Part shown: piece by piece, positions 1 through 64,000 of the stretch
Numbering within the stretch: position 1 is the stretch's first letter
How the letters are laid out: each line of letters opens with the position of its first letter
IMG/VR virus record: IMGVR_UViG_3300025000_002059
Coordinates: 23,960 to 87,959 of that record
Origin: a virus
Reading direction: 5' to 3' (one strand)
Length of the DNA: 64,000 nucleotides
The notes under the pieces: generated by a model
Told to the model about the DNA's origin: nothing
Seen by the model: only the letters and a program-made list of their open reading frames with translations
Databases searched by the model: none
Program-made: the position numbers and the translations under genes

Positions 1-1
1 T

Positions 2-322
2 ACTGTAAATATTGCAGATTTATTAAATGCTAGTTGGGGATCTGCAACAAAAATCGGGACAGTGACATTAGGATCAACATTCGTCACAGAATTAAAAGTT
101 GGAACGACAGGATTAAGTGGCAGACATACATTATATCTAACCAATGATTCATCACGTTTATTTTATGTCAAGAATACAACCAATTTGAATTCATCGGATG
201 GGTTATTGGTCAACTCAGGTGTGGCTGCAACTATAAAATTAGATCCGGATCAGAATCAAAAAGTATATGGTATTACATTTACTGGATCGGCATCAATTAA
301 AGTCATGGAGATGAAGAATTGA
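2..322 (+). CDS. C-terminal part of a virion protein (partial)
   Basis: The reading frame is open to the left edge, so the gene begins before the window; an internal GTG at 62 is probably not its start. The visible 106 residues are Thr/Ser/Asn-rich, as in beta-structured tail or fibre proteins, and end with a Lys-Met-Glu-Met-Lys-Asn tail. It is followed 22 bp later by a family of three virion-like paralogues, so it probably belongs to the late structural operon. No specific family is recognised. Confidence 0.6.
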   Translation, partial: TVNIADLLNASWGSATKIGTVTLGSTFVTELKVGTTGLSGRHTLYLTNDSSRLFYVKNTTNLNSSDGLLVNSGVAATIKLDPDQNQKVYGITFTGSASIKVMEMKN

Positions 323-344
323 TAAAGGAAGGAGATGGTTAATT

Positions 345-830
345 ATGGTCTTTGAACTAAATCAATTCAGAGAAACACCTTATGACCTTCAATTTGTGTT
401 TGTTGGAAAAATGTATCAATGGCAATATAATACAACGTTTGGATCTGGCGTTACTAATTATCAAATTCATACTAGCTCAAACGTATTAACACACCTAACC
501 AATAGAACAATCCGAACAGCAAGTACGAGTATTAATATCCAATTTATTGAATTACCAGTATTTGTATCTACTGGTACAACACTCTTGCCAGCTTATGATG
601 TTAACAGGATATCGGCAACGACTCCAACGCTTGCAATTTATAGTAATCCAAGTGCAACAAGTGGTACTGTTATTGAAAATATTGATCTTATTGCAGGCGA
701 GAAATGGAACCAAGTCGCTACTGAATTTATCTTGAATCAGGGAGCCGATTACCTTATCCGGGTCAGTAATACTGCATTAACGGCACAAAGTGTTGATTTT
801 AATTATGTTTGGTACGAATCGAGTAATTAA
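345..830 (+). CDS. Virion-like protein, paralogue 1 of 3
   Basis: 161 residues with a good ribosome site (AAGGAAGGAG) before the ATG. It shares a signature with the next two genes: FRETPY near residue 7, a conserved VFVGK, a central DVNR(I/T)SA segment, and a C-terminal VWYES ending. The composition (Thr, Ser, Asn, Val, no charged clusters) suggests a beta-sandwich decoration, fibre or baseplate protein. The exact role is unknown; the position in the late operon before holin is the main support. Confidence 0.65.
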   Translation: MVFELNQFRETPYDLQFVFVGKMYQWQYNTTFGSGVTNYQIHTSSNVLTHLTNRTIRTASTSINIQFIELPVFVSTGTTLLPAYDVNRISATTPTLAIYSNPSATSGTVIENIDLIAGEKWNQVATEFILNQGADYLIRVSNTALTAQSVDFNYVWYESSN

Positions 831-854
831 AAAGAGAGGGGATGCTTAAAAAAG

Positions 855-1349
855 ATGATCGCTCCATCAATGGAACTTAGATCTTTTCGGGATACACCTC
901 TTAATACTCAAAAAATATTTGAATCTGAAGTATTTAAGACAACTTATAGATTTACAACAGGCGGTGATATCGAATATGAGTTAATAACTGCTGCAAGTAA
1001 AGATGTTCATATCACAAATATGATTATTACAGCAGAGTCAAGTGTCACGACATTTTTGCTTGTCGAAAATGGGGCTGCTGTAGATGGGACAACAGTCGGT
1101 ATACCAACTATTTATAACACAGATAGAACTTCGGCAACTACCAATGGATCGAGAATCCTTGCAGCACCAACGACCGGGGCTGGAACTATTTTAATTGACG
1201 CTAATTTAATATCGTTTGATTCTTGGGAGAATGATTGGCCGGAACTTATACTTCCCAGAAATACAAAGTATGTTCTTAAGTATGTTCATACCGGAGTACA
1301 GGCGGCTTCCGTGACAACATCTTTAGTGTGGTATGAAACCGACATGTGA
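855..1349 (+). CDS. Virion-like protein, paralogue 2 of 3
   Basis: 164 residues, same architecture as its neighbours: SFRDTP near the N-terminus, NTDRTSATT in the middle and LVWYETDM at the end. It is the most divergent of the three (it lacks the VFVGK block, having IFESEVF instead). The ATG has a GAGAGGGGATG ribosome site upstream. It is probably a surface or fibre component that diversified after tandem duplication. Confidence 0.65.
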   Translation: MIAPSMELRSFRDTPLNTQKIFESEVFKTTYRFTTGGDIEYELITAASKDVHITNMIITAESSVTTFLLVENGAAVDGTTVGIPTIYNTDRTSATTNGSRILAAPTTGAGTILIDANLISFDSWENDWPELILPRNTKYVLKYVHTGVQAASVTTSLVWYETDM

Positions 1350-1401
1350 AAACTTCTTTCATAAGAAAGGGGAGAGGGGAGAGGGGAGCTGAGATAAAAC
1401 T

Positions 1402-1896
1402 TTGATTAATCCTATGATATTAAAAACATTTAGGGAAACGCCTTATAATTTACAATTTATTTTTGTCGGTAAGTATTTTAAGTTTCAACAAAAACTCACA
1501 GTTGCTCCTGTAACTAGAGTAAATATCGAAATCAAGACTGGGGCTACTCAAATTGTTCATTTTTTAGAAAGAAATGTGAGGATTATATCTTCCGTGTCAA
1601 CTGTCTCAGTCGGATATGAACTTTACGAAAATTCTACTACCACAACTGTTGCAAGTTACCCCATATTTAATGTGGATAGAACATCATCAAATGTATCGAC
1701 AGTTAGTATCGCAACATGCACATTTACTGCCATAGGTAACAATTTAGAAGCATATGTAATTAGGAATGGGCAGGCTCATCAAAGATCGAAGGAATTGATT
1801 TTAAAACCTAGTACAACATACATGATATCTTTTGTTACTGCCGCATCCACGGCACAAATTGATATCAATTATATTTGGTATGAATCTGATAATTAA
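1402..1896 (+). CDS. Virion-like protein, paralogue 3 of 3
   Basis: 164 residues beginning at a TTG (an ATG four codons later is the alternative start). TFRETPYNLQFIFVGK near the N-terminus and NYIWYESDN at the C-terminus are nearly identical to paralogue 1, while the middle (TTTTVASYPIFNVDRTSSN) is more diverged. This pattern of conserved ends and a variable centre suits an exposed virion protein. A run of GAGGGGAGAGGGGAG precedes the start. Confidence 0.65.
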   Translation: MINPMILKTFRETPYNLQFIFVGKYFKFQQKLTVAPVTRVNIEIKTGATQIVHFLERNVRIISSVSTVSVGYELYENSTTTTVASYPIFNVDRTSSNVSTVSIATCTFTAIGNNLEAYVIRNGQAHQRSKELILKPSTTYMISFVTAASTAQIDINYIWYESDN

Positions 1897-1922
1897 AAAT
1901 TAAAAGTAAAGGAGTTTTCAAA

Positions 1923-2420
1923 ATGGCAAACACAGTATTTAACACATTTAAAAAGTTTTCAGTTGGTTCGTCAAGTGGAGCATTTAAAAAAATCACGTTA
2001 CTCACGGATACGATTAAAGTAGCATTGGTAACTTCTGGTTATTCTGTTGATCCAGATGATAATCTTTTTTCAGATGGCACCACTTCAGATGCAGCATCCT
2101 ATGAATTTAATAATTCGACTGGTGGGTATGCCGGGGGTATTGGCGGATCAACAGGTAGGAAAACGTTAGCATCTAAAACTATGACGCAAGACAACACCAA
2201 TAATCGAGCTGTATTTGATGCCGCAGATATAACTTGGACATCCATTAATGCTGGTACTGCTGGAGCAGCAATTTTGATCAGGGAAGGTGGAGCTGGGACA
2301 ACTACGAGCGATACCGGAACAACTATGATTTGTTACATTGATAGTGGATTCCCTGTTGTGACCAATGGTGGGGATTTAACTATTAGTTGGTCAACGGCAG
2401 GGATCGTTGATTTGACTTAG
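1923..2420 (+). CDS. Putative phage structural protein (tail/decoration type)
   Basis: 165 residues. The layout matches a family common in tailed phages: a stretch like TDTIKVALVTS near residue 28, a Gly-rich turn followed by KTLASKTMT, then a DAADITWTSI segment, an AAILIREGG strand and a C-terminal LTISWSTAGI strand. The family is usually annotated as a virion structural protein of unknown detailed role. It is preceded by AAAGGAGTTTTC and followed by a terminator-like hairpin, so it ends this virion block. Confidence 0.7.
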   Translation: MANTVFNTFKKFSVGSSSGAFKKITLLTDTIKVALVTSGYSVDPDDNLFSDGTTSDAASYEFNNSTGGYAGGIGGSTGRKTLASKTMTQDNTNNRAVFDAADITWTSINAGTAGAAILIREGGAGTTTSDTGTTMICYIDSGFPVVTNGGDLTISWSTAGIVDLT

Positions 2421-2477
2421 TTCTATTATTTAAAGCTATACCCACAAGAACTCATCGCCGATTATAACCGACAAAAA

Positions 2478-2505
2478 AGAACCGTGGAATTATTTCCACG
2501 GTTCT
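2478..2505. terminator. Perfect 12-bp hairpin, likely bidirectional terminator
   Basis: AGAACCGTGGAA pairs with TTCCACGGTTCT around a TTAT loop. An A-run lies on the left (2473-2478), giving a U-tract for leftward transcripts, but no U-tract follows on the right. It sits just after the virion gene ending at 2420. Confidence 0.6.
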
Positions 2506-2548
2506 AAGTATGCATAAATTGAAAAAATCCTTGAGAGAAGTTGATTAA

Positions 2549-2896
2549 ATGCTTTATTTCTCTATGTCTGAAATGATAGGCAAATCATCTTCAGAGTTCA
2601 ATGAAATAGTTGAGAATCTTATGCCTGATTCATATATCGTCTTTGAACATACTGGATGCTATATGTGTAAAGGGTGTGATTTCTGTACGGTGAGTTCTCC
2701 ATCTACGTCTATAGTGATGAGAAAATCAGAATGGAGATTAGTTTCAAAAAATATGTTCAATACTGAAGCGGAAGCTCAGGAGTATAGTGATCTTACTTCT
2801 AATGCAACACCTATGTTTACCTGTAATTCATTCACGTTTATAAGATCAGGAAGCACAGAAATTCTTAATTGTGTTTCGATTTGGATGAAAAATTAA
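2549..2896 (+). CDS. Small Cys-containing protein of unknown function
   Basis: 115 residues. It has a CYMCKGCDFC cluster near residue 37 and two later cysteines (CNSF, NCVS), so it may bind metal or form disulfides. No family is recognised. The start at 2549 has only a weak ribosome site (GAGAGAAG about 14 bp upstream). It lies between a terminator-like hairpin and the large LamG adhesin, so it could be independently transcribed. Confidence 0.55.
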   Translation: MLYFSMSEMIGKSSSEFNEIVENLMPDSYIVFEHTGCYMCKGCDFCTVSSPSTSIVMRKSEWRLVSKNMFNTEAEAQEYSDLTSNATPMFTCNSFTFIRSGSTEILNCVSIWMKN

Positions 2897-2944
2897 AACT
2901 CCATCCACCTTCCCAAAATATTGAAGAAAGGAGGTAATTCCTTT

Positions 2945-4555
2945 ATGAGCGATTTTCCTTTCGGAACTTATTTAGGATATAAATTCAATGGAGCTAATAG
3001 TTATGCACAGGTACCAGATAATGTAGCAATAGATCCAACTACTTACATTACAATTGAATGTCGATTTGCGCTTACCGTTCCTCTTCCATCACAAAGTTTT
3101 AATGCTGTTGAACTTGTACAAAAGATGGATGTTACAGTTACCACCAAAACTGGGTATGCAGTTTATTTAACAAAAGGCGGATCGTTAGTTTTTCTTCTCA
3201 AGGAATCAAATGATAGCACCTATAGGCAATTAGTATTTAGTGTTGGAACTACTTTCGATGATTTAAGATTACATGTTGTCACTTGTGTATACGATGGTTC
3301 CCATATCATAGCATATACCGATGGAGTCTTTGGGAGTCAAGTCGTTGCAACGGGATCAATCCAACAGGATACTGGTCAAAGTCTTAATATTGGTGGATTT
3401 AGAATAGGAACCAGTCCACCAAATACGAATTTCTTTAACGGTTTTATTGATGAAGTAAGAATATGGGATACGGCTAGGACACCAACGGAAATTAGTGATA
3501 ATGCTTGGAATCAACTTACTGGTGCTGAATCTGGACTAGTTGGGTATTGGAAATTTAATGAAAATAGCGGTACAGTGGCAACGGATTCATCGCCATCGGG
3601 AAATGATGGAACACTTTCCAACACTAAGCGATTAGCCTTAAATTATACTCCAGCAGTTGATGCTAATTTTTCAGCACAAAATCCTACATTAATTTTTGAT
3701 CAGATCGTTTCACCAACTGCATCTGTATCAACTTTTATAGCTTCCAATCCTACATTAATTTTTGATCAGACTGTTTCGCCAACTGCATCAGTCGCAACTT
3801 TTTCTGCTCAAGATCCAATAATTAAAGAAACGATTCAGGCAAGTCCTGCATCGGCAACATTCTCCATCCCAAACGCAACGATAATTGCCGGAGCTGTTAC
3901 GATTCAGGCAAGTCCTGCATCGGCAACATTCTCCATCCCAAACGCAACGATAATTGCCGGAGCTGTTACGATTCAGGCAAATCCTGCCTTTGCAGCTTTT
4001 ACGGCAAATTCAATTAAGGTAAATCTTGTTATCGAACCTAGCCCTTCAATAATAAATTTCGTCGTTGGAACTCCAACGATTAGATTAACTCAGCAAGCAA
4101 TGCCAAGTGTCATAACTTTAGCGTTACCACCACCGACTATCACAGTGGGAGCAGTAACGGTTCAAGCTACCCCAGCAGTAGCTACTTTTTCAGCCAATGC
4201 TATAACAACAACACTCACCATAAGCACTACCCCAGCAGTAGCTACTTTTTCAGCTAATTCACCAACTATCACAGTGGGAGTAGTAACGGTTCAAGCTACC
4301 CCAGCAGTAGCTACTTTTTCAGCTAATTCACCAACTATCACAGTGGGAGCAGTAACGGTTCAAGCTACCCCAGCAGTAGCGCTATTTACATTGCCAACTC
4401 CAACTATATTAATGGATCAAATAGTATTTCCTGATCCAGCGATAGCAACATTTAGTATTCCAACTCCCACAGTATTTGTTGTTAGAATTACGATCAGTTT
4501 CGGAGTTAAGATATTTAATGAGATCAATTACCATGTCATTATCGAAAATAGTTGA
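2945..4555 (+). CDS. LamG/concanavalin-like adhesin with C-terminal beta repeats
   Basis: 536 residues from the ATG after AAAGGAGG (2929-2937); an upstream in-frame TTG at 2921 precedes the ribosome site and is unlikely. Residues ~10-220 form a LamG/ConA-like jellyroll (YLGYKFNGANSY, VTCVYDGSHIIAYTDG, FFNGFIDEVRIWDTART, GLVGYWKFNENSG), typical of tail proteins that bind glycans. The rest is made of short strands of the type ATPAVATFSANSPTI repeated about ten times. The repeats include a 69-bp tandem duplication (3832-3900 and 3901-3969). Probably a tail fibre or adhesin that meets the host surface. Confidence 0.8.
   Translation: MSDFPFGTYLGYKFNGANSYAQVPDNVAIDPTTYITIECRFALTVPLPSQSFNAVELVQKMDVTVTTKTGYAVYLTKGGSLVFLLKESNDSTYRQLVFSVGTTFDDLRLHVVTCVYDGSHIIAYTDGVFGSQVVATGSIQQDTGQSLNIGGFRIGTSPPNTNFFNGFIDEVRIWDTARTPTEISDNAWNQLTGAESGLVGYWKFNENSGTVATDSSPSGNDGTLSNTKRLALNYTPAVDANFSAQNPTLIFDQIVSPTASVSTFIASNPTLIFDQTVSPTASVATFSAQDPIIKETIQASPASATFSIPNATIIAGAVTIQASPASATFSIPNATIIAGAVTIQANPAFAAFTANSIKVNLVIEPSPSIINFVVGTPTIRLTQQAMPSVITLALPPPTITVGAVTVQATPAVATFSANAITTTLTISTTPAVATFSANSPTITVGVVTVQATPAVATFSANSPTITVGAVTVQATPAVALFTLPTPTILMDQIVFPDPAIATFSIPTPTVFVVRITISFGVKIFNEINYHVIIENS
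3832..3969 (+). repeat. 69-bp in-frame tandem duplication in the adhesin gene
   Basis: Two essentially identical 69-bp units, starting GATTCAGGCAAGTCC at 3832 and again at 3901, encode 23 residues each. A third, diverged unit starts at 3970. Identity at the DNA level indicates a recent slippage or unequal exchange. Confidence 0.85.
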
Positions 4556-4567
4556 GGTGATGAAAAT

Positions 4568-4864
4568 ATGAAAGTGGGGGACGTGGGAGCACTCTTGATT
4601 TTCACGATTACTGATCCATCGGATACAGTCGTTGATCTAACAGGAGCAACAACGATTTCGTTATGTATCTATAATGGGCAATCGGTATCGAGTAATCCGA
4701 TGATGTTTTATAATGCCACAGGGGGACAATTATCATATCTTGTGGTCGCTGGGGATCTTCCCACGACTGGTGTTTATAAATTTGAAGTTCATGTAGGATT
4801 TGCGGGAGGTAGTGAATTTACATCGAGCAGAACATTTGATGTTGTGCAGCCAACTCTTTGTTAA
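4568..4864 (+). CDS. BppU-like / Ig-like small baseplate protein
   Basis: 98 residues. The segment LIFTITDPSDTVVDLTGA followed by an alternating strand pattern and ending EFTSSRTFDVV is typical of the N-terminal domain of upper-baseplate proteins of Gram-positive phages. It lies directly downstream of the adhesin and upstream of holin. Assignment rests on pattern only; a generic Ig-like virion domain is the alternative. Confidence 0.6.
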   Translation: MKVGDVGALLIFTITDPSDTVVDLTGATTISLCIYNGQSVSSNPMMFYNATGGQLSYLVVAGDLPTTGVYKFEVHVGFAGGSEFTSSRTFDVVQPTLC

Positions 4865-4891
4865 AAAAAAAGAGAAGGAGGAAGATGTTCT

Positions 4892-5173
4892 ATGGATATC
4901 ATTATTAATGCTAATGATTGGCAGCTTATTATATTTTTTGTCCCAATCATTGTGGCATTAACAGAAGTTTTCAAGAAAATGGGATTGGATAAAAAATATT
5001 TTCCGGTTTCAAATATCATCTTAGGGATATTGGCAGCCTATTTCTTCGTTCCCACTGGCGAACAGGATATAGCATTAGCCGTTCTGATAGGAATAATAAT
5101 CGGATTATCGGCTAGTGGCCTATATTCAAGTGGAAAATCTACCATTGAGGAAGTCAAAAATGGCAAAAGTTAA
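4892..5173 (+). CDS. Holin
   Basis: 93 residues with two or three predicted membrane segments (roughly residues 11-29, 40-56 and 62-80) separated by a short charged loop (KKMGLDKKYFP), and a charged, cytoplasmic C-terminus (STIEEVKNGKS). Length and topology fit small phage holins, which form the membrane lesions that release or activate the endolysin. It has an AGAAGGAGGAAG ribosome site and is the last gene before a strong terminator. The amidase encoded at 42.35 kb is the likely partner. Confidence 0.75.
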   Translation: MDIIINANDWQLIIFFVPIIVALTEVFKKMGLDKKYFPVSNIILGILAAYFFVPTGEQDIALAVLIGIIIGLSASGLYSSGKSTIEEVKNGKS

Positions 5174-5200
5174 AGGCGGCATTTAGCCGCCTTTTTTATT
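5172..5200 (+). terminator. Rho-independent terminator of the late operon
   Basis: AAAGGCGGC pairs with GCCGCCTTT around an ATTTA loop and is followed by a T-rich tail. It begins at the stop of the holin gene and separates it from the convergent leftward block. Confidence 0.9.
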
Positions 5201-5213
5201 TTTCAATGTTAAT

Positions 5214-5477
5214 TTATTCATTTGCTGCAGCGACTATATGGAATTGACGATTGGTAAAATATTGTTCTATTTTTTCATCACTAGTAGACATTTTTGATTC
5301 CATTCTCGAAAGGGTAAAACTTGTCTTATCATGATCAGCTTTATTAACCTCAGTCAAGTGCTCTAGAGTCTTCAATATTTGGGTATTTTCTTTAACTTGG
5401 GATTCCAAACTATCGAACCGGGAATTCATTTTTTCAAATTGAGCTAAGACCAGTTCCTGAAACTTTTCATTATCCAT
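5214..5477 (-). CDS. Coiled-coil protein, MDNEKFQ paralogue 1
   Basis: 87 residues, starting MDNEKFQELVLAQFEKM and followed by heptad-like sequence (FDSLESQVKENTQILKTLEHL), so largely coiled coil. The sequence starts like the two genes upstream in this leftward transcript and has the same GGAGGATAAAAA ribosome site. Families of this type in Firmicute phages and chromosomes are of unknown function. The C-terminus is unlike the other two copies. Confidence 0.7.
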   Translation of the reverse strand: MDNEKFQELVLAQFEKMNSRFDSLESQVKENTQILKTLEHLTEVNKADHDKTSFTLSRMESKMSTSDEKIEQYFTNRQFHIVAAANE

Positions 5478-5504
5478 TTTTTATCCTCCTGATTTGTTAC
5501 AGCT

Positions 5505-5783
5505 TCAAAATGCAGATATGGATCTTTGTTTGCGTTTTACAATTAAATCCACGACATCATTCTCGTTATCTATTAATTGTTTAGTCCGCAAAGCAATTAT
5601 ATCAATATTTCTATCAACATTATCAAATCTAATATCATGATCGATTTGTTTTTCCTTTATGATACATAGATCATTTTCCATCTTCTCAAAGCGCTGGTCC
5701 ATCTTTTTTTCCATCTTCTCAAAGCGCTGGTCAATCTTCTCAAATTGCTTTAAGACTAAATCCTGAAATTTTTCATTATCCAT
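5505..5783 (-). CDS. Coiled-coil protein, MDNEKFQ paralogue 2
   Basis: 92 residues: MDNEKFQDLVLKQFEKI, then a tandem copy of a short QRFEKME block (residues ~19-38), then a conserved DHDIRFDNVDRNIDII heptad region and a basic tail (KRKQRS). The duplicated block is visible in the DNA as two near-identical stretches around 5680-5725. Coiled-coil oligomerisation is likely. Function unknown. Confidence 0.7.
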   Translation of the reverse strand: MDNEKFQDLVLKQFEKIDQRFEKMEKKMDQRFEKMENDLCIIKEKQIDHDIRFDNVDRNIDIIALRTKQLIDNENDVVDLIVKRKQRSISAF

Positions 5784-5821
5784 TTTTTTATCCTCCTATA
5801 ATTTGATTTAGCTGCCTTTTT

Positions 5822-6118
5822 TTATTCCCCTTCCATGACAAGAGAGAATTTTTTCTTAGAAAAATAATTTGTAACATCATCCTTGTTAGGTTCTCTTTGT
5901 AATCCTCTAATCTGAATAGCAACGAGTTCAATTTCGTCATGATGTTGCCTAGCGTGTTTGTCGAGTTTATCTAACTGATAAGAATTTGCAGAAAATTGTT
6001 GCTGTATTTCTCCGAAATGCCTTACTACTATTTCCTGAAATTTTTCATTACTTTCCAGTTTTTTATCAATTTTATCAAGCCTTTCAAGAATCAGTTCCTG
6101 AAATTTTTCATTATCCAT
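5822..6118 (-). CDS. Coiled-coil protein, MDNEKFQ paralogue 3
   Basis: 98 residues: the MDNEKFQELILERLDKIDKK segment is followed by a second copy of NEKFQEIVV (residues ~24-32), then DKLDKHARQHHDEIELVAIQ and a basic end (FSKKKFS). It is the first gene after the promoter at 6147-6175. The three tandem paralogues probably arose by local duplication. Confidence 0.7.
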   Translation of the reverse strand: MDNEKFQELILERLDKIDKKLESNEKFQEIVVRHFGEIQQQFSANSYQLDKLDKHARQHHDEIELVAIQIRGLQREPNKDDVTNYFSKKKFSLVMEGE

Positions 6119-6136
6119 CTTTTATCCTCCTATACT

Positions 6137-6175
6137 TTGTCCAATTATTATAGCATATTGAAGCGGGATATGTTG
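6137..6175 (-). promoter_or_regulatory. Leftward promoter with downstream GGACAA box
   Basis: On the minus strand TATAAT (6147-6152) is followed 4 bp later by GGACAA (6137-6142), then the AGGAGG ribosome site of the first coiled-coil gene. The -35 region overlaps one arm of the inverted repeat at 6158-6172 and has no good consensus. Confidence 0.55.
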
Positions 6176-6248
6176 ACCATGTGTGTTCCATATGCACTGC
6201 ATTAGCCACGTCTACACACTCCGTCATTTTTCATATCCCGCGCTTCAA
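6158..6248. ncRNA. Long inverted repeat, possible small structured RNA
   Basis: TTGAAGCGGGATATG (6158-6172) pairs with CATATCCCGCGCTTCAA (6232-6248), leaving a two-base bulge. Inside, GTGTGT (6181-6186) pairs with ACACAC (6214-6219). The element lies between promoter P1 and the coiled-coil genes, so a leftward P1 transcript would contain it. No known RNA family is recognised. Confidence 0.45.
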
Positions 6249-6256
6249 CTATATAC

Positions 6257-6293
6257 AGTTTAACATTATTCTATGAATTATGCAATACATATA
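6257..6293 (-). promoter_or_regulatory. Early promoter P1 of a seven-copy family
   Basis: On the minus strand TTGCAT (6280-6285), a 17-bp spacer, then TAAACT (6257-6262). The shared upstream element TATATGTATTGCAT covers the -35. It would transcribe the inverted-repeat element and the coiled-coil genes. Confidence 0.7.
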
Positions 6294-6668
6294 TCAAGTA
6301 CAATTACTTCCATTACGAGCTTTAAAATTACTTGATATCATCCCAATTCTTGCCCGGCTAATTTCCTGAGCAGCAGCATCAATTTTAGTTATCATTTCTT
6401 CTCCCCTATTAATTTTAAGGCCACAGATTCTACAGTAATTTGCACCGGGACCGTGTTCTTCATTTCGGCACCGTGGGCATTCATGCACCAGCATGAAGGT
6501 ACCTTCATTTATTTCTTTGTTCATATTGGTAAGGCGAGCAGCGATCCTTCTGTATAATTCCAACTTTTCCTGCAGCCCAGCCAGTAATGATTCATCCGGG
6601 GAGAAGGATATCTTAAATTCCAAATCTTCAATATAGGTTAGATAACGAGCGATATCAACTTTCAGCAT
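6294..6668 (-). CDS. Zinc-ribbon protein of unknown function
   Basis: 124 residues. An N-terminal helical region (LTYIEDLEFKI...LQEKLELYRRIAARL) is followed by a zinc ribbon, CPRC at residue ~64 and CRIC at ~79, with NEEHGPGANY between. The C-terminus is helical and ends NGSNCT. Probably a small nucleic-acid or protein-binding factor. It is the last gene of the P2 transcript. Confidence 0.65.
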   Translation of the reverse strand: MLKVDIARYLTYIEDLEFKISFSPDESLLAGLQEKLELYRRIAARLTNMNKEINEGTFMLVHECPRCRNEEHGPGANYCRICGLKINRGEEMITKIDAAAQEISRARIGMISSNFKARNGSNCT

Positions 6669-6693
6669 CTAAAATATCCCTCTACCTTTCAGA

Positions 6694-6894
6694 TTAATAG
6701 ACTTTCATAATCCGGTACTTTTTATTGAATTTTATCAAGTCCCAGCTTTCGCTCTTTTCGCCGATCTTTAATGTTTGATTGTCATCATTGAATCCCAGAA
6801 CTGGTTTAGTCCAGACTAAATCATGGTGATTATTTATTGCGTAAACTTCAAATTCAATCTTTAATGTTTTACGATTAACGGCTAATTCCATCAT
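6694..6894 (-). CDS. Small hypothetical protein
   Basis: 66 residues, mixed alpha/beta pattern (ELAVNRKTLKIEFEVYAIN, KFNKKYRIMKVY), no recognised family. The start has two tandem ATG codons with AGGAGATGG about 10 bp upstream, and the site overlaps the end of the neighbouring 58-residue gene. Confidence 0.55.
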   Translation of the reverse strand: MMELAVNRKTLKIEFEVYAINNHHDLVWTKPVLGFNDDNQTLKIGEKSESWDLIKFNKKYRIMKVY

Positions 6895-6909
6895 TTGCGA
6901 GCCATCTCC

Positions 6910-7086
6910 TTATTCATTCCAATCTTCATCGATTTCGTTTTCATCACAATAATCGGTGTATTCATTTTTTATATCTTCCCAAACGGTAGAAATGTCTTCC
7001 TCCGAATGACCACGAACAATCATATTTTCTCTCATAAGTTGATACGGATAATAGTTATTCTCGATTCGCCATTCCCTGAATCCCAT
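6910..7086 (-). CDS. Small acidic hypothetical protein
   Basis: 58 residues read directly from the minus strand: it begins MGFREWRIENNYYPYQLM, continues with VRGHSEEDISTVWEDIKNEY and ends DENEIDEDWNE. A perfect CGGAGG lies 8 bp before the ATG. A longer reading frame on the opposite strand here is only its shadow. Function unknown; the acidic, compact form is common among early phage host-takeover proteins (inference). Confidence 0.65.
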   Translation of the reverse strand: MGFREWRIENNYYPYQLMRENMIVRGHSEEDISTVWEDIKNEYTDYCDENEIDEDWNE

Positions 7087-7112
7087 TTTGTTTTCCTCCG
7101 TTCGTCATATAC

Positions 7113-7262
7113 TTATTCGCTGATTGCATCAATCCGGATGAAGTTATCTTTATCTTGGAGTTTTGCGATGAATTTATCCAGCGCAGCCCGCGTTTTGAAT
7201 TCCTTTTCTTTTCCGACCATTTGATCTTTGCGATTTATTTCAATCCATTTTATAGCTAACAT
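7113..7262 (-). CDS. Small basic hypothetical protein
   Basis: 49 residues beginning MLAIKWIEINRKDQMVGK, then KEFKTRAALDKFIAKLQDKD and ending IRIDAISE. An AGGAATG ribosome site precedes the ATG. It is the first gene after promoter P2. No family recognised. Confidence 0.6.
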   Translation of the reverse strand: MLAIKWIEINRKDQMVGKEKEFKTRAALDKFIAKLQDKDNFIRIDAISE

Positions 7263-7303
7263 TTTTCATTCCTGCCTTTCGTCCTGTCCCCTTCGACATC
7301 TGT

Positions 7304-7342
7304 ATATTAACATTATTCTATGATTTATGCAATACATATATC
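7304..7342 (-). promoter_or_regulatory. Early promoter P2
   Basis: TTGCAT (7327-7332), 17-bp spacer, TAATAT (7304-7309) on the minus strand, followed by ACAGATGTCG and GGGGACAGG. The spacer AAATCATAGAATAATGT nearly matches P1. Drives the four small genes down to 6294. Confidence 0.7.
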
Positions 7343-7390
7343 ATTTAGTAATGATCTATTTTTTGGCTATTAATCTTTTTGTGCTTAAAA

Positions 7391-7420
7391 GCGGAGCGCC
7401 TGTGGTTCAGGAAGCTCCGC
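7391..7420 (-). terminator. Terminator of the DUF932 gene
   Basis: GCGGAGC pairs with GCTCCGC, with an inner CCTG/CAGG stem; on the minus strand the hairpin is followed by TTTT. It lies 10 bp after the stop codon. Confidence 0.8.
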
Positions 7421-7430
7421 CTTATTTTGT

Positions 7431-8282
7431 TTAGCATGCTTTGATTTTTGCCATTTCGTCTGCGAGGATCCAGAGTGCCCGGTTTAGTTTTACATTGCCA
7501 TCTATGGAGTTTACAGCCCTTGTCGTTGCCCTTCTTCCACTTGCGGACCGTCCACTTTGTCCACCACGAATTAGATTCTCTTGCACCACGTTAAACTTTG
7601 TCCATAAGTCTGATTGCCTATCTTCTTGGCGCTTTATTGCTAGTAACTGATTGGGAAGGATTGGTGCGCTACTTTCTCGCCATTGTCCTTCTTCGACTTC
7701 ATCCTTGTCATATTTTAAGGCTAATGAAGCTTTAGCAAAGGCTTCCTGCTCTTTTACGCTCATAGGTATTTGCTTCATTCTTTCCATGCTTTCATTCGCT
7801 AGATCGAATTCATTCATGATACGGAAAGCACCTTCTACAACATTATCAACGATATTTCCCTTATGGAGAACTCTGATATCCTCTACAATATCGCCAGTGA
7901 TCATTCCGTTTGAGCAAATGTGGCGGATCATTCCGGATACCATTCTGTAGCTACTTGTTCCATCGTGTGAATTAATCAATACAATTTCATTCGATTCAGT
8001 CCTTGTGATTCCATCCATTTTACGGAACCGCATTAGATGCTTAGTAAATTCCGCCTTACCCTCGATTCTGCTTCTTCCCTGTGCTACAGCGAAGGGGAAA
8101 AATCCTTCTTTTCTAAGACCTTCTACGACTTCGATTGTGGGAATGTAAGTGTACCGTGCGGACCTTGATTCATGTTTTTCTACTGCGAAGATCGATGGCG
8201 CTACTCTGAAAAGTTGTTCATTGTCCATTGGTCTGTCCATTGTGATAATTCCTGCTCCACCCATTCTGGTTTGTATTGTCAT
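7431..8282 (-). CDS. DUF932 phage/plasmid protein
   Basis: 283 residues. Features of the DUF932 family (phage and plasmid proteins such as YfjQ/YafZ): LFRVAPSIFAVEKHESRSARYTYIPT with the conserved Ser-X-Tyr region near residue 25-50, GFFPFAVAQGRSRI, HLMRFRK, and VLINSHDGTSSYRMVSGMIRHICSNGM. Family function is not established; members often sit near antirestriction or recombination genes. It forms a one-gene transcript with its own operator-bearing promoter and terminator. The length is about normal for the family. Confidence 0.8.
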   Translation of the reverse strand: MTIQTRMGGAGIITMDRPMDNEQLFRVAPSIFAVEKHESRSARYTYIPTIEVVEGLRKEGFFPFAVAQGRSRIEGKAEFTKHLMRFRKMDGITRTESNEIVLINSHDGTSSYRMVSGMIRHICSNGMITGDIVEDIRVLHKGNIVDNVVEGAFRIMNEFDLANESMERMKQIPMSVKEQEAFAKASLALKYDKDEVEEGQWRESSAPILPNQLLAIKRQEDRQSDLWTKFNVVQENLIRGGQSGRSASGRRATTRAVNSIDGNVKLNRALWILADEMAKIKAC

Positions 8283-8336
8283 TTTATTTTCCTCCTATTT
8301 ATTTATATATTTTACTTTTTTTTCAACACCACATCT

Positions 8337-8367
8337 GTAGTATACCATAATTGTTGACATTGTCAAC
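8337..8367 (-). promoter_or_regulatory. Promoter with palindromic operator
   Basis: On the minus strand TTGACA then TATACT with a 16-bp spacer. The -35 lies inside a perfect 7+1+7 palindrome, GTTGACANTGTCAAC (8353-8367). This is a good operator candidate, perhaps for one of the phage XRE repressors. Confidence 0.7.
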
Positions 8368-8384
8368 AGTATTATAAAAAAAGT

Positions 8385-8639
8385 TTACAATCCAATTTTG
8401 GCCAAAATCAAATTTTCATAATCCGGACCATCTCCGGCACAAATAAAGGACTTCTTCTGGTAGAAATTATCCTTCAGCCAATAGATTTTCTTCTGGACCT
8501 CCCAACTAATATCGTTGTTCCCCGCCATGATCGCGAAAGCTTTATCAAAAGAATTTTTTGCAGCTATCTTATTATCATTTCGCATATGTCTGGATGAATT
8601 ATTCAAGGCCCGGATTATCAAGATTTCATTTTTGTTCAT
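8385..8639 (-). CDS. Hypothetical helical protein
   Basis: 84 residues: LIIRALNNSSRHMRNDNKIAAKNSFDKA, then an ISWEVQKKIYWLKDNF helix and a C-terminal GDGPDYENLILAKIGL. The basic helical pattern might bind nucleic acid, but no family is recognised. It is second in the P3 transcript. Confidence 0.55.
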   Translation of the reverse strand: MNKNEILIIRALNNSSRHMRNDNKIAAKNSFDKAFAIMAGNNDISWEVQKKIYWLKDNFYQKKSFICAGDGPDYENLILAKIGL

Positions 8640-8662
8640 TTCAATCTACCTCGCTTTTGTTT

Positions 8663-8824
8663 TTATTTTCGCGACTTCGAATTTTTTCCCATTTCATATG
8701 CTTTTTCCAGCATTTCTTTGAGTGTCCATATCGATATTTCATGGAAATCAAAGCTATCGGAATTTCTAGTTTCTAAGGTTTCAATTCCAGCAATTTTTGC
8801 GATTTCTAATAATTTATTTTCCAT
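8663..8824 (-). CDS. DUF6900-like small protein
   Basis: 53 residues from the ATG preceded by GAGGGAAATAAAAA; the longer frame to 8902 runs into promoter P3 and is not the start. The pattern IETLETRNSDSFDFHEISIW followed by LKEMLEKAYEMGK matches what I recall of the DUF6900 family (LETRNSD-DFH-W-LEAAY-G). Members are common in phages and plasmids; function unknown. Confidence 0.65.
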   Translation of the reverse strand: MENKLLEIAKIAGIETLETRNSDSFDFHEISIWTLKEMLEKAYEMGKNSKSRK

Positions 8825-8868
8825 TTTTTTATTTCCCTCGCTTTTTGTTTTTTCTTGACCACATGTGT

Positions 8869-8908
8869 ATATTAACTCTAAAACATGATTATTGCAATAC
8901 ATATATCA
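8869..8908 (-). promoter_or_regulatory. Early promoter P3
   Basis: TTGCAA (8892-8897), 17-bp spacer ending TTTTAGAGT, TAATAT (8869-8874) on the minus strand, then ACACATGTGGTCAAG. Drives the DUF6900-like gene and the gene at 8385. Confidence 0.7.
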
Positions 8909-8969
8909 TGTTAATACTCATCCATATGTTGTCAATCGCAACATGGAGAAAAAGAAAACAAAGAGATAT

Positions 8970-9203
8970 TTACTCTTTGTTTCCTTTGGCGCTGGTGGAG
9001 CCGTTTAATGATAACCACTGGAGGATTTGATTCTTAGTCCAGAATGGACGTTTACCAACATGGGTGGCGGGCTTTGGCAGCTTCCCGCGTTCTAGGTAGA
9101 CTGATACTTTTCGACGGTCCCAGCCGATGAGTAGCCCGACTTCCGTGGTGCCCAATAGTTCAGGTAGTGCAGAAACTTCTTCCATGATTTTATCTTCGTT
9201 CAT
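8970..9203 (-). CDS. MerR/excisionase-type helix-turn-helix protein
   Basis: 77 residues. LLGTTEVGLLIGWDRRKVSVYLERGKLPKPA is a winged-helix DNA-binding motif of the AlpA/excisionase (HTH_17) type, with RPFWTKNQILQWLS as the wing and following helix. Such proteins act as small transcription regulators or recombination directionality factors. A partner for the tyrosine recombinase at 25.5 kb is possible but unproved. Confidence 0.75.
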   Translation of the reverse strand: MNEDKIMEEVSALPELLGTTEVGLLIGWDRRKVSVYLERGKLPKPATHVGKRPFWTKNQILQWLSLNGSTSAKGNKE

Positions 9204-9212
9204 TTATATCCC

Positions 9213-9455
9213 TCATTTAAATTTTATAAGATTTTTATCTTTCAAGGCAGAAACGATACGTTCACATTTTTCCTCGGTCGATAAACAGCATTCAAGATAA
9301 ATTCCTATCTTTTGAAACTTCCAAAGATTTGCCCGGATTCGGTCAAGAAATTGATCGAGTGAAGCGAATTGTTCTGGGTCGAATGTGTTCTCCCAATAGG
9401 TTGTCATGATATCTATGGCTGGGGTGCCTTGCTCAAATTCAAGTGTTTCATCCAT
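9213..9455 (-). CDS. Hypothetical protein
   Basis: 80 residues, helical (FDPEQFASLDQFLDRIRANLWKF; STEEKCERIVSALKDKNLI). It is co-transcribed with the HTH gene 9 bp downstream. No family recognised. Confidence 0.55.
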   Translation of the reverse strand: MDETLEFEQGTPAIDIMTTYWENTFDPEQFASLDQFLDRIRANLWKFQKIGIYLECCLSTEEKCERIVSALKDKNLIKFK

Positions 9456-9482
9456 TTCAAAATACCTTCTTTCTACTTCATA

Positions 9483-9512
9483 AGCTTAACATTTTTGTCG
9501 CGTTTGTCAACA
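9483..9512 (-). promoter_or_regulatory. Promoter with TTGACA -35
   Basis: On the minus strand TTGACA (9505-9510) with TAAGCT (9483-9488) 16 bp later. The -35 region GTTGACA repeats half of the operator found at 8353-8367, suggesting shared control. Confidence 0.45.
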
Positions 9513-9535
9513 TGGAAAGAATGGGAAGGGTGAGC

Positions 9536-9561
9536 CAGAAGCCCGCCTAAGCGGGTCTTCT
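9536..9561 (-). terminator. Hairpin at the end of the amidoligase gene
   Basis: AGAAG-CCCGC pairs with GCGGG-CTTCT around CTAA, overlapping the stop codon of the gene. There is little U-tract, so its strength is uncertain. Confidence 0.45.
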
Positions 9562-10431
9562 GCCACTCCGGAAGGAACTATCCCCTTCAAGGTTTTTCAT
9601 CAAGTGGAGCCGCGCTGTGGCGAACTCTGGGCCAATCATCCCTAGACGGAGCAGCCAGCATCTGAATGAATATTTGGCATTTTCAGTTTGGCTTTTGCTG
9701 GCCTTGCTGGACTTTTGGCAGATTGCCTGAGCAGATACTGCGAGACAAAACTGAATATAAGATTTGATTTTTCCAGCATGGAGTGTTGCGTTGAAATAGC
9801 GGAACTCGACAGTCGAAGCATACCAGACATTGTGGAGATTTAGGCCATGATACCGAGTTGAATTATAATGGCCGGATGAATGTGTTCCTTCATACCAGAT
9901 ATTGCCGAGTGTTTCTAGGTCGTTGGGTTTGATTTGATTAATGCCATTTACCAGATTTTGTTCAACTGGCTTACAATAGGAGATTTTACGATTGTAGTTT
10001 ACGCCAAAAGCTTCGAATATGAGGTCTTCTTTTGAGTAGACGATGTTTATAAGATTGCGGAGCGTTTTAGCATTGTGGGCATCTTTGCCAACATGGATAT
10101 GAATTCCGCATGAATTATTTACGACTGCGCCACCTTTGCGAAGGAGACGAACAATTTCTTGTAGGGTTTCGATATCGCCATAGTTCAGGATTGGAGTAAC
10201 TAATTCGCAAGAATAATCCCGGCTGGCTGCTGCGCCACTTTTCAGCATTGTGGCGATTGAGCCATCGGAGACAATTTTCCATGTTCGACCTGAGTTATCG
10301 CGGGCATTCGTTCCCATCGTTCCATTTCCAAAATATTGACCAATTATATTAGCTGCCTGCTGGCGTGTGATTCCGGTAAATTCAATTTCAACTCCAAATG
10401 TTTGATTTTTAATTACTGCTAAATTTTCCAT
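9547..10431 (-). CDS. Amidoligase-family enzyme (COOH-NH2 ligase type)
   Basis: 294 residues from the ATG after GGGAGTGGACATAAAA; the frame upstream to 10515 lies in promoter P4. The FGVEIEFTG motif at residues ~12-20, WKIVSDGS near 50, CELVTPIL near 78 and GIHIHVGKDAHN near 115 are hallmarks of the glutamine-synthetase-fold amidoligase family (Amidoligase_2). These enzymes are predicted to form amide or isopeptide bonds using ATP. In phage and bacterial clusters they commonly occur with a gamma-glutamyl cyclotransferase; one is encoded at 12.67 kb. Substrate unknown; modification of a host or phage protein is plausible. Confidence 0.85.
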   Translation of the reverse strand: MENLAVIKNQTFGVEIEFTGITRQQAANIIGQYFGNGTMGTNARDNSGRTWKIVSDGSIATMLKSGAAASRDYSCELVTPILNYGDIETLQEIVRLLRKGGAVVNNSCGIHIHVGKDAHNAKTLRNLINIVYSKEDLIFEAFGVNYNRKISYCKPVEQNLVNGINQIKPNDLETLGNIWYEGTHSSGHYNSTRYHGLNLHNVWYASTVEFRYFNATLHAGKIKSYIQFCLAVSAQAICQKSSKASKSQTENAKYSFRCWLLRLGMIGPEFATARLHLMKNLEGDSSFRSGRRPA

Positions 10432-10481
10432 TTTTATGTCCACTCCCTGCTGTTTTTTGTTGTGTGCCTTGCCACATCTGT

Positions 10482-10545
10482 ATATTAACTCTAAAACATG
10501 ATTTATGCAATACATAAATCAAAGTAGTGTGCATCCAATTTGTTG
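10482..10545 (-). promoter_or_regulatory. Early promoter P4 with upstream operator-like block
   Basis: TTGCAT (10505-10510), 17 bp, TAATAT (10482-10487) on the minus strand, then ACAGATGTGGCAAGG. Upstream, a 25-bp block around 10521-10545 (containing GCATCCAATTTGTTGCA) is almost identical to one upstream of P5, so it is probably a regulator site. Confidence 0.7.
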
Positions 10546-10551
10546 CAAAAA

Positions 10552-10573
10552 AAGAAGGCTTTTTCAGCCTTCA
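10552..10573 (-). terminator. Rho-independent terminator
   Basis: GAAGGCT pairs with AGCCTTC; on the minus strand the stem is followed by a run of seven T. It ends the transcript of the membrane protein at 10606. Confidence 0.85.
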
Positions 10574-10605
10574 GATGGAATACCCTATTTTGATTTATTT
10601 ATTTT

Positions 10606-11169
10606 CTACAGTGATTCGTAAGCTTTCATTTGAAGATTATATTCAAACTGGACCATCTGGAAGTCATTGTCCCACTTGGAGATTGCCCTGACCAGAGTAT
10701 CATGTTTAACTTTTGAGTCAATCTTGATCCCCTTCAGCGCAACGTAAGCTTTTGTCTGAAGATCAGTTTCAAACTTAATCATCTGGTAGTCAGTACCCCA
10801 TTTTCCTGTTGCGGCACTCTTGATAACAGCTGTAACATTATTTGCATCCATTTCTGATACAGGATTAGTGTATGTCGGGGATGATTCTGCTACTGGGGCC
10901 GGGTCCGGAGCCGGAACTGGAGCCGGAACTGGAGTAGGAGCCGGAACTGGAGTAGGAGCCGGAGTAGGAGCCGGAGCATTGTCTACAACTTTTGTTTCGT
11001 TATTCGGTGTCTTTGTTTCCTGATTTTCATTGGAACCAATCGATATCAAAGTTAGGAGACAAATAAATAATACACCAAGTGCCTGTTTCCTGTTTTTTAT
11101 TTTATAGAATTTACCTCGAATTAAGGATACCATACCAACTATGAATGTTATTACTGCTAAAAATCCCAT
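10606..11169 (-). CDS. Membrane-anchored protein with Pro/Ala linker and repeated C-terminal domain
   Basis: 187 residues. Two N-terminal hydrophobic segments (residues ~2-17 and ~29-45) flank a basic loop (KFYKIKNRKQ). A Thr-Pro-Ala-Pro-Val-Pro linker (~67-93) follows; its DNA is a slippage-prone repeat. The C-terminal half has two copies of a ~30-residue motif (KWGTDYQMIKFETDLQTKAY; KWDNDFQMVQFEYNLQMKAY). Likely an envelope protein whose repeats face outward or inward across a spacer. A superinfection-exclusion role would fit but is not shown. Confidence 0.65.
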   Translation of the reverse strand: MGFLAVITFIVGMVSLIRGKFYKIKNRKQALGVLFICLLTLISIGSNENQETKTPNNETKVVDNAPAPTPAPTPVPAPTPVPAPVPAPDPAPVAESSPTYTNPVSEMDANNVTAVIKSAATGKWGTDYQMIKFETDLQTKAYVALKGIKIDSKVKHDTLVRAISKWDNDFQMVQFEYNLQMKAYESL

Positions 11170-11236
11170 TATTTTTTCCCCCTTAAATTTTTACTCTTTT
11201 ATCTTCCATTATCTTTTCTCATTTTAGCCCACTTTC

Positions 11237-11317
11237 TCAATTACGATACCTATAAATTTCATACGATTCTCCCACGGCATCACACATTTTCTGAAGTTCA
11301 TCCCTTGTGACTTTCAC
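11237..11317 (-). CDS. Possible 26-residue peptide
   Basis: GTG start overlapping the stop of the Cys-rich gene (AAGTGA), giving VKVTRDELQKMCDAVGESYE and a short tail RYRN. Translational coupling is plausible, but the length is marginal. Confidence 0.35.
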   Translation of the reverse strand: MKVTRDELQKMCDAVGESYEIYRYRN

Positions 11318-11472
11318 TTGAAATATCCCTCGTCTTTTATGAAGTCCCGGCAATTGATCCCGCCATACTTTTCCTCTTCGCAAGCAGCGCTGCAGCCGTA
11401 CTGGTATCCCCAGAGACATCCGGAGCACTTCGGGACCAGATGATATTTCTTCGAACTTTTTACCAATTTCAT
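11314..11472 (-). CDS. Small cysteine-rich protein
   Basis: 52 residues read in a frame different from the longest one here: MKLVKSSKKYHLVPKCSGCL, then WGYQYGCSAACEEEKYGGINC and RDFIKDEGYFK. Five cysteines (two CxxC-like sets) point to zinc binding. AAAGGAAATGG precedes the ATG. The longer overlapping frame ending at 11237 lacks any such pattern and is probably spurious in its first two thirds. Confidence 0.55.
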   Translation of the reverse strand: MKLVKSSKKYHLVPKCSGCLWGYQYGCSAACEEEKYGGINCRDFIKDEGYFK

Positions 11473-11561
11473 ATTTACCATTTCCTTTCATAGTTGCCAT
11501 TGTCAACATGTGGGCACAAATATTGAATATTTCAGTTTGTTTTCCCTTCGTCCACATTTAC

Positions 11562-11625
11562 AGTTTAGCTCTAAATAATGAATGTTGCAACACGTTTTTC
11601 ATAGTAGTTTGCATCCAATTTGTTG
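11562..11625 (-). promoter_or_regulatory. Early promoter P5 with upstream operator-like block
   Basis: TTGCAA (11585-11590), 17 bp, TAAACT (11562-11567) on the minus strand, then GTAAATGTGGAC. The block at 11601-11625 repeats that upstream of P4 with one change. Confidence 0.7.
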
Positions 11626-11645
11626 CATTTTGATTCTCAAATTTC

Positions 11646-11834
11646 TCAACCCCACATTCCACATGATGAATTGAATCTTTCCTCGGCTTCCTCTAGTGTT
11701 TCAGCCCCATACTTTCCCCAATAATAACCAATTTCATTCATAGATTCAGCACATACAAGATAAGGGTAATTACCTTCTACTTGGAATATATATTTTTTGC
11801 ATTTTCCCTCGACTTCTTCTTTAATTATTTTCAT
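11646..11834 (-). CDS. Hypothetical protein
   Basis: 62 residues from the ATG (MKIIKEEVEGKCKKYIFQVE) that follows AGAAAGGTGG; a GTG four codons earlier overlaps the ribosome site. The C-terminal ETLEEAEERFNSS helix and two cysteines are visible. No family recognised. Last gene of the P6 transcript. Confidence 0.55.
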   Translation of the reverse strand: MKIIKEEVEGKCKKYIFQVEGNYPYLVCAESMNEIGYYWGKYGAETLEEAEERFNSSCGMWG

Positions 11835-11854
11835 CTTATTTTCCACCTTTCTAA

Positions 11855-12067
11855 TTAAAACAAATTTTGATGTTCTTTAAGGATGGCATTCATTTCTGAC
11901 TTGATCTTGAATAATTTTATTTCGTTGGCATTGAAGGAAGCAACGTCCCCAGAATATCTAGCCATGAATCCTTTGAGTGAGGGTTTCGCGCTGCCCATTT
12001 CCTTTTTGTAGCTTTTGCCAACCAAGGCCCTATATTTTGCGATTCTTTCTAAATCGAATTTATCCAT
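11855..12067 (-). CDS. Hypothetical helical protein
   Basis: 70 residues from MDKFDLERIAKYRALVGKSY, preceded by a perfect GGAGG; an earlier in-frame ATG at 12142 lies inside the next gene. It contains GFMARYSGDVASFNANEIKL and ends KEHQNLF. Function unknown. Confidence 0.6.
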   Translation of the reverse strand: MDKFDLERIAKYRALVGKSYKKEMGSAKPSLKGFMARYSGDVASFNANEIKLFKIKSEMNAILKEHQNLF

Positions 12068-12069
12068 TT

Positions 12070-12237
12070 TTACATTTCCTCCTTTACTTCTTCGCAAGAA
12101 ATTATTTTGTAACCAGAAGATCCAGCGCATGGCTTTCTGCAAATGAAACCAACTTCAAACTTGACTGATGTTGTTTCGGTGTAGAGTTTTCCCTTAAGGG
12201 TTCCACTTGTAAATTCTCTCGTTACGATATATTTCAT
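12070..12237 (-). CDS. Hypothetical protein with beta-barrel pattern
   Basis: 55 residues from MKYIVTREFTSGTLKGKLY, preceded by AAAGGTGG. The pattern of short strands ending YKIISCEEVKEEM resembles small SH3-like phage proteins. The start at 12282 proposed by the longest frame would lie between P6 and the ribosome site. Confidence 0.6.
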   Translation of the reverse strand: MKYIVTREFTSGTLKGKLYTETTSVKFEVGFICRKPCAGSSGYKIISCEEVKEEM

Positions 12238-12288
12238 TTTTTTATTTACCACCTTTGCGTTTTTTTGTTTTCCCTTGTCCACATCTGT

Positions 12289-12328
12289 ATATTAACATTA
12301 TTATATGAATTACGCAATACATTATTCA
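12289..12328 (-). promoter_or_regulatory. Early promoter P6
   Basis: TTGCGT (12312-12317), 17 bp, TAATAT (12289-12294) on the minus strand, then ACAGATGTGGACAAGGG. This copy shows the GGACAA box in full. Confidence 0.7.
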
Positions 12329-12400
12329 ATAATAATAAGACTTAAATTCTTCCATATAAAAAGGGTCTTTTGTAATTTATTGTTGGTTAAGTGACAACTA

Positions 12401-12431
12401 AAAGAACCCGTTGATCTACATTCAACGGGTT
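12401..12431 (-). terminator. Rho-independent terminator
   Basis: AACCCGTTGA pairs with TCAACGGGTT around a 7-nt loop; on the minus strand CTTTTAG follows. It ends the P7 transcript after the gene at 12466. Confidence 0.75.
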
Positions 12432-12465
12432 AAATACATAAAATCCTTAAGTGAGAAACTAAAAA

Positions 12466-12672
12466 TTATTGTTTTGTCCGATTATTGATTCTGTTTAAAT
12501 GTTTTTCATGTAAGCCATTTCCAAAACCATTATTCTCATCTTTCCAAGTGTACCAGAACCCATGTTCAGTATTTTTTATCCCCATAATAACATGTGTTGT
12601 TACGTGACCTCCTGCCCAATTAGCATTCACAGTTTCTCCAATTTTATATTTTGCCGTTTTATTATTATCCAT
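12466..12672 (-). CDS. Hypothetical small protein (SH3-like pattern)
   Basis: 68 residues: KYKIGETVNANWAGGHVTTHVIMGI suggests a small beta-barrel (SH3/KOW-like), followed by EHGFWYTWKDENNGFG. Its start overlaps the GGCT stop. No family recognised. Confidence 0.55.
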   Translation of the reverse strand: MDNNKTAKYKIGETVNANWAGGHVTTHVIMGIKNTEHGFWYTWKDENNGFGNGLHEKHLNRINNRTKQ

Positions 12673-13180
12673 TTACTTTCTCTCCTTCACGTTCCCAAGC
12701 TTGGAACCAAGAATTTATGGATCGCTCGGAAGCGCCAACACAAAGCAGCGTTTCCTTCAAGCCATCGAGACGGATACCAAAATCTTTATAGCCTTGGACA
12801 ATGGAGTTTAAGTAGCTGGCACCGATCGGATCCACCTTCATCCCTTTCTTTACAATCCAGTAGGTTATAGCTCGCCGGGCATGACCATTCTCGTCAACGA
12901 CTTCCACGATTCCCCGGTCATAAAGTCGCGGGTAGCCTTCATACTTATCAAGCGCCTTCAGGCATTCCGGTGTGATTAACCAAAGCCCACCTTCCACGCC
13001 AAGAGTAGCGGAACCTTGCTCCGGGAAGATAGTAGCTACTCCACCAAGGAAGCCAAGCTCGGCACCTCCTAGCGAAGCTGAACAGAGTTTCCTTGCAGCC
13101 GGGCAGCGCTTCTTCATTTGAGCGACATTAAGGTTTGATCCATAACTAAAGTAAAGCATATTATCTTTGGATATTTTCAT
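12665..13180 (-). CDS. Gamma-glutamyl cyclotransferase-like (AIG2/GGCT) protein
   Basis: 171 residues. LYFSYGSNLNVAQMKKRCP is the diagnostic YGSNL substrate-binding loop, followed by the GLWLITPECLKALDKYEGYP region containing the catalytic Glu (in the KYEG turn). GGCT-fold enzymes release 5-oxoproline from gamma-glutamyl amides or open isopeptide links. Within the same promoter family as the amidoligase, it could reverse or edit the amide bonds that enzyme forms (inference). Length is normal for the family. Confidence 0.85.
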   Translation of the reverse strand: MKISKDNMLYFSYGSNLNVAQMKKRCPAARKLCSASLGGAELGFLGGVATIFPEQGSATLGVEGGLWLITPECLKALDKYEGYPRLYDRGIVEVVDENGHARRAITYWIVKKGMKVDPIGASYLNSIVQGYKDFGIRLDGLKETLLCVGASERSINSWFQAWEREGEKVNG

Positions 13181-13203
13181 TTTTATTTACCAACTTTCTT
13201 AAT

Positions 13204-13458
13204 TTATATTTCCTGAATCCAATCCATATCATCGAAGCTTGTGAATCCGCCAGCCTTTAGGATTTCCTGCAGCGCCTTTTTCCCGCCAACTGGGATATAA
13301 GGAATGAAGGTTTCGTCGCTTTCAAATTTAAGATAGCCCAGTCTTGGAACAAAGAATGCAAAGCCTTTTGAGATTTCAGTGTATCCTCCCGGACAAGTAA
13401 ACTTTTTGCCTTTCACGTTGACTATTTGGATTGTATTTTTAATTTCTGCTGTTGTCAT
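13204..13458 (-). CDS. Hypothetical protein
   Basis: 84 residues from the ATG (MTTAEIKNTIQIVNVKGKKF) after AAAGGTGG. GFAFFVPRLGYLKFESDETFIP and GGKKALQEILKAGGF are visible; the fold looks alpha/beta. First gene after P7. Function unknown. Confidence 0.6.
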   Translation of the reverse strand: MTTAEIKNTIQIVNVKGKKFTCPGGYTEISKGFAFFVPRLGYLKFESDETFIPYIPVGGKKALQEILKAGGFTSFDDMDWIQEI

Positions 13459-13503
13459 TTTCAATTTCCACCTTTCAGCTTGTTTTCCCCTTGCCACATT
13501 TAC

Positions 13504-13542
13504 AGTTTAACTCTGAATGATGATTATTGCAATACATATATC
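13504..13542 (-). promoter_or_regulatory. Early promoter P7
   Basis: TTGCAA (13527-13532), 17 bp, TAAACT (13504-13509) on the minus strand, then GTAAATGTGGCAAGG. It diverges from the rightward promoter at 13570. Confidence 0.7.
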
Positions 13543-13569
13543 AAATAAAATATTATCCAATTATGAACA

Positions 13570-13621
13570 TTGCCGTACTAGATGTAGTACGATATAATAG
13601 AAGCAGGGGAGGGACAACAAC
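13570..13621 (+). promoter_or_regulatory. Rightward promoter of the toxin-antitoxin operon
   Basis: TTGCCG (13570-13575), 17-bp spacer, TATAAT (13593-13598). GTACTAGATGTAGTAC in the spacer is a near-palindrome and may be an operator. GGGGAGGGACAACA precedes the ATG. Confidence 0.75.
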
Positions 13622-13861
13622 ATGAGGATTTGCATTGATAATACGGATGTTGAGTACAACCTTACCATTGGAAAGGAATACGAGGGAATTGATGACGATG
13701 GGCAATTAGTTAATGTCATAGACGATACAGGATTCATGGAGACTTATGTCGTAGAACGATTTGAGAAAAAGGGAAAGAACGATTTTATAAAAGGGGATGT
13801 TAAAAATAGAAATCACAGAAAAACACCTGAGAACAGTTTGCAAAATAGGACAAGAACATGA
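13622..13861 (+). CDS. Small hypothetical protein
   Basis: 79 residues. The first ~50 (ICIDNTDVEYNLTIGKEYEG, ETYVVERFEKKGK) look like a real small beta protein and follow a strong ribosome site. The C-terminal part overlaps the next gene by 65 bp and reads as low-complexity basic sequence, so the true end or a past frameshift is uncertain. Confidence 0.5.
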   Translation: MRICIDNTDVEYNLTIGKEYEGIDDDGQLVNVIDDTGFMETYVVERFEKKGKNDFIKGDVKNRNHRKTPENSLQNRTRT

Positions 13862-14015
13862 CTGTTGCCGATATCTTGTAGTCGGATCGAAAGGATTTGA
13901 GTGTGTTAAACACACCAGAATAGCAACGGAGCTAGACTATCGGGTAAGAGAAAACAAAATGGTCGCTCAAGGTGATAATTGCGTAGGCTATATAATCGTA
14001 GGAGGTGATCAATAA
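13797..14015 (+). CDS. Small Cys-containing hypothetical protein
   Basis: 72 residues with CKIGQEHDCCRYLVVGSKGF and a C-terminal VGYIIVGG. GGGG lies directly before the ATG, so translation may depend on coupling with the overlapping upstream gene. It is 2 bp upstream of the antitoxin. Function unknown. Confidence 0.5.
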   Translation: MLKIEITEKHLRTVCKIGQEHDCCRYLVVGSKGFECVKHTRIATELDYRVRENKMVAQGDNCVGYIIVGGDQ

Positions 14016-14017
14016 AT

Positions 14018-14278
14018 ATGAAAGTAATACCGATATCAAGAGCGAGAGATAACATCTACCAAATCGTAGAAGAAGCCGTGAAGTTTAGCGAGCCAGTCGA
14101 AATCAGCTCGAAGAAAGGTGATGTGGTTATAGTTTCAAAAGCGGACTGGGGAAGCATTCAGGAAACTTTATACTTGATGTCATTTCCAAAGCTGTGGCAG
14201 GACATCGTGGATGCTCACAATACACCACTAGACGAACTTTTCACCTTGGAGGACTTGGGATGGAATTTGGATGAGTAA
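14018..14278 (+). CDS. yefM: YefM/Phd-family antitoxin
   Basis: 86 residues. ISRARDNIYQIVEEAVKFSEPVEISSKKGDVVIVSKADW is the Phd/YefM DNA-binding core, and the C-terminal TLYLMSFPKLWQDIVDAHN region is the toxin-binding helix. It should neutralise the adjacent YoeB-type toxin and repress its own operon. The stop overlaps the toxin start by 8 bp, the usual coupled arrangement. The AGGAGG site is strong. Confidence 0.9.
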   Translation: MKVIPISRARDNIYQIVEEAVKFSEPVEISSKKGDVVIVSKADWGSIQETLYLMSFPKLWQDIVDAHNTPLDELFTLEDLGWNLDE

Positions 14279-14528
14279 CTATGAAGTAAGATTCAGCAAC
14301 AGAGCAAAAAAAGATGCTCTAAAATTAGAGCAATCCAATCTTGACGATAAAGCTAAGGAGTTAGTAAAAATAATTAAAAGTAACCCCTACCAAAACCCGC
14401 CACCGTTTGAAAAGCTGGCAGGCGGGGATTATTCTAGAAGAATTAATATTCAGCATCGCTTAGTTTATTATGTTTTGAGGGAAGAACGAATAATTGTTGT
14501 GACATCGATGTGGACGCATTATGAATGA
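14271..14528 (+). CDS. yoeB: Txe/YoeB-family toxin (ribosome-dependent mRNA interferase)
   Basis: 85 residues, the normal length. The family core is intact: PPFEKLAGGDYSRRINIQHR followed by LVYYV and the C-terminal MWTHYE. Family members (YoeB) cut mRNA in the ribosomal A site using Glu, Arg, His and Tyr residues in this core; equivalents are visible (E in FEKL, RR, H in QHR, terminal HY). On a phage it may stabilise a plasmid-like prophage or block competing phages. Confidence 0.92.
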   Translation: MSNYEVRFSNRAKKDALKLEQSNLDDKAKELVKIIKSNPYQNPPPFEKLAGGDYSRRINIQHRLVYYVLREERIIVVTSMWTHYE

Positions 14529-14543
14529 AAGAAGGATTAAGGA

Positions 14544-15017
14544 ATGAATAGACACCAGCTAGAAAAAATATACGAGGTCAATGGTCTAAAAGATTACAAG
14601 CTAAAGCACCCCACGGACCTGATAAGGACCCATGGGATTGATTATATTGCGGTCGACGGATTCGACCGACTCGACGAAGCGAACAAGCTTTTATATGCAG
14701 AGTTTATCGTTAATTTTTTTAACTGTTTGGGCATGGAGAGCCGGGCAACGCTGGTGCCCAAGGGTATCTACTACGTCGAGGACGTGGACTTTTCAGTCAA
14801 AGAAAACCCGGATGACGAATACCGCATTGCGTCAGGTGGCCGCGTGATGGCCATCGATCGCAACGGACTTAAAACAGTGCACCGCACATGGACTGACCCA
14901 GACTACGCACACCTTGACGCGACAGAGAGCAAGCCTAAACAATACCTTAGATTCGAGTATGAGAACGAAGGCCGGGAAGTATGGCAGCATATTATAGATC
15001 CCAAAACGTGGTACTAA
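14544..15017 (+). CDS. Hypothetical phage protein
   Basis: 157 residues with AAGGATTAAGGA upstream. KHPTDLIRTHGIDYIAVDGF, FNCLGMESRATLVPKGIYYV and QYLRFEYENEGREVWQHI are visible; the codon use is more GC-rich than neighbours, possibly a separate acquisition. No family recognised. It ends the toxin-antitoxin transcript. Confidence 0.6.
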   Translation: MNRHQLEKIYEVNGLKDYKLKHPTDLIRTHGIDYIAVDGFDRLDEANKLLYAEFIVNFFNCLGMESRATLVPKGIYYVEDVDFSVKENPDDEYRIASGGRVMAIDRNGLKTVHRTWTDPDYAHLDATESKPKQYLRFEYENEGREVWQHIIDPKTWY

Positions 15018-15020
15018 AAC

Positions 15021-15067
15021 AAAAAAAGCATTCCTGCGCCATTCAATCGGCTAAGGAATGCTTTTTT
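15021..15067 (+). terminator. Rho-independent terminator
   Basis: AGCATTCCT pairs with AGGAATGCT with flanking A and T runs that extend the stem, then TTTTTT. Likely bidirectional because A-runs precede it. Confidence 0.9.
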
Positions 15068-15106
15068 AATGGAAAAGACTAGGTATATTATTACCAACTA
15101 CTTGTC

Positions 15107-15320
15107 CGAAACATGTGATATAATGGCGGAAAGAAGAATAAAGCGAAAACCTCCAAGGACGGTAATCCTTGAAGGCTTTCTGGTCGAAGCATTGCCACCA
15201 GCAACGCTAAGATTTCAATATGGGAAATTGATACTTTTATTATATCATTTCATGGTACAAAGTATCAAGGTAAATATTTGGAATTTTAAGCTGTCTGGCG
15301 AATGCGTTAGATAGCTTTTT
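15107..15320 (+). promoter_or_regulatory. Structured leader or small RNA with three hairpins
   Basis: A TGTGATATAATGG -10 at about 15118 is followed by three stems. CCTCCAAGGA pairs with TCCTTGAAGG (15150-15175). TTGATACTTT pairs with AAAGTATCAA (15228-15268). AAGCTGTCT pairs with AGATAGCTT and is followed by T-rich sequence (15288-15320), a terminator-like end just before the ribosome site of the next gene. This could be an attenuator or a separate RNA; no known riboswitch is recognised. Confidence 0.5.
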
Positions 15321-15340
15321 ATATTTGGAGGAAAGATGAG

Positions 15341-15616
15341 ATGTTGATGAAAATATCCAAGGATCAAAATTTAAGCATAGAAGCAAAGGGATTATATTTA
15401 TATTTCTATTCATTTACGAAAAGTGGTCATGATGAATTTCCTTATGTAGGAGAGATACTTGAGGATTTAGGGATAAGCAAAACTAGATATTATAAGCATT
15501 TAAAATTATTGATTAATTCAGGGTATTTGAGACTAGGGCAAGATAAATTATCTGGAAAATATATAAGTAATTTTTATGAAGTTGTAATGAAGTATTCATT
15601 GGAGGGTAACAGATAA
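15341..15616 (+). CDS. Winged-helix replication/regulatory protein (HTH_36-like)
   Basis: 91 residues. ISKDQNLSIEAKGLYLYFYS followed by GISKTRYYKHLKLLINSGYLRLG is the winged helix-turn-helix seen at the N-terminus of phage and plasmid initiators and DnaD-like proteins. Here only that domain is present. GGAGG lies 10 bp upstream, and its stop overlaps the start of the next gene. Confidence 0.7.
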   Translation: MLMKISKDQNLSIEAKGLYLYFYSFTKSGHDEFPYVGEILEDLGISKTRYYKHLKLLINSGYLRLGQDKLSGKYISNFYEVVMKYSLEGNR

Positions 15617-16008
15617 TGTTTAGATTACCCAAACCGCAGAAAAATTATACAGAGGTGCCCAATGTAGTTTTTGATTTAGTAATTCCAAATATAACAAATC
15701 TTTCTGCATTGAAATGTTATCTTATTCTCATAAGAAAAACTTGGGGATGGGGTAAAATTGGTGATTGGATTTCAATGTCGCAAATAGTTAAATTAACAAA
15801 ACTTGCACGGTCTAGTGCTGTTGTAGGAATGAAATGGTTAGAAGATAATGGATACATCTGGTCAGCAAAAGCTGGAATTCCGGGAAAAGAAAAAATTATG
15901 TATTTCTTGTGTTCAGAGGAAAATGAACTCATGGAAAGATCAGTTAAAGAAGGAATAATAAAGCCGGATAAATTATTTGAGCTTATGATGAAAGAACGAA
16001 AAGAATGA
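15616..16008 (+). CDS. Phage replication protein O-like, N-terminal wHTH domain
   Basis: 130 residues. YTEVPNVVFDLVIPNITNLSALKCYLILIRKTWGWGK and MSQIVKLTKLARSSAVVGMKWLEDNGYI form the winged helix of the phage replication O / initiator family. The gene is immediately followed by two perfect DnaA boxes in direct repeats, so it may bind there as an initiator. It lacks a C-terminal helicase-loading domain. Confidence 0.75.
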   Translation: MFRLPKPQKNYTEVPNVVFDLVIPNITNLSALKCYLILIRKTWGWGKIGDWISMSQIVKLTKLARSSAVVGMKWLEDNGYIWSAKAGIPGKEKIMYFLCSEENELMERSVKEGIIKPDKLFELMMKERKE

Positions 16009-16009
16009 G

Positions 16010-16097
16010 TTATCCACAACCAGTCCGGAATTCGGATAGGTATACTTATCCACAACCAGTCCGAATTCAATACCCCCCCAGTCCGGAATTCGGACAC
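16010..16097 (+). other. Candidate replication origin with DnaA boxes
   Basis: Two perfect DnaA boxes, TTATCCACA (16010-16018 and 16046-16054), 36 bp apart. Each is followed by an ACCAGTCC-GAATTC palindromic block; a third copy of the block without a DnaA box is at 16079-16095 (GTCCGGAATTCGGAC). Direct repeats of DnaA box plus palindrome directly after an initiator-like gene are typical of a phage or plasmid origin. Confidence 0.7.
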
Positions 16098-16164
16098 ACA
16101 AAAGAAACCTATACAAGGTTTATACATCCTAATAATAATGAGAAAAAACTAAGGAGAAAAATTA

Positions 16165-16554
16165 ATGGAACCATACACAAAGGAAATGATCACATGGGCA
16201 CGGCACTTGGATGTGGTCAAGCTGAGAAAGAGAATCGGATACTTGCCCGGATACGTTGTGCTTAGGCTATACCAAAACTTAACTGAAGATGAGAAGGAAG
16301 AAGTGAGAATCAATGTAGGTTTCTCCAAGGACCGCAAGCGATTTTACATAAGAGTAATCGAGAGAGGTGTTAAACTTTCAGAAGTTGGTGACGGAAGGGG
16401 AAGGATGGCAAAAACATTCTGTCTTCAGGCGATAAGGCGTCAATTTGGAGATGAGATCATCGGAGAGTACAAACTGCTCGAAGAAGCCGGATTTGACGAT
16501 GATAAAATCCTAGCTTTTGAAAAAATAGAAGAGTCGGAATTAGACGAAATATAG
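16165..16554 (+). CDS. Hypothetical protein near the origin
   Basis: 129 residues after AAGGAGAAAAATTA. TWARHLDVVKLRKRIGYLPG, EEVRINVGFSKDRKRFYIRV and an acidic tail (EKIEESELDEI) are visible. No family recognised; the position right of the origin repeats suggests a replication role but nothing in the sequence proves it. Confidence 0.6.
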   Translation: MEPYTKEMITWARHLDVVKLRKRIGYLPGYVVLRLYQNLTEDEKEEVRINVGFSKDRKRFYIRVIERGVKLSEVGDGRGRMAKTFCLQAIRRQFGDEIIGEYKLLEEAGFDDDKILAFEKIEESELDEI

Positions 16555-16574
16555 GAGATAATGAAAATAATTTC

Positions 16575-16612
16575 CGTTGATGAAAATTCTTACACATGGT
16601 ATACTAGGACAA
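16575..16612 (+). promoter_or_regulatory. Promoter with GGACAA box
   Basis: GGTATACT (TATACT about 16598-16603) is followed one base later by GGACAA. It precedes the gene at 16641 and probably serves the partition operon. Confidence 0.6.
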
Positions 16613-16640
16613 GATACAGAATTGAAAGGAAGTTGAATTA

Positions 16641-17045
16641 ATGTCAAAATTTGAAGGCTTGGATAGTTTGTTCGAATTAATTAGTAATTCAATAACAGAT
16701 TCGCAGTATGACAAGGTGACAATCGGTAAGATTTCAGAAAATCTTAGGGTTCGATTTGCTAAGATGGGCAAGGAAAAAGAAATGATCGCAAGGGAAATGA
16801 AGACTAGAAAAGAAATACTCGAAGCGGAAATGGAGCTGAAACTATTCAAGGAATTCAGTGAACGAATAGAAGCGCACAGTGACGAAAAGGATGCTTGCTG
16901 GCTGGCGGCATCTAGGGAACTAAATATTCCAGAGGAAGGACGTTATTCTTGTAATTTCAAAGACGGAACGATTAGCGAGAAAGTGACCAAAAAAGATGTG
17001 CCAGATAATCCATTCACGAATCCAAATAAGAAGAAAAGATGGTAA
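16641..17045 (+). CDS. Hypothetical helical protein
   Basis: 134 residues. A long central helix (RVRFAKMGKEKEMIAREMKTRKEILEAEMELKLFKEF) suggests coiled coil; the C-terminus is basic (PNKKKRW). Only 3 bp separate it from the XRE gene, so it is the first gene of the partition operon. Function unknown. Confidence 0.6.
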   Translation: MSKFEGLDSLFELISNSITDSQYDKVTIGKISENLRVRFAKMGKEKEMIAREMKTRKEILEAEMELKLFKEFSERIEAHSDEKDACWLAASRELNIPEEGRYSCNFKDGTISEKVTKKDVPDNPFTNPNKKKRW

Positions 17046-17048
17046 AAC

Positions 17049-17246
17049 ATGATCAATATGATGCTTGCGAGAAGAAGGAGTAAGCTAACCCAGAAGCAAC
17101 TAGCTAAAAAAGTGGGGATAAGCAACATCCAAATAAGCCGATTCGAGACTGGAATATCGAGTCCAAAAGCGGATTTGCTACAGAAAATAGCGGTTGAGCT
17201 TGGAGTTAGTCTGGATTACCTAATGCAAGGGAGAAATGAAGAATGA
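17049..17246 (+). CDS. XRE-family (Cro/CI) regulator
   Basis: 65 residues, a single helix-turn-helix domain: RRRSKLTQKQLAKKVGISNI and QISRFETGISSPKADLLQKI, then a typical LGVSLDYLMQG end. Probably controls the downstream partition operon or the GGACAA promoter. The stop overlaps the next start. Confidence 0.85.
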   Translation: MINMMLARRRSKLTQKQLAKKVGISNIQISRFETGISSPKADLLQKIAVELGVSLDYLMQGRNEE

Positions 17247-17542
17247 TGCTAGTTAATGGAACTCCGGCTATTGCAGATATTAAGAGTCAGTGTTCAATTA
17301 TTCCCGGATTTGAATTTAACTACATCGCTTACAAGGGGAAAGTATTGTGGAGCACGGTATCGGCATCGCTTGATGATTATTTCATTTATCTTTATGACGG
17401 ACCAAATTATAAAAATGGGTGGGATCCATATACGGTAGCCTGCGTAGATGAACACGGTGATCTGTTTTACTACGGTCGCTGGACGAAATTAAAAAATGCA
17501 CTTGCATGGCTTGCGGATCCAAACATGCCAGAAAGGGACTAA
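17243..17542 (+). CDS. Hypothetical protein
   Basis: 99 residues: SIIPGFEFNYIAYKGKVLWS, DDYFIYLYDGPNYKNGWDPY, CVDEHGDLFYYGRWTKLKNALAWL. The start overlaps the XRE gene stop (ATGATG). No family recognised. Conserved-looking aromatic residues suggest a real small folded protein. Confidence 0.6.
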   Translation: MMLVNGTPAIADIKSQCSIIPGFEFNYIAYKGKVLWSTVSASLDDYFIYLYDGPNYKNGWDPYTVACVDEHGDLFYYGRWTKLKNALAWLADPNMPERD

Positions 17543-17547
17543 AGCAA

Positions 17548-18309
17548 TTGGAGACACTAGCGGTAATAAACCAAAAGGGCGGCGTAGCCAAAACTACAAC
17601 GAGCGTGAATATGGCGGCCATAATAGCCGCCATGGGATTCAAGACATTACTTATTGATGTGGATCCGCAAGCTAATCTTTCCCAATCCTTGGGCATTGTT
17701 GCCTTTGATATGGGAACACCTAATCTTTTCGAGGATCCGAAAATAACACTTAGCAAGTGCGTTAATGAAACAAGCATAACGAAATTATCCATTATTCCAT
17801 CGGACCTATCACTAGCACAAGTTGAATGGGAACTTTTGAAAACATTTAAAGGCACCAATACTTCTATTCTGCGAGACAAGATCAAGGCAAGTGAGGAAGA
17901 ATTTGATTATTGCATTATCGACTGCCCGCCAAGCTTAGGAATTTTCAGCCTTAATGCGCTCATTGCAGCGGACCGTGTGCTTATCCCGGTTGGTCTTGAT
18001 CCGTTCGGATTGATTGGAATAAAGTATCTAGTGAGCACGATCACTGATATCAGAATGAGTATAAACAAGCATCTCAAAATTCTGGGCATTGCACGGACCA
18101 TGTGGGATATGCGGCAGAGACTTGGACGAGAAATCAGCGAAAGTATGGAAAAGGATTATCCGGGAAAAGTCCTTGAGACGATTATAAAAATGAATGTAAG
18201 CGTCAAGGAAAGTGCTGTTGCCCAAATGCCACTGGTCATTTATGAGCCAAATGCTCCGGCTGCGCTGCAATACATTCAATTAACGAATGAAGTGTTACAG
18301 AGATGGTGA
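17548..18309 (+). CDS. parA: ParA-type partition ATPase
   Basis: 253 residues from a TTG preceded by AAAGGG; an upstream ATG at 17506 lies inside the previous gene. LAVINQKGGVAKTTTSVNMA is the deviant Walker A with signature lysine, LLIDVDPQANLS is Walker A', and YCIIDCPPSLGIFSLNAL is Walker B. These ATPases position DNA by forming ATP-dependent gradients on the nucleoid, driven by a centromere-binding partner. The RHH gene overlapping its 3' end is the likely partner. This indicates an extrachromosomal state at some stage. Confidence 0.92.
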   Translation: METLAVINQKGGVAKTTTSVNMAAIIAAMGFKTLLIDVDPQANLSQSLGIVAFDMGTPNLFEDPKITLSKCVNETSITKLSIIPSDLSLAQVEWELLKTFKGTNTSILRDKIKASEEEFDYCIIDCPPSLGIFSLNALIAADRVLIPVGLDPFGLIGIKYLVSTITDIRMSINKHLKILGIARTMWDMRQRLGREISESMEKDYPGKVLETIIKMNVSVKESAVAQMPLVIYEPNAPAALQYIQLTNEVLQRW

Positions 18310-18584
18310 GAAAACAGGGTAGGCCAAATATTCAAGCAATGCTGGAAGGAATCGATCTGGATAATAAGGAAGTACAGGAAGAAAAGCCAGATAAGTCAGA
18401 GGTAGAAGCGATAGCTGAACCGGACTTAAATGAAAAACTAAAGCGATGCTATGTAGTAACAGGATTTCATCTTGAAAAAATAATGCTTCTAAAGACCAAA
18501 AAATACAGAAAATATGATATGAGCGAAATTGTCTGTATGGCGATTGATTCATTTTTTGAAAAAGAAATGAACGGAGAGAAGTAA
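18303..18584 (+). CDS. Ribbon-helix-helix centromere-binding protein (ParB/ParG-like)
   Basis: 93 residues. The N-terminus (RKQGRPNIQAML and an acidic, flexible linker) is followed by a C-terminal RHH fold: KRCYVVTGFHLEKIMLLKTK then MSEIVCMAIDSFFEKEM. An unstructured N-terminus plus C-terminal RHH is the plan of ParG/omega-type partners that stimulate ParA and bind repeated centromere sites. It overlaps parA by 7 bp. The nearby 36-bp repeat arrays are a possible target, so far untested. Confidence 0.75.
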   Translation: MVRKQGRPNIQAMLEGIDLDNKEVQEEKPDKSEVEAIAEPDLNEKLKRCYVVTGFHLEKIMLLKTKKYRKYDMSEIVCMAIDSFFEKEMNGEK

Positions 18585-18590
18585 TACAAT

Positions 18591-19349
18591 ATGATTGAAG
18601 AAATAGATGACCAAATATTTACCATGACAAGTGATCTCTCGGATGAAGAACTGGTCGATTTTGCAGCTGGGATATTTAAGAGCAATTGGAAAACATCATA
18701 CGATTACCAGAAAACGGATCCTATTATATTTCAAAGCTTGCCGATCGATGGGAAAATACTTAAGCATACCGATTTTTTGTCTTCGGCTGTTTATATATCA
18801 GAACTAACACAAAAGGCATTATCCTATAGATGGAATGAGATAGGAGGTCTAGCCGGGAAAGAACTGAAGGAGTGGGATGCCAATGGCGGCCTTTGTATTT
18901 ATCTATCCATTTTGCATTTTTGTTTACTGCTGGAAAGCAAAGCCGTAAAAGAGAATGAACTATGCTTAGTCCAAGGATTTTATAGGCATCCAACACACGG
19001 AATACTCAGTATATTCTCAAATCTGGGAACTCAATGCGGAGTTCATGCCTTTATAAGCGTTCAGGGAGCGGTTGTTGATTTTTCGATACAGCAAGAAGCA
19101 TCAACGTTCGAATTTGGAGAAAAAGAATTCATTATTGGCGATATCCCAGATGAGATGGAGATGGTCGGCTGGACAGAAGGAAAGCATTTAGTCAAGCAAT
19201 ATGCGCGTGAGATAGCCCGGAGCAGCGGACTTAATTATTTTGAATGGATTGAACAGCACAAAATCAATTCATATAAACTTGCAAGCAAAGAACTTAACAA
19301 AGAGCTTGTAAGGCTTAAAAGATTATATAAAAGTTTGGAGGATGAATGA
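18591..19349 (+). CDS. Hypothetical protein with possible Cys-His-Asp arrangement
   Basis: 252 residues. The central part has GGLCIYLSILHFCLLL (Cys at the start of a helix), QGFYRHPTHG, then CGVHAFISVQGAVVDFSIQQ, an order (Cys, His, Asp) seen in papain/transglutaminase-like folds. The match is only a pattern, so enzymatic activity is not claimed. The C-terminus is helical (KINSYKLASKELNKELVRLK). It is co-transcribed with partition genes. Confidence 0.55.
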   Translation: MIEEIDDQIFTMTSDLSDEELVDFAAGIFKSNWKTSYDYQKTDPIIFQSLPIDGKILKHTDFLSSAVYISELTQKALSYRWNEIGGLAGKELKEWDANGGLCIYLSILHFCLLLESKAVKENELCLVQGFYRHPTHGILSIFSNLGTQCGVHAFISVQGAVVDFSIQQEASTFEFGEKEFIIGDIPDEMEMVGWTEGKHLVKQYAREIARSSGLNYFEWIEQHKINSYKLASKELNKELVRLKRLYKSLEDE

Positions 19350-19352
19350 GCG

Positions 19353-20408
19353 ATGGCTAGGAAAAAGAATGAAGAAGAAGTCACCCTAACCAATCAGGAA
19401 ATGATTCAAAAAGAAGAGCGCCATAGAAAAGATTTAGAAAATAAACTAAAGGCATCGGAAGCATCAGCGGAAGATCAGAAACAATTTACTCCCTTGGTCA
19501 AACTTACTAAGGATTTAAGAAGCGCAAGCCGGACATTGAATCCACAAGAAGCCCGGTATCTAGTGGACAGGTACTACCAAATCCAACAATACCGGACCAG
19601 CGCCAAGAATCAGATTAGAGCATCGGAAAGCGAAGAACCAAATGAAGTTATTGTCTGGTTTGCAGAGAACTTTGAGGAACTGGAGAAGAACATAAAAAAG
19701 GCGCTGGATGCTTATACGAGTAGTCATCCGGTCGGAGCTTGGGCCAAATCGGTGATCGGCGTAGGTCCGACATTCGCAGCCGGGCTTCTAGCGCACATTG
19801 ATGCGAAGAAAGCACCAACAGCCGGAGCCGTGTGGAGTTACGCAGGATATAATCCAAGTGTTGAATGGTTAAAAGGTCAGAAGCGTCCATGGAATGCTGA
19901 TTTAAAAAAACTATGTTATCTCATAGGTGAATCATTTGTAAAGGTTTCCAATAATCCTAAAGATATCTATGGTAAATTATATCGCCAAAGAAAAGATCAG
20001 GAGATAGCGAAGAATATAGCGGGAGAATTTGCGGAACAAGCAATATCAAAGCTGGAGAAATTCAAGATAGGTAAAGATACTGATGCTTACATATGGTATG
20101 CAGGATGTCTGACTGAAGATAAAGCCAGAGCAATTCTTCTGGGTGAAAAATCCGGATCAGCCAAAAGTCTAGCGGGAGAAAAGGATTCTGGGATTCGTAT
20201 GCTTCCACCAGCACATATCAACGAGCGGTCCAAGCGATATGCTGTTAAAATATTCCTAGCCCATTTTCATGAGGTCTTATTTGAATATGAATTTGGGACC
20301 AAGCCACCAAATCCATATGCTATCTCAATCCTGGGACATGCACATAAGCTGGAAGTTCCAAACTATGAAGTATTTAAAAAAGCGATGGAAGAAGATCCGT
20401 CACTATAG
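19353..20408 (+). CDS. Protein with IS110-type Transposase_20 (HhH) domain, no DEDD nuclease
   Basis: 351 residues. Residues ~130-195 match the C-terminal Transposase_20 domain of IS110/IS116 transposases: VIGVGPTFAAGLLAHID, GAVWSYAGYNPSVEWLKG and DLKKLCYLIGESFVKV. The N-terminus is charged helix (KEERHRKDLENKLKASEASA) instead of the RuvC-like DEDD domain, and the serine expected in a catalytic Tnp domain is not evident. The C-terminus has KRYAVKIFLAHFHEVLFEYE and PYAISILGHAHKLEVPNY, a pattern seen in phage homologues. It is probably a DNA- or RNA-binding protein. Array 1 begins about 30 bp after its stop. Confidence 0.75.
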   Translation: MARKKNEEEVTLTNQEMIQKEERHRKDLENKLKASEASAEDQKQFTPLVKLTKDLRSASRTLNPQEARYLVDRYYQIQQYRTSAKNQIRASESEEPNEVIVWFAENFEELEKNIKKALDAYTSSHPVGAWAKSVIGVGPTFAAGLLAHIDAKKAPTAGAVWSYAGYNPSVEWLKGQKRPWNADLKKLCYLIGESFVKVSNNPKDIYGKLYRQRKDQEIAKNIAGEFAEQAISKLEKFKIGKDTDAYIWYAGCLTEDKARAILLGEKSGSAKSLAGEKDSGIRMLPPAHINERSKRYAVKIFLAHFHEVLFEYEFGTKPPNPYAISILGHAHKLEVPNYEVFKKAMEEDPSL

Positions 20409-20439
20409 CCAAGTTACTTTGATTTTAAACAAAGCCATT

Positions 20440-21148
20440 GAGCGAACCATCAGACAAGAGAGTATCAACAATAGAAGAGTGAGCCAACAAGCGTGAGCTA
20501 ATTGCATCCCATAAAAGCGAGCCACTAACCATGAATTATGCAACGAAAGAAAGCGAGCCATAGCAACAGATTACCCCATCTCGACGAGAGCGAGCCAATG
20601 GTCTATGAAAGCAGAATTGACCATCAAACAAGAGTGAACCGTGTGCAAAGATTGTATCAATTAGGAGAAGTGAGTCATTAGATTAGAATAGCACCATATC
20701 CGCAAAGCGAGCCGTTAGATCAGAAATTTATTTTATTCATTCCCATTGAGTGAGCCAAGAGCCAAGGTATACGAAAGCACCAACAACAACGAGCGAGTCA
20801 TCCGATATGAAATTAGATACAAATGCGTTGAGCGATCCAAAATGAATTGTAGCGAAACAAAGCGAACCATGGGTATGGAGAAATACCATTTATCTCCGAG
20901 TGAACCAAAAAATTAGAATAAATCGCCAAAGTAGAGTGAGCCATATGAAATAGATTAAATCACACTCTAAGAGCGAGCCAAGCTAACTTAATATAAAATG
21001 AACGAACCAGAATGCTTGATTGGGACAAAAATAACGAGTGAGCCACTAAAGGGAATTATAATATTTAATCAAAAAATGCAATGAGCGAAACAAAATATTT
21101 TGATCGAACCATTATAAAGGAGATATTCCGGGGATAACGAGTGAGTCA
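20440..21148 (+). repeat. Array 1a: 36-bp repeats with 10-bp RARYGARYCA motif
   Basis: Motif ends fall at 20449, 20486, 20524, 20560, 20597, 20641, 20677 and 20714, so spacing is 36-38 with one 44. Halfway (18 bp) lies a weaker motif, such as GAGAGTATCA ending 20467, GATTGTATCA ending 20659 and ATAGCACCA ending 20695. The intervening 8-bp segments are not conserved. All units point right. Stops occur in all frames over the stretch. About 20 units by length. Confidence 0.9.
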
Positions 21149-21151
21149 TGC

Positions 21152-21444
21152 AGGAAAGCGTGATGGGATGTTGGCTTAGAAGCAGCCATGGCTGGAAGGC
21201 TGATTGCTTTATGCAATCCATCTAAGGAGTGGGGCGATGGCTATTTGTGACTTGATTGTTTTTCCACATTATTAGCAATCTGAACCCGATGAGGGAAAAT
21301 GAATGTGGTAGTGTTACGATGATACCGATGCATTTGTAGTGACAAGGTAACATAAAAGCTGCAAATGAAGGAAAGCGTATAGCTTGGGAGTTGCTTTAGA
21401 GTTACACTTGGTTATCCCTTTTGGCGTAATAGCACACCATCACA
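21152..21444 (+). ncRNA. Structured RNA module resembling the 23S rRNA GTPase-associated centre
   Basis: From 21166, 24 bases are identical to bacterial 23S rRNA helix 43; they start GGATGTTGGCTTAGAAGCAG and end CCAT. TGGCT (21172-21176) pairs with AGCCA (21184-21188) around the TAGAAGC loop that holds A1067 in E. coli. GCGTAATAGC at 21424-21433 equals the helix 44 loop (A1095). GTGATGG (21160-21166) pairs with CCATCAC (21437-21443) to close the element. The ~230-nt insert has CCACATT/AATGTGG, GATTGC/GCAATC and CATTTGTAG/CTGCAAATG stems, and TGTTAC/GTAACA crosses the last as a pseudoknot. A second, imperfect helix 44 copy (GAAAGCGTATAGCT) is at 21371-21384. No protein is encoded. Confidence 0.7.
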
Positions 21445-22304
21445 TGAGTCATGCGGAATGATTGAACGAAATAGTGAGTGAACCATCAATAATGACCGGA
21501 ACATTGTGTCAGAGTGAGCCACGATATAAGAATAGCAACATTAATAGTTGGAGCGAACCAATCAAGCCGAAAATTAACATTCCCTATGAGTGAGTCAGGT
21601 ATATTTATGAAAAATATGAACGAGTCGAAGGAAGTAAGGGTACCAATCTCATAGAGCGAGCCATAAGGAATAATGGCAACATCACAGGAAAGCGAACCAC
21701 TAATAGCGAGTTACATCATTATACGAGAGTGAACCGTCAGAAGCGAAACTAAGTATCATATATTCAGAGTGAATCGGGATATTGGAGAGCACCACACATA
21801 CTGAGTGAATCAGGACTATGGAAAGCAGCAGATAAGCCGAGTGAGCCGAATAATGGGATAGCACCACGCTGGTTAAGCGAGCCATTGAAGGAAATAGGAT
21901 CAGAAATGCAGAGCGAGCCGCAGGATGTAAAAGCACAATAAAAAGAGAGCGAGCCAGACCAACCGAAAGCAGTATTGAGCGAGAGCGAGCCAGAGGAAAA
22001 AGATTAATTCATTGCAGGACAACGAGCCATAACTACAGATTAACGACAAGATTATAAGAGCGAACCAAAATCACGCTTAAATAAAATTGAAACATTAGCG
22101 AGTGAGTCATAGGACTTGATTGAATCACCCCATCGGAGCGATCCATATTAAGCGAGAATAACCAGCGTAGGTTGAGTGAGCCAAATGGAAGCGAGAGTAC
22201 CAATTGCATAGAGTGAGCCAGAACTGGTGATTAAAATCATTAATGCGAGAGCGAACCATGGCAAGAGAGGACCACAAATATAGAGTGATTCAAAAGCGAG
22301 GAAT
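21445..22304 (+). repeat. Array 1b: continuation of 36-bp repeats
   Basis: Same motif and orientation as array 1a, about 24 units by length (for example GAGTGAGCCA near 21515 and AAGCGAACCA near 21690). Half-unit motifs such as GATAGCACCA and GAGAGCACCA remain visible at 18 bp. It runs into the ribosome site of the embedded gene at 22310. Confidence 0.9.
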
Positions 22305-22309
22305 TATCG

Positions 22310-22594
22310 ATGAGAGATTTAATCAGTTATGATGAGATGCTAGAAAACAAGGATAAGCTAAAAACCATATTCCTCGATTTCAAGGCACGGTATTATGCTT
22401 TGGGCAAGAAGCAGAATGGAAAATTTAAAACGAGTGATCTTGACCGATTAATCCGGGAGACGATCGCAGAATTAAAAGGCAAAGAAAAACTTATTGCCGA
22501 AGGATTTCTGGAATTCGTGCTGGGATTTTTATTCAACAGCTCGTGGGATTCTACGAAGGCTTTTAATTCTGTAGATAAAATGTTTAACTGGTAG
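22310..22594 (+). CDS. Hypothetical protein embedded in array 1
   Basis: 94 residues: SYDEMLENKDKLKTIFLDFK, KTSDLDRLIRETIAELKGKE and GFLEFVLGFLFNSSW. Composition and a GCGAGGA ribosome site support a real gene; that site is also a remnant of the array motif. The array stops before it and resumes about 35 bp after it. No family recognised. Confidence 0.6.
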   Translation: MRDLISYDEMLENKDKLKTIFLDFKARYYALGKKQNGKFKTSDLDRLIRETIAELKGKEKLIAEGFLEFVLGFLFNSSWDSTKAFNSVDKMFNW

Positions 22595-22629
22595 ATAAAT
22601 TTAGCCAAAACAGATGATAGTATCACGGC

Positions 22630-23030
22630 ATCCAAGCGAACCATTGACTATCGCCGGAAAGCGAGCCAATTCACACGACTAAAAACAAGATACTGAAGCG
22701 AACCAGAGGAAAAGACTATTTCATTACAGGAAAGTGAGCCGGACCAATTGATAAATACATTAAATGAGAGTGAGCCACGGTTAGGGACAATTTCAATTAT
22801 TAGAAGCGAGTCAAACAGATAAGATTTCCATTTAAAGAGAGCGATCCATTTCAGATGACAGTAACAGCCTTTACGAGTGAGCCAGAAAATAGGATAGCAT
22901 CATTATGCGAAAGCGAGCCAAGTGCATGAAGATATAAACCATTAAACGAGATCGAACCAGTAGACAAGGAAAGTATCATGATCATAAAGTGAGCCAAACA
23001 CCATGATTAGTAACATTATGGACAAGCGGA
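22630..23030 (+). repeat. Array 1c: 36-bp repeats
   Basis: About 11 units. Well-formed examples: GAGTGAGCCA then GATAGCATCA 18 bp later then AAGCGAGCCA 18 bp later (around 22875-22920). Same orientation. Confidence 0.88.
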
Positions 23031-23057
23031 CTAATACACCCTTGGGAGGTGGAACGA

Positions 23058-23495
23058 TTGGACCACGAAATATCATACCCAGAAAAGAAATGTCCCGGAT
23101 GCGGAAATGATAATCTACTGGATGGACCGCGAGGTGGACTATCTCAAAATGTCTTATGCCCGGAATGCCAAAGAGAATGGAACTATGGACCATTTGGGTA
23201 TGAAGAAATCAGCCCGGCACGAACATACTTATACCGAGTTGTGTCTCCAAAACTTGATCTGCGGATCATCCCAGTAGGATGCAAGCCGGGATGCTGTGGG
23301 GAAACATATCCATGCATTGATGAGGTAGCCATGATTATAGAACAGGGCAATCTTGCCTTTATGATTCACGGCGAGCACGTTAAGGAGCAGTTAGAGAAAC
23401 TAGAATACAGAATTGATGTAACGAGTCATAACAACATACCGATTGGAATGTATATATCTGAAAAGGGATCAAAAAGCGTGTACGAAAGATTTTAG
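23058..23495 (+). CDS. Zinc-ribbon protein embedded in array 1
   Basis: 145 residues from a TTG five bases after GGGAGGTGG. An N-terminal zinc ribbon has CPGCGNDNLL near residue 12 and CPECQREWNYG near 34. A second Cys cluster, GCKPGCCGETYPC, is near residue 77. The C-terminal half is alpha/beta (VAMIIEQGNLAFMIHGEHV). Likely nucleic-acid or protein binding. Its placement inside the array suggests a functional link but does not prove one. Confidence 0.65.
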   Translation: MDHEISYPEKKCPGCGNDNLLDGPRGGLSQNVLCPECQREWNYGPFGYEEISPARTYLYRVVSPKLDLRIIPVGCKPGCCGETYPCIDEVAMIIEQGNLAFMIHGEHVKEQLEKLEYRIDVTSHNNIPIGMYISEKGSKSVYERF

Positions 23496-23514
23496 CCAGC
23501 ACATGAGAAAATCC

Positions 23515-23745
23515 AGAGATCGTGAGCGAATCAATTGATGAAAAAAGCAACATTACTCCGGAGTGAACCGATTGAAATGATGATCCATTGACCAAGAGTG
23601 AGCCAATATCTATGAGCCACCCAATTTAAAGTAGCGAGCCATCCCAAAGGATTTTTCAATTCCACGGAAGCGAGCCATTATAAGGCGATATTTCAGTCCA
23701 CGGGAGCGATCCAATTCACCAGTCTAATATTTCTTGGAGTGAAAA
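23515..23745 (+). repeat. Array 1d: 36-bp repeats
   Basis: About six units (GAGTGAACCG, GAGTGAGCCA, AAGCGAGCCA, GAGCGATCCA). Half motifs include ATATTTCAGT-type variants. It ends at the ribosome site of the next gene. Confidence 0.85.
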
Positions 23746-23752
23746 TATTTTT

Positions 23753-24127
23753 ATGGATAGACTGCGAAATGAGCGAAAGGCCAACGGTTTATGTGCTCAA
23801 TGTGGAACTAAACTTGATAGGATTGGGAGATATTGCAAAAAATGCAATACTTCAGGGAATATTAATAAGCACAAACGTTGCCTAAAGCTTTATGCAATCG
23901 GTTTATGTACTACTTGCGCTGAGCCATTAGACAGAGATGGTTGGTTTTGCTCAAGGTGTGCAAACAACTTAAAACTTAGGGCAAGAGTTAGAGACACAGA
24001 AAGAAGATTAAAAGGATTATGCGTTCAGTGTGGCGCTTGGGCAGATGGGTATTCCTATTGCCAACGCTGCAGGGATATGAGGATGGAGAGATATCACTCA
24101 AAGAAAAGGTCCATTCACCAAGAGTGA
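23753..24127 (+). CDS. Triple zinc-ribbon protein embedded in array 1
   Basis: 124 residues made of three tandem Cys4 units: GLCAQCGTKLDRIGRYCKKC, GLCTTCAEPLDRDGWFCSRC and GLCVQCGAWADGYSYCQRC, joined by basic linkers (NKHKRCLKL; RARVRDTERRLK). The whole protein is strongly basic, suggesting nucleic-acid binding. GGAGTGA, an array-motif derivative, serves as ribosome site. Its repeated binding units would suit a repeated target, such as the array around it (inference). Confidence 0.7.
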   Translation: MDRLRNERKANGLCAQCGTKLDRIGRYCKKCNTSGNINKHKRCLKLYAIGLCTTCAEPLDRDGWFCSRCANNLKLRARVRDTERRLKGLCVQCGAWADGYSYCQRCRDMRMERYHSKKRSIHQE

Positions 24128-24355
24128 GTGAGCCAATATTGGATTTTTACATTAGAGAAAGAGCGAATCAAACAGATATTATTTTTCAGATACCAAGAGT
24201 GAGCCAATTATGATGACAGAAACAACCCAAGAAAGCGAGTCAATGAATACGAACTTTATCAACAGATATGAAGCGAGCCATAACAATGAAGTATAACCAT
24301 CATCCAAGAGCGAGCCTAAGCAATTGATCACCCCACACTCACTGAGCGATTGAAG
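24120..24355 (+). repeat. Array 1e: last part of array 1
   Basis: About six units (GAGTGAGCCA, GAGCGAATCA, GAGTGAGCCA, AAGCGAGTCA, AAGCGAGCCA, GAGCGAGCCT), overlapping the 3' end of the triple zinc-ribbon gene. The repeats fade before the ribosome site of the next gene. Confidence 0.85.
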
Positions 24356-24367
24356 GAGTAAAATAAA

Positions 24368-24496
24368 ATGGATGCCCTACTATTCCTGATGGCTTTAGGG
24401 AATTTCATAGCATTTCATAGAGCAATGAACGAGCGCGAACTTAACCTTACATATTTATTTTCAGCTCTAGTATTCTTCATGCTACTTATAATTTAA
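24368..24496 (+). CDS. Small membrane protein
   Basis: 42 residues: MDALLFLMALGNFIAFHRAM, a short charged turn NERELN, then LTYLFSALVFFMLLII. Two hydrophobic segments form a hairpin-type small membrane protein. GAAGGAG precedes the ATG. Function unknown. Confidence 0.55.
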   Translation: MDALLFLMALGNFIAFHRAMNERELNLTYLFSALVFFMLLII

Positions 24497-24510
24497 GGAG
24501 GTGATGATAC

Positions 24511-24678
24511 TTGGGATGGCTAAAAACGAAAACTCATAGAGATGGGAGCGTAAGTTATTTCAGCGACCAAGAAAATAAATGGATTGAGTATGTTAGGGAA
24601 ATCCCCCAGAAGGAATTAAGTAAGATGACAAAGGAAGAGCAGCAGAGAATGCTCAAATTCTTAAGTAAACACAACTGA
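24511..24678 (+). CDS. Small hypothetical protein
   Basis: 55 residues from a TTG after a perfect AAGGAGGTGATG ribosome site: starts MGWLKTKTHRDGSVSYFSDQ and continues IPQKELSKMTKEEQQRMLKF. The strong site and protein-like composition support it. No family recognised. Confidence 0.6.
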   Translation: MGWLKTKTHRDGSVSYFSDQENKWIEYVREIPQKELSKMTKEEQQRMLKFLSKHN

Positions 24679-24695
24679 ATGGAAGAAGGTATTTG

Positions 24696-24971
24696 ATGGC
24701 GAAATACTTCAGACATGAAAACGGAATTACCGTCAGCGAATTTCAAATGTTAATCATTTTCTTAAACCGGAGCTGCGATTATCAGATTGCACTCCGGATC
24801 GTTCGTGATGAATTAAGCGCCAAGAAGGAAAAGAATCGATACTGGATTGTTGGCCATGAGCAAGCATGGAATTATTTTCATATAAATTTAAGCGAATCAT
24901 TGAAGAGAAGAAACATCGGCAGTATGGATGAATTACTGGAGAGCGCAAAAGAAAACTTAAGGAAGCGATAA
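24696..24971 (+). CDS. Hypothetical protein
   Basis: 91 residues after GAAGAAGG: RHENGITVSEFQMLIIFLNR, RYWIVGHEQAWNYFHINL, SMDELLESAKENLRKR. Helical, no family recognised. Confidence 0.55.
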   Translation: MAKYFRHENGITVSEFQMLIIFLNRSCDYQIALRIVRDELSAKKEKNRYWIVGHEQAWNYFHINLSESLKRRNIGSMDELLESAKENLRKR

Positions 24972-24985
24972 GGAGAAAGATAAAA

Positions 24986-25330
24986 ATGTTTTTTAAGCTT
25001 TGCAATCATAGAGAAATTGATCCAGATGAAAGACTTAGTGTTATTATTGGAAGTGGATCGGATGATGAATTTGAAACTCACAATCCTTTAAATTTATTTG
25101 GGGCAATTATTAATGATTATGATCCGGATTCAGGTGTTCCGATTATTCCTCTTGTCGTTGGACAAATTAGTCCGGGAATGTTGATGTCTTATCTATCGGC
25201 CATGACAACAATTGCTGTCGAGATGTTAAAGGATACAGATATACCGAGAGAAGTATTAAAGGAATTATTGCAAAGAGCTGTTGATGAAGGACTGAATGGA
25301 AAAATTGTTCCGTGCAAGTGCCAGAACTAG
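24986..25330 (+). CDS. Hypothetical protein
   Basis: 114 residues: SVIIGSGSDDEFETHNPLNLF, a Pro/Val-rich hydrophobic stretch (VPIIPLVVGQISPGMLMSYL), and a helical end with KELLQRAVDEGLNGKIVPCKC. Codon use is AT-rich. Last gene before a terminator. Function unknown. Confidence 0.6.
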   Translation: MFFKLCNHREIDPDERLSVIIGSGSDDEFETHNPLNLFGAIINDYDPDSGVPIIPLVVGQISPGMLMSYLSAMTTIAVEMLKDTDIPREVLKELLQRAVDEGLNGKIVPCKCQN

Positions 25331-25356
25331 CCGATAGAGATATCGGCTTTTATTTT
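25330..25356 (+). terminator. Rho-independent terminator
   Basis: GCCGATA pairs with TATCGGC around GAGA, followed by TTTTATTTTG. It overlaps the stop of the gene at 24986. Confidence 0.9.
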
Positions 25357-25364
25357 GTTCAAAT

Positions 25365-25493
25365 ATGAATGTAACAAAATATGTGAATTGTTACATTGGG
25401 GGCTTAAACATGGATGTGGCAAGGATGGTAATAATTGAATGTAACTTAGGGCGTAGAAATGATACATGGAATGTAGTATAATGAAGGACAAGC
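25365..25493 (+). promoter_or_regulatory. Recombinase promoter region with GAATGTAAC repeats
   Basis: GAATGTAAC occurs near 25367 and 25438, its inverse GTTACATT near 25389, and GAATGTAG near 25469, next to TATAAT (25477-25482) and GGACAA (25486-25491). GGATGTGGCAAGG near 25412 echoes the start region of the early promoters. The repeats are probable operators controlling the recombinase. Confidence 0.55.
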
Positions 25494-25521
25494 TTAATAA
25501 AAAGAGAGGAATTAAAAATTC

Positions 25522-26064
25522 ATGAATGTTCAACCAATTAGAGATATTTCCAAAATAGAAGAATTAAAAAATGAACTCCTTAAGATCAGTTACCGAGATT
25601 ATATGATTTTCTCATTTGGAATAAATACTGGATTAAGAATAAGTGATATCTTGAAGTTAAAAGTAAATGATATTAAGGGCAAAAGCCATGTTTCTATCAA
25701 GGAACAAAAAACGGGCAAAACAAAAAAGTTTAAAATACAAAGTCAATTTAAACCGGAAGTTGATAGGTACATACATGGAATGAAAATGACTAATTATTTA
25801 TTTAGAAGTAGAAAAGGAGTAAATAAACCAATTAGTAGGATTCAGTATTATAGGGTGTTAAGGAACGCTGCTGCGCCAATTGGGATTACAGAAATTGGAA
25901 CACATACATTGAGAAAAACATTTGGATATTTTCATTATAAGAAAAACAAGGATGTTGCTATGCTGCAAGAAATATTTAATCATTCTGGACCGAGTGTGAC
26001 CTTGAGATATATAGGGATAAACCAAGAGGAAATAGATGAGTCGATGGAAGGTATGTATTTATGA
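25522..26064 (+). CDS. Tyrosine recombinase, catalytic domain only
   Basis: 180 residues. The catalytic set is visible: Arg in NTGLRISDILKL, Lys near KEQKTGKTKKFK, His-X-X-Arg in THTLRKTFGYF, His in NHSGPSVTLRYIG and a later Tyr nucleophile region (RYIG...MYL). The N-terminal core-binding domain of normal integrases (~350 residues) is absent. Short forms of this type occur in Bacillus and Clostridium plasmids and phages and may resolve multimers rather than integrate. It starts a small operon. Confidence 0.8.
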   Translation: MNVQPIRDISKIEELKNELLKISYRDYMIFSFGINTGLRISDILKLKVNDIKGKSHVSIKEQKTGKTKKFKIQSQFKPEVDRYIHGMKMTNYLFRSRKGVNKPISRIQYYRVLRNAAAPIGITEIGTHTLRKTFGYFHYKKNKDVAMLQEIFNHSGPSVTLRYIGINQEEIDESMEGMYL

Positions 26065-26075
26065 AGGAGGATATT

Positions 26076-26381
26076 ATGAGAAATTTATGGATACCAACAG
26101 CGATAGGAAAACCTACCAATGCAAAAGTTGTTAGGGGACGTGAAAATGTTCCTGCTGGGGATAATTTTGCGTGGTGGAGTTGTCATTTTGAGTATAGAAG
26201 TAAGGATATATGTGAAGCATTTATATTTGAACAATTACAAGAGAAATATAGTCTTGGATTCGGACAACAAGAATTATGGAATATTATTGAACGTGATTAT
26301 ACTGCTGAAGAAGTCTATGTTAAAAATGTAAATCATCCTAATTATAACGAAGAATCAGATGATATCGTATTTGAAGATTAA
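26076..26381 (+). CDS. Hypothetical protein
   Basis: 101 residues from the ATG following AAGGAGGATATT; an earlier in-frame ATG overlaps the recombinase stop. GDNFAWWSCHFEYRSKDICE, LGFGQQELWNIIERDY and an acidic tail are visible. No family recognised. Confidence 0.55.
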   Translation: MRNLWIPTAIGKPTNAKVVRGRENVPAGDNFAWWSCHFEYRSKDICEAFIFEQLQEKYSLGFGQQELWNIIERDYTAEEVYVKNVNHPNYNEESDDIVFED

Positions 26382-26405
26382 GACACATTAGGAGATGAGA
26401 TAAAT

Positions 26406-26627
26406 ATGCAAAACAGAATCAAGCCGGAGCTAGATAGATTACGGAGCACTTGGTGTGATCTTCCGGATTATATCTACACAGAAAAATATGAACAAGCACT
26501 AACGGAATGGATCATGAAACATGTGGCCAACGGCAGAACGGATATTGAAACACTTATCCTGTATGCGCTGCATCACGAAACCGGGGATAAGCTGCCTTAC
26601 TTTCCATTCGATCGAACAGAGGTGTAG
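26406..26627 (+). CDS. Hypothetical protein
   Basis: 73 residues: PELDRLRSTWCDLPDYIYTE, KYEQALTEWIMKHVANGRTD and LPYFPFDRTEV. Helical; AGGAGATGAG precedes the start. Function unknown. Confidence 0.55.
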   Translation: MQNRIKPELDRLRSTWCDLPDYIYTEKYEQALTEWIMKHVANGRTDIETLILYALHHETGDKLPYFPFDRTEV

Positions 26628-26630
26628 CAC

Positions 26631-27053
26631 TTGGAAACCATGTATCAAGCAATTAAGAGAACGCGCGAAAAATACAGGGACTGTGAAATCGAAGTGGATC
26701 CGATCTATAAAGAGCACACCATAAATCGCGTTTATCCAAAAGGATGCTTCGAGAAAAGCTGGGAATACATTTCAATGAAAATTCATTTACCAGAAGTTAA
26801 ATTAATCCATGGTTCCTGCTTGGCTATTGATCGGATCCGGATCCATCATGCATGGATAGAGATCGGGCCTGACATTTTATTTGAGGGTGTATTCCAGAGA
26901 TTCTACGATCGCGAGAAATATTATGTCGCTAGAAGCTTGATTAAGCATTTTGAGTATGATTTTGCTGAGACAATGAAATGGTCTTTGGAATCCAAACACA
27001 AAGGACCATGGCAATTCCCGGAGCAGGAATCATGCTTTGATTTTTTATTATAA
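26631..27053 (+). CDS. Hypothetical protein
   Basis: 140 residues from a TTG 3 bp after the previous stop (ribosome site GAGGTG). YRDCEIEVDPIYKEHTINRV, HHAWIEIGPDILFEGVFQRF and WQFPEQESCFDFLL are visible. Alpha/beta pattern, no recognised family. Confidence 0.55.
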   Translation: METMYQAIKRTREKYRDCEIEVDPIYKEHTINRVYPKGCFEKSWEYISMKIHLPEVKLIHGSCLAIDRIRIHHAWIEIGPDILFEGVFQRFYDREKYYVARSLIKHFEYDFAETMKWSLESKHKGPWQFPEQESCFDFLL

Positions 27054-27070
27054 CAGGGGAGGAAATGAAG

Positions 27071-27268
27071 ATGGAAAAGGGCGATTATATCAAGACACCT
27101 AGATTTTTGACAGTAAAAATTGCAGATGTATTTGAGGACATTAAAACAGCTAGGGAGCAGGGTTATAAAGAACCGACTTATTACGACGATGAAAATTATG
27201 AAATCTCAGGAAAACATATCGGAACTAACAGGATGATTTTTGCAGCAATAAAAAAACCCGGCAAATAA
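27071..27268 (+). CDS. Hypothetical protein
   Basis: 65 residues from the second of two ATGs, correctly spaced after GGGGAGG. It includes TVKIADVFEDIKTAREQGYK and ends IKKPGK. It converges with the radical SAM gene, with no gap between the stops. Confidence 0.5.
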   Translation: MEKGDYIKTPRFLTVKIADVFEDIKTAREQGYKEPTYYDDENYEISGKHIGTNRMIFAAIKKPGK

Positions 27269-28018
27269 TCACCGAGTCAGAACGTCCCTATATTTACCGC
27301 TGATATTATCTTCCAGTCCACATTTATTGCAATCTCCAATTTTCAGGGATTTTATATTATCAAATAATATTTTAGGATTATCTCTCACTGTCCCGATCTG
27401 GAAGCATTCGTCAGTTTCACCAATATGAACCCCACCGTTAATATCTATGGAAGGTATACAAAATTTTTGAAGTTTAAATTCATAAAATTCCATAAGATCT
27501 TGAAAACTTGTAATGTGTCCAGATCGTATGATACTCCGCGCATTAAAGCATTTTGGGTAAGTAATTTTAATTTCCATATCATCCATACACAGGTTATTTG
27601 TTACTGCTCTGCCGATTGGAAATAAATGATTTATTTCAGTTATATAGCATAGATTCTCATGTTCGATCACTGGGACACCTTGAGGATAGAACCTTTTATC
27701 ATTCGTAATCTGGATCATGATGCCCAAGCTGAGTATTTCTTTTGCATACTGTTTATTGTGTAGAAACATGCCATTACTTGCTATTATCAATAATTCTGGA
27801 CGTTCCATTTTTCTTTTTAACAATTCAACTATCTCGATGAACTGCGGGTGCTCGCTTGGTTCGCCACCAGTCAGAAGAATCATTTTTGCACCTGTTTTTG
27901 GAATAAACTTAAGAGAATCCCGGAAATTATCAAAATCCATATGTTTCCCGTTCGGGGAAGCATTATCAAAACAATGCGTACAGTTCATATTGCATTTATT
28001 GGTTATTCGTAGAATCAA
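27269..28018 (-). CDS. Radical SAM protein
   Basis: 249 residues from a TTG after AAAGGAGG. CNMNCTHC at residues ~9-16 is the CxxxCxxC iron-sulfur motif, followed by LLTGGEPSEHP (SAM-binding GGE) and IIASNGMFL. The C-terminal half has additional cysteines (CFNARS, CIPSIDINGG, CFQIG, CNKCG) that could ligate an auxiliary cluster as in SPASM/twitch enzymes. Substrate unknown; no precursor peptide is evident beside it. It runs against the flanking rightward genes, as expected for a late-acquired cargo gene. Confidence 0.8.
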   Translation of the reverse strand: MILRITNKCNMNCTHCFDNASPNGKHMDFDNFRDSLKFIPKTGAKMILLTGGEPSEHPQFIEIVELLKRKMERPELLIIASNGMFLHNKQYAKEILSLGIMIQITNDKRFYPQGVPVIEHENLCYITEINHLFPIGRAVTNNLCMDDMEIKITYPKCFNARSIIRSGHITSFQDLMEFYEFKLQKFCIPSIDINGGVHIGETDECFQIGTVRDNPKILFDNIKSLKIGDCNKCGLEDNISGKYRDVLTR

Positions 28019-28044
28019 TTAAGGAACCTCCTTTTATTATTAAT

Positions 28045-28078
28045 AAGTCCTAGCTAAAAAAATAGCTAGGACTTTATT
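28045..28078. terminator. Perfect 12-bp hairpin terminator
   Basis: AAGTCCTAGCTA pairs with TAGCTAGGACTT around six A, with T-rich sequence on both sides. It can end leftward transcripts from the repressor gene and shields the radical SAM gene. Confidence 0.8.
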
Positions 28079-28185
28079 TCGACATTCTAACAGAATTTAT
28101 TAATCTTACAAACTGGGACAAAGAGGAATATAATAGGAGTACACTTCGTCAGCCTTCGAGAATAAAACGTAGGAGGTATTGCCCA

Positions 28186-28332
28186 TTGGGAACGGAAATA
28201 ACAGTAAATGAATTACGAATTATGTTATCTGATAGCGAGCTAATGAAAGACCTTCCAATCTCAAAAGAAATGATCGATTTCATAGTTGAGCTGATAAAAA
28301 ATAAAGCGGAGATGGAATCTACGACTACTTAG
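28186..28332 (+). CDS. Small hypothetical protein
   Basis: 48 residues from a TTG after AGGAGGTATTG: MGTEITVNELRIMLSDSELM, then PISKEMIDFIVELIKNKAEM and ESTTT. A TATAAT at about 28130 preceded by a GGGACAAAG sequence lies upstream. It overlaps the 3' end of the convergent repressor gene by 8 bp. Confidence 0.5.
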   Translation: MGTEITVNELRIMLSDSELMKDLPISKEMIDFIVELIKNKAEMESTTT

Positions 28333-28687
28333 ATGATTTGATTTTGGTTAAGACGGAGATGTACTCGATGAGTGTATCTACCGTTTTTTTATCAATTGTG
28401 TCATTGGGCCTTACTAGACCAGATTCCCGCAGCTTAATCAAGAGATAGTCAATAGCTTCTTCTTCCTGCCTGAATCCAGAAACACCCATAAGGTAATCAA
28501 CTGATACTTTGAACAGTTTAGCGATCTTACTTACCATATCCAGACTTGGTTCTCTTGATCCGGCTTCCCAGTGACCGACCGCACCTTTTGAAACTCCTAG
28601 CACCTTCGCTAAGTCCGGCTGCGTTATGTCCGATTCTCGCCGGAGCGCCTTTAAGCGTTTCATAAAATATGTATTACGATTTTCCAC
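28325..28687 (-). CDS. XRE-family repressor (CI-like)
   Basis: 120 residues. N-terminal helix-turn-helix: LRRESDITQPDLAKVLGVSKG and AVGHWEAGSREPSLDMVSKI, then FKVSVDYLMGV. The C-terminal ~45 residues are helical and lack a LexA-like cleavage domain, so induction would need an antirepressor. It diverges from a Cro-like gene across a repeat-rich switch region. This is the usual lysogeny switch layout. Confidence 0.85.
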   Translation of the reverse strand: MENRNTYFMKRLKALRRESDITQPDLAKVLGVSKGAVGHWEAGSREPSLDMVSKIAKLFKVSVDYLMGVSGFRQEEEAIDYLLIKLRESGLVRPNDTIDKKTVDTLIEYISVLTKIKSSK

Positions 28688-28769
28688 TGTTCTCTTCTGC
28701 CTTTCCGTTTTTAATTTCTATGTGAGTTTCTTACAGAATAGAAGAACTATTCTTCGTTATTATATGACA

Positions 28770-28925
28770 AAAATAGAAATAGGACAAGACTACTAATAGG
28801 ACTAATTTACTATAAATTATAGGTAATATTTCCTATTAATGTTATTTAAGTATACATTCTGTATTCTTATCTGGTCGATAAACGTCATATTTGGTTGATA
28901 TTCTTCCATTTTGGTGGTATAATCA
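28770..28925. promoter_or_regulatory. Lysogeny switch region with operators
   Basis: Rightward promoter TTGATA (28895-28900), 17-bp spacer, TATAAT (28918-28923). Direct repeats CTGGTCGATA (28871), TTGGTTGATA (28891) and TTGGTGGTAT (28911) lie exactly 20 bp apart across it, good operators. A GGACAAGACTACTAATAGGACTA block (about 28779-28801) and an AT-rich dyad (TAGGTAATATTTCCTA, about 28821-28836) probably belong to the repressor promoter. Confidence 0.65.
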
Positions 28926-28943
28926 CATTAAGGAGGTGAGGAA

Positions 28944-29216
28944 ATGCTTATAAACGAACAAGAGTTCAAGGCGCGAATCGAGTATGCAAGAGCATTATCA
29001 AACTACAGTAAGACGGAATTAGCAAGCAAAATCAACATGCCGCCAAGCACATTTAGGCGCAAAATGGATAAGCCATCACGATTAACGCTCGAAGAATTTT
29101 TTATTCTGACGGAAGCGCTACCAAACGGAGTTTTAATTGAATATCTCAAAGAAGAAATAGGAATTAAGGCATTAAAAAAAGTCCCCAAAAAAGGGACTAG
29201 AAAAGAAGTTTCATAA
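28944..29216 (+). CDS. Cro-like helix-turn-helix protein
   Basis: 90 residues: FKARIEYARALSNYSKTELASK and NMPPSTFRRKMDKPSRLTLEEF form a helix-turn-helix of the XRE/Cro type; the C-terminus is basic (KALKKVPKKGTRKE). AAGGAGGTGAGG precedes the ATG. It is the first gene right of the switch and probably represses the lysogenic promoter. Confidence 0.75.
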   Translation: MLINEQEFKARIEYARALSNYSKTELASKINMPPSTFRRKMDKPSRLTLEEFFILTEALPNGVLIEYLKEEIGIKALKKVPKKGTRKEVS

Positions 29217-29286
29217 AATTATTATATCACAGCATGTCCAGCATGGTTAAAGAGAAGTAATGAGAAATTTATGGGAGGATAATATA

Positions 29287-30237
29287 ATGGCGGCAATTTC
29301 ATTGGCATCAACTAGGAACATGACGAGAGAGCAATGGTTGGAGGTCCGGAAACTTGGGATTGGTGGCTCGGACGTTTCTGCTATCGCCGGAATGAATCGA
29401 TGGAAAAGCCCAATCGAGGTCTGGATGGAAAAGACCGGGCAACTTGAATCTAAAGAACTTGGCGAAGCGGCCTATTGGGGAACCATGCTCGAAGATGTTG
29501 TGGCAAGAGAATACGCAAAGAGATCTGGGCTCAGAGTACAGAAGCGAAATGCGATTCTCCAGCATCCAAAGCACACCTTCATGCTTGCTAACGTCGACCG
29601 GATAATTCACGACAAGGATCGCGGACGTGGAATCCTTGAATGTAAAACGACGAACGAGTACAAAAAAGGAGAATGGGAAGAAGAAAAAATTCCCGAAGAA
29701 TACGCGATTCAGGTCCATCATTACCTAGCCGTTACCGGATTACAATTTGCTAGAATTGCGGTCCTGATCGGGGGGAACAAATTCGAGATTAAAGATATCG
29801 AGCGGGATGAAGAGATCATTGATTATCTGGTGAAGATCGAGAGCGACTTCTGGCAGATGGTCCAGAGCAATACCCCGCCAGAGATGGACGGATCAAACTC
29901 AGCCACAGAACTTTTAAAATACCTTTACCCGAACTCTAACCAATCATCAATTGAACTTCCACAAGCCGGAAGCATGGTCGAAGAATTCCTGATGCTGCAA
30001 GAAATGGAGAAGACCATAGGCACCAAGAAGGATTCAATCGCCAATCAAATTAAACAAATGATGGGAGAGAATGAGACAGCCTACACGCTCACCCACAAGA
30101 TCGGATGGAAATCATTAATCACCAACAGATTTGATACTAACAGATTTAAAACAGCGCACAAAGACTTGTACAAAGAATTTGTGAACGAGACACCATCGCG
30201 AAGATTCACAGTCGGAGATATTAAAAAATTGAAATAG
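29287..30237 (+). CDS. YqaJ-family exonuclease (viral recombinase)
   Basis: 316 residues from the ATG after GGGAGGATAATATA; an ATG at 29260 precedes the ribosome site. WLEVRKLGIGGSDVSAIAGMN, WGTMLEDVVAREYA, then the PD-(D/E)XK core: MLANVDRI, GILECKTTN (E-X-K) and QVHHYLAVTG. These enzymes degrade one strand of duplex ends so that RecT can anneal the other. The partner RecT follows directly. Confidence 0.92.
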   Translation: MAAISLASTRNMTREQWLEVRKLGIGGSDVSAIAGMNRWKSPIEVWMEKTGQLESKELGEAAYWGTMLEDVVAREYAKRSGLRVQKRNAILQHPKHTFMLANVDRIIHDKDRGRGILECKTTNEYKKGEWEEEKIPEEYAIQVHHYLAVTGLQFARIAVLIGGNKFEIKDIERDEEIIDYLVKIESDFWQMVQSNTPPEMDGSNSATELLKYLYPNSNQSSIELPQAGSMVEEFLMLQEMEKTIGTKKDSIANQIKQMMGENETAYTLTHKIGWKSLITNRFDTNRFKTAHKDLYKEFVNETPSRRFTVGDIKKLK

Positions 30238-30250
30238 GGGGATTTGAGCA

Positions 30251-31192
30251 ATGGCAGGATTGAAAGGAAAACTAGCCGATAAGGCAAATGGGACCAGTGT
30301 GGTAAAGAAGGAACTACCAAAGGCAACATTCAGTAACTTCCTAGCCCAAGATGGGGTAAAGGCGAAGATCAACCAGATCGTCGGCGGTAAAGACGGTCAG
30401 AGATTCATCACAGCGATTCTTTCAGCGGTCAGCACGAACCCGTTACTCGCCGACTGCGACCATGGAACCATACTAAGCTGCGCATTGCTGGGAGAGAGCC
30501 TAAAGCTTTCACCCAGCCCGCAACTTGGGCAATACTACATGGTGCCATTTGACGATAATAAGAATAATAGAAAAACAGCCCAGTTTATAATTGGGTATAA
30601 GGGCATGGTGCAACTTGCCGTGCGATCTGGATACTACAAGAAAATAAATGTTATCGCCATTAAAGAGGGAGAATTACAGCACTTCGATCCACTCAATGAA
30701 GAAATTTCCTGCCTTTTGATTGATGATGAGGATGCCCGCGAACGAGCCAAGACCATCGGATACTACGCGATGTTCGAATACATGAATGGATTTAGGAAAG
30801 TCATGTACTGGAGCAAGGCTAAGATGGAGGCCCATGCACTACAATACTCAGCCGGATTCCGAGCGGACCGGAAGAAGGGAAACTCATACACCTTCTGGAG
30901 TAAAGACTTTGATGGGATGGCCTTTAAAACAATGTTGAGACAACTCTTGTCCAAATGGGGTATAATGTCAATAGACTTACAGACAGCCTACGAAAGAGAC
31001 ATGGGGACTATAAGAGAAGATGGGACCGTCGAATTTGTGGATAACGTAGAGGACATAGAATCAAACGAGACAAAGCCAGAACAGCAGCAAGAGCAGGCGG
31101 ACCAAGCAGGGCAGCCGGAGACAGGGCAGGATGGGCAGCAGGCGGAACAACCGGATATTAGCCGGGAGCAGGACCAGACACCCGCAGAGTAA
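30251..31192 (+). CDS. recT: RecT single-strand annealing protein
   Basis: 313 residues. LLADCDHGTILSCALLGESL, LGQYYMVPF, QFIIGYKGMVQLAVRSGYY, then KDFDGMAFKTMLRQLLSKWG are conserved blocks of the RecT family. RecT coats single strands and anneals complementary DNA during phage recombination or circularisation. The last ~55 residues are a Gln/Glu/Pro-rich disordered tail, longer than usual. It forms the YqaJ-RecT pair. Confidence 0.95.
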   Translation: MAGLKGKLADKANGTSVVKKELPKATFSNFLAQDGVKAKINQIVGGKDGQRFITAILSAVSTNPLLADCDHGTILSCALLGESLKLSPSPQLGQYYMVPFDDNKNNRKTAQFIIGYKGMVQLAVRSGYYKKINVIAIKEGELQHFDPLNEEISCLLIDDEDARERAKTIGYYAMFEYMNGFRKVMYWSKAKMEAHALQYSAGFRADRKKGNSYTFWSKDFDGMAFKTMLRQLLSKWGIMSIDLQTAYERDMGTIREDGTVEFVDNVEDIESNETKPEQQQEQADQAGQPETGQDGQQAEQPDISREQDQTPAE

Positions 31193-31204
31193 GGAGATCG
31201 AGAA

Positions 31205-31378
31205 ATGTTCATGACCGTAGATATTATCCTTCAGGAGTTGGAGATCAGGATCAATAAATTGAAAGAATTCGAAACTGAAGCTTTAGAAATAAAAGATGTT
31301 GATCTTTACCGATTCACTAAGACAAGGCGGACCGAGTATGAATCATTCAAAAACTGGATAGAAGCGAGGAATAATTAA
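31205..31378 (+). CDS. Small helical protein
   Basis: 57 residues: MFMTVDIILQELEIRINKLK, then FTKTRRTEYESFKNWIEARN. AAGGAGATCGAG precedes the ATG. Helical, probably coiled coil; function unknown. Last gene of the recombination operon. Confidence 0.6.
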   Translation: MFMTVDIILQELEIRINKLKEFETEALEIKDVDLYRFTKTRRTEYESFKNWIEARNN

Positions 31379-31388
31379 TTAAAAAAAG

Positions 31389-31434
31389 AAAAATGCCCAT
31401 TAGATTTATAAATTAAATCCTTGGGCATTTTTTG
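31389..31434 (+). terminator. Rho-independent terminator
   Basis: AAAAATGCCCA pairs with TGGGCATTTTT around an AT-rich loop, with a T tail. It ends the YqaJ-RecT operon. Confidence 0.88.
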
Positions 31435-31435
31435 T

Positions 31436-31458
31436 ATTATAATTCTAATTGGACAAAG
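31436..31458 (+). promoter_or_regulatory. Promoter with GGACAA box
   Basis: TATTATAAT directly after the terminator, then GGACAA about 7 bp downstream. It serves the gene at 31481. Confidence 0.55.
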
Positions 31459-31480
31459 TTAAGAAGGGCGGGCCAAAGGA

Positions 31481-31810
31481 ATGAAACAAAAATGCGATCC
31501 ACATAAATGTATTGGAAATTTTGAATGTGAAAAATGCCCAGCTAGATGGACACCGAAGGATCCGGACTGTAAAGATTCGTTAATGTATAACTGTGATAAT
31601 TATAAATCTTGTGATGAGTGTTATGGTAATAAACCTAATACTTGGCCGCGCAAGGATAATATTAACATATTACTTAACTTATCAACCAAAGAAAAGGTTA
31701 TGGCATTTGATTCGATGGTTAAAAGATACGTTTCGGCAAAAAATCACCTTGATATGGAAATTTGGATAGCGAATGTGCTTAGTTTTTACATCAAGAAATA
31801 CTTAAAATAG
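31481..31810 (+). CDS. Cysteine-rich protein
   Basis: 109 residues. The N-terminal half has nine cysteines (CDPHKCIGNFECEKC; CKDS; CDNYKSCDEC) that probably bind zinc; the C-terminal half is helical (STKEKVMAFDSMVKRYVSAK). No family recognised. It converges with the RHH-like gene. Confidence 0.6.
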   Translation: MKQKCDPHKCIGNFECEKCPARWTPKDPDCKDSLMYNCDNYKSCDECYGNKPNTWPRKDNINILLNLSTKEKVMAFDSMVKRYVSAKNHLDMEIWIANVLSFYIKKYLK

Positions 31811-31815
31811 AAACT

Positions 31816-31998
31816 TTATTGAAGAGATTTCATTCTTACATAATCAGAGGGATTTGTTTTTTCAAGACTTGCACGTTCAGTAATTAATTCCCACTCTTTA
31901 TCGCTAAACCGGATGGGATGTGTAAGGCGAGGTTCATTAACTCTTTTACGACCAGCGCCAATCCGTCTACCACCGCGAGTTTTTAGAGTTTCAGACAT
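31816..31998 (-). CDS. Small RHH/AT-hook-like DNA-binding protein
   Basis: 60 residues. RGGRRIGAGRKR is the Arg/Gly AT-hook-like motif typical of phage and plasmid regulators, followed by an RHH pattern (THPIRFSDKEWELITERAS, SDYVRMKSL). The ribosome region GGGAGGGACAAC is the same as that of the gene at 13622. Probably a regulator. Confidence 0.7.
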   Translation of the reverse strand: MSETLKTRGGRRIGAGRKRVNEPRLTHPIRFSDKEWELITERASLEKTNPSDYVRMKSLQ

Positions 31999-32114
31999 AA
32001 TGTTGTCCCTCCCTTTTTATGTTTATTGTAATGCATAATTCAACATAAAGCAAGAGACAAAATAAGGTGCCCAGATGGCAAGTCTAGGCACCAGAGAAAA
32101 AGGAGGAATGAGCA

Positions 32115-32648
32115 ATGACTATAAAAGTACCACGGCAATGGCTTTGTATGGGGAAAACTCAGATATTGAATAATATGTTTGAGCCGATTCAAAATAGACC
32201 AGATGCGGTCCTAAAACCATATGGCGGGCTTTGGGTATCTCCATATGTACGGAATGGGAAATATAAAAGTCACTGGCACGAATGGTGTGAACAGAATAAA
32301 TTTATGACAAGCACCGAAGGAACGATAATAAGACTCCAAGATAATCTAAATGTCTATATAATAAATTCGCAAATTGACTTAATGAAACTTATAGAAGAAG
32401 TTGGAGAATATAATCCATTTCTGGGATTAGGCTTTGAGCCATGGAAAACGATAGATTTTGAAGAAGCAGCCAAACGATATGATCTGATTTATTTAACAAG
32501 GCAAGGATTAAATTGCACTAGACTTCCATTTATGAATCAGAAATTTAACTTATATACATGGGATGTATCTTGCGCGATTTTATTTCATTTTGGGTGCATA
32601 AAAGGGCAATTCCCTACGAAGGTACGCGCTCCTGAAGAGTTAGACTAA
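32115..32648 (+). CDS. Conserved phage/bacterial protein, possible ADP-ribosyltransferase-like fold
   Basis: 177 residues. The pattern KPYGGLWVSPY, then SHWHEWCEQNKF, NVYIINSQIDL, FEEAAKRYDLIYLTRQGLNC and LYTWDVSCAILF recalls a widespread family of hypothetical proteins (K-GGLW-S, W-WC, YD-LT-G--TR, LY-WD). An ADP-ribosyltransferase-like fold is a possible reading of the GLW/YD-LT pattern, but this is an inference without structural support. It overlaps the convergent gene by 35 bp. Confidence 0.5.
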   Translation: MTIKVPRQWLCMGKTQILNNMFEPIQNRPDAVLKPYGGLWVSPYVRNGKYKSHWHEWCEQNKFMTSTEGTIIRLQDNLNVYIINSQIDLMKLIEEVGEYNPFLGLGFEPWKTIDFEEAAKRYDLIYLTRQGLNCTRLPFMNQKFNLYTWDVSCAILFHFGCIKGQFPTKVRAPEELD

Positions 32649-33666
32649 TCTCAAAATCACTTTCTTGGCCTTCAACAAATAATTCCAAGCGCGTGAAAAG
32701 AGATTTAATCTGGTCTGCTCTATAAATATTTTTAAGAGATATTCTGAGTAATTCAATTTCAGGTTTTTTGACTTCAACCAAAGTTAATTGACTTGGAGGA
32801 ATTTCTTCTTGATCCATCTTATCAACTACTTCCTCTTTTTTCACTATTGCATTTTCATTGCTTGGTGGAACTAGGGGAACCACTTTCTTTACACGTTCCT
32901 TGTATTTACGTTTAGGAGGTGTAGTTTCTGAATTAGCAGCAGCACCTTGGCCTTCAGCAGAGTCAGCAGCTGCTTTATCATTATCCCTTTTCGTCTGTGC
33001 TTGATTCAGTCTATTGTCTCTAAAATTACGCAATACATCTAAAGCATCATCACCAACTAAAATTTGCTTTCCTTTCCGGGCAACTTTAAAATTCCATGAT
33101 AGTTCTGATAATTGAGCGGGAGCACAATCAAGACCTTTGAGTATTTCAGTCGTTGTATGAAGTCTCCTTAATTCAGCGTAGATCTTTTGACCTTCTTTAT
33201 ATTCAATAGCGTTGAGTTCGGAGACTTTTATCCATTCTCCATATTGTATCCTTTTCATCCAATCCAAATTAAAAATACAAGATAATTCTAATATTTGCTC
33301 TAAAGAACAGTCTAATGCATTTTGTAATTCAACTATGTCATATATTTTCCTGAGTTCATTATAAACTTGAGCACCATCTTGAATAGGTAATTCTTTAAGT
33401 TCATCAATCGTAATTTGTTCTCTACTTTTTACCTTCTCCATTAATTCCAACAATTTCATCTCCCTTAGAGTTGTGATAAAACAAGGACCAGCACCCATAA
33501 TTAATCGTCTTTGAAATTTATCAGGTTCCTGTTCGGATGGCATTTTGACGGATTCATGTTTACGGAGCCGGGCGGCCCTACCGTGAATACCATTTCCAGT
33601 CTTTTTCTTTTCCCTGACATCCTGATTAAAAATCCATTCAACATCTTCGTTATAGATCCCAATCAC
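32614..33666 (-). CDS. Phage protein with N-terminal basic motif and repeated helical region
   Basis: 350 residues. The N-terminus (NQDVREKKKTGNGIHGRAAR, KHESVKMPSE) resembles a motif found at the start of several Firmicute phage proteins. Two related ~60-residue units follow (IQDGAQVYNELRKIYDIVEL; YKEGQKIYAELRRLHTTTEI), each paired with a LDCS/LDCA turn. A low-complexity linker rich in Ala/Lys/Pro precedes an acidic C-terminus. It may regulate gene expression, but no function is established. Confidence 0.55.
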   Translation of the reverse strand: MIGIYNEDVEWIFNQDVREKKKTGNGIHGRAARLRKHESVKMPSEQEPDKFQRRLIMGAGPCFITTLREMKLLELMEKVKSREQITIDELKELPIQDGAQVYNELRKIYDIVELQNALDCSLEQILELSCIFNLDWMKRIQYGEWIKVSELNAIEYKEGQKIYAELRRLHTTTEILKGLDCAPAQLSELSWNFKVARKGKQILVGDDALDVLRNFRDNRLNQAQTKRDNDKAAADSAEGQGAAANSETTPPKRKYKERVKKVVPLVPPSNENAIVKKEEVVDKMDQEEIPPSQLTLVEVKKPEIELLRISLKNIYRADQIKSLFTRLELFVEGQESDFEISLTLQERVPS

Positions 33667-33769
33667 ATCCTGTCAAATTCGACATTTCATTTCTTACATT
33701 TTAAATATACTTCAATTTATAGACCATGTCCACATTTTGTATATTTCATAATATGACAAATTATTTTGT

Positions 33770-33823
33770 TTTATTTTTATGCTATACTTGGGACAAGTTT
33801 ATTTATATTTGAGGTGGTTATGA
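33770..33823 (+). promoter_or_regulatory. Promoter with GGACAA box
   Basis: GCTATACT (TATACT about 33782-33787) followed 2 bp later by GGGACAAG. It precedes the ATG at 33824 with ribosome site TGAGGTGG. Confidence 0.6.
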
Positions 33824-34030
33824 ATGGCTTTGACACTTTGGTCCGGCAGAGGAACATGGGAAGGCTGGAAAATACGGAAGCAATATCAAGGCTGCAAATT
33901 TGGAGAGTCCGTCCTTGTGGATCCCGATGGAGTGCCATACAGTCCCAGCGATATACTAGCGAGCAGAAATTCTGCAAATCTTTCTGAAAAAGAGAAAATT
34001 AATAAAAGCAATAAATCGATAAAGGAATAA
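33824..34030 (+). CDS. Hypothetical protein
   Basis: 68 residues: MALTLWSGRGTWEGWKIRKQ, KFGESVLVDPDGVPYSPSDI and a basic, low-complexity tail (EKEKINKSNKSIKE) that runs into the octamer repeats. The first ~50 residues look genuine. Function unknown. Confidence 0.55.
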   Translation: MALTLWSGRGTWEGWKIRKQYQGCKFGESVLVDPDGVPYSPSDILASRNSANLSEKEKINKSNKSIKE

Positions 34031-34460
34031 ATCCATAAATCCATATAAGAATATATCGATACATCCATAAAGGAATATTTGCTGAAGATTCTATTTAATA
34101 GACAGAATGAAAGAATTGGATTTTGTTTATAAGTTTAGGATTTTATGTAAATATTCCATTTTTTAGTGATTGCGTATCGATATCCATATATCAATATATC
34201 CATATATCCATACGGAGCATAATTATCGTAAGAATCAATTCCTGATCGCGACGAGTAGCCTAACATTTTCTGTCAAATTGTCTAAGAGTGTATTCCTATC
34301 CATATATCAATACATCCATATATCAATACAAGAGGGACTTATGGACCAAATATGTAATTTAATGGATTCTTTCAAATTGTAGGCAAACAGAATATTCTCA
34401 AATCTATACATCAATAAATCCATATTTCCATAAATCAATATATCGATAAATCAATACAGA
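34014..34460 (+). repeat. AT-rich octamer repeat region (possible origin or AT-rich unwinding element)
   Basis: Four clusters (about 34014-34075, 34178-34217, 34298-34340, 34400-34460) consist of variants of ATATCCAT/AAATCAAT in an 8-bp period, for example ATCCATATATCAATACATCC. Between the clusters the sequence is AT-rich without genes. Such iterons plus the following dyads suggest an origin, unwinding region or regulator target. Confidence 0.65.
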
Positions 34461-34461
34461 C

Positions 34462-34543
34462 CATTTTCGTGAGATCACGAAAATGATAAAAATATAACCA
34501 TATAAGTTATAAACGGCAATTATAACTCATACGGTTATATTTT
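34462..34543. promoter_or_regulatory. Two consecutive large inverted repeats
   Basis: CATTTTCGTGA (34462-34472) pairs with TCACGAAAATG (34475-34485). Directly after it AAAATATAACC (34489-34499) pairs with GGTTATATTTT (34533-34543), enclosing AGTTATAA/TTATAACT. The perfect dyads end the octamer region. They could be operators, cruciforms or bidirectional terminators. Confidence 0.65.
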
Positions 34544-34570
34544 CGATTTTATGGATATTTATGGAAATTA

Positions 34571-34732
34571 TCAGGGGTAATAATTAGAACATCGCTGGCA
34601 GACTTCCTCATCAAAATTTTCCCGGTAACAGAATTTATCTTGGTTATATCGACAAACGAGAAAAAATTCTTTTCCAGTTAAGCAGAGTGGGGATCCGCAG
34701 CCAAGCGGAAAATCATCGCACCCATCGCACAT
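34571..34732 (-). CDS. Small zinc-ribbon-like protein next to array 2
   Basis: 53 residues read directly: MCDGCDDFPLGCGSPLCL, then VCRYNQDKFCYRENFDEEVC and QRCSNYYP. Eight cysteines in CxxC-like pairs imply zinc binding. AGGGATG lies about 12 bp upstream. It is transcribed away from array 2. Array 1 also contains zinc-ribbon genes. Confidence 0.6.
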   Translation of the reverse strand: MCDGCDDFPLGCGSPLCLTGKEFFLVCRYNQDKFCYRENFDEEVCQRCSNYYP

Positions 34733-34747
34733 TTCATTTTCACATCC

Positions 34748-34776
34748 CTATGCTATAATAATTACATAGGACAAGT
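34748..34776 (+). promoter_or_regulatory. Promoter directing transcription into array 2
   Basis: TATAAT (34754-34759) and GGACAA (34769-34774) lie 36 bp before the first array unit. The -35 is weak. The same TATAAT/GGACAA combination precedes several genes, so array 2 is probably transcribed. Confidence 0.55.
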
Positions 34777-34810
34777 ATAAGCCATGAACTGCGATTAAAT
34801 CAATTATTGT

Positions 34811-36970
34811 AAGCGAGCCAAGAATAGAGATTTTACAGAATTTTGAGCGAGTCAACTAGGTAGATTTTTTCAAATGTCCAAAGCGAACCAAAGCGCTTGA
34901 GAGCGCCAAAATTGGCAAGTGAACCATCAGTAGCAATAGTGCCAAACTATCAGAGTGAGCCAAAGTATTTGAGTTAAAATCATAAAAAGGTAAGTGAGTC
35001 ATCGAACCAGATTATAAACATTGAAGAATAGCGAACCATTTTTGATTAAGAGAGTGAGTCAAAGTTTCCGATCGTACCTAAGTAAGGGAGCGAGTCCAAA
35101 GGTTTTTCAGTGTACCAGAAAGAGGGAGCGAGTCATACCAAACAGAAAAAAGAACGAACCACGAACATAGACTTATTCATTTTACGAGAGTGAGCTAATA
35201 ATGCCGATAGCAACAAAAACAGTGAACGAGCCAAGAATACTGAGAGTACCATATTTCGAGAGCGAGCCAGTAAGATGGGTATTTCCAAAAAAGAGAAGCG
35301 AGCCAAGAACTCTGATATCCCAGACCAAGCAAGCGAGTCAAGGTTTCCGACCATACCCAAACGTAAGGGATCGAGTCAAGGTTTCCGAGTGCACCGAAAT
35401 TAGGGATCGAGACATGATAGCTGATTTAATCGTAAATAATGATCGTTTCAATCCACGCACCAGAAATGAGGTGCGACAATAAATATAAGTGAGCCAGCTG
35501 CATTGAGATTACCAATGTAGAGAAGCGAACCAACGAATGTGATTAGTTTACAATTGAAGAGTGAACCACACGATAAGATGTCACCGTATGTTTGGAGTGA
35601 GCCAAAGAATTAAAAAAACATTATATGCAAGCGAACCAAAAACCTTAGACAATATCAAACCCCAAGAGTGAGTCAAGCTTTCCGAGAGGTCCAGAACGGA
35701 TGAACGAATCATGTTTCGTGAGAGCACCAGAAACATGGAGTGAGCCAAGAACACTGAGATACCAATTGCGAGAGAGCGAGCCAATAACTACGATCGATCA
35801 CTGAAAAGAAGCGAACCAGTGTTGCTGGATTTGAGCAAAGTCTCTGAGTGAGTCATGGAGACAGGATAAGATCCAAATATGTCATGACTTTCTATTAGTC
35901 GTGTGGGATTGAAACATAGCTGCTAAACGAGCCAAAATATAGAATAGCAACATTAATAGTGGAGCGAACCATGGCGAATGATAATGACAATTTCCATTGA
36001 GTGAACCATTAGGAATGAGAGAACCAGTTAAATGAGTGAACCATGTATCGTGAAAAATTTCAAGCGTTACGAGTGAGCCAACAGAGTTAATCATTACAAT
36101 TGTTCAGAGCGAATCATTAAACTTGATTGTATCAGAGGTTAGAAGTGAATCAATGGGACGGAGAGTACCACAAACCATTAGTGAGCCATTCAATCGGAGA
36201 GCACCGTAAAGAACGAATCATAAGCGGCGAAAGAATCAGAACCTCGAAGTGAACCATGTATTGTGATATTTCATAATCTGTGAAGTGAGCCATCATTAGG
36301 GATTGTTTCAATTATTAGGAGTGAACCACTTTTTGTGAGAAACACAGCGATATAAGGGTGAGCCAAGAACACCGACAGTCAACAAAGCCACAAAGCGAAC
36401 CAATGTTGGAGAGAGCACCGTGCCATTCGAGTGAACCGATGTCGCACCATTTTTAAACAGAGCGAGCCAATGACGATGGAGAGCACCATGATCACGGAGC
36501 GAACCACCATTAGGGATAGTAACATATTTTTGGAGTGAGCCGAGGATACTGACATTTAAACCAGATGGAAAGAGTGAGCCAAAGTATCCGAATACAACAA
36601 CCTTCTAGAGCGAGTCACCCCACAAGAGCACACCCATGTCCGTTAAGCGATCCATCAAGGCATAGAGCACCATCAAGCATGAGTGAATCGACATTCGTGA
36701 GATACCCAATACTTGTGAGTGAGCCAGCATATCTGAATATTTCAATAGTCGTGAGTGAGCCACTGCCGCAAGATAATACCATGTCCATAGAGCGATCCAC
36801 TACGCAAGATAGCACCACAACTGTAGAGTGAACCATCGGGGAGAATTAATCATCGGTTAGAAGTGAGTCATTAAACTTGATAGCACCATATCCGCAAATC
36901 GAGCCAATCATGCTGAATATTTCAATGAGCCAGAGTGATCCAATTATTTAGATCGAATCAATAAATCTGA
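34811..36970 (+). repeat. Array 2: 36-bp repeats with RARYGARYCA motif
   Basis: About 60 units in one orientation. Measured motif ends 35197, 35233, 35269, 35305, 35340, 35378 and 35414 give spacings 36, 36, 36, 35, 38 and 36. A half-unit motif lies 18 bp from each (GAGAGTACCA ends 35251, midway between 35233 and 35269). The second half of each unit often reads TGAGAGNACCA or ATATTTCA. All frames contain stops; short open stretches with SEP or ARS every 12 residues are by-products of the period. Confidence 0.92.
35415..35486 (+). other. Non-repeat insert with GC hairpin inside array 2
   Basis: Here the array is interrupted: the next motif end comes 82 bp after the previous one. The insert contains CGCACC pairing with GGTGCG around an 8-nt loop (about 35456-35475). 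It may be a processing site, a small insertion or a decayed unit. Confidence 0.4.
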
Positions 36971-37130
36971 GTGACCAAAAATGAACAAAGAAGTCTTACA
37001 ATATGGCAACATATGTGATAATGTATGGATAAGCCAACGCTGCTGGCGAACTTGACTAGAGTACCAGATGCCAGCAAAACGAGTCGACAATGATGAGTGA
37101 CCAACAATAATGAGCGTAAAAATTGAACAA
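36971..37130 (+). repeat. Degenerate end of array 2
   Basis: Motif copies are weaker (GAGTGACCAA near 36970 and 37096, GAGCGTAAA near 37112). TGCTGGC (about 37042) can pair with GCCAGCA (about 37071), giving a stem around a diverged unit. Confidence 0.5.
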
Positions 37131-37136
37131 AAAAAT

Positions 37137-37253
37137 GACCTTCGCGGAGTTTGCACCTCCCGAAAGTCGTGGCTAAAGACCAAACTCTTTAGACTTGAAA
37201 TTTAAATCTAAGGACGGAACCCTTAGACTTAAGTACTTAATTTGGATTAAGTA
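37137..37253 (+). ncRNA. Four-hairpin element at the end of array 2
   Basis: Four stems follow one another. GAC-CTTCG-GGAG pairs with CTCC-CGAA-GTC around TTTGCAC (37137-37168, with bulges). CTAAAGA pairs with TCTTTAG (37173-37192). TCTAAGG pairs with CCTTAGA around ACGGAAC (37207-37227). TACTTAA pairs with TTAAGTA (37234-37253). The regular 7-bp stems and 6-7-nt loops indicate a structured RNA, probably the 3' domain of the array 2 transcript. Confidence 0.55.
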
Positions 37254-37322
37254 TAACAAAGGATACTCAACGAATCAAGGGGGACAAGGGTAGTATCATT
37301 TGTAATATTTTCAAATAAAAGT

Positions 37323-37362
37323 AAAGTCGGGTCAGTATCTTTAGCTGGCCCGGCTTTTTTTG
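37323..37362 (+). terminator. Rho-independent terminator downstream of array 2
   Basis: AAAGTCGGGTCAG pairs with CTGGCCCGGCTTT (two G-U pairs) around a 9-nt loop, followed by seven T. Together with the promoter at 34754 it would define a noncoding transcript of about 2.6 kb. Confidence 0.88.
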
Positions 37363-37475
37363 TTTCCCAAAAATTACAAGGTGAAAGAATTGGAGGGACA
37401 ATAGTTTTCTATCTATCGAGCGTCCGTCAGATTGTATATAATTTAGTTACTCACCTAAAAAATGGGGGGAGAGTC

Positions 37476-37724
37476 ATGGAGGTTTCAGTAAGAGCCAAAG
37501 AAATATATAAATTTATCGAAAATTTTAATGGCCACCCAATTTTTATAGACATCATGACCATCGATCTGGGAGATAGGGGGACGGTTAGGTTTGCATTGTG
37601 TGAATTAATAGATGTTGGATCCGTAAAACCTGTAAGGGCTAAAAATAAATTTGATAATATTTACCAAGTCGAGTATCACATTATCAATAACAATGATCCA
37701 ACAAGTGAATCATTCTGGAAATAA
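37476..37724 (+). CDS. Hypothetical protein (wHTH-like)
   Basis: 82 residues: RAKEIYKFIENFNGHPIFID, GTVRFALCELIDVGSVKPVR and DNIYQVEYHI. The order helix-helix-helix-wing is consistent with a small winged helix, but the match is weak. GGGGGGAG precedes the ATG. It starts the replication operon. Confidence 0.55.
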   Translation: MEVSVRAKEIYKFIENFNGHPIFIDIMTIDLGDRGTVRFALCELIDVGSVKPVRAKNKFDNIYQVEYHIINNNDPTSESFWK

Positions 37725-37742
37725 ATATGGGGAGGGGAATTT

Positions 37743-38084
37743 ATGATTAATGAATTGGAATTACTTTCAAAGAAAGAATTTTTAGAATTGGATATCGAAG
37801 ATTTTAAATCATTATGGAGGGAACTAAAGGGTGAGATCTTGGATAAGAGGGACTTATATCAAAGATGCGATCCAGAGAAGTATGAAAGAGAATTGCATAT
37901 TCTCCAATCCGTATTAAAGGCAATGGATCTAGCTGTGTCAGTTAAGATAACTGAAAGAAGAATAAAGGATAAAGTTTGCCAGTTTTGCAGAAATACAGAA
38001 CTTGACACCAGAGGATATGGTACCTTGTGTACAAATTGTTTTAATGAGTATGAAGAGAGAATGGGCAGGAGGATTGTAAAATGA
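37743..38084 (+). CDS. Zinc-ribbon protein of the replication operon
   Basis: 113 residues. Helical N-terminus (FKSLWRELKGEILDKRDLYQ) and a C-terminal zinc ribbon, CQFCRNTELDTRGYGTLCTNC. The stop overlaps the next start (ATGA). GGGGAGGGG precedes the start. Function unknown. Confidence 0.65.
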   Translation: MINELELLSKKEFLELDIEDFKSLWRELKGEILDKRDLYQRCDPEKYERELHILQSVLKAMDLAVSVKITERRIKDKVCQFCRNTELDTRGYGTLCTNCFNEYEERMGRRIVK

Positions 38085-38911
38085 ATGATGTCACTTCAAC
38101 ATTTCGACCAGCAGTATTTCCGGCAGACATAATGTATGACGAAAATCTTACCTCAAGTCAGAGACTAATACTGATTGTTTTATTCACTTACACGAACGCA
38201 CATACTAATACAGCTTTTCCAAGTTATCAAACGATAGCCGAACGGTCTGGATTTGAAAGGAGGACATGTATAAAATTAGTCGATGAATTAATAACTAAGG
38301 GATACATCGAAAAGCAAGAAAATTACACAAAAACAAAAGGTGGAAAACCTAATCAGACATCAAATTTATACACGCTACACTTTAAGGAGAGACAAGTAGG
38401 TAGTGATTTTAAATCACTAGGGGGTAGTGATTTAAAATCACTAGGGGTAGTGAACGACGATCACCGGGGTAGTGATTTAAAATCACCCAAACTATCCATA
38501 GGAACTATCCATTGTGATCTTAATAATAATGATGAGGAAAAAATCGAAAACGAAGACTTTAAAAAATCGGTTCATCTCTGGGAAAATATCATGGGTAATG
38601 CAATTTCAGGAGTCGAAAATGATTATATCGACGAATGGATATCACAATTTAATATGCCATTCGAAATGGTGAAGGAAGCAGTTGATCGCATGATTGCGTT
38701 GAATATAAGACCAAGGAATATCAGATATGTCGATTCAATAACAAGAGGATGGCATAAGTCCGGGATCAAAACATTACAAGCGGCAAAAGAGGAAGTTCTT
38801 GATCGTGAAGCTAGTAAATTAAAAAAGAGACAAGGGAATAAGCCATTAAAACAGGGAGAGCAGAAGCCAGTAGAGCCATCTAGCTCAAAATACGATAAGT
38901 TTTACCTTTAA
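38081..38911 (+). CDS. Replisome organiser / DnaD-like initiator with origin iterons in the gene
   Basis: 276 residues. Residues ~1-105 form a winged helix (DIMYDENLTSSQRLILIVLF, QTIAERSGFERRTCIKLVDE, GYIEKQENYTK). Residues ~160-240 form a DnaD-type C-terminal domain (FKKSVHLWENIMGNAISGVE, FEMVKEAVDRMIALNIRPRN). The linker has the repeated peptide GSDFKSLG/GSDLKSLG encoded by iterons at 38400-38488. As in other phages with the origin inside the initiator gene, the protein probably binds these repeats and recruits the DnaC-type loader encoded next. Confidence 0.9.
   Translation: MNDVTSTFRPAVFPADIMYDENLTSSQRLILIVLFTYTNAHTNTAFPSYQTIAERSGFERRTCIKLVDELITKGYIEKQENYTKTKGGKPNQTSNLYTLHFKERQVGSDFKSLGGSDLKSLGVVNDDHRGSDLKSPKLSIGTIHCDLNNNDEEKIENEDFKKSVHLWENIMGNAISGVENDYIDEWISQFNMPFEMVKEAVDRMIALNIRPRNIRYVDSITRGWHKSGIKTLQAAKEEVLDREASKLKKRQGNKPLKQGEQKPVEPSSSKYDKFYL
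38400..38488 (+). other. Candidate phage replication origin: palindromic iterons in the initiator gene
   Basis: Three copies of GTAGTGATTTNAAATCAC (about 38399-38418, 38425-38442, 38470-38487), each containing the palindrome GTGATTTAAAATCAC-like core, and one diverged copy (GTAGTGAACGACGATCACC) between. Repeats inside an initiator gene are characteristic of lambda-type origins. Confidence 0.8.
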
Positions 38912-38931
38912 ACGAAGGGCCGTGATTAGCA

Positions 38932-39702
38932 TTGACTAACGGTTTTGAACGAATCATTGAGAACTTAAGACTAAAGCATGAAGCATTTAAGGCAAGCAAT
39001 ACACAGCCCATGGAGCCGATAAACTACGAGTGCTCGATTTGTGAGGACCGGGAAATCGTTTTGATCGAGCAGGAAGATGGTTCAGTTTCAGCACGAAACT
39101 GTCAATGCAAAGCACAGAAGATCCAGCGACGAATGTTCAAAGCATCGGGACTGACCGAAGAACAAGCTTTGATGACGATAGATGACTATAACGTTTCACC
39201 AGATACCATGAAGATGTACCAGATGACGAAAAATTATTTATGCGGACAATCATGGCGGGAAGGCAAAGGATTTGCACTGGTCGGAAGTGTGGGAGCAGGC
39301 AAGACGATGCTGGCACAGATCATCGCAAGCGAGATCATGCGCGACATGAAGACCGTGATCTTTATCCCAACGACAAGCCTGATGGCTGAACTTTTGGCAG
39401 CCCAATTTTCAAATGACAAATCAGAATTTGAGCAGCGTATAGACAAGTTAATCAAAGCTGATGTTGTTATTTTTGACGATATAGGAAAAGAGAAACCTAC
39501 GGAATGGGTCCAGAATCAATATTTTAGAATCATCGACGGTCGCTACAACAACCGGAGAGCAACCGGATATACATCGAATTATGATTTTGATCGATTAGCA
39601 GATCGGTTTTCTGAATTTGGGGATGCGATCATATCCCGGATCATAGCGATGACGCGAGATTATGTAGTCAATGTTAAGGCCAAGGATTACAGATTGAAAT
39701 AA
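38932..39702 (+). CDS. dnaC: DnaC-like helicase loader ATPase
   Basis: 256 residues from a TTG. An N-terminal zinc ribbon (CSICEDRE, NCQCKAQ) is followed by the AAA+ core: FALVGSVGAGKTMLAQIIA (Walker A), VVIFDDIGKEKPTEWVQNQY (Walker B) and a C-terminal region ISRIIAMTRDYVVNVKAKDYR with sensor arginines. It loads the host replicative helicase at the phage origin. It directly follows the initiator gene. Confidence 0.92.
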   Translation: MTNGFERIIENLRLKHEAFKASNTQPMEPINYECSICEDREIVLIEQEDGSVSARNCQCKAQKIQRRMFKASGLTEEQALMTIDDYNVSPDTMKMYQMTKNYLCGQSWREGKGFALVGSVGAGKTMLAQIIASEIMRDMKTVIFIPTTSLMAELLAAQFSNDKSEFEQRIDKLIKADVVIFDDIGKEKPTEWVQNQYFRIIDGRYNNRRATGYTSNYDFDRLADRFSEFGDAIISRIIAMTRDYVVNVKAKDYRLK

Positions 39703-39989
39703 GGGAGCGGATCACATGTCAGAAATTGAACAAAAAAAAGCCAGCACACACTAATAATGTACTGACAAAGGGAAGAAAAACGACAGACCACGATACCATC
39801 AACAATATTCAGTCATATATGGGATTCCGCAATGCCATATAGACAAGCATAATGATACCAATAATTTGAAATTTTGTCCAACTAAAAATATTCCATTTGT
39901 AGTAATATAAAGGTAGGACAAAATAATAAATTCTAAGGGCACATATTAACGGTACAAGCGTTCAGGATTAATGATTAGGGGGAAAGGTA
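39703..39989 (+). other. Intergenic region with a promoter candidate
   Basis: Contains GTAATATAAAGG followed by GGACAA (39917-39922) and, further left, a weak CATATATGG/CCATATAG stem (about 39815-39843). Only a 12-codon reading frame with a weak start (39717) is seen. No other feature. Confidence 0.45.
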
Positions 39990-40298
39990 ATGAGGACATT
40001 CATTGAGAACAAAGAGCGGGCAGACATGGATATTATTGTCGACTCATTTATTCATGACTTAAACATCTACGAGATGACATCCATGCCGATCATTACGATT
40101 TATAACAATATCACGAAAGACTATCCCGGAAAATTTGTAGCACGATTATTCATGATTGAACCGGGCGAAATTAAATACACAAGATATATTATGTTGTCAG
40201 ATGATTTATCCAAGATATGGAAAGAAATCCCGCCAAATATGACTAGGATGCTGCCGCACCCGAAAGATGATCCAGTGGTTCTTGAGACATGGCTATAA
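39990..40298 (+). CDS. Hypothetical protein
   Basis: 102 residues after GGGGGAAAGG: MDIIVDSFIHDLNIYEMTSM, PIITIYNNITKDYPGKFVAR and LSDDLSKIWKEIPPNM. Alpha/beta; it resembles small phage proteins of unknown role. First gene after a GGACAA promoter. Confidence 0.6.
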   Translation: MRTFIENKERADMDIIVDSFIHDLNIYEMTSMPIITIYNNITKDYPGKFVARLFMIEPGEIKYTRYIMLSDDLSKIWKEIPPNMTRMLPHPKDDPVVLETWL

Positions 40299-40328
40299 TT
40301 AGCGAAGCTACAGGAAGGGATGGATGCA

Positions 40329-40826
40329 ATGGATCTTATCGCAGAAAAGGAAATACTCCGGAGAGCTATTCTTGATTATGGAAAAGTACCGCAAAAGATA
40401 AAAGCGATCGAGGAATTAGCCGAACTCATACATGCTTTATCCATTGGTAACCCCAAAATGATAGCAGAAGAAATGGCAGATGTGTCTATCATGCTTGAGC
40501 AATTGAAGCTGATTTATAATAATGCTGCGGAAGTTGAAGGTTATCGTTCGGAACGGGCAAAGAAAGCAACAAGGAAAACAAAGCCGCCGATCGAAGAGTT
40601 ATCGAAATTAATCCAAGTGATAGCCAAGAATAATGACTTATGCCTTGTAGCAGAAAAAATAGCAGATACCTATTTGATGATTGAAATATTGAAAACTACC
40701 TATCACAATGCTAAGAAAGTGGAAGGATATCGTAAGTACAAGCTCGAACGGCTAAATTATCGGCTACTCAATTTGGAATCGCAAATTGAGAATGAGGGGG
40801 GAGAATGCATTGGAGCGAATGGATAG
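40329..40826 (+). CDS. MazG-like protein with duplicated domain
   Basis: 165 residues from the ATG spaced 8 bp after AGGAAGGG. The first unit has IKAIEELAELIHAL then MIAEEMADVSIMLEQLKLIY, the E-X-X-E...E-X-X-D metal-binding pattern of MazG-type nucleotide pyrophosphohydrolases. The second unit repeats this plan with changes (PIEELSKLIQVI; VAEKIADTYLMIEILKTTYH), so it may be structural only. Such enzymes hydrolyse NTPs and may alter alarmone or nucleotide pools during infection. Confidence 0.7.
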   Translation: MDLIAEKEILRRAILDYGKVPQKIKAIEELAELIHALSIGNPKMIAEEMADVSIMLEQLKLIYNNAAEVEGYRSERAKKATRKTKPPIEELSKLIQVIAKNNDLCLVAEKIADTYLMIEILKTTYHNAKKVEGYRKYKLERLNYRLLNLESQIENEGGECIGANG

Positions 40827-41103
40827 AGATAAGGAGATACGAGAAATGAAGAAAAAAATTAATCTTCAGCTTTTATTATCAATTATCGTAACCATTAGTC
40901 TAGGACATTTAATACCTATGGACTTCAAAGTGGTCTACGGATTTTGTGCTGGAATTGGAGTAGGGGTGTTTTTGTTCCCAAGATTGCTAGAAGCACGGAT
41001 AAGGGATGACATCAATAAGATGTGGCGGCGCAGTAATGACAACGAATGGAAAATATGGATAACAGATCACCATGATGACTCTAAGGAGATCAAGGATGTT
41101 TAA
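40810..41103 (+). CDS. Small two-span membrane protein
   Basis: 97 residues from a TTG after GGGGGGAG. A basic N-terminus (MDRDKEIREMKKK) is followed by hydrophobic segments (LQLLLSIIVTISLGHLI; VVYGFCAGIGVGVFLFP) and a charged tail (RRSNDNEWKIWITDHHDD). Overlaps the previous gene. Membrane role unknown. Confidence 0.6.
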   Translation: MERMDRDKEIREMKKKINLQLLLSIIVTISLGHLIPMDFKVVYGFCAGIGVGVFLFPRLLEARIRDDINKMWRRSNDNEWKIWITDHHDDSKEIKDV

Positions 41104-41398
41104 TATTGTGGAGTTAGATTCTCCTTTAAGGGGAACTAGGGCTTTTCGTGTGGGGGGATGCACCATCATGGTTGGGGTAGAGATGGGGTTGTGGCATTTA
41201 TCGATATCACACCCAGATAAATATCCAGATTGGGATATTATAAAATTCGTGCGATATTCCTTCTGTCCCAAGAACATAACGATGGCAATGCTACTTCCTC
41301 CGCCGGAAAATTATGTAAATGTCCATAAAAATTGCTTCCATCTTTGGGAAGTACAAGATGATCGAGGCAAGAAGAAATCAAGGATCCTAATTCCATAA
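41096..41398 (+). CDS. DUF7694-like phage protein
   Basis: 100 residues from the ATG after AAGGAGATCAAGG. LWHLSISHPDKYPDWDIIKF, then MAMLLPPPENYVNVHKNCFH and LWE follow the W/H-S-S, P-W, M-LP--YVN-H--F-L-E plan of a phage family I associate with DUF7694. Function unknown; common in early or middle phage operons. Confidence 0.7.
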   Translation: MFNIVELDSPLRGTRAFRVGGCTIMVGVEMGLWHLSISHPDKYPDWDIIKFVRYSFCPKNITMAMLLPPPENYVNVHKNCFHLWEVQDDRGKKKSRILIP

Positions 41399-41409
41399 TG
41401 GGCGGGGCG

Positions 41410-41604
41410 ATGATCGGAGAGTGCCCGGTCTGTCAAGATATTATCTGGGAGAGCGATGACTGGGTATTGGATAAATTCTACATGAAGCACCGGGAATGCG
41501 ATTCTGCTTTAATGGAGGATGTGGCACTCAAGCTTTCAAGGCTATCTCGGGAGCAGAAAATAAGAATGCTAATTTTCCTTGAATCAATCACGGAAGAAGA
41601 ATAA
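41410..41604 (+). CDS. Small zinc-binding protein
   Basis: 64 residues from MIGECPVCQDIIWESDDWVL with a second HRECDS site, so CPVC plus H/C ligands. The C-terminus is helical (LKLSRLSREQKIRMLIFLES). The preceding GGCGGGGCG is the ribosome site. Function unknown. Confidence 0.6.
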   Translation: MIGECPVCQDIIWESDDWVLDKFYMKHRECDSALMEDVALKLSRLSREQKIRMLIFLESITEEE

Positions 41605-41744
41605 GGAATAAAAGAATACGCACAGGAACAAAACGAAAGAAATGCCAAGGTGTAATTTTTATTTCAAAATCATTCTTACAGATTGTAGTAGTTTTGTATT
41701 GATTTATTGATAGGAATAAAGGAATACGCTGGGGGTGAGGGGCG

Positions 41745-42107
41745 ATGGCAAAAAAAACTGTGATCTGCCCATCAGAAGAACGAGAACAATTTGTCGTGGT
41801 GCAATGGATGGAACTTAAAAGAATCACATTTATACATGTTCCGAATGAAGGGAAAAGGAGCAGATTAGCCGGAGCAAAACTGAAAGCGCAGGGACTTAAG
41901 CCGGGGTTTCCAGACTTACTTATTTTTGATATTCCACCAAAACGTCCGGGATACCGGGGAGTCGCAATCGAGATGAAAAAACTTGATGGCCGGGCAACGG
42001 ATATGCAGAAGGAATGGCTGAAAAAATTAAGGGAGCTGGGATGGTTTGCCTTGGTATGCGAGGGAGCAGATAAGGCAATCAAGGCGCTGGAAGAATTGGG
42101 ATTTTAA
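41745..42107 (+). CDS. VRR-NUC domain nuclease
   Basis: 120 residues: the whole protein is one PD-(D/E)XK domain. QFVVVQWMELKRITFIHVPN, LKPGFPDLLIFDIPPKRPGY (catalytic D) and GVAIEMKKLDG (E-X-K), then MQKEWLKKLRELGWFALVCE. Stand-alone VRR-NUC phage proteins are Holliday-junction or flap-structure nucleases. It may resolve recombination intermediates with the YqaJ/RecT system. Confidence 0.88.
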   Translation: MAKKTVICPSEEREQFVVVQWMELKRITFIHVPNEGKRSRLAGAKLKAQGLKPGFPDLLIFDIPPKRPGYRGVAIEMKKLDGRATDMQKEWLKKLRELGWFALVCEGADKAIKALEELGF

Positions 42108-42132
42108 TTAAAAGGAGATGAGGAATAGGTGT

Positions 42133-42321
42133 ATGGAGATTGATAAGAAGTGTGGCAATTGCGGACATCTTCTCCCATTGAAGGGAACCGTAGCGGAAAA
42201 AATGTGGCAGGCAGAACTCACTAAGGGTGTTTGTGAATGTAATGGAAAGCAAATGAATGGATCGCTTTTGGCAGGATGTACATTATGGTGCGATAGAACT
42301 GTGCCAAGAAACAAACCCTAA
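42133..42321 (+). CDS. Small cysteine-rich protein
   Basis: 62 residues from MEIDKKCGNCGHLLPLKGTV (an upstream ATG is too close to AAAGGAG). CGNC, VCEC, GCTLWC suggest zinc binding. Similar one-domain proteins are common in phage early-middle operons. Function unknown. Confidence 0.55.
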   Translation: MEIDKKCGNCGHLLPLKGTVAEKMWQAELTKGVCECNGKQMNGSLLAGCTLWCDRTVPRNKP

Positions 42322-42351
42322 AACTATGGATAGCTAGGGGAGGGATAAAAA

Positions 42352-43194
42352 TTGATAAAGATTTGTCTTGATCCGGGCCACTGCTCTTATGGAAGTGATT
42401 ATGGAGCGGAGGGCAATAATCTAAAGGAATCGGACTTAACGCTAGATATCGCCTTGAAACTCCGGGACATTTTAGTAGGACGGAATTTTGATGTTATGTT
42501 GACAAGAGAGGGAGACTTGGTTAAGGGGCTACAGGAAGGTTATACCTTAAATGAATCCTTACAGAGACGATGTGATATCGCAAATGCTTTCCAAGCGAAC
42601 ATCTTTATTTCTATACACATTAACAGTGTTGATATTACTAGCCCAAGCGGTGTGGAAATTCTTGTGGCTGGCTTTGGTGGTGAAGCTCAAAAAATAGCTG
42701 AAAAGATACTTCCATATTTGGTCGGAATGGGACTAAAAAATAGACATGTAAAAACCCAGAATGTCTATGTTTTACAAGATGGACACACGGCAATGCCCGC
42801 AATCCTAACGGAAAACGGATTCATAAGCAATGCCCAAGATGCGGCGAGATTAGCGAACCCGACATTTCGTCAGAAGATAGCCATTGCTCATGCAGAAGGA
42901 ATCATAGAATATTTTGATCAGGGAGGAAGCGACATGTTGAAAATTGCCATACTTAAATTTACCAAAAATGATGATTGGGCGGCTGAAGATGTCGATGCCA
43001 AGCATGGAGGGATCGCCAACTTCACCCGTTATGGCACAGACAAGATTATTCCATCAGAAGCACTTCAGGCGGAACAACTAATTGTAATTGGGGGACCAAC
43101 AACCGGGCACAAGAATGAGATTCTTCTTTCAGGTAAAGACAAATATGAAACGGCTGCAAAGGTCGATGTATATTTAAAAACTGGTCAACACTAG
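42352..43194 (+). CDS. N-acetylmuramoyl-L-alanine amidase endolysin
   Basis: 280 residues from a TTG after AGGGGAGGG. Residues ~1-190 are Amidase_3: ICLDPGHCSYGSDYGAEGNN (zinc His and E), QRCDIANAFQANIFISIHIN (zinc His), and MPAILTENGFISNAQDAARL (catalytic Glu). Residues ~195-280 resemble cell-wall-binding repeats of the CW_binding_2 type (AEQLIVIGGPTTGH, KYETAAKVDVYL). The enzyme cuts the amide bond between muramic acid and the stem peptide. It lies far from holin in this linear window but would be close to the late region in order of expression. Confidence 0.92.
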   Translation: MIKICLDPGHCSYGSDYGAEGNNLKESDLTLDIALKLRDILVGRNFDVMLTREGDLVKGLQEGYTLNESLQRRCDIANAFQANIFISIHINSVDITSPSGVEILVAGFGGEAQKIAEKILPYLVGMGLKNRHVKTQNVYVLQDGHTAMPAILTENGFISNAQDAARLANPTFRQKIAIAHAEGIIEYFDQGGSDMLKIAILKFTKNDDWAAEDVDAKHGGIANFTRYGTDKIIPSEALQAEQLIVIGGPTTGHKNEILLSGKDKYETAAKVDVYLKTGQH

Positions 43195-43217
43195 AAAATT
43201 TTAACACATTGCCATGG

Positions 43218-43246
43218 CAGGCTGAGAATAAAGCCTGTTTTTTTAT
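43218..43246 (+). terminator. Rho-independent terminator
   Basis: CAGGCT pairs with AGCCTG around an 8-nt loop, followed by seven T. It follows the amidase gene. Confidence 0.85.
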
Positions 43247-43264
43247 TTGGAAGTTATTAACATG

Positions 43265-43285
43265 TTATCTACAGATTGTGGATAA
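43265..43285. other. Pair of DnaA-box-like sites
   Basis: TTATCTACA (43265-43273) and TGTGGATAA (43277-43285, the reverse of TTATCCACA) face each other across 3 bp. A GATAAAAT then GGACAA (about 43355-43362) promoter follows, before the gene at 43391. The sites may couple expression to host DnaA. Confidence 0.5.
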
Positions 43286-43390
43286 GTAGTTAATTTATGA
43301 ACACTATAATGTAATTAGGGATACTAAGTGACAGAAAGATAAATATAGGATAAAATAGGACAAGGAATTAAATGGAAGGAGTTCAGGAGA

Positions 43391-44758
43391 ATGAATGAGC
43401 AGCTCAAGGTCCAATATATCCCGATTGAGGAACTGAAAAATTGGGATGAAAATCCTAGAATTAACGACGAGGCAGCTGGAAAACTCACAAAACTAATCGA
43501 GGTTCATGGATTCATAAATCCGGTAATTGTCACTCCGGACATGAAAGTTAGAGCGGGACACACCAGAATAAAAGCAGCTAAATTAATGGGCATCAAAAAA
43601 GTTCCAGCCATGATCGTCGAGTTTGATTCCGAAGAGCAAGCGCAAGCATTCTCCTTGGCGGATAATAAAGCTGGGGAATGGGCAGAATGGGACTTCAAGA
43701 AATTAGTGGATATTTTACTTAGGCTTGATGTTGGCGATTTCGATATGGATATTACAGGATTCCAAATGGATGAAATAGAGGACATGGTTAATAAGTTTGG
43801 AGAACGTCCCATAAGTGAAGAAGAAGAATTCGATGCCGAAGAAGAAGTCGATAAAATAGAGTCAGCCTTCACATTACCGGGAGACATCTGGACAATTGGG
43901 AAGCACAGACTTATATGCGGCGATGCAACGAAACTATCCGATATCAAGACACTGGTCGGAAAGCAGGACATAAGCTTAGTTATTACGGATCCGCCATACA
44001 ATGTAAATTATGTGGGCAAAGTTGGATCAATTATGAATGATAATATGGGCAACGATAAGTTCTATGAATTCTTATTGGATTCTTTTAAAAACATGGAATG
44101 GGCGCTGCAAAAGGGATCGCCATTTTATATATTTCATGCCGATTCCGAAGGTTTAACATTCAGAAAAGCGCTGCAGGATTCCGGACTTATCCTTCATCAA
44201 GTTTTAGTGTGGGTAAAAAACACCTTCGTCATGGGACACAACGACTATCACTGGCAGCACGAACCAATTATTTATGGATGGAAAGAAGGAGCGGCACACC
44301 CATGGCACGGATTTAGGGACAAAGCAACCGTGATAGATGACGGAGTTATTGACATCGAAGTTATGAAAAAGGCTGAGTTATTAGATTTTGTAAAAGAAAT
44401 GATAGATAAGATTGATACGACTGTGCTCCGGGAAAATAAGCCCGGACGCAATGCCGATCACCCGACCATGAAACCACTTCCACTGATACGGAAATTGATG
44501 CTTAATTCATCACGAGTCCACCAAGCAGTTTTCGATCCATTTCTGGGGAGCGGATCAACACTCATAGCATCCGAACAATTAGAGCGGATTTGCCTTGGTT
44601 CAGAACTTGATCCAAAATACTGCGATGTGATAGTAAAGCGATATATAAAATTTAAGAGCAGGGATACGAGAGGAATAAAACTAATGAGAAATGGGAAAGG
44701 GATAGATCTGGATATAATCTTAAACAATTGGTGCAATGAGCTGGCGGCAGATGAATAA
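43391..44758 (+). CDS. ParB-like domain fused to DNA methyltransferase (DPPY type)
   Basis: 455 residues. Residues ~5-95 are a ParB/Srx-type domain (IPIEELKNWDENPRINDEAA, VRAGHTRIKAAKLMGIKKVP). Residues ~170-430 are an N6-adenine/N4-cytosine methyltransferase: ITDPPYNVNYVG (catalytic motif IV) and QAVFDPFLGSGSTLIASEQL (motif I, SAM binding), with DHPTMKPLPLIRKLM between. This fusion is common in Firmicute phages and is thought to methylate phage DNA to escape restriction. Recognition sequence unknown. It begins the packaging region. Confidence 0.93.
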   Translation: MNEQLKVQYIPIEELKNWDENPRINDEAAGKLTKLIEVHGFINPVIVTPDMKVRAGHTRIKAAKLMGIKKVPAMIVEFDSEEQAQAFSLADNKAGEWAEWDFKKLVDILLRLDVGDFDMDITGFQMDEIEDMVNKFGERPISEEEEFDAEEEVDKIESAFTLPGDIWTIGKHRLICGDATKLSDIKTLVGKQDISLVITDPPYNVNYVGKVGSIMNDNMGNDKFYEFLLDSFKNMEWALQKGSPFYIFHADSEGLTFRKALQDSGLILHQVLVWVKNTFVMGHNDYHWQHEPIIYGWKEGAAHPWHGFRDKATVIDDGVIDIEVMKKAELLDFVKEMIDKIDTTVLRENKPGRNADHPTMKPLPLIRKLMLNSSRVHQAVFDPFLGSGSTLIASEQLERICLGSELDPKYCDVIVKRYIKFKSRDTRGIKLMRNGKGIDLDIILNNWCNELAADE

Positions 44759-44784
44759 ATAATCGGGAAGGGGGGAATGCCGCG

Positions 44785-45198
44785 ATGGGTTCAATAGAAA
44801 ACGAATATGAAGATCTTCATGAACTCAAAGCGCAAATCGAAGTTCTTAAATCAGAATTAGTCTCCCTTGAAGAAACAGGAATATCTGCGATGCGCTTAGA
44901 TAAAGTTGGAACAAGCTATAATATTTCAAAGCCAACAGAAACAGATGCCTTGGGAGTCATTGAGAAGAGATCCTTTATTCAGCGAAAAATTATTGTCATG
45001 CAACAACGTGTTGAGATATTGGAAAATGCACTTAAGGCATTAACACCCTATGAATTTGAAATTATCACTAGAAAAATCATCGATAACGAACCATTTTATA
45101 GAATTTGTGGTGATTTAAAGGTAAGCGAGCGAAATGCAAGACGCACAAAAGCCCGCGCATTACAAAAGCTGGAACGCACGATTTATAATCAAAAATAA
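44785..45198 (+). CDS. RinA/ArpU-type late transcription regulator
   Basis: 137 residues. N-terminal coiled coil (EDLHELKAQIEVLKSELVSL), then a sigma-region-4-like helix-turn-helix (ALKALTPYEFEIITRKIIDN; RICGDLKVSERNARRTKARA). Proteins of this kind (RinA, ArpU) activate late gene transcription near the small terminase gene, which is where this gene lies. Ribosome site GGGAAGGGGGG. Confidence 0.75.
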   Translation: MGSIENEYEDLHELKAQIEVLKSELVSLEETGISAMRLDKVGTSYNISKPTETDALGVIEKRSFIQRKIIVMQQRVEILENALKALTPYEFEIITRKIIDNEPFYRICGDLKVSERNARRTKARALQKLERTIYNQK

Positions 45199-45352
45199 GG
45201 TTTGTCATGGTTTTGTCCGGTTTTTGGCAGGGTTTTGGCAGGCTTCTGCCTGTTTACAGTCTGTATGAAACATGTTATATTTAAGATGGAATAAATAGAC
45301 AAGACTACAAAACGGCTACTTTTAGCCGTTTTTTTATGTTCCAAAATAGGGC
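45199..45352 (+). promoter_or_regulatory. Pre-terS intergenic region: repeats, terminator, possible packaging site
   Basis: GGTTTTGTCCGG, TTTTGGCAGGG and TTTTGGCAGGC form direct repeats at about 45210-45245, and GGCAG/CTGCC pairs there. AACGGCTA pairs with TAGCCGTT (45311-45330) and is followed by TTTTTTT, a clear terminator. Direct repeats beside terS are candidate pac/cos or late-activator sites. Confidence 0.55.
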
Positions 45353-45364
45353 GAGGTGTTAAAT

Positions 45365-45850
45365 ATGCCCAAAGAAGTAGGAAGACCAGTCAAAATCAAT
45401 CCGACAATACAGGCAGAGCTTGTCAAAATGATTCAAGCTGGGAATTACATGGAAACAGCGGCAGCATTTGTGGGCATTTCTATTTCAACAATGAGAGATT
45501 GGATTAGAAGGGGAGAGCGGGAAGCACAAAGATTCATAGATGATCCGAAAGCGCGACCGATAAAATCAGAAACACCATTTATGGAATTTTCGGCAGCTAT
45601 TAAAAAAGCCCAAGCTGCAGCGGAAATCCGGGACGTGATTATAATCGGCGATGCAGCGCGAGAATCATGGCAAGCGGCAGCATGGCGGCTAGAACGAAAA
45701 TACCCGGAAAAGTGGGGCAGAAAAGATCGCCATGAAGTAAGTGGTCCTTCTGGTGGGCCAGTTCAAATAGAGGAAATCAGAGAAAAGCTATTCCGGAAGT
45801 TCAGTGACATAAAGCCGGAACCAGAACAAAAACAAGAAGGGACTGATTGA
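45365..45850 (+). CDS. terS: Terminase small subunit
   Basis: 161 residues from the ATG after GGGCGAGGTGTTAAAT. N-terminal helix-turn-helix (IQAELVKMIQAGNYMETAAA, GISISTMRDWIRRGEREAQR), then FMEFSAAIKKAQAAAEIRDV and the late part WQAAAWRLERKYPEKWGRKD typical of TerS proteins in this family. It recognises phage DNA for packaging. Unusually, the large subunit is encoded 13.7 kb away. Confidence 0.88.
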   Translation: MPKEVGRPVKINPTIQAELVKMIQAGNYMETAAAFVGISISTMRDWIRRGEREAQRFIDDPKARPIKSETPFMEFSAAIKKAQAAAEIRDVIIIGDAARESWQAAAWRLERKYPEKWGRKDRHEVSGPSGGPVQIEEIREKLFRKFSDIKPEPEQKQEGTD

Positions 45851-45851
45851 A

Positions 45852-46055
45852 CTGAATCCAATTATTGAAAACAACTTCAAGTATCATGCGCCAAAAGACG
45901 GACAACCAGAAATGTATGTAGAGATTAGAGAAAAGGCAAAAGAGTTTGCTTATTTGATTGATCGACTGTGTCCAGTGTGCCGGGAAAGATCCACGGCTAT
46001 GACGAAGCTGGAAGAATCCGTGATGTGGGCCAATGCAGCAATAGCGAGGGAATAG
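45852..46055 (+). CDS. acb2: Acb2 (Vs.4)/Tad1-like anti-CBASS sponge protein with non-ATG start
   Basis: About 67 residues. NNFKYHAPKDGQPEMYVEIR, then AKEFAYLIDRLCPVCRERST and AMTKLEESVMWANAAIARE match the Acb2 plan (YH-P--GQ--Y--IR--AKE-A--I---P-SRE-S-A-TKLEE--MWANA-IAR). Acb2 hexamers bind and hide cyclic di- and trinucleotides that CBASS and related defences use as alarms. No ATG, GTG or TTG is available in frame, so the start is probably the CTG at 45852 (or the nearby ATT), about 10 bp after AAGAAGGGA. One serine of the SRE motif is replaced by cysteine. Confidence 0.8.
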   Translation: MNPIIENNFKYHAPKDGQPEMYVEIREKAKEFAYLIDRLCPVCRERSTAMTKLEESVMWANAAIARE

Positions 46056-46083
46056 AGATGGATGGAGATTAGAGGGGGAGCAG

Positions 46084-46857
46084 TCAGGTGCCATTGATTC
46101 TTAGTTGTTCGCGCAATAATTGAAGTTCTTTCCTATCTGTCATATGATCCCTCACATTATCTCCTTGTGTTCCTAGTCTTAGATTATCGGGATCATTATT
46201 TAACTTATCTCCGTCACGATGCCTAACGACAATTCCCGGTTGTATCGCTTTAGTTCCATATTTTTGTAATGCAATTAAGCGATGTTCATAATAATAATTT
46301 CTGTGAATCTTTAGATGTTTTTTAGCCAATTCTCGAAGTTCTGGTGTGAGATTATCTTTATGAATTTCTCTGTATCCATTTGTAATCATAATGCCATTAT
46401 TTTTTTTTGGATGTTCCTGATATTTTTTAGAACAAGACATACATTTAGTATTTAAGTCATGTCTTAACGATTGAACATTTTTCCATCGTTCCTCACCGCA
46501 ATGAGGACAATAGGATAATATGCAATGTAATCTTTTCTTTCCAATTTCATAAAGATACATTCCCTGCCTACGATAATTAACAATTATCATCTTTTTGTGA
46601 TCATCAAATTCCCCTATGAAACAATATTTGGTTCTTGGGAGATGACGATGTTCAGAGCAGTATGTCTTGCGTTCTCTGACGGAATTAGAAAATACTGATT
46701 TATGAATATATCTTCCAAATCCACAATAAGGGCAGATAGCCCAAAGTTTATTTCCTTTAGTAAGTGAAAAATCAAAAAGTTGTTCAGATTGCATATTAAA
46801 AATGATATCCATATTAAATTCTTCAACAATATAGTGTTGAGTATTTTTTTTAAACAT
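46084..46857 (-). CDS. HNH homing endonuclease
   Basis: 257 residues from the ATG after GGAAAGG. Several Cys pairs (CPYCGFG, CPHCGEERW, CMSCSKKY) are followed by the HNH nuclease core: YEHRLIALQKYGTKAIQPG, IVVRHRDGDKLNNDPDNLRL and GTQGDNVRDH (H, N and H ligands present). It is inserted opposite to all neighbours, as free-standing homing endonucleases often are near terminase genes. It probably spreads itself and may have helped the adjoining cargo move. Confidence 0.85.
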   Translation of the reverse strand: MFKKNTQHYIVEEFNMDIIFNMQSEQLFDFSLTKGNKLWAICPYCGFGRYIHKSVFSNSVRERKTYCSEHRHLPRTKYCFIGEFDDHKKMIIVNYRRQGMYLYEIGKKRLHCILSYCPHCGEERWKNVQSLRHDLNTKCMSCSKKYQEHPKKNNGIMITNGYREIHKDNLTPELRELAKKHLKIHRNYYYEHRLIALQKYGTKAIQPGIVVRHRDGDKLNNDPDNLRLGTQGDNVRDHMTDRKELQLLREQLRINGT

Positions 46858-46941
46858 TAAATTAATCCTTTCCACCGAATACTTAAGTATACCATACGAT
46901 ATAATTAAGTATTAGTGGAAATAAAAGGAGTTAATAAATTG

Positions 46942-47898
46942 ATGATCGCAGATAAGACGATTTTAATCACAGGTGGTACAGGAACTTTTGGTCAAAAATA
47001 TACAGAATGGCTAATAAAACATAAGGGAGTAAAACGAATTATTATATTTTCTAGAGATGAATTAAAGCAACATGATATGAAACAAAAATTTAAAGATGAG
47101 CGAATACGTTATTTTATAGGTGATGTAAGAAATCAAAATCGATTAGAAAGGGCATTCAATGAAGTAGATATTGTAATTCATGCTGCAGCACTAAAGCAAG
47201 TCCCAGCTTGCGAGTATAATCCTTGGGAAGCAGTCCAAACAAATGTAATCGGAACACAGAATATAATCGAGGCATCTATTAATAAAAAAGTTAGTAGATG
47301 TCTTTTGCTCAGTACAGATAAAAGCTGCATGGCTTCAAACACATATGGAAAAACAAAAGCTCTAGCCGAATCTTTATTTATAAACGGCAATGCATATGCG
47401 AGCGGGACCAAGACCAGATTCAGTTGTGTTCGTTATGGAAACGTTACCGGATCGCGGGGAAGCATAATCCCTTTGATGGAAAAGCTTCGGGACAGCGGAC
47501 AGCCGATCACTATCACCGATGATCGGATGACAAGATTCTGGCTGGAACCTGAAAGGGCATGTGAAATAGTTTCGTCAGCAATTCAGATGATGTATGGCGG
47601 GGAAATATTTATACCCAAAATACCCAGTGTTCGAATTTTAGATTTGAAGCAGGCTATAGCGCCAGAGTCAGAGATTAAATTTATTGGGATCCGGGAAGGC
47701 GAAAAACTGCATGAGTCCTTAATAAGCGAGCAGGAAGCACCGATGACGATCGATGCCGGGGAGTTCTATGTTATAGAAAGCCCGCAAGATTGGTTCCAGA
47801 GAGGACGCATAAAAGGAATTCATTTTGAAAAGGAAAGATATGTAAGTAATGAAAATGAAAACTTTCTTAGCATTGAAGAAATTCAGGCTGGGATTTAG
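46942..47898 (+). CDS. pseB: UDP-GlcNAc 4,6-dehydratase (PseB/LegB-like)
   Basis: 318 residues from an ATG after AAAAGGAG (a TTG one codon before is possible). TILITGGTGTFGQKYTEWLI is the NAD(P)-binding Rossmann start, FSRDELKQHDM is typical of the PseB group, and HAAALKQVPACEYNPWEAV then LLLSTDKSCMASNTYGKTKA hold the D-K and Y-X-X-X-K catalytic residues. The enzyme makes the 4-keto-6-deoxy UDP sugar that starts nonulosonic acid (pseudaminic/legionaminic) synthesis. The usual NP(I/M)N before YG is replaced by CMASN. First gene of the sugar cargo. Confidence 0.88.
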   Translation: MIADKTILITGGTGTFGQKYTEWLIKHKGVKRIIIFSRDELKQHDMKQKFKDERIRYFIGDVRNQNRLERAFNEVDIVIHAAALKQVPACEYNPWEAVQTNVIGTQNIIEASINKKVSRCLLLSTDKSCMASNTYGKTKALAESLFINGNAYASGTKTRFSCVRYGNVTGSRGSIIPLMEKLRDSGQPITITDDRMTRFWLEPERACEIVSSAIQMMYGGEIFIPKIPSVRILDLKQAIAPESEIKFIGIREGEKLHESLISEQEAPMTIDAGEFYVIESPQDWFQRGRIKGIHFEKERYVSNENENFLSIEEIQAGI

Positions 47899-47927
47899 TC
47901 AACCGAGCTGAGAGCACCATGAGAAGC

Positions 47928-48226
47928 GAACGAACCATGGAACAAGAAAAAAGCGTTATGTAGAAGTGAGCCAAATTTAAAGAGTGTACCAATGAACATG
48001 AACGAACCAAAAGGTCGGACTGAAACAATTCAAAAGAGTGAGCTATCTTGAATGGATTGAGACATTGAATGGGAGCGAACCAAAATCATTAAAAAATCAT
48101 GTTTAGTGAGTGAGCCAAACGAATGGAGAGCACCGCATTATAAGAGCGAACCATATAGATGGAGAATCCCAAATAGCAAGAAGTGAGCCAATACTCCTGA
48201 GAGTACCACATTCCGAGAGCGAGCCA
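47928..48226 (+). repeat. Array 3: 36-bp repeats
   Basis: Nine units. Motif ends 47937, 47973, 48009, 48045, 48082, 48117, 48153, 48190 and 48226, spacings 36, 36, 36, 37, 35, 36, 37 and 36. A half motif, GAGTACCA, ends at 48208, exactly midway between the last two. Same orientation as arrays 1 and 2. It fills the gap between the dehydratase and the next ParB-methyltransferase. Confidence 0.93.
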
Positions 48227-48258
48227 TGACGATGAGATAAACATTAGAAGGTGAGCGT

Positions 48259-49464
48259 TTGATTTTGAATCAAATTATAATTGATGAAGAATTTAAAGGT
48301 TTGTGCCCGGCGCTTTCAGCAGAAGAGCGGAAGCAACTGGAGAAAAACATCATCGAGGAAGGATGCCGGGATGCCTTAGTAATCTGGAAAAACATAATCA
48401 TTGATGGGCATAATCGATATGAAATTTGTATTCGAAATTCTATTGAATATAAGACGGTCGAAATGGATTTTCCAGATAGGGAATCAGTAATTGATTGGAT
48501 AATTAATAATCAATTAGGGAGAAGGAATTTAACGAAGGAAGCCCAGAGCTATTTAAGAGGTTTGCAATATTCGAGGGAAAAGAAGAAACCGGGAGCACCC
48601 GAAGGAAACAAAAATGCAGAAAAACAAATAGATAATAATTTATCAATTGTTTCTGGTAATTCCACTGCTCAAAGACTAGCGGAACAACACAATGTCACCC
48701 ATCAAACGATAAAAAATGATGAAAAATATGCCAAAGCAATCGATACCATAACCGAGGAATTAGGCGAAGATGTAAAGGAAAAAATACTTAGCCATGAAAT
48801 TAATGTTACCAAGAAAGACATAGCACAACTAGCAAAGTGGGAATCGGAACAACGACAAAAAGTTATTGCCATGATCGTAAAACAAGAAGCAAAAGGTGTC
48901 AGGGATGCGATTATTAGACTAAATAAAGAAAAAGCCAAGGCATTAAATGAGACGCCAATCGCCACACCTAAAGGAAAATATAAAGTCATAGAAATTGATC
49001 CACCATGGAAAATGAATGGAGAAGAAGCAAAATCACAAGTTATGCAATATCCACTAATGGACATGGAAGAACTTAAAAAATTAAAAAGTGTTATTGATGA
49101 GATGGCAGACGAAAACTGTCATCTTTATTTATGGGCAATAAATCCCATGCTACCCGAAGCTTTTGAACTTATGGAAGTATGGGGTTTTAAATATAAAACA
49201 TGTATTACATGGATTAAATCTAATGGATTTGGGACTGGTCATTATTTTAGAGGACAGACCGAGCATGTTTTATTTGGTATAAGAGGAAAATTAAATACTT
49301 TGGAAAATGATCAAGCAAACTATTTAGAAGCACCAAGAACAAAACATTCAGAAAAACCGGAAAAATTTTATGAAATAGTTGAACGAATGTCTCCTGAACC
49401 AAGGATTCGTTTATTTGCAAGAGCACAGAGAGATGGCTGGGTGTCATGGGGGAATGAGATATGA
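48259..49464 (+). CDS. ParB-like domain fused to MT-A70 adenine methyltransferase
   Basis: 401 residues. Residues ~15-95: ParB-like (ALSAEERKQLEKNIIEEGCR, IIDGHNRYEICIRNSIEYKT). A middle linker has an HTH-like stretch (STAQRLAEQHNVTHQTIKND). Residues ~235-395: MT-A70 family with VIEIDPPWKMNG (DPPW motif), HLYLWAINPMLPEAFELMEV and EHVLFGIRGK. It probably methylates N6 of adenine in phage or host DNA. This is the second ParB-methyltransferase fusion in the window, and array 3 ends 32 bp upstream of it. Confidence 0.9.
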   Translation: MILNQIIIDEEFKGLCPALSAEERKQLEKNIIEEGCRDALVIWKNIIIDGHNRYEICIRNSIEYKTVEMDFPDRESVIDWIINNQLGRRNLTKEAQSYLRGLQYSREKKKPGAPEGNKNAEKQIDNNLSIVSGNSTAQRLAEQHNVTHQTIKNDEKYAKAIDTITEELGEDVKEKILSHEINVTKKDIAQLAKWESEQRQKVIAMIVKQEAKGVRDAIIRLNKEKAKALNETPIATPKGKYKVIEIDPPWKMNGEEAKSQVMQYPLMDMEELKKLKSVIDEMADENCHLYLWAINPMLPEAFELMEVWGFKYKTCITWIKSNGFGTGHYFRGQTEHVLFGIRGKLNTLENDQANYLEAPRTKHSEKPEKFYEIVERMSPEPRIRLFARAQRDGWVSWGNEI

Positions 49465-49829
49465 CGATTGAAAATCGAGATGCATATATGAATAATATAT
49501 GGGATTGGAAAATTCTTGATGGATGCTTTGGGAGTACTAGTATAAAACCAATGGATATAGATGGTCATGTTGAAAGAAAAGGAAAGCATTTATTTATAGA
49601 GACAAAGTCTCCCAATGTTCCTGTAAAAACTGGGCAATGGCTTTCGTTTAAGAGTCTTGTTGAAAATCATGGTTTTATGGGAATAATCGTTTGGGGATCT
49701 AAAGATGTGCCAGAAGAAATGCAGGTTTTGTATCCGAATAAACCTGTTGAAGAATCGCAAAAACGAAAAGCTGATATCATTGATCTTCGGAGAGTTGTAT
49801 CGTGGTGGTTCGATAAAGTTGATAATTAA
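49461..49829 (+). CDS. Conserved phage protein, nuclease-like fold
   Basis: 122 residues, overlapping the previous stop. FGSTSIKPMDIDGHVERKGKH, LFIETKSPNVPVKTGQWLSF resemble a D...E-X-K arrangement (MDIDG, FIETK), as in PD-(D/E)XK or VRR-NUC-type nucleases. The family is common in phages and usually unnamed. Function inferred only from the motif. Confidence 0.6.
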   Translation: MTIENRDAYMNNIWDWKILDGCFGSTSIKPMDIDGHVERKGKHLFIETKSPNVPVKTGQWLSFKSLVENHGFMGIIVWGSKDVPEEMQVLYPNKPVEESQKRKADIIDLRRVVSWWFDKVDN

Positions 49830-49844
49830 GAAGGGGAGAGGAAC

Positions 49845-50927
49845 ATGATTCCCTATGCAAGACACAAACTGCAGGCCGAAGACATGATGGAAGTCTTAAG
49901 AATACTTCAAAGTCCAAGCATCACCCAAGGACCGATGATCGAATGGTTTGAGGATGTATTCAGGAAATCGGTCGGAGCGAACTATGCCATAGCGGTAACG
50001 AGCGGGACCGCAGCACTTCATGCGGCACTCATGGCAGCCGAGATCGGACCGGGCGATGAAGTAATAGTGCCATCAATGACCTTTGTCGCAACGGCAAACG
50101 CTGTCAGATACCTTAATGCAATTCCAGTATTCGCAGACGTTGACGAAGAAACGCTGCTTATTAATTACCAAGATGTCGAGTCAAAAATAACCCAAAAGAC
50201 AAAAGCAATTATAACGATGGATTATGCTGGGCAGCCAGCAGATTATGATGAATTCAGAGAACTAGCTGACAGGTACCATTTAATATTAATAGCTGATGCC
50301 TGCCATTCACTGGGAGCAACATATAAAGACGAAAAGGTAGGAACGCTGGCCGATTTGAATTGCTTTAGCTTACACGCCACCAAGCTTATAACGAGTGGTG
50401 AAGGTGGAGTCATAACAACACCTTATAAAAAATATTACGACCGGATGCGAGCATTTAGAGATCATGGAAGAGTTAATGGTGAGATGCAGTATCTGGGATT
50501 TAATTATAGAATGACAAACTTTCAAGCTGGCCTATGTATTCACCAGATCGAACGAATAGAAAGTCTTGTAGAGAAGAGACAAGAACTAGCCAATATTTAT
50601 GAAGATGCACTAAAAGATTTAGACATTAGATTATTAAAACAGAAGGAAGACAGAATAAGTGCCCGGCACATATTTGTAATTAAGACAGATTTTCAGAAAG
50701 AATTTATAGTCAAGTTATCCGATTATGGAATCGGAACTCAAATTCATTATAAGCCAGTCAATCTACAACCGTTTTATAATAGTCCGGGATCGACACCGAT
50801 CGCAGAAAACATGTGGACAAAGATGATTACAATCCCACTTTATACGGAATTGAGTGATGAAGAACAAATAACTGTTATAAGAGCGCTCCATACTGCAGAT
50901 GCCAAACATAAGAAAGAAGATAGATAG
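49845..50927 (+). CDS. pseC: PLP-dependent aminotransferase, DegT/DnrJ/EryC1 family (PseC/LegC-like)
   Basis: 360 residues. AVTSGTAALHAALMAAEIGP, DEVIVPSMTFVATANAVRYL, ADACHSLGATYKDEKVG, and NCFSLHATKLITSGEGGVIT (PLP lysine in HATK) are the family blocks. It would transfer an amino group to the 4-keto sugar made by the dehydratase. It is followed by a terminator-like hairpin, and the spacing suggests a separate transcript from the sigma gene. Confidence 0.9.
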   Translation: MIPYARHKLQAEDMMEVLRILQSPSITQGPMIEWFEDVFRKSVGANYAIAVTSGTAALHAALMAAEIGPGDEVIVPSMTFVATANAVRYLNAIPVFADVDEETLLINYQDVESKITQKTKAIITMDYAGQPADYDEFRELADRYHLILIADACHSLGATYKDEKVGTLADLNCFSLHATKLITSGEGGVITTPYKKYYDRMRAFRDHGRVNGEMQYLGFNYRMTNFQAGLCIHQIERIESLVEKRQELANIYEDALKDLDIRLLKQKEDRISARHIFVIKTDFQKEFIVKLSDYGIGTQIHYKPVNLQPFYNSPGSTPIAENMWTKMITIPLYTELSDEEQITVIRALHTADAKHKKEDR

Positions 50928-50951
50928 AACGAGCAAATCGTTCTCTTTTTG
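50926..50951 (+). terminator. Rho-independent terminator
   Basis: AGAACGA pairs with TCGTTCT around GCAAA, followed by CTTTTTG. It starts at the aminotransferase stop codon. Confidence 0.78.
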
Positions 50952-50970
50952 TTTGGAGGGGGAATTTAAT

Positions 50971-51552
50971 ATGGCAAAGATGACGGAAGAACAACAGAAG
51001 TTGGTAGAAGATAACATAAATCTAGCCCGGTACATGGCAATAAAATGGGTTAAACAAGGAGTTAGAAATTTTGAATACGATGAAATATTTTCGATGTTTT
51101 CATATGCGCTTTGTAAGGCAGCAAAGAGCTATGATTCGTTGAGAGGTGCGAGTTTTGCAACTTATGCTGCACGGTGTATGGATAACGAAATCAAAATGGG
51201 ATTCAGGAAAAAAGGTAGAAACGGCGGAGAAGATTCACAAACGAATTTTGAAGATCCGATCCATGTTGATACTGAAGGAAATCCTTTAACATTGAATGAT
51301 GTTTTCGCTAATAATGATCACATGGAATACGACAAAGTCATAGATACAATGTACGCGAAGGAAGCATTTAAGATATTGCGACCAAGAGAAGTTCAAATCT
51401 TGAAAAAGAAATTCTTTGAAGACACAACCCAGCGGGAAACAGCGAACAGTATGAATATTTCCCAGTCATACGTCAGCCGATTAGAGAAAAGAATTCTTAG
51501 AAAATTACATGACTGGGATAAAGATTTAAATAAAACACAGGAAGTATCCTGA
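50971..51552 (+). CDS. Sporulation-type sigma factor (SigE/SigK-like)
   Basis: 193 residues from the ATG after GGAGGGGG; an upstream in-frame ATG is inside the aminotransferase gene. Region 2: MAIKWVKQGVRNFEYDEIFS, GASFATYAARCMDNEIKMGF. The following FEDPIHVDTEGNPLTLNDVF segment parallels the F-EPL-ID--GN-L-L-DV segment after region 2 of SigE/SigK. Region 4: LRPREVQILKKKFFEDTTQR then NISQSYVSRLEKRILRKLHD. The protein lacks any pro-sequence. It could redirect host RNA polymerase, perhaps to mother-cell or phage promoters. Confidence 0.85.
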   Translation: MAKMTEEQQKLVEDNINLARYMAIKWVKQGVRNFEYDEIFSMFSYALCKAAKSYDSLRGASFATYAARCMDNEIKMGFRKKGRNGGEDSQTNFEDPIHVDTEGNPLTLNDVFANNDHMEYDKVIDTMYAKEAFKILRPREVQILKKKFFEDTTQRETANSMNISQSYVSRLEKRILRKLHDWDKDLNKTQEVS

Positions 51553-51577
51553 AATATTTAGCGGGGGTAAAATTCAT

Positions 51578-52651
51578 TTGAAGATTATAAGTGATCTAAA
51601 AAAGACGATTTCAATTGCCCATAAAAAAATCGGAGAGAATAGTCCGGTTTTCATTGTTGCAGAAACTGGTGTAACAGCGAACGGATCCGTAGACATTGCC
51701 AAGGCATTGATCGACGAAGCAAAACTGGCCGGAGCCGATGCTGTTAAATTTCAGACAATCGACTGCGACGATTTCATGAGCGATAAAAGCGTGATGTACA
51801 AATATGAGACAACGGACGGTCCCAAGGAAGAGAATATGTACGAGATGCTAAAGAAGCATCAATTCACTCCACAGGAACTGATCGAGATCAGCGACTACGC
51901 AAAGGAACGAGACATCATATTCTATTTGTCTGTAGATTCTATCCGGAGCGTTGACTGGGCAGAAGCAGCCGGATCAGCAGCCTACAAAATCGGATCATGG
52001 GACTTAAGGAATTATCCACTAATCGAAAAAGTCATAAGCACTGGAAAATCTATACAGATTGATTTAGGACCGGTTATTATTGGAGAAATTACCCAATTAG
52101 TTGACTATCTGGACGAGCGGGGAGCCAAGGAAGCCGTGCTCGTTTATTGCAGCCACGCCAGTGAAATAGAGAACTTAAACTTGCAGAGCATAACATACCT
52201 AAGTGAAGCGCTGGGAATTCCAATGGGATACTCAGCGGACACCCGGAACATCATACCAGATGTTATAGCCGTTACTTTAGGTGTAAAATTCATCGAGAAA
52301 AGATTGACGATCAGCCGCAACAATCCGGGTCACCATCACATAAAAGCGCTTGAGCCTATAGAATTCAGGGAATGGGTCCAAGCGATCAGAAAAGCAGAAA
52401 AAGCACTAGGAAAAAAACAACTCAAGCCATCGATTGAAGACTTGCGCGGGAAGAGTTCATACTTCACCAGCATCGTAGCAACCAGAGACATAATAGAGAA
52501 TGAGACGATAACTAAGGATATGCTGTGTGCCAAACGACCGGGAACCGGGATATCGCCATTATATATTGACCAAATGATCGGCAGGAAGACAAAGCGATTG
52601 ATCAAGGAAAATGAAGTCATCCAGTGGGAGGATTGGGGAGCTTTTGCATGA
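51578..52651 (+). CDS. neuB: NeuB-family nonulosonic acid synthase 1 (PseI/LegI-like)
   Basis: 357 residues from a TTG after GCGGGGG. FIVAETGVTANGSVDIAKAL and DAVKFQTIDCDDFM are the start of the NeuB TIM barrel; CSHASEIENLN, MGYSADTRNIIPDVIAV, EKRLTISRNNPGHHH hold the active-site residues. The C-terminal SAF domain (YFTSIVATRDIIENETITKD, KRPGTGISP) is complete. These enzymes condense a 6-carbon sugar with phosphoenolpyruvate to give the 9-carbon acid. The barrel start differs from copy 2 (ETGVTANGS versus ETGLNHNGK), so substrate may differ. Confidence 0.9.
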   Translation: MKIISDLKKTISIAHKKIGENSPVFIVAETGVTANGSVDIAKALIDEAKLAGADAVKFQTIDCDDFMSDKSVMYKYETTDGPKEENMYEMLKKHQFTPQELIEISDYAKERDIIFYLSVDSIRSVDWAEAAGSAAYKIGSWDLRNYPLIEKVISTGKSIQIDLGPVIIGEITQLVDYLDERGAKEAVLVYCSHASEIENLNLQSITYLSEALGIPMGYSADTRNIIPDVIAVTLGVKFIEKRLTISRNNPGHHHIKALEPIEFREWVQAIRKAEKALGKKQLKPSIEDLRGKSSYFTSIVATRDIIENETITKDMLCAKRPGTGISPLYIDQMIGRKTKRLIKENEVIQWEDWGAFA

Positions 52652-53679
52652 TTATCGACATTGACGGAAAAGTGATAAGCAAACGATACCCGCCTTTTTT
52701 GATCGCTGAAACAGGCTTGAACCATAATGGAAAGATTGACCTAGTCTATCGCATGATTGCTGTAGCGAAAGCAGCCGGAGTCGATGCAATAAAATTCCAA
52801 ACTTATAAAACTGACGAATTCTGTAACCGAGATTCGGAACTTTATGAAATATTCAAGGAATGCGAGCTTAGGCAGGATGACTGGGAGTCCATCAAGAAAA
52901 TGTGTGATGACCTCAAAATCACATTCCTTTCAACGCCACAAAATTATTCTGACTTAGAAATACTTTTGAAGCTGGGTATGAAGGCGATAAAGATAGGGGC
53001 GGACGATCTAAATAATATCCCATTAATCCGGCAGTATGCCCAGAGCAGACTACCGATTATTTTATCGTGTGGCATGGCTTACGGAGTCGAGATAGAAGGG
53101 GCCATTAATACCATCAATAGAGATTATCAAAATTACCCAATTATTTTATTACATTGCACATCACTATATCCGGCAGAAGCAAGAGATGTAAGCATCAAAA
53201 AGCTAGGGACCATCGCCAGATCATATCCAAATTGCATAACGGGTTATTCAGATCACACGGTCGGAAACACTGCAGCCGTGATGGCTGTCGCGCTAGGAGC
53301 GAAAGTATTCGAGACGCACTTCACGCTAGACAATGAAATGTTGGGTCCGGATCATAAATTCAGTAAAAATCCGAACGATCTGAAAGATTGGGTCAAGGCA
53401 ATCCGGCAAGCACACATGATGCTGGGACAGCCAGAACTAAAGCCAACCGAGAAGGAACACGAAATGCGGCGTATGGCTAGGCGCAGCTTAACAGCACTAG
53501 AAGATATAGAAAAGGACGAAATATTCACCAAACAGAATGTTGGGCTTAGGAGGCCGGGGACAGGAATTCCGCCAGCTTCCCTGAGCATTTATATCGGGGC
53601 AACGGCAAGTAGAAAAATACATGCTGGGGAGCAATTACAGAGAGACGATATTATTCATTCCAGAGAGAAGGAGGAATAA
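52648..53679 (+). CDS. neuB: NeuB-family nonulosonic acid synthase 2
   Basis: 343 residues from the ATG overlapping the previous stop (ATGA), with GGGAGG upstream. FLIAETGLNHNGKIDLVYRM and DAIKFQTYKTDEF are classic NeuB; LHCTSLYPAEARDVSIKKLG, TGYSDHTVGNTAAVMAVALG and ETHFTLDNEMLGPDHKFS are the active-site blocks. A complete SAF domain follows (ARRSLTALEDIEKDEIFTKQ, RRPGTGIPP). It is closer to canonical NeuB/LegI than copy 1. Two synthases in one cluster suggest two different acids or a divided role. Confidence 0.92.
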   Translation: MIIDIDGKVISKRYPPFLIAETGLNHNGKIDLVYRMIAVAKAAGVDAIKFQTYKTDEFCNRDSELYEIFKECELRQDDWESIKKMCDDLKITFLSTPQNYSDLEILLKLGMKAIKIGADDLNNIPLIRQYAQSRLPIILSCGMAYGVEIEGAINTINRDYQNYPIILLHCTSLYPAEARDVSIKKLGTIARSYPNCITGYSDHTVGNTAAVMAVALGAKVFETHFTLDNEMLGPDHKFSKNPNDLKDWVKAIRQAHMMLGQPELKPTEKEHEMRRMARRSLTALEDIEKDEIFTKQNVGLRRPGTGIPPASLSIYIGATASRKIHAGEQLQRDDIIHSREKEE

Positions 53680-53683
53680 GGGA

Positions 53684-53989
53684 ATGGAAGAAACTATTGG
53701 TTTTGGTTCGGAATTGGGGAATGAAGTATTAAAGAGGTTAAATAATAAACGGAAAATTAATGACTATTGCCTTAATATGGCAGTATCTAAATGCCAAGTT
53801 TCTCTGGCTAAATTCGATTTAATGGAGCATACGGTACGAAATATGATCGGAATGATGCAGGAGAAAGTAGAGAGTGAAAATTCGATGGAAGAAGGAACGT
53901 TTATATACATGACCAAGAGCGAGAAGACAACTGAAGATGAAATTCTAATAACATTAACAGCTGAAGTGTATATCTTGGATGTGAGTTAA
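53684..53989 (+). CDS. Hypothetical phage protein inside the sugar cluster
   Basis: 101 residues from the ATG after AAGGAGGAATAAGGG. FGSELGNEVLKRLNNKRKIN, SKCQVSLAKFDLMEHTVRNM and a beta C-terminus (DEILITLTAEVYILDV). It shares an overall plan (short beta C-terminus, position after a sugar gene) with the small gene at 57473. No family recognised. Confidence 0.55.
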   Translation: MEETIGFGSELGNEVLKRLNNKRKINDYCLNMAVSKCQVSLAKFDLMEHTVRNMIGMMQEKVESENSMEEGTFIYMTKSEKTTEDEILITLTAEVYILDVS

Positions 53990-54442
53990 ATGGGGAGTTC
54001 GAAAATACTAGAGATGCAGTTATACGCACTCCTAAAGCTGACGAAGAACGATTTTCATCCATTGGTCATTGTTACCGGGGAACCAGAGATAGGTGAGAAC
54101 GTTTATATCGGAGCACTATCGGAGATTAATGCCAAAGATTGCAAAGTAAAAATCGGAAAAAACTGTGATATAGCATCCTTTGTGGCGATCAATGCAGCCG
54201 ATTCACACAAAGAATGCATTGGACTAGCAAAGAAGAATGAGCGGAAAAATATCACGATTGGAAGCAACGTATTCATTGGTTCTCATTCCGTTATTAAGGG
54301 AGGCGCTAAGATCGGGCACCATTCAGTGATCGCAGCCGGGACCATTGTCGATGAATGCAAAATACCTCCCTATTCCCTAGTATGCGGAAATCCAATGGTG
54401 GTAAAGGAAGGCTATTATGAAAAAAATAAGAATTCCCCATAA
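53990..54442 (+). CDS. Hexapeptide-repeat sugar O/N-acetyltransferase
   Basis: 150 residues. Left-handed beta-helix repeats (PEIGENVYIGALSEINAKDC, KVKIGKNCDIASFVAINAAD, ITIGSNVFIGSHSVIKGGAK, IGHHSVIAAGTIVDECKIPP) with the catalytic His in IGHHS or DSH. LVCGNPMVV near the end is typical. It would acetylate an amino sugar in the pathway (the PseH/LegH step). It starts directly after the previous stop and overlaps the following gene by 26 bp. Confidence 0.85.
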   Translation: MGSSKILEMQLYALLKLTKNDFHPLVIVTGEPEIGENVYIGALSEINAKDCKVKIGKNCDIASFVAINAADSHKECIGLAKKNERKNITIGSNVFIGSHSVIKGGAKIGHHSVIAAGTIVDECKIPPYSLVCGNPMVVKEGYYEKNKNSP

Positions 54443-55388
54443 TAGACCAACATTGGGAAAAGAAGAAGTCCGGGCAGCAGCCCGCATTATTGATTCAGGA
54501 TGGATCGCGCAAGGATGGGAAGTACAAGGATTCGAGAAGGATTTATGTGAATTCCTTAATCTTCCATACGGTCATGCGATTATGGTGAGCTCCGGTACCG
54601 CAGCACTATATATCGCCATAAAACACATTCGACTTCAAAATATATCATATCCAATTTATTCATGTTCATCCGTTCGAAACGCTATTATTATGGCAAATTG
54701 CATCCCAATAGCCGAAGACCTGAAAACGATCAATAACTCAGATATTGTTGTCCATACATTCGGAATCCCGGAAACGAGGGATAGTCGAACGAACTATATC
54801 GAGGATGCAGCACAGGCATTAGGCGCGAAAATAGAGAATCAGTTCGTCGGAACGATTGGAACCTATGGAGTGTTTTCATTTTCAGCGACAAAGATTATAA
54901 CGAGCGGTGGGCAAGGCGGAGCTATCGTATCGAGAAACAAGGCAATCATTGATGATATAAGGGATTATCGTCAATTTGATATGCGCAAAGACATGAAAGC
55001 CCGGTTCAACTTTCAAATGACCGACATTAATGCGGCGATCGGGCGTGTGCAATTAAGAAAGCTTAAATTCTTCTTGGAGCGGAGAGAAGAGATATTCAAG
55101 AAATATCAGGACGCAGGATTTAATTTATTACAGAGCAGGGATGCAGCCAAGACGGATGTCAGGTATCGAGCGATTCTAAAGACGGACAAAGCCGAACAGA
55201 TCATAGAAGCATTAGCCGAGCAGGGAATCAGAGCAATTATTCCCATAGAGGAAAGCGAACTGCTAGGTGAAAAGGAACAATTTCCAAAGGCCCTTCAGAA
55301 AACGAAGGGCACACTATCATTACCAATATATCCAACACTAAGTAACAAGGAAGTTGAATTAATCATATCGGTGGTGCAAAAATATTGA
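54417..55388 (+). CDS. DegT-family aminotransferase 2
   Basis: 323 residues, somewhat short. RPTLGKEEVRAAARIIDSGW, VSSGTAALYIAIKHIRL, IEDAAQALGAKIENQFVGTI and VFSFSATKIITSGGQGGAIV (PLP lysine in SATK) are family blocks. It lacks part of the usual small domain. It is a second sugar aminotransferase, paralogous to the gene at 49845 but diverged, again pointing to two products. Overlaps its upstream neighbour. Confidence 0.87.
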   Translation: MKKIRIPHNRPTLGKEEVRAAARIIDSGWIAQGWEVQGFEKDLCEFLNLPYGHAIMVSSGTAALYIAIKHIRLQNISYPIYSCSSVRNAIIMANCIPIAEDLKTINNSDIVVHTFGIPETRDSRTNYIEDAAQALGAKIENQFVGTIGTYGVFSFSATKIITSGGQGGAIVSRNKAIIDDIRDYRQFDMRKDMKARFNFQMTDINAAIGRVQLRKLKFFLERREEIFKKYQDAGFNLLQSRDAAKTDVRYRAILKTDKAEQIIEALAEQGIRAIIPIEESELLGEKEQFPKALQKTKGTLSLPIYPTLSNKEVELIISVVQKY

Positions 55389-56113
55389 AGGTATTGAGTG
55401 CTCATCAACCCACATACTTGCCATATCTTGGACTATTCCATAAGGTAGCATTGGCAGATGAATTTATTCATTTTGATCAAGTCCAATATTGCAGCAGGGA
55501 TTGGATTAATAGAAACAGGATTAAAATTAATGGAGGTGGATTCTTGTGGCTTACAGTGCCAGTATTGAAGTCTGGGCACCGGGAGAAGACGATCGCTGAA
55601 ATGGAGATTAACAACAGTATGCGATGGAGAGATAAACATTGGAAATCTATTTATCTAGCCTATAAAAAATCAAAATATTTCAAGGACTACGCTGATTTCT
55701 TCCGGGAGACTTATCAGATCGAATGGAAATACATCGCGGACTTAAACAAGCACATCTTTAATTGGTTTCTTCAAGTGTTCGAGATCAAAACAAAGATAAG
55801 AGAAGCCAGTGAATTTAATTTTCAAGGAGCCAAGAGCGATCTGGTTCTTGATATGTGCAAGAAAAGAAAAGCAGATCTTTATATTTTCGGATCGGAAGGA
55901 AGAAGCTACGCTGACATTTCATCATTTGAGCGGGCGGATATAAAGCCGTACTTCCAAAAATATGAATACCCAGCGTATTCACAGCTTCATGGTGAGTTTA
56001 TTCCTTATATGAGCGGGATAGATTTAATCTTTAACGAAGGACCAAATGCAAAATATATATTTATGCAAGGAAATGACACAAGAGAAAATATGTGTGGGGG
56101 AATTAGATGCTAA
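55385..56113 (+). CDS. WbqC-family protein
   Basis: 242 residues. It begins MKVLSAHQPTYLPYLGLFHK, then DEFIHFDQVQYCSRDWINRN and NGGGFLWLTVPVLKSGHREK, the signature of the WbqC-like family found in O-antigen and nonulosonic acid clusters. Biochemical role is not firmly known; a transfer to an amino sugar is suspected. It starts at the previous stop and overlaps the methyltransferase. Confidence 0.88.
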   Translation: MKVLSAHQPTYLPYLGLFHKVALADEFIHFDQVQYCSRDWINRNRIKINGGGFLWLTVPVLKSGHREKTIAEMEINNSMRWRDKHWKSIYLAYKKSKYFKDYADFFRETYQIEWKYIADLNKHIFNWFLQVFEIKTKIREASEFNFQGAKSDLVLDMCKKRKADLYIFGSEGRSYADISSFERADIKPYFQKYEYPAYSQLHGEFIPYMSGIDLIFNEGPNAKYIFMQGNDTRENMCGGIRC

Positions 56114-56790
56114 AGTTATTCAAAGAATGTCCCATACCAGAGAAGGAAATCATGTCAAACCTTAATCTTTTTATCAAACGTCAACAATTAACAAGAGTCA
56201 TGTTCATGTACGAGTTATACAAAAAAATCCTGCCATTGCACGGAAATATCATTGAATTTGGAGTTCGATGGGGGCAAGACTTAGTGCTTTTCGAGTGCTT
56301 CAGGGGAATGCTCGAACCATTCAATTATACAAGAAAGATCATCGGATTTGATACGTTCGCAGGATTTCCCAGTGTGACAGAAAATGATCCACATGCCAAA
56401 ATTGGTGATATGGGAGTTACCGAAGGTTATGAAATTTACCTTGATAATTTACTCGATCAGCACGAAAAGGAAAGCCCAATAAGCCAGATCCGGAAACACA
56501 GTCTGGTCAAAGGAGATGTTGTTCAGACGCTTCCTCGATATTTCCATGAACATCAGGAAACGATTATAGCGCTTGCTTACTTTGATTTTGATATCTATGA
56601 GCCTACCAGAATAGCCTTAGAGTTCTGTAAAGATCGACTAATGAAAGGATCAGTCATCGCGTTTGATGAAGCCAATAACGAAAACTGGCCGGGAGAAACG
56701 CTGGCGATTCGTGGTGCTCTTGGAATTGAGAATATTAAACTTGAACGATTCCCATGGTGTCCAACGATGAGTTATATGGTGGTGGAATGA
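56107..56790 (+). CDS. TylF/macrocin O-methyltransferase-like protein
   Basis: 227 residues. NIIEFGVRWGQDLVLFECFR (SAM-binding E-X-G), IIGFDTFAGFPSVTENDPHA, LVKGDVVQTLPRYF and IALAYFDFDIYEPTRIALEF (metal-binding DFD/YEPT) are the TylF pattern. The C-terminus has FDEANNENWPGETLAIRGAL. It probably methylates a sugar hydroxyl. Overlaps neighbours on both sides, showing tight coupling. Confidence 0.85.
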   Translation: MLKLFKECPIPEKEIMSNLNLFIKRQQLTRVMFMYELYKKILPLHGNIIEFGVRWGQDLVLFECFRGMLEPFNYTRKIIGFDTFAGFPSVTENDPHAKIGDMGVTEGYEIYLDNLLDQHEKESPISQIRKHSLVKGDVVQTLPRYFHEHQETIIALAYFDFDIYEPTRIALEFCKDRLMKGSVIAFDEANNENWPGETLAIRGALGIENIKLERFPWCPTMSYMVVE

Positions 56791-57476
56791 TGTTTTCAAA
56801 GGAATGGGAAAACAGATTCAGCCAAGGGAAAAGCCAGTCGACATTTCCATGGACGGACCTAATCAGATATGCGAACAAATTCGGAAAGCCAAGATGGGGA
56901 AATAAAGTCTTGGAACTTGGACCGGGGATAGGGGCAAACATACCATTCTTTCTAGGAAGGGGTATGGATTACTACGCAATCGAGGGAAGCGAATCAGCAG
57001 TAAGATCAATTTTATCCAGATATCCTGAACTTGAAGACAAAGTAATCGTCGGAGACTTTACGCAAAGTCTCTTTTTTGATGGGAAATTTAACATGATCGT
57101 CGATCGAAGTTCAGTCACCCACAACGATACAAAGAGCATTCAGAATACGCTAAAATTGGCAGCAGAAAAACTGGAAGACGATGGACGGTTTATAGGGATT
57201 GATTGGTTTTCATGGGACCACAACGAACGCAGGACCGGGAAAGTTAAAGTGGATGATCCATATACTTATGTTTTTGATTCGGGAAAATTTGAGGAATGTG
57301 GAAGTGTTCATTTCAGTACAGGTGAGCATATCTTTAAACTCTTCAAAGATGCAGGAATGATGTTAGAAATGCTTGAGCACAAGACCATACATCCAAGTAC
57401 CATCGTGAGAAATAAAGTGTCTAGCACTCAAGAAGGAGAAGCGACATGGAATCTATCCGCAAGGAGAAAATTATGA
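56787..57476 (+). CDS. Class I SAM-dependent methyltransferase
   Basis: 229 residues from the ATG overlapping the previous stop. WGNKVLELGPGIGANIPFFL (motif I), YAIEGSESAVRSILSRY (motif II), VIVGDFTQSLFFDGKFNMIV (motif III-like) and FIGIDWFSWDHNERRTGKVK. Typical of small-molecule or sugar methyltransferases in surface polysaccharide clusters. Substrate unknown. Confidence 0.82.
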   Translation: MMFSKEWENRFSQGKSQSTFPWTDLIRYANKFGKPRWGNKVLELGPGIGANIPFFLGRGMDYYAIEGSESAVRSILSRYPELEDKVIVGDFTQSLFFDGKFNMIVDRSSVTHNDTKSIQNTLKLAAEKLEDDGRFIGIDWFSWDHNERRTGKVKVDDPYTYVFDSGKFEECGSVHFSTGEHIFKLFKDAGMMLEMLEHKTIHPSTIVRNKVSSTQEGEATWNLSARRKL

Positions 57477-57730
57477 AAAACTTTAGATTAGGTAGATTTG
57501 AAATTCCAAGAGATGTAATGCTTGATACAACAGAAATTGCTATCGCAATCACAAATGGAATGCTTATCATTCGTGCGGAAATGATGTTCAATACTGATTC
57601 TGTAGAGTATACGGCGATATCACCCATGTTTGATGAGATAGAGAATGGAACAATACCTCCAAGCTATGAGATCATCGTGGAAAAGAAGGATGATGAAATC
57701 AAAGTCAAAGCAATAAGGAAAAGTCCATGA
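57473..57730 (+). CDS. Small hypothetical protein inside the sugar cluster
   Basis: 85 residues from the ATG after AAGGAGAAAATT: FRLGRFEIPRDVMLDTTEIA, IAITNGMLIIRAEMMFNTDS and YEIIVEKKDDEIKVKAIRK. Small beta protein. The stop overlaps the next start (ATGA). Function unknown. Confidence 0.55.
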   Translation: MKNFRLGRFEIPRDVMLDTTEIAIAITNGMLIIRAEMMFNTDSVEYTAISPMFDEIENGTIPPSYEIIVEKKDDEIKVKAIRKSP

Positions 57731-58428
57731 AGACATTAGCGATTATCCCGGCTAGAAGTGGATCAAAGAGACTGGTTCAGAAAAATATGAGAGAAATTAA
57801 TGGGCAGAGTTTACTGGCCCATGCAATTGATACTGCTATCCAAAGCGATGTGTTCTCAGAAATCGTTGTATCGAGCGATTCGAAAGATATATTGGAGAGC
57901 GTCCAACACTTTAATAAAATCGTTTACCATCTTAGGCCACCGAGTCTGAGTGGAGACACGGCTAAACTGAAGACGCTTGTCAGATATCTCATGGAACTTT
58001 ATGCAGCTGAAGAAAACAAGTTCGATATTGTCGCATTGATTATACCGACTTCACCACTTCGGAGATCCGAAGATTTGAGAACGGCAGCGGCACTCATGCG
58101 AAAGAACTATGACAAAATCAATGGAGTCATGAGTGTAGTAAACATGGATCACCCACCGCAGCATACTTTCAGAATTGATTATCAGGGATACATTCAGGCG
58201 ATGTACCCAGAATTCATGGACACGCAATCCCAATTCTTAGAGCAGACATACATACACGATGGCACAATTATCTTCGTAAAGACAGAAAGCTTTCTGAAAT
58301 ATGAAGATTTTTATATGCCAAATGTGATGCCTTATTATATCAATCCGGAAAGATCCATTGACATAAACACTGAATTTGATTTAAAAATAGCTGAATTTTT
58401 AATGGGGGGAAGGAAAAGTGGGAGATAA
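57727..58428 (+). CDS. neuA: CMP-nonulosonic acid cytidylyltransferase (NeuA/PseF/LegF-like)
   Basis: 233 residues. LAIIPARSGSKRLVQKNMRE is the CTP-binding motif, IVVSSDSKDILESV and LRPPSLSGDTA follow, then ALIIPTSPLRRSEDLRTAAA. It activates the nine-carbon acid as CMP sugar for a glycosyltransferase. A single activating enzyme for two synthases implies loose specificity or a common product. Confidence 0.92.
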   Translation: MKTLAIIPARSGSKRLVQKNMREINGQSLLAHAIDTAIQSDVFSEIVVSSDSKDILESVQHFNKIVYHLRPPSLSGDTAKLKTLVRYLMELYAAEENKFDIVALIIPTSPLRRSEDLRTAAALMRKNYDKINGVMSVVNMDHPPQHTFRIDYQGYIQAMYPEFMDTQSQFLEQTYIHDGTIIFVKTESFLKYEDFYMPNVMPYYINPERSIDINTEFDLKIAEFLMGGRKSGR

Positions 58429-58648
58429 GTGGGATCGAAAGACCGGATTCTGCTGTGCAACATGTGCATTCTATGCGCCTAAGACTTTAGAGATCGGACG
58501 ATGCCGAAGAAACGCACCAACGATGAATGGCTATCCTGTTGTTTATGCAAACCACGATTGGTGTGGGGACCACAAACTAGACACCAATCCCAGTAGGGTA
58601 AGATTTGAAGAACAGCAGAAGGAAGTTCAGCCAGAATATAATATTTGA
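58418..58648 (+). CDS. Small zinc-binding phage protein
   Basis: 76 residues from a GTG after GGGGGAAGG. FCCATCAFYAPKTLEIGRCR, RNAPTMNGYPVV and DWCGDHK form a recurrent phage pattern (C-TC-F--------GRCRR-AP and DWCG-H). Likely zinc binding. It overlaps the cytidylyltransferase end and is a phage gene lying within the sugar cargo. Confidence 0.68.
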   Translation: MGDKWDRKTGFCCATCAFYAPKTLEIGRCRRNAPTMNGYPVVYANHDWCGDHKLDTNPSRVRFEEQQKEVQPEYNI

Positions 58649-58668
58649 GTCTGGAAAGAAGTGGATAT

Positions 58669-59373
58669 ATGAGCAATATTCTAATTGTAGCTGCGCATCC
58701 AGACGACGAAATATTAGGATGCGGCGGAATGATGGCTAGGGTTACGCGTTCTGATTCTCAAAGAGTATCAGTCGGATATTTGAGTTACGGACTGACATCG
58801 CGCCAAGAATCAGAAACACTAGCCGAATTCGAGAAGGAAAAAGTTAAGGACCGATCACGAAATGCCATGGAAGCATTGACCGGAATATCAAAACAGGAAA
58901 TGAGAAAGCATCTTAAATTTGCCAATTTTCCAGACAATAAATTTGATACAGTGCCACTTCTTGACATAGTAAAGCAAATTGAGAAGTGGATACAGGAAAT
59001 AAAACCAGATATTATATTCACGCATTCGCAGAAGGATCTAAATATTGACCATTGTCTAACGCACCGAGCGGTCCTCACGGCAACACGACCAATTAAGGGA
59101 AACCACAGTGTCAAGACGATTTATTCTTTTTCAATTCCATCGAGCACAGAGTGGACATTTGGGGCATTCGGAGTATTCGCTCCAAATATCTTTGTAGACA
59201 TTACCGGAATGACAGCAGCTAAAGCTAAAGCATTAAAATGCTACGATACAGAGATTAGACAATTTCCACATCCACGATCGGAAGAATATATGCATTTCCA
59301 AGCTTTTTATATGGGTTCGATCGTTGGAATGGATGAAGCAGAAGGATATGAAATGGTTAGAGGGTTTATTTAA
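58669..59373 (+). CDS. PIG-L/LmbE family deacetylase
   Basis: 234 residues from the ATG after AAGAAGTGG. ILIVAAHPDDEILGCGGMMA is the zinc-binding AHPDDE motif, ITFTHS-type IIFTHSQKDLNIDHCLTHRA supplies the other His residues. The family removes N-acetyl groups from sugars such as GlcNAc. In a nonulosonic acid cluster it may free an amine for another acyl group. Length is normal. Confidence 0.9.
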   Translation: MSNILIVAAHPDDEILGCGGMMARVTRSDSQRVSVGYLSYGLTSRQESETLAEFEKEKVKDRSRNAMEALTGISKQEMRKHLKFANFPDNKFDTVPLLDIVKQIEKWIQEIKPDIIFTHSQKDLNIDHCLTHRAVLTATRPIKGNHSVKTIYSFSIPSSTEWTFGAFGVFAPNIFVDITGMTAAKAKALKCYDTEIRQFPHPRSEEYMHFQAFYMGSIVGMDEAEGYEMVRGFI

Positions 59374-59464
59374 AAATTTAGTGGGGGCGGTTCTAAAGGA
59401 TCCACGAATAGCTTCCGCACTAGTTGGATTCTTGAGTGACGCTAGGGGGACTGCAGCGCAATAA
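59348..59464 (+). CDS. Possible small amphipathic peptide
   Basis: 38 residues overlapping the deacetylase end: MKWLEGLFKNLVGAVLKDPR, then IASALVGFLSDARGTAAQ. GAAGG directly precedes the ATG. Composition is helix-forming and amphipathic. Reality uncertain. Confidence 0.4.
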   Translation: MKWLEGLFKNLVGAVLKDPRIASALVGFLSDARGTAAQ

Positions 59465-59515
59465 GCCGGGCAGAGATGCGCACATTAAATCTTCTCAATT
59501 TGTGGAGATGAAATT

Positions 59516-60847
59516 TTGAGAAAATTAGTAGAGAAACTTAGATTGTTGAGTAGCAGGCAGAAAGAAGAGATTATAAAGAAATTATCAGACGAAGAAATCC
59601 TTGCTCTTTATTATGATTGGGAAGGAGTGTGGTCAAGACCTAGTCAAGTTGAGCCAGCTGGAGACTGGACATACTGGTTGATTCTTGCTGGTAGGGGATG
59701 GGGAAAGACCAAAACAGCAGCAGAATGGATTAGAAAAAGGGTTTGCACATTAGAGTCAAAACACATCGCACTCGTAGCACCAAGGGCATCGGACATTAGG
59801 GACATCATGATAGAGGGACCAAGCGGAATCCTTAATGTATTTCCACCAAATCAAAGACCAAACTATGAGCCATCAAAAAGAAAGATCACATTCCATACCG
59901 GGGCAGTAGCCATAACATACTCCGGAGATGAGCCGGACCAATTGCGGGGACCAAATGTGGATACAGCATGGGTCGATGAATTAGCCAGTATCCCAAAACA
60001 AGAGCAAGTCCTAGATATGATTGCTTTCTGTTTGAGGATTGGTGTTAACCCAAGGTGTGTGATAACCACTACGCCAAGACCAACGAGAACGATCAAACGA
60101 TTAATCCGGGAAGATAATACTTGCATAACGAGAGGGTCCACCTTTGAAAACAGAGATAACTTATCGACTGTTTTTTTTAGTTCAATCATTGAACGCTATA
60201 AAAATACTAGGATTGGAAAGCAAGAATTATATGGAGAAATTCTAGATGACAATCCAAAGGCTTTATGGAAAGAGAAAATAATCGAGGAATCACGAGTTAT
60301 AAAGCATCCGGAATTAAGAAGGATTGTAATCGGAGTCGATCCAGCCGCCACAGCTAATAAAAATTCTGATGAAACAGGAATTATCGCGGTTGGAAAAGGG
60401 AATGATGGTCATTTTTATATCTTGGATGATAAGTCATTGAAGGACAGTCCAGCCGGATGGGGGAAGGCTGTCGTTTCTGTTTATTATAAATACAAGGCAG
60501 ATAGAGTCATAGGTGAAGTCAATCAAGGCGGGGATATGGTCGAATATGTGCTCAAGACCATCGATAGATATGTGAGTTTCAAAGCAATCCATGCGTCAAG
60601 GGGAAAAAAGTTAAGAGCGGAGCCAATAGCAGCACTTTATGAGCAGCATAAATGCCATCATGTAGGTACATTTCCGGACCTCGAAACTCAAATGACAAAC
60701 TGGGATCCGGAGAATGATGTAGAGTCACCTGATCGAGTCGATGCTTTGTGTTGGGCTATCTGGGAACTAATGGACGGTCCCAAGAAACTAAGCAAATACA
60801 ATCCATCTGGAATCGAGGACTTTAAACGAGAGAGTCCTCATATTTAA
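59516..60847 (+). CDS. terL: Terminase large subunit
   Basis: 443 residues from a TTG after GGAGATG. ATPase: WLILAGRGWGKTKTAAEWIR (Walker A-like), PDQLRGPNVDTAWVDELASI (Walker B region) and the coupling motif TTTPRPTRTIKRLIRED. Nuclease: RIVIGVDPAATANKNSDETG (RNase-H-like Asp) and SPDRVDALCWAIWELM. It pumps DNA into the prohead and cuts concatemers. The gene is separated from terS by about 13 kb of sugar and other cargo genes. Confidence 0.95.
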   Translation: MRKLVEKLRLLSSRQKEEIIKKLSDEEILALYYDWEGVWSRPSQVEPAGDWTYWLILAGRGWGKTKTAAEWIRKRVCTLESKHIALVAPRASDIRDIMIEGPSGILNVFPPNQRPNYEPSKRKITFHTGAVAITYSGDEPDQLRGPNVDTAWVDELASIPKQEQVLDMIAFCLRIGVNPRCVITTTPRPTRTIKRLIREDNTCITRGSTFENRDNLSTVFFSSIIERYKNTRIGKQELYGEILDDNPKALWKEKIIEESRVIKHPELRRIVIGVDPAATANKNSDETGIIAVGKGNDGHFYILDDKSLKDSPAGWGKAVVSVYYKYKADRVIGEVNQGGDMVEYVLKTIDRYVSFKAIHASRGKKLRAEPIAALYEQHKCHHVGTFPDLETQMTNWDPENDVESPDRVDALCWAIWELMDGPKKLSKYNPSGIEDFKRESPHI

Positions 60848-60891
60848 ATTTTGGGCAAAATTGAAAATGATTTACAAAAGGAGTTGAGGTA

Positions 60892-61101
60892 ATGGATAAG
60901 CTATTAGAACACTGGCAAGCCATGGCGGTTATAGTACTTGAGGAAAGACAGATAGAAAAAGAGTGTTTGCGAACCAACATTAAGATTGATGTTGTCAAGC
61001 GGATAGCCGATTCAACGTCATGGTCCTTAAGGAAATCATTTGAATTTTGCCTTCGCGAGAAGGAGGGAAATCAAAGATGGCCCTGCCAAATGATCCTTTA
61101 A
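60892..61101 (+). CDS. Small hypothetical protein between terL and portal
   Basis: 69 residues: LEHWQAMAVIVLEERQIEKE, NIKIDVVKRIADSTSWSLRK. It overlaps the portal start by 25 bp. Ribosome site AGGAGTTGAGG. Function unknown. Confidence 0.55.
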   Translation: MDKLLEHWQAMAVIVLEERQIEKECLRTNIKIDVVKRIADSTSWSLRKSFEFCLREKEGNQRWPCQMIL

Positions 61102-62402
61102 ACAAAAACGTAGGTAATCAGAAGATCACGCCACAGATCGCCACAAGGGAACTTGGCCGGACAGGACTTATTGAATATGATGGCTATGTTTATGAAGAAC
61201 AATTAAGGCAGTTATCCAGCTTTGACGTAAGGGTCCGAGTTTACCGGGAAATGTCTGAAAACGATAGTGTTATCGGAGCAATTTTATTTGTCATTGATAT
61301 GCTTATTAGACAGGTAACATGGCGGGTTCAGGCCGGGGGTGGAACTCCAGAGGATGAAGAAGCAAAGAAATTTCTGGAAAGTTGTTTACAGGATATGTCC
61401 TCGACATGGGAAGATACCATATCGGAGATCATGTCCTTTTTAGTTTATGGGTTTTCATACCATGAAATCGTTTACAAAAGGCGGCTGGGAGAAAATAAAG
61501 ATCCAACTAAGAATAGTCGTTTTAATGATGGCCGGATAGGATGGAGAAAAATACCTATCAGAGCACAAGAAACTCTATGGCGCTGGCTATTTGATGATGA
61601 AGGCGGCATTCATGGGATGGTTCAGCTTCCACCACCGGATTATAGAATAAGAACCATACCCATTGAAAAAGCTTTATTATTCAGAACAGCCATCCATAAA
61701 AATAACCCAGAAGGACGATCAATCTTAAGAATTGCCTATCGCACATGGTATATAAAAAAGCGAATAGAAACATTTGAAGCCATCGGAATTGAGCGGGAAT
61801 TGGCCGGATATCCAGTGGTTTATGTTCCGGTTGAATGGACGGACATTAATGCAACACAAGGTGAAAAAGATGCTTATGCCCAAATGAAAAAGCTCGTTAC
61901 CAACATAAGACGCGATGAACAAGAAGGTGCCGTTCTTCCTGCGATTTATGATGAGCAAAATAATCAGTTGGTGCGCTTGGAACTTTTAACGAGCGGCGGT
62001 CGAAGGAACTTTGATACAAGCCAAATTATAACAAGACTAGATCAACGACTTGCCATGACTGTTATGGCAGATTTCATACTTTTGGGGACAGCAACACCGA
62101 ATGGTAGCTTTGCACTGAGTGCAGATAAGACGCGACTCTTCAGTATGGCATTGGGAACATGGCTGGATTCAATAGCCGCAACCTTCAATCGCTATGCAAT
62201 CCCAAGACTATTCTCACTCAATAATTTCAAGTTAGAGAAACTTCCAACATTGGAACATGCCGATATTGATAATCCAGACCTTAAGGATCTTGGAGAGTAT
62301 CTTGGTAAGCTGGCAGGGGCCGGAGCTCCTTTATTCCCAGATGAGGACCTAGAAGATTATCTCAGGGAAGTCGCTGGGATGCCACTTACTAAAAAGGAAT
62401 GA
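61077..62402 (+). CDS. DUF935-type portal protein
   Basis: 441 residues from the ATG after AAGGAGGGAAATC. RVYREMSENDSVIGAILFVI, DMLIRQVTWRVQAGGGTPED and VYGFSYHEIVYKRR are blocks of DUF935/Mu gp29-like portals; FALSADKTRLFSMALGTWLD lies in the stem region. It forms the dodecameric vertex through which DNA enters the capsid. Its stop overlaps the head protein start. Confidence 0.9.
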   Translation: MALPNDPLNKNVGNQKITPQIATRELGRTGLIEYDGYVYEEQLRQLSSFDVRVRVYREMSENDSVIGAILFVIDMLIRQVTWRVQAGGGTPEDEEAKKFLESCLQDMSSTWEDTISEIMSFLVYGFSYHEIVYKRRLGENKDPTKNSRFNDGRIGWRKIPIRAQETLWRWLFDDEGGIHGMVQLPPPDYRIRTIPIEKALLFRTAIHKNNPEGRSILRIAYRTWYIKKRIETFEAIGIERELAGYPVVYVPVEWTDINATQGEKDAYAQMKKLVTNIRRDEQEGAVLPAIYDEQNNQLVRLELLTSGGRRNFDTSQIITRLDQRLAMTVMADFILLGTATPNGSFALSADKTRLFSMALGTWLDSIAATFNRYAIPRLFSLNNFKLEKLPTLEHADIDNPDLKDLGEYLGKLAGAGAPLFPDEDLEDYLREVAGMPLTKKE

Positions 62403-62407
62403 CGGTC

Positions 62408-63325
62408 ATGTTTATATTTAGAGAGCCGAAAATTATCGAGATTTACAAAGAGCGAGCAGAAGATATTGAATGGAGATCATTGCATGGGATAGCGGATCAG
62501 GCAAAGCCGGAGATGATCGAAGCATTCCAAAAAGCCGTAGAGCGGACCAAAGCCGATATGAATCTTACTGAATTAGAGCAAGCAATGCTGATAGCTAATG
62601 TGGAAATTGCTCTTAATACTATTCCGTGGGAAACATTTATTTCTGAACTTGCCAGTATAGGGATAATTTATAAGACTATCTTTGATAGGGCGGGAAATAA
62701 ATCAATCGATTATCTGCCGGATGATATAGAACTTAAGGCAAGTTTTAATACTTTAAATCCTAAATCCTTGGATTATATTAAAGATCACACAGGGGAATTA
62801 ATTGTGGAAATAACTGAGCAAACCCAATTAGCAGTAAGAGCAATAATCAATGATGCGTTTATTGAAGGGTTACATCCTTATCAGTCCGCAAGGGAAATCA
62901 AAAAAATTGTTGGACTTACTGAGCGCCAAGCAAAAGCGGTCAACAATCTCCGAAAGAGTTTGATTATCCAGAAATTATCAGACAAAGTTATCGAACAAAG
63001 AACGAAGGCGTATGCTCGCAGATTGCTTATTTACAGATCAAATAATATTGCGAGAACCGAGACAATCAATGCAGCAAATAGAGGGCAACAAGCGCTATGG
63101 GAACAAACTGAGGAACAAGGATTAATTAATAGGGCAACGGCAAGACGCAAATGGATTACAACACCAGATGATCGTTTGTGTCAGTGGTGTAAGTCATTGG
63201 ATGGAAAAATAGTGGGGTTAGGTGAAGAATTTGGAACACCAATCATTTCAGGGATCAATTATACAGCGCTCACACCAACCTTACATCCGAGTTGTAGGTG
63301 TGCACTTGGCCTAGTTTTTATCTAA
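62408..63325 (+). CDS. Phage Mu gpF-like minor head protein
   Basis: 305 residues from the ATG spaced 10 bp after AAAAAGGA; an ATG at 62399 overlapping the portal stop is the other choice. The C-terminal half is the Mu F/SPP1 gp7 domain: NNIARTETINAANRGQQALW, RKWITTPDDRLCQWCKSLDG and LHPSCRCALGLVFI with conserved Cys and His. It is a minor capsid or DNA-ejection protein placed after the portal as usual. Confidence 0.9.
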   Translation: MFIFREPKIIEIYKERAEDIEWRSLHGIADQAKPEMIEAFQKAVERTKADMNLTELEQAMLIANVEIALNTIPWETFISELASIGIIYKTIFDRAGNKSIDYLPDDIELKASFNTLNPKSLDYIKDHTGELIVEITEQTQLAVRAIINDAFIEGLHPYQSAREIKKIVGLTERQAKAVNNLRKSLIIQKLSDKVIEQRTKAYARRLLIYRSNNIARTETINAANRGQQALWEQTEEQGLINRATARRKWITTPDDRLCQWCKSLDGKIVGLGEEFGTPIISGINYTALTPTLHPSCRCALGLVFI

Positions 63326-63365
63326 AATTAAAAAACCATATTTATTTTAGGGGGGTAAAATTTTT

Positions 63366-63641
63366 ATGGGAACACAGGACCATATTCTAAAAAGAACGAT
63401 TGCTGAAGCTCATTATATCATCGAGAATCGAGCAACCATACGTGAAACGGCAGCAGCTTTCAATGTTAGTAAGAGCACCGTCCACAGAGACGTTAAAAAA
63501 TTTCTAGAGGAATTAGATCTTAATTTATATGGTAAAGTTATCCATATTATAGACATCAATCTTTCAGAGCGACATATGCGAGGTGGGGAAGCAAACAAGC
63601 AGAAGTCGATTGAGCGTCATGCAAAGGCCGTTAATCGATGA
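63366..63641 (+). CDS. spoIIID: SpoIIID-like sporulation transcription regulator
   Basis: 91 residues. IENRATIRETAAAFNVSKST then VHRDVKKFLEELDLNLYGKV is the SpoIIID helix-turn-helix, and INLSERHMRGGEANKQKSIE matches the conserved RH-RGG-AT-K region that follows in SpoIIID. In Bacillus and Clostridium, SpoIIID acts in the mother cell together with SigE and promotes SigK. Finding it in a head-gene operon is unusual. With the SigE/K-like sigma gene at 50971, it suggests interference with sporulation or use of sporulation timing. Confidence 0.88.
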   Translation: MGTQDHILKRTIAEAHYIIENRATIRETAAAFNVSKSTVHRDVKKFLEELDLNLYGKVIHIIDINLSERHMRGGEANKQKSIERHAKAVNR

Positions 63642-63994
63642 AGTATCCGCCAATTATTGCAGTGGATTTCGATGGGACGATTACCAAGGAAAATGACTTT
63701 CCAAACTTAGGTGAACTTATGCCGGGGGCTAAAGAAGTCATAAACGAATTACATTCATACGGATGCATTATCATTTTATGGACCTGTAGAACTGACAGTT
63801 ATCTTGAACAAGCCATAAACTATTGCAACCAATGTGGAATTCATATTGACTATGCGAATCAGAACTATCCATCCATTCAGGGATATGCATACCCCAAAAT
63901 ATATGCCGATTATTATATCGATGATCTAAATATCGGGGGATTCCCCGGATGGCACAATGTCCGAGAAACCATATTCCAACGAGAGGGGTTTTGA
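63638..63994 (+). CDS. HAD-superfamily hydrolase, short BT0820-like form
   Basis: 118 residues. IIAVDFDGTITKEND is HAD motif I (D-X-D nucleophile), IIILWTCRTDSYLEQAI motif II, and YADYYIDDLNIGGFPGW motif IV. The cap domain is minimal. Small stand-alone HAD phosphatases of this group occur in phages; the substrate is unknown. It overlaps the previous stop (ATGA) and ends 6 bp before the window edge. Confidence 0.85.
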   Translation: MKYPPIIAVDFDGTITKENDFPNLGELMPGAKEVINELHSYGCIIILWTCRTDSYLEQAINYCNQCGIHIDYANQNYPSIQGYAYPKIYADYYIDDLNIGGFPGWHNVRETIFQREGF

Positions 63995-64000
63995 TGGGCA

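What the first reader, a model, noticed from the sequence alone, without database searches (positions are those of the whole stretch)
19353..20470. IS110-type Transposase_20 domain protein without nuclease domain lies directly beside array 1
IS110 elements are guided by a structured bridge RNA. Here a protein with only the Transposase_20 helix-hairpin-helix part, lacking the DEDD domain and an evident catalytic serine, ends 32 bp before the array. A non-cutting derivative that binds a repeated nucleic acid would be a new use of this fold.
Basis: partly seen in the sequence, partly recalled or inferred. Interest (0 to 1): 0.72.

Follow-up and report, generated by a model that had tools for sequence, protein, structure and literature searches.

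The report
Phage TIGR-TasA guide system
The protein beside the repeat array is a TasA, the nuclease-free member of the TIGR-Tas family of RNA-guided DNA-binding systems described in 2025, and comparison of five related phages suggests that its guide sequences are preserved by selection although what they aim at is still unknown.

Summary
In detail: a 351-aa protein with a weak Transposase_20 match and no nuclease domain ends 31 nt before a long repeat array. It is not new in kind. It is a TasA of the TIGR-Tas family (Faure et al. 2025, PMC12045711): NCBIfam TIGR_Tas_endo 191.5 bits (cut-off 100); best folds TasH and TasR, ahead of IS110. The array is a dual-repeat TIGR array of 36-nt units (10-nt edge, 8-nt spacer A, 10-nt loop, 8-nt spacer B); its edge repeat equals that of the published Salicola SpTIGR. 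This genome adds: at least 81 units in three places; edge bases that covary between neighbouring repeats where a processed guide would close; a ParA-small protein-TasA order kept in five phages; and spacer pairs conserved across phages only ~70% identical in DNA while the loop between them drifts, so the guides look selected. No targets were found in these phages, in E. coli rRNA, or for two single guides tried against IMG/VR and 398 genomes. In passing, the array holds an RNA that copies the ribosomal GTPase-associated centre and recurs in 29 other viral contigs outside Rfam; that is probably the more novel find.

The parts
17506..18309 (+). ParA-type partition ATPase, first gene of the conserved operon
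   Evidence: PF13614 E 1.5e-50; phrog_164 ParA-like 2.5e-60; kept in 5 of 5 phages, 58-70% identity
18303..18584 (+). 93-aa protein, possibly a ribbon-helix-helix centromere binder (my reading)
   Evidence: 39-47% identity in 4 relatives; helix-helix C-terminus in a low-confidence model, pLDDT 61; no convincing family hit
18591..19349 (+). 252-aa protein of unknown family; in the operon in 4 of 5 phages, elsewhere and on the other strand in G003
19353..20408 (+). TasA: solo Nop-domain TIGR-Tas protein
   Evidence: NCBIfam NF052498 1.8e-56; PDB TasR 9mty 1.4e-12, TasH 21kl 7.1e-8; fold Z 17.9 TasH, 16.6 TasR, 12.1 IS621
20440..21149 (+). TIGR array 1, first block
21160..21443 (+). Structured RNA that copies the 23S rRNA GTPase-associated centre (h42/h43/h44) with an insert of about 236 nt; lies inside array 1
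21476..22299 (+). TIGR array 1, second block
22635..22997 (+). TIGR array 1, third block, after a 94-aa ORF (22310-22594)
23524..23714 (+). TIGR array 1, fourth block
24123..24318 (+). TIGR array 1, fifth block
34811..36961 (+). TIGR array 2, far from tasA (37 or more units)
47925..48227 (+). TIGR array 3, far from tasA (7 or more units)
34005..34457 (.). AT-rich 8-bp iterons (ATCMATAW) in separate clusters; candidate centromere for the ParA operon (inferred)

Best explanation
This is a TIGR-TasA system carried by a phage with plasmid-type partition genes. The arrays are transcribed on the plus strand and cut within the edge repeats into 36-nt tigRNAs (inferred here from covariation; shown for relatives by Faure et al.). 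A TasA dimer binds edge and loop repeats, and spacers A and B (8 nt each) pair with opposite strands of one ~16-bp DNA site (inferred from TasR/TasH). With no nuclease, TasA occupies and probably bends the site, blocking transcription or replication (inferred). Array 1 and the two distant arrays carry the same repeats, so one TasA should serve all of them. About 40% of guides recur in related phages with spacers better kept than the loop between them, so they appear selected for targets that persist outside these phage genomes, most likely in the host chromosome or in co-resident mobile elements.
For: Family: NCBIfam NF052498 TIGR_Tas_endo E 1.8e-56, 191.5 bits against cut-off 100; sequence match to solved TasR and TasH (profile 1.8e-22 and 2.7e-12); the ten best Foldseek hits are all TasH or TasR. 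Array: 10-8-10-8 unit, period 36; edge identical to Salicola CGphi29 SpTIGR AAGCGAGCCA. RNA unit: edge base 7 pairs with base 4 of the NEXT edge in 95.4% of 392 units (75.9% expected), strict Watson-Crick 89.0% against 49.6% permuted (max 56.9%), while the same two positions within one edge stay at expectation, 75.3% against 73.8%. Selection: 32 of 77 G000 guides have a counterpart with 3 or fewer of 16 mismatches in another phage, against 3.6 permuted (max 7); where spacer A is identical between phages (42 unit pairs), spacer B differs at 0.11 per site but the loop interior at 0.34.
Against: No target was found: A.rc(B) sites in the own genome are not clearly above permuted pairs, nor in the four relatives. 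Two conserved guides hit only scattered sites, in IMG/VR and in 398 genomes (20 hits, 8 for the reversed pattern). The host is unknown. There are no transcript data. Related guides might partly reflect exchange between phages, although the diverged loops argue against recent copying.
Confidence: 0.85

Rival explanations
1. Role as host-gene control: the conserved guides silence a fixed set of host genes, like a CRISPR-interference programme carried by the phage.
For: Guides kept across phages while the loop drifts; no self or sibling targets; TasA has no nuclease.
Against: Host genome unknown; two single-guide scans gave no shared gene.
Confidence: 0.45
2. Role in competition between mobile elements: guides bind rival phages or plasmids and block them without cutting.
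For: Faure et al. propose this for TasA by analogy with type IV CRISPR; own genome is not targeted.
Against: No excess of sites in four sibling phages; one conserved guide hit only scattered viral contigs; guides this conserved would be unusual for an arms race.
Confidence: 0.25
3. Role in partition: TasA ties the phage-plasmid to guided sites as part of the ParA operon.
For: ParA, 93-aa protein and TasA lie in the same order in 5 of 5 phages; Faure et al. report tasA operons with parB-like genes.
Against: Iterons at 34005-34457 already offer a conventional centromere (inferred); no self sites found; a shared operon does not show a shared function.
Confidence: 0.12
4. The guides act on RNA, as in archaeal box C/D RNPs, for example on ribosomal RNA.
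For: Same Nop fold family; a ribosome-like RNA lies inside the array.
Against: 755 spacers match E. coli rRNA no more than shuffled spacers (sense 40 against 46.9, antisense 36 against 37.7); TasR had no activity on RNA.
Confidence: 0.08
5. One reading: a non-cutting IS110 derivative that binds the repeats themselves.
For: Weak Transposase_20 match, adjacency.
Against: TIGR-Tas model and folds fit far better than IS110; covariation across units shows that the array works as RNA units with variable spacers.
Confidence: 0.02

Closest known systems
TIGR-TasA (Faure et al. 2025, PMC12045711)
   Same: Solo Nop-domain protein, dual-repeat array beside it, 36-nt unit, repeats ending in a CCA-type box C, phage home, operons with partition genes reported.
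   Different: At least 81 units in three separate places (paper: most often 5 to 15 units, upstream or downstream of the gene); conserved ParA-93aa-TasA order; guide conservation across phages measured here; a structured RNA inside the array.
TIGR-TasH, Salicola phage CGphi29 (SpTIGR)
   Same: Identical edge repeat AAGCGAGCCA, 8-nt spacers, period 36.
   Different: SpTasH has an HNH nuclease; this protein has none.
IS110/IS621 RNA-guided transposase
   Same: Shared RNA-binding fold, Z 12.1; NCBIfam IS110 model hit at 27.7 bits, below its cut-off of 140.
   Different: No DEDD domain; an array of guides instead of one bridge RNA.

Membership tests
TIGR-Tas | Tas-type Nop-domain protein | tested here: met
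   NF052498 191.5 bits, cut-off 100; fold Z 17.9 TasH, 16.6 TasR
TIGR-Tas | Adjacent dual-repeat array with two alternating 8-12-nt repeats and short spacers | tested here: met
   10-nt edge, 8-nt A, 10-nt loop, 8-nt B; first unit 31 nt from the gene
TIGR-Tas | Matching box-like ends of both repeats, with an extra edge pair supported by covariation between neighbouring edge repeats | tested here: met
   Both repeats end YCA and start RA/GA (the TasR arrays in the paper start UG); cross-edge pairing 95.4% against 75.9% expected
TIGR-Tas | Array processed into 36-nt RNAs that bind the Tas protein | not testable with these tools
   Needs small-RNA sequencing and pull-down
TIGR-Tas | Spacers A and B pair with opposite strands of one DNA target | tested here: inconclusive
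   No native target found
TIGR-TasA subtype | No nuclease domain fused to the Nop domain | tested here: met
   No nuclease family; the N-terminal 60 residues are one helix and a disordered stretch in the model
IS110 transposase | N-terminal DEDD RuvC-like domain | tested here: not met
IS110 transposase | Score above the IS110 model cut-off | tested here: not met
   27.7 bits against 140

The most novel reading that the evidence does not exclude
The phages carry a fixed, selected programme of dozens of dual guides with which a nuclease-free TasA binds conserved host-chromosome sites and controls host genes (or tethers the phage-plasmid). It would be a TIGR system whose natural guide targets could be defined by comparing related genomes.
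Probability: 0.35. Interest if true: 0.8.

Novelty: new member of a known kind. Interest (0 to 1): 0.45.

Why it matters
The discoverers of TIGR-Tas state that genuine spacer targets, the role of TasA and the origin of spacers are open. A group of five related phage genomes in which roughly 40% of guides are shared and better kept than their loops says that the guides are functional and narrows where targets can be: apparently not in the phages themselves. The shared guides are a ready list to test once a host is known.

Tried and rejected
Self-targeting: A.rc(B), rc(B).A, A.B and B.A with gaps 0-4 in the own genome and 0-2 in siblings. A.rc(B) in the own genome gave 17 sites with one mismatch against 8 and 13 in two permutations; not persuasive. 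Exact hits in siblings were 3 (rc(B).A) and 4 (A.B) against 0-1 in permutations; these geometries are not the published one and were not followed. rRNA targeting: no excess. IMG/VR scan of one conserved guide: 29 hits; the only shared neighbourhoods among them were identical duplicates. 398 genomes with another guide: 20 hits against 8 for the reversed pattern, scattered over three gap lengths. Both are single-guide trials and exclude little.

Host: TerL, portal and ParA best matches point to no one group; TasA has no plasmid match.

Homologues without an array: L009 (no edge cluster; periodicity flat in the two flanks tested) and mycobacteriophage Arlo gene 69 (only the 331-nt gap upstream was tested). 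A phylum search with the TasA profile gave 55 of 398 genomes; apart from G010 the E-values are 3e-8 or weaker and most frames are 300-500 aa, which fits IS110 transposases; not examined further.

The 93-aa protein as ribbon-helix-helix is my reading of the sequence; the model is too weak to decide. Promoter and terminator scans of 20380-24500 gave nothing above shuffles.

Full report
Observation. The ORF at 19353-20408 encodes 351 aa. Pfam sees only a sub-threshold Transposase_20 stretch (17.6 bits, cut-off 21.3). The first array repeat begins at 20440, 31 nt after the stop codon. The window is part of an IMG/VR virus record of 87,959 bases (window = 23960-87959) with terminase and portal genes.

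What the array is. Edge-like repeats lie in blocks 20440-21149, 21476-22299, 22635-22997, 23524-23714, 24123-24318, 34811-36961 and 47925-48227, all on the plus strand. Units exactly 36 nt long give this layout: edge RAGYGARYCA (10), spacer A (8), loop GANWRNAYCA (10), spacer B (8). Chance does not produce it: 57 edge pairs 36 nt apart in the window, 0 in each of 30 Markov shuffles. The parser finds 81 full units in this genome; this is a lower bound, since the clusters hold 148 edge matches. This is the TIGR array of Faure et al. 2025 (PMC12045711; read here: outline, the first two of twelve parts of the text, sections 8, 9, 10, 44 and 49, and found passages). The edge repeat is the same as in Salicola phage CGphi29, their SpTIGR (AAGCGAGCCA, period 36).

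What the protein is. NCBIfam release 20 has a TIGR-Tas model, and the protein scores 191.5 bits against a cut-off of 100. Sequence search of the PDB returns TasR 9mty (1.4e-12) and TasH 21kl (7.1e-8). An AlphaFold model from ten homologues (pLDDT 79) matches TasH at Z 17.9 over 211 residues, TasR at 16.6 and IS621 at 12.1; the ten best Foldseek hits are all TasH or TasR. No nuclease domain is present, which makes it TasA. Of ten homologues fetched from contigs (nine viral, one MAG contig), nine have array-like repeats beside the gene: eight viral loci by edge scan (weak in L006, stronger in its whole record) and L013 by its 36-nt periodicity. L009 has none. Among named phages, CGphi29 has one and Arlo showed none in the one gap tested.

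Evidence that the array works as RNA units. Over 392 units of five related phages, base 7 of an edge covaries with base 4 of the next edge (mutual information 0.643, z about 116): A-T 213, G-C 134, G-T 25 of 392, 95.4% paired against 75.9% expected; strict pairs 89.0% against a permuted mean of 49.6%, maximum 56.9% in 2000. Within a single edge the same positions are at expectation (75.3% against 73.8%). This is the kind of inter-edge pair that Faure et al. saw in the TasR structure, and it says that the unit runs from the middle of one edge to the middle of the next. The count treats related units as independent.

Evidence that the guides are selected. The five phages share mostly about 65-80% DNA identity in aligned stretches. 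Yet 32 of 77 usable G000 guides have a counterpart within 3 of 16 mismatches in another phage (permuted mean 3.6, maximum 7); 35 of 79, 36 of 81, 22 of 53 and 30 of 75 in the others (units with a spacer under 8 nt left out). To avoid circularity I picked cross-phage unit pairs with spacer A identical (42 pairs) and looked at the rest: spacer B differs at 0.11 per site, the loop interior at 0.34; in 33 pairs spacer B is better kept than the loop, in 6 worse. With spacer B identical (57 pairs), spacer A differs at 0.20 and the loop at 0.33 (38 against 16). One guide pair, GAGGAAAA/TTACAGGA with small variants, is in all five phages, and one set occurs with A and B swapped, which would address the same site from the other strand (8 swapped matches, all of one family; permuted 0-3).

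Targets. None found: see Tried and rejected. The published rule (A pairs one strand, B the other, small gaps allowed) was the main geometry; the order A then rc(B) is my deduction from the 3' overhangs they describe.

Operon. ParA, a 93-aa protein and TasA keep their order in 5 of 5 phages; the 252-aa gene between them is elsewhere, on the other strand, in G003. TasA is the best conserved of them (77-79% against 58-70% for ParA). 8-bp AT-rich iterons at 34005-34457 could be the centromere (inferred). Faure et al. report tasA next to parB-like genes, so this is a related arrangement.

Literature. Searches for 'tigRNA' (5 papers), 'TasA' with 'TIGR array' and 'spacer' (1) and 'TIGR-Tas' (19) in the held library show no report of natural TIGR targets in the listed titles and abstract starts; only PMC12045711 was opened.

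An unexpected RNA inside array 1. Between units, 21160-21443 reads GTGATGG-GATGTTGGCTTAGAAGCAGCCAT...TTTTGGCGTAATAGCACA-CCATCAC. The two halves match the 23S rRNA GTPase-associated centre (GGCTTAGAAGCAGCC starts at E. coli 23S 1062), with an insert of about 236 nt where h44 would close. It is 91% and 80% identical in G002 and G003, also between their array blocks, and was not found in G001 and G004 at up to 2 mismatches in the probe. Exact-pattern scans of IMG/VR found the same arrangement in 29 distinct contigs, two of them G002 and G003. In the 29 records that could be parsed (this one and 28 of the 29; L040 is cut off at its end), the closing helix averages 7.1 pairs against 3.8 when 3' sides are permuted (maximum 4.7), and flanks show no 16S or 23S match. 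One of them, L118, has a closing stem spelled as in E. coli 23S and may be something else. tRNA genes lie in 16 of the 27 fetched stretches scanned. Rfam 15 has no family on the window, nor at these places on the 23 of 29 other loci scanned. Literature searches for it returned nothing relevant in their listings. Its likely partner is ribosomal protein L11 (recalled: the isolated fragment of this region binds L11); its function is unknown. It is reported as noticed in passing because nothing ties it to TasA beyond position.

Verdict. A real, well-supported TIGR-TasA system: known kind, unusually rich example, with comparative evidence for guide selection that the searches did not show in print.

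Noticed in passing
window 21160-21443; also G002 (L042), G003 (L043), L040, L041, L044-L053, L105-L119: Phage RNA that copies the 23S rRNA GTPase-associated centre (h42/h43/h44) with a 75-239-nt insert, in this record and 29 other viral contigs, often near tRNA genes, in no Rfam family where scanned; closing helix 7.1 pairs against 3.8 permuted.
   Followed up: partly
window 34005-34457: AT-rich 8-bp iterons (ATCMATAW) in separate clusters; candidate partition site or origin.
   Followed up: partly
window 46915-59373: Run of sugar genes that reads like nonulosonic acid (sialic or pseudaminic type) synthesis: two NeuB-like, aminotransferases, nucleotidyl transferase; my reading of the ORFs, no family search made.
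   Followed up: no
L013 1340-1960: TIGR array upstream of a tasA on a contig of a Eubacterium MAG; genes downstream look tail-like by my reading.
   Followed up: partly
G000 1-6300 and 81600-87959 (record coordinates): Both ends of the record align to the same stretches of its relatives, so it probably has a terminal repeat of about 6 kb and a genome of about 81.6 kb.
   Followed up: no
window 8842-13559: Five copies of an about 83-nt element (D2), four of them 65-77% like the reference, spread over 4.7 kb; maybe shared leaders of minus-strand genes.
   Followed up: no

Follow-up and report, generated by a model that had tools for sequence, protein, structure and literature searches.

A 3.9-kb region in the genome of an ~88-kb tailed phage carries a 10-nt motif that recurs about every 36 nt, which raises the question of what kind of element this is, and whether it acts as DNA or as RNA. 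A preliminary description of the region knew of no described element of this kind. However, tandem interspaced guide RNA (TIGR) arrays were first described in 2025 by Faure et al. (PMC12045711), and the locus has those of their features that can be tested from sequence. In the published dual-repeat form, edge and loop repeats of 8–12 nt alternate beside a Nop-domain gene and give rise to 36-nt tigRNAs (PMC12045711). Here, we analyzed a window of 64,000 nucleotides containing the region and conclude, with high confidence, that the phage carries a dual-repeat TIGR-Tas system of the nuclease-free TasA type, with an unusually large and degenerate set of guides.

Three oriented arrays of alternating edge and loop repeats

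The motif is confined to the arrays and to one strand. GAGYGARYCA matches 58 times in the window, in every case on the + strand and within one of three arrays, whereas dinucleotide shuffles of the window predict 0.85 matches; a looser motif set gave 108 matches on the + strand and 0 on the minus strand. The eight motif ends reported initially (20449, 20486, 20524, 20560, 20597, 20641, 20677 and 20714) were all reproduced exactly. Autocorrelation bore out the proposed periods of 36 and 18, with peaks at lags 36 (z 12.0) and 18 (z 10.2) in array 2 and at lag 36 (z 5.6) in the best block of array 1.

When both strands of the window were modeled as chains in which 10-nt motifs of two kinds alternate, three chains appeared on the + strand (20422–23033, 34757–36978 and 47876–48262) and none on the minus strand. 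Block-wise parsing after the chain model moved the end of array 1 to 24353 and gave 65, 57 and 10 good-scoring edge repeats in arrays 1, 2 and 3, respectively, a total of about 130. The 36-nt unit is comprised of a 10-nt edge repeat (consensus ~GAGYGARYCA), an 8-nt spacer A, a 10-nt loop repeat (~GATAGNAYCA) and an 8-nt spacer B. Both kinds of repeat have the form GA...YCA, with the box D-like start and box C-like end expected of TIGR repeats. The commonest gap in the chain model is 8 nt (exactly 8 in 83 of 139 A gaps and 90 of 142 B gaps), while the spacing is irregular in places and the repeats are degenerate inside the locus. Tandem Repeats Finder recovered only fragments of the arrays, and an Rfam search of the window gave no match.

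Array 1 is divided into blocks a (20422–21148), b (21442–22309), c (22598–23033), d (23505–23713) and e (24126–24353), all on the + strand, with 17, 23, 12, 6 and 7 good edge repeats, respectively. A conserved RNA-like insert of 290 nt (21155–21445) and three + strand ORFs interrupt it, encoding proteins of 94 residues (22310–22594), 148 residues (23049–23495, zinc-ribbon-like and kept near the arrays in 4 of 4 relatives) and 124 residues (23753–24127, a double zinc ribbon). The 3.9-kb array is real, but it does not form a single noncoding stretch, and its initial characterization as noncoding is right only in part. An intrinsic terminator typically follows TIGR arrays; no convincing one was found after array 1. 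Two further arrays belong with array 1. Array 2 (34757–36978, + strand, 57 good edge repeats) has a candidate extended −10 promoter-like site, TGCTATAAT, just before it (34751–34759, + strand), predicted from sequence, and a strong intrinsic terminator-like hairpin of 14 pairs (37323–37357, + strand) ~345 bp past its end. Array 3 (47876–48262, + strand, 10 good edge repeats) overlaps the ends of the flanking ORFs at both of its own ends.

A nuclease-free Tas protein is encoded beside array 1

The gene that ends ~30 bp upstream of array 1 (19353–20408, + strand) encodes a protein of 351 residues. A sequence search of the PDB found its best matches in TasR (9mty, E 1.4e-12) and TasH (E 7e-8), and a family profile matched the same proteins at 1.3e-22 and 1.1e-12. 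An AlphaFold2 model, of moderate confidence (mean pLDDT 76.6), was compared with 350,542 chains using Foldseek; the best 11 were all TasH or TasR, followed by IS110 transposases. TM-scores were 0.45–0.50 by query length. A Pfam scan of the protein revealed no nuclease domain, neither an N-terminal HNH nor a RuvC, and returned only a weak match to the IS110 C-terminal domain (PF02371) with no DEDD domain, while PHROGs labels the ORF a transposase. We assign the product as a Nop-domain-only Tas protein, and to TasA rather than to the TasH or TasR subtypes because it lacks a nuclease domain; the sequence and fold matches both point to this identity. An array adjoins a tasA homolog in all 14 relatives fetched from IMG/VR and bacterial genomes (L024–L032 and L053–L057).

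These matches bear on whether the locus might instead be a single-spacer or ordinary CRISPR-like array, or a relative of the IS110 bridge RNA. Guide-like spacers between repeats and the weak IS110 C-terminal match would suit such a reading, to which we nevertheless give virtually no credence, given the absence of the IS110 DEDD domain, the better match to TasR and TasH than to IS110 transposases, the two alternating 10-nt repeats with 8-nt spacers, and the lack of any Cas match among the window proteins scanned with Pfam and PHROGs. The array was rightly distinguished at the outset from both a tandem duplication and a CRISPR array, and we interpret it as a dual-repeat TIGR array beside a nuclease-free Tas gene.

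The tasA gene is the last of four closely packed + strand genes. The first encodes a ParA-like ATPase (17506–18309; Pfam AAA_31, 1.5e-50; PHROG ParA), and is followed by a small ORF (18303–18584) kept in four relatives and, directly before tasA, by the gene for a 252-residue protein (18591–19349) with 50–56% identity in relatives; neither of these two has a family match. The order of the four genes is kept in three of the related phages (G001, G002 and G004) and largely in the fourth, and parA was not seen at the distant tasA loci inspected. We found no relative of the ORF at 32614–33666, a possible partner of array 2, and the gap upstream of a mycobacteriophage Tas homolog, viewed by eye, held no clear dual-repeat array.

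Neighboring edge repeats covary as base pairs

We compared each edge repeat with the next, marking positions of the latter with a prime. Among 89 units of this phage, position 7 and position 4' combine as GC in 43 units, AU in 35, GU in 6 and UU in 5, and never as A-C, so that the terminal base pair is intact in 84 of the 89. Across 391 units from five related phages, the mutual information between these positions reaches 0.67 bits (z 143), with 217 AU, 133 GC, 23 GU, 14 UU, 2 UA and 2 A-C combinations. Positions 7 and 4 inside one edge repeat show no correlation, and neither do edges i and i+2. The adjacent positions 8:3' of neighboring edges follow the same pattern more weakly (z 17). They covary strongly in the independent array L053 from a metagenome-assembled genome (AU 6, GC 5 and CG 1 of 13), which again shows no covariation within repeats. 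A structure count, restricted to 53 units with exact 8/8 spacing, found 20 double changes at 7:4', and for the whole structure none of 500 shuffles reached the observed number of paired cells, number of double-changed cells or covariation score.

Covariation between units had been named as a check on the element and is present. Since it joins neighboring edges and does not occur within one, it indicates that the element acts as RNA, in keeping with the RNA register first suggested. The covariation is simply explained by an RNA that starts halfway through one edge and stops halfway through the following one, and we interpret 7:4' as the terminal pair within a single tigRNA. The structure paper on TasR describes an extra edge–edge pair in the tigRNA, with which the covariation agrees. 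Unit-by-unit covariation provides a test of tigRNA ends that needs sequence only, and is a strong signature by which to search for degenerate arrays missed by repeat finders.

The same data bear on a reading at the DNA level, in which a ParB-like or replication protein would bind the 10-bp motifs as double-stranded DNA, making the arrays iterons or a centromere, and would act together with the ParA encoded nearby. The ParA-like gene does stand first in the row leading to tasA and the array, and the hundreds of sites are all oriented, as such binding would have it. We nonetheless consider this reading extremely unlikely: the covariation has the form of base pairs between neighboring repeats with none within them, the adjoining protein is a Tas protein, and the spacers are better kept than the interiors of the loop repeats (below), the reverse of what is expected of a DNA-binding array.

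Guides are conserved between related phages

Similar giant arrays are present in four related phages, in 3–7 pieces each; the alignable DNA of these phages is ~70% identical to that of this phage, and they have many units in common with it. Together, the five genomes yield ~400 readable guides. For units of two phages that match exactly in spacer A, identity is 92% in spacer B and 67% in the loop interior; for units that match exactly in spacer B, it is 90% in spacer A and 69% in the loop interior. The baselines from unrelated units are 28.5% for spacers and 41% for loop interiors. Shared spacers thus stay ~90% identical as the loop interiors diverge, which shows that selection acts on the guides in addition to the repeats. 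Selection on the motif and its spacing, as originally proposed, is upheld. The accompanying claim that spacers are not conserved holds within a genome, where they vary, but not between related phages, where they are strongly conserved.

The strength of this conservation also speaks to a reading in which the same TIGR-TasA system is at work from arrays that are for the most part relics or have expanded neutrally, with most units decayed and few guides in use. The degenerate repeats, the irregular spacing in places and the division of array 1 by ORFs and the RNA-like insert would all fit. Some units may indeed have decayed. For the arrays at large, however, we judge this reading unlikely, in view of the intact terminal base pairs and the excess of guide identity (90–92%) over that of loop interiors (67–69%).

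Within genomes, exact reuse of spacers occurs in excess in the same role (A-A 10 versus ~0.75 expected, B-B 9 versus ~0.3) and is absent across roles (A-B 0 versus 1.4). This restriction to the same role suggests exchange of half-units. For one guide pair, the A and B roles are exchanged from one phage to another, which a symmetric two-strand rule would allow. The reused half-units and the swap are signs of how guides move.

Search for target sites

We deduced the order of a target, B followed by the reverse complement of A, from the published rule of 8-nt 3' overhangs, and the opposite order was also scanned. The two-strand rule itself is carried over from TasR and TasH, as no natural target was found. 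By chance, ~0.15 exact sites are expected for 80 guides in a genome of 4 Mb. Outside the arrays, the five phage genomes contain no exact B plus reverse-complement A site with a gap of 0–2, and near matches in both arrangements at these gaps show no excess over permuted spacer pairs. At gap 2, the first arrangement gave 8 one-mismatch sites versus 2.4 ± 1.8.

Scans of IMG/VR with three conserved guide patterns returned 10 stretches for the first, several of them near-identical copies of one contig, and over 100 stretches for each of the other two; in the latter two scans, no contig matched a second guide convincingly or was similar to these phages. The IMG/VR matches are chance-like. The other fetched loci (~0.44 Mb) gave seeded matches only. 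Spacer variants showed no codon (mod 3) pattern of the kind that would reveal coding targets; the best match to the E. coli rRNA operon still had 2 mismatches.

The scans of the phages' own DNA weigh on a variant of the TIGR-TasA reading in which the guides act on the phage genome itself, in autoregulation or genome organization. Self-binding by a TasA without nuclease would be harmless, and conserved guides would fit conserved sites in the phage. With no exact self-site outside the arrays and near matches at the level of permuted pairs, we regard such a role as very unlikely.

A model for RNA-guided binding by TasA

By analogy with the known system, the arrays would be transcribed from the + strand and the transcript cut once per edge repeat to give tigRNAs of ~36 nt. 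The covariation suggests that each tigRNA would run from the 3' half of edge i through spacer A, the loop repeat and spacer B to the 5' half of edge i+1, and that its two ends pair, edge positions 7 and 8 joining 4' and 3' of the following edge repeat. From homology, a TasA dimer would grip the box D-like GA and the box C-like YCA of both repeats, and, as in the known system, each of the two 8-nt spacers would pair with a different strand of a 16-bp DNA site. As TasA lacks a nuclease, it most likely acts by binding and bending this site, so as to block its transcription or replication, and not by cutting.

The arrays probably serve the phage as a source of 36-nt RNAs that direct TasA to chosen DNA sites. 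Since guide pairs are kept between diverged phages and no self-target was found, these sites probably lie outside the phage itself, in conserved stretches of host or rival-element DNA. We tentatively propose, as a possibility somewhat short of even, that this nuclease-free TIGR system of more than 100 guides, with its guide pairs under purifying selection, serves in RNA-guided silencing of conserved non-self sites in hosts or rivals.

Comparison with known systems

CRISPR arrays likewise carry variable guides between repeats on one strand. They normally have one repeat of 25–36 nt, spacers of similar size and cas genes, whereas the arrays here have two alternating 10-nt repeats, 8-nt spacers and covariation between neighboring repeats. 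The IS110 bridge RNA and the box C/D snoRNPs share with this system the Nop/IS110 RNA-binding fold and the logic of dual guides. The locus differs from IS110 in having neither a DEDD domain nor a recombination unit, and from box C/D snoRNPs in that no K-turn or fibrillarin partner has been described for TIGR.

Among TIGR systems, the TIGR-TasH of Salicola phage CGphi29, which represents one of the two cultured-phage groups in which a Tas match could be detected, likewise has spacers totaling 16 nt in each unit (PMC12045711), but its TasH carries an HNH nuclease. The closer likeness is to FpTIGR of Flavonifractor plautii, of the TasA type (PMC12045711). Both have a Nop-only Tas protein with the array beside tas, alternating edge and loop repeats of ~10 nt with two short spacers per 36-nt unit, and an extra edge–edge base pair supported by covariation; a phage setting is common for such systems. 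For published TasA loci, an association with a ParB-like gene was noted, whereas the neighbor here is ParA-like. Published TIGR spacers are ~9 nt, with exceptions of up to 12 and with 8 in SpTIGR; those here are 8 nt, in contrast to published TIGR-TasA, and the covariation is seen unit by unit inside one genome.

Published TIGR arrays mostly have 5–15 units, with repeats conserved within a locus, features that are typical and not defining (PMC12045711). Here, ~130 edge repeats are spread over three arrays, as far as 27 kb from tas, the repeats are degenerate and ORFs interrupt the arrays. The published work names the targets of TIGR-TasA, and the origin and change of the arrays, as open questions (PMC12045711), and the five genomes with their guides offer a means to study both. 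Thus, the kind of element is known, and what is unusual is the number of units, their degeneracy, their dispersal over three loci and the conservation of the guides; its size, loose repeats and guides conserved between phages make the purpose of such an array testable.

An rRNA-like insert within array 1

Array 1, a TIGR guide-RNA array, is interrupted by an RNA-like insert of ~290 nt (21155-21445, + strand), both ends of which copy the GTPase-associated centre (L11 site) of 23S rRNA (GUGAUGGGAUGUUGGCUUAGAAGCAGCCAU ... GGCGUAAUAGCACACCAUCAC), while the middle helix of this centre is swapped for roughly 150-350 nt. The 5′ part of the insert has an exact 26-nt match in E. coli 23S rRNA, and Rfam searches matched no family.

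We found counterparts in G002 (70144-70422) and G003 (87008-87290), two related phages with similar giant arrays. The insert is also present in Xanthomonas phage XacN1 and in L324, another large phage, in which it sits amid tRNA genes. Full or partial copies were found in further large phages, GAP32, CBB, pf16, Astolliot, Aeromonas 4_4572 and the Erwinia SNUABM phages, and the copies in large phages are mostly without annotation. The insert may be a previously unreported phage mimic of the ribosome factor-binding RNA.

Tas-like proteins of other phages and further genes of the window

A distant Tas-like protein is encoded by Mycobacterium phages (74 records), often annotated as 'transposase' or 'DNA binding'. 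Inspection by eye upstream of this gene in Mycobacterium phage Arlo revealed no obvious dual-repeat array.

In the window, an HNH endonuclease, perhaps of the homing type, is encoded about 1 kb before array 3 on the opposite strand (46084-46875, - strand). A row of aminotransferase-, NeuB-like synthase-, cytidylyltransferase- and methyltransferase-like genes (49845-58428, + strand), assigned from translations only, reads like surface glycan synthesis in a phage.

Other repeats

Two families of 69-bp repeats, in near-identical copies, lie within an ORF at 2921-4555 (+ strand), whose product is probably a structural or adhesion protein. A short way upstream of array 2, 8-bp units of about ATATCCAT/ATCAATAC are arrayed at 34005-34456, with autocorrelation at 8, 16 and 24; this array differs from the TIGR repeats.
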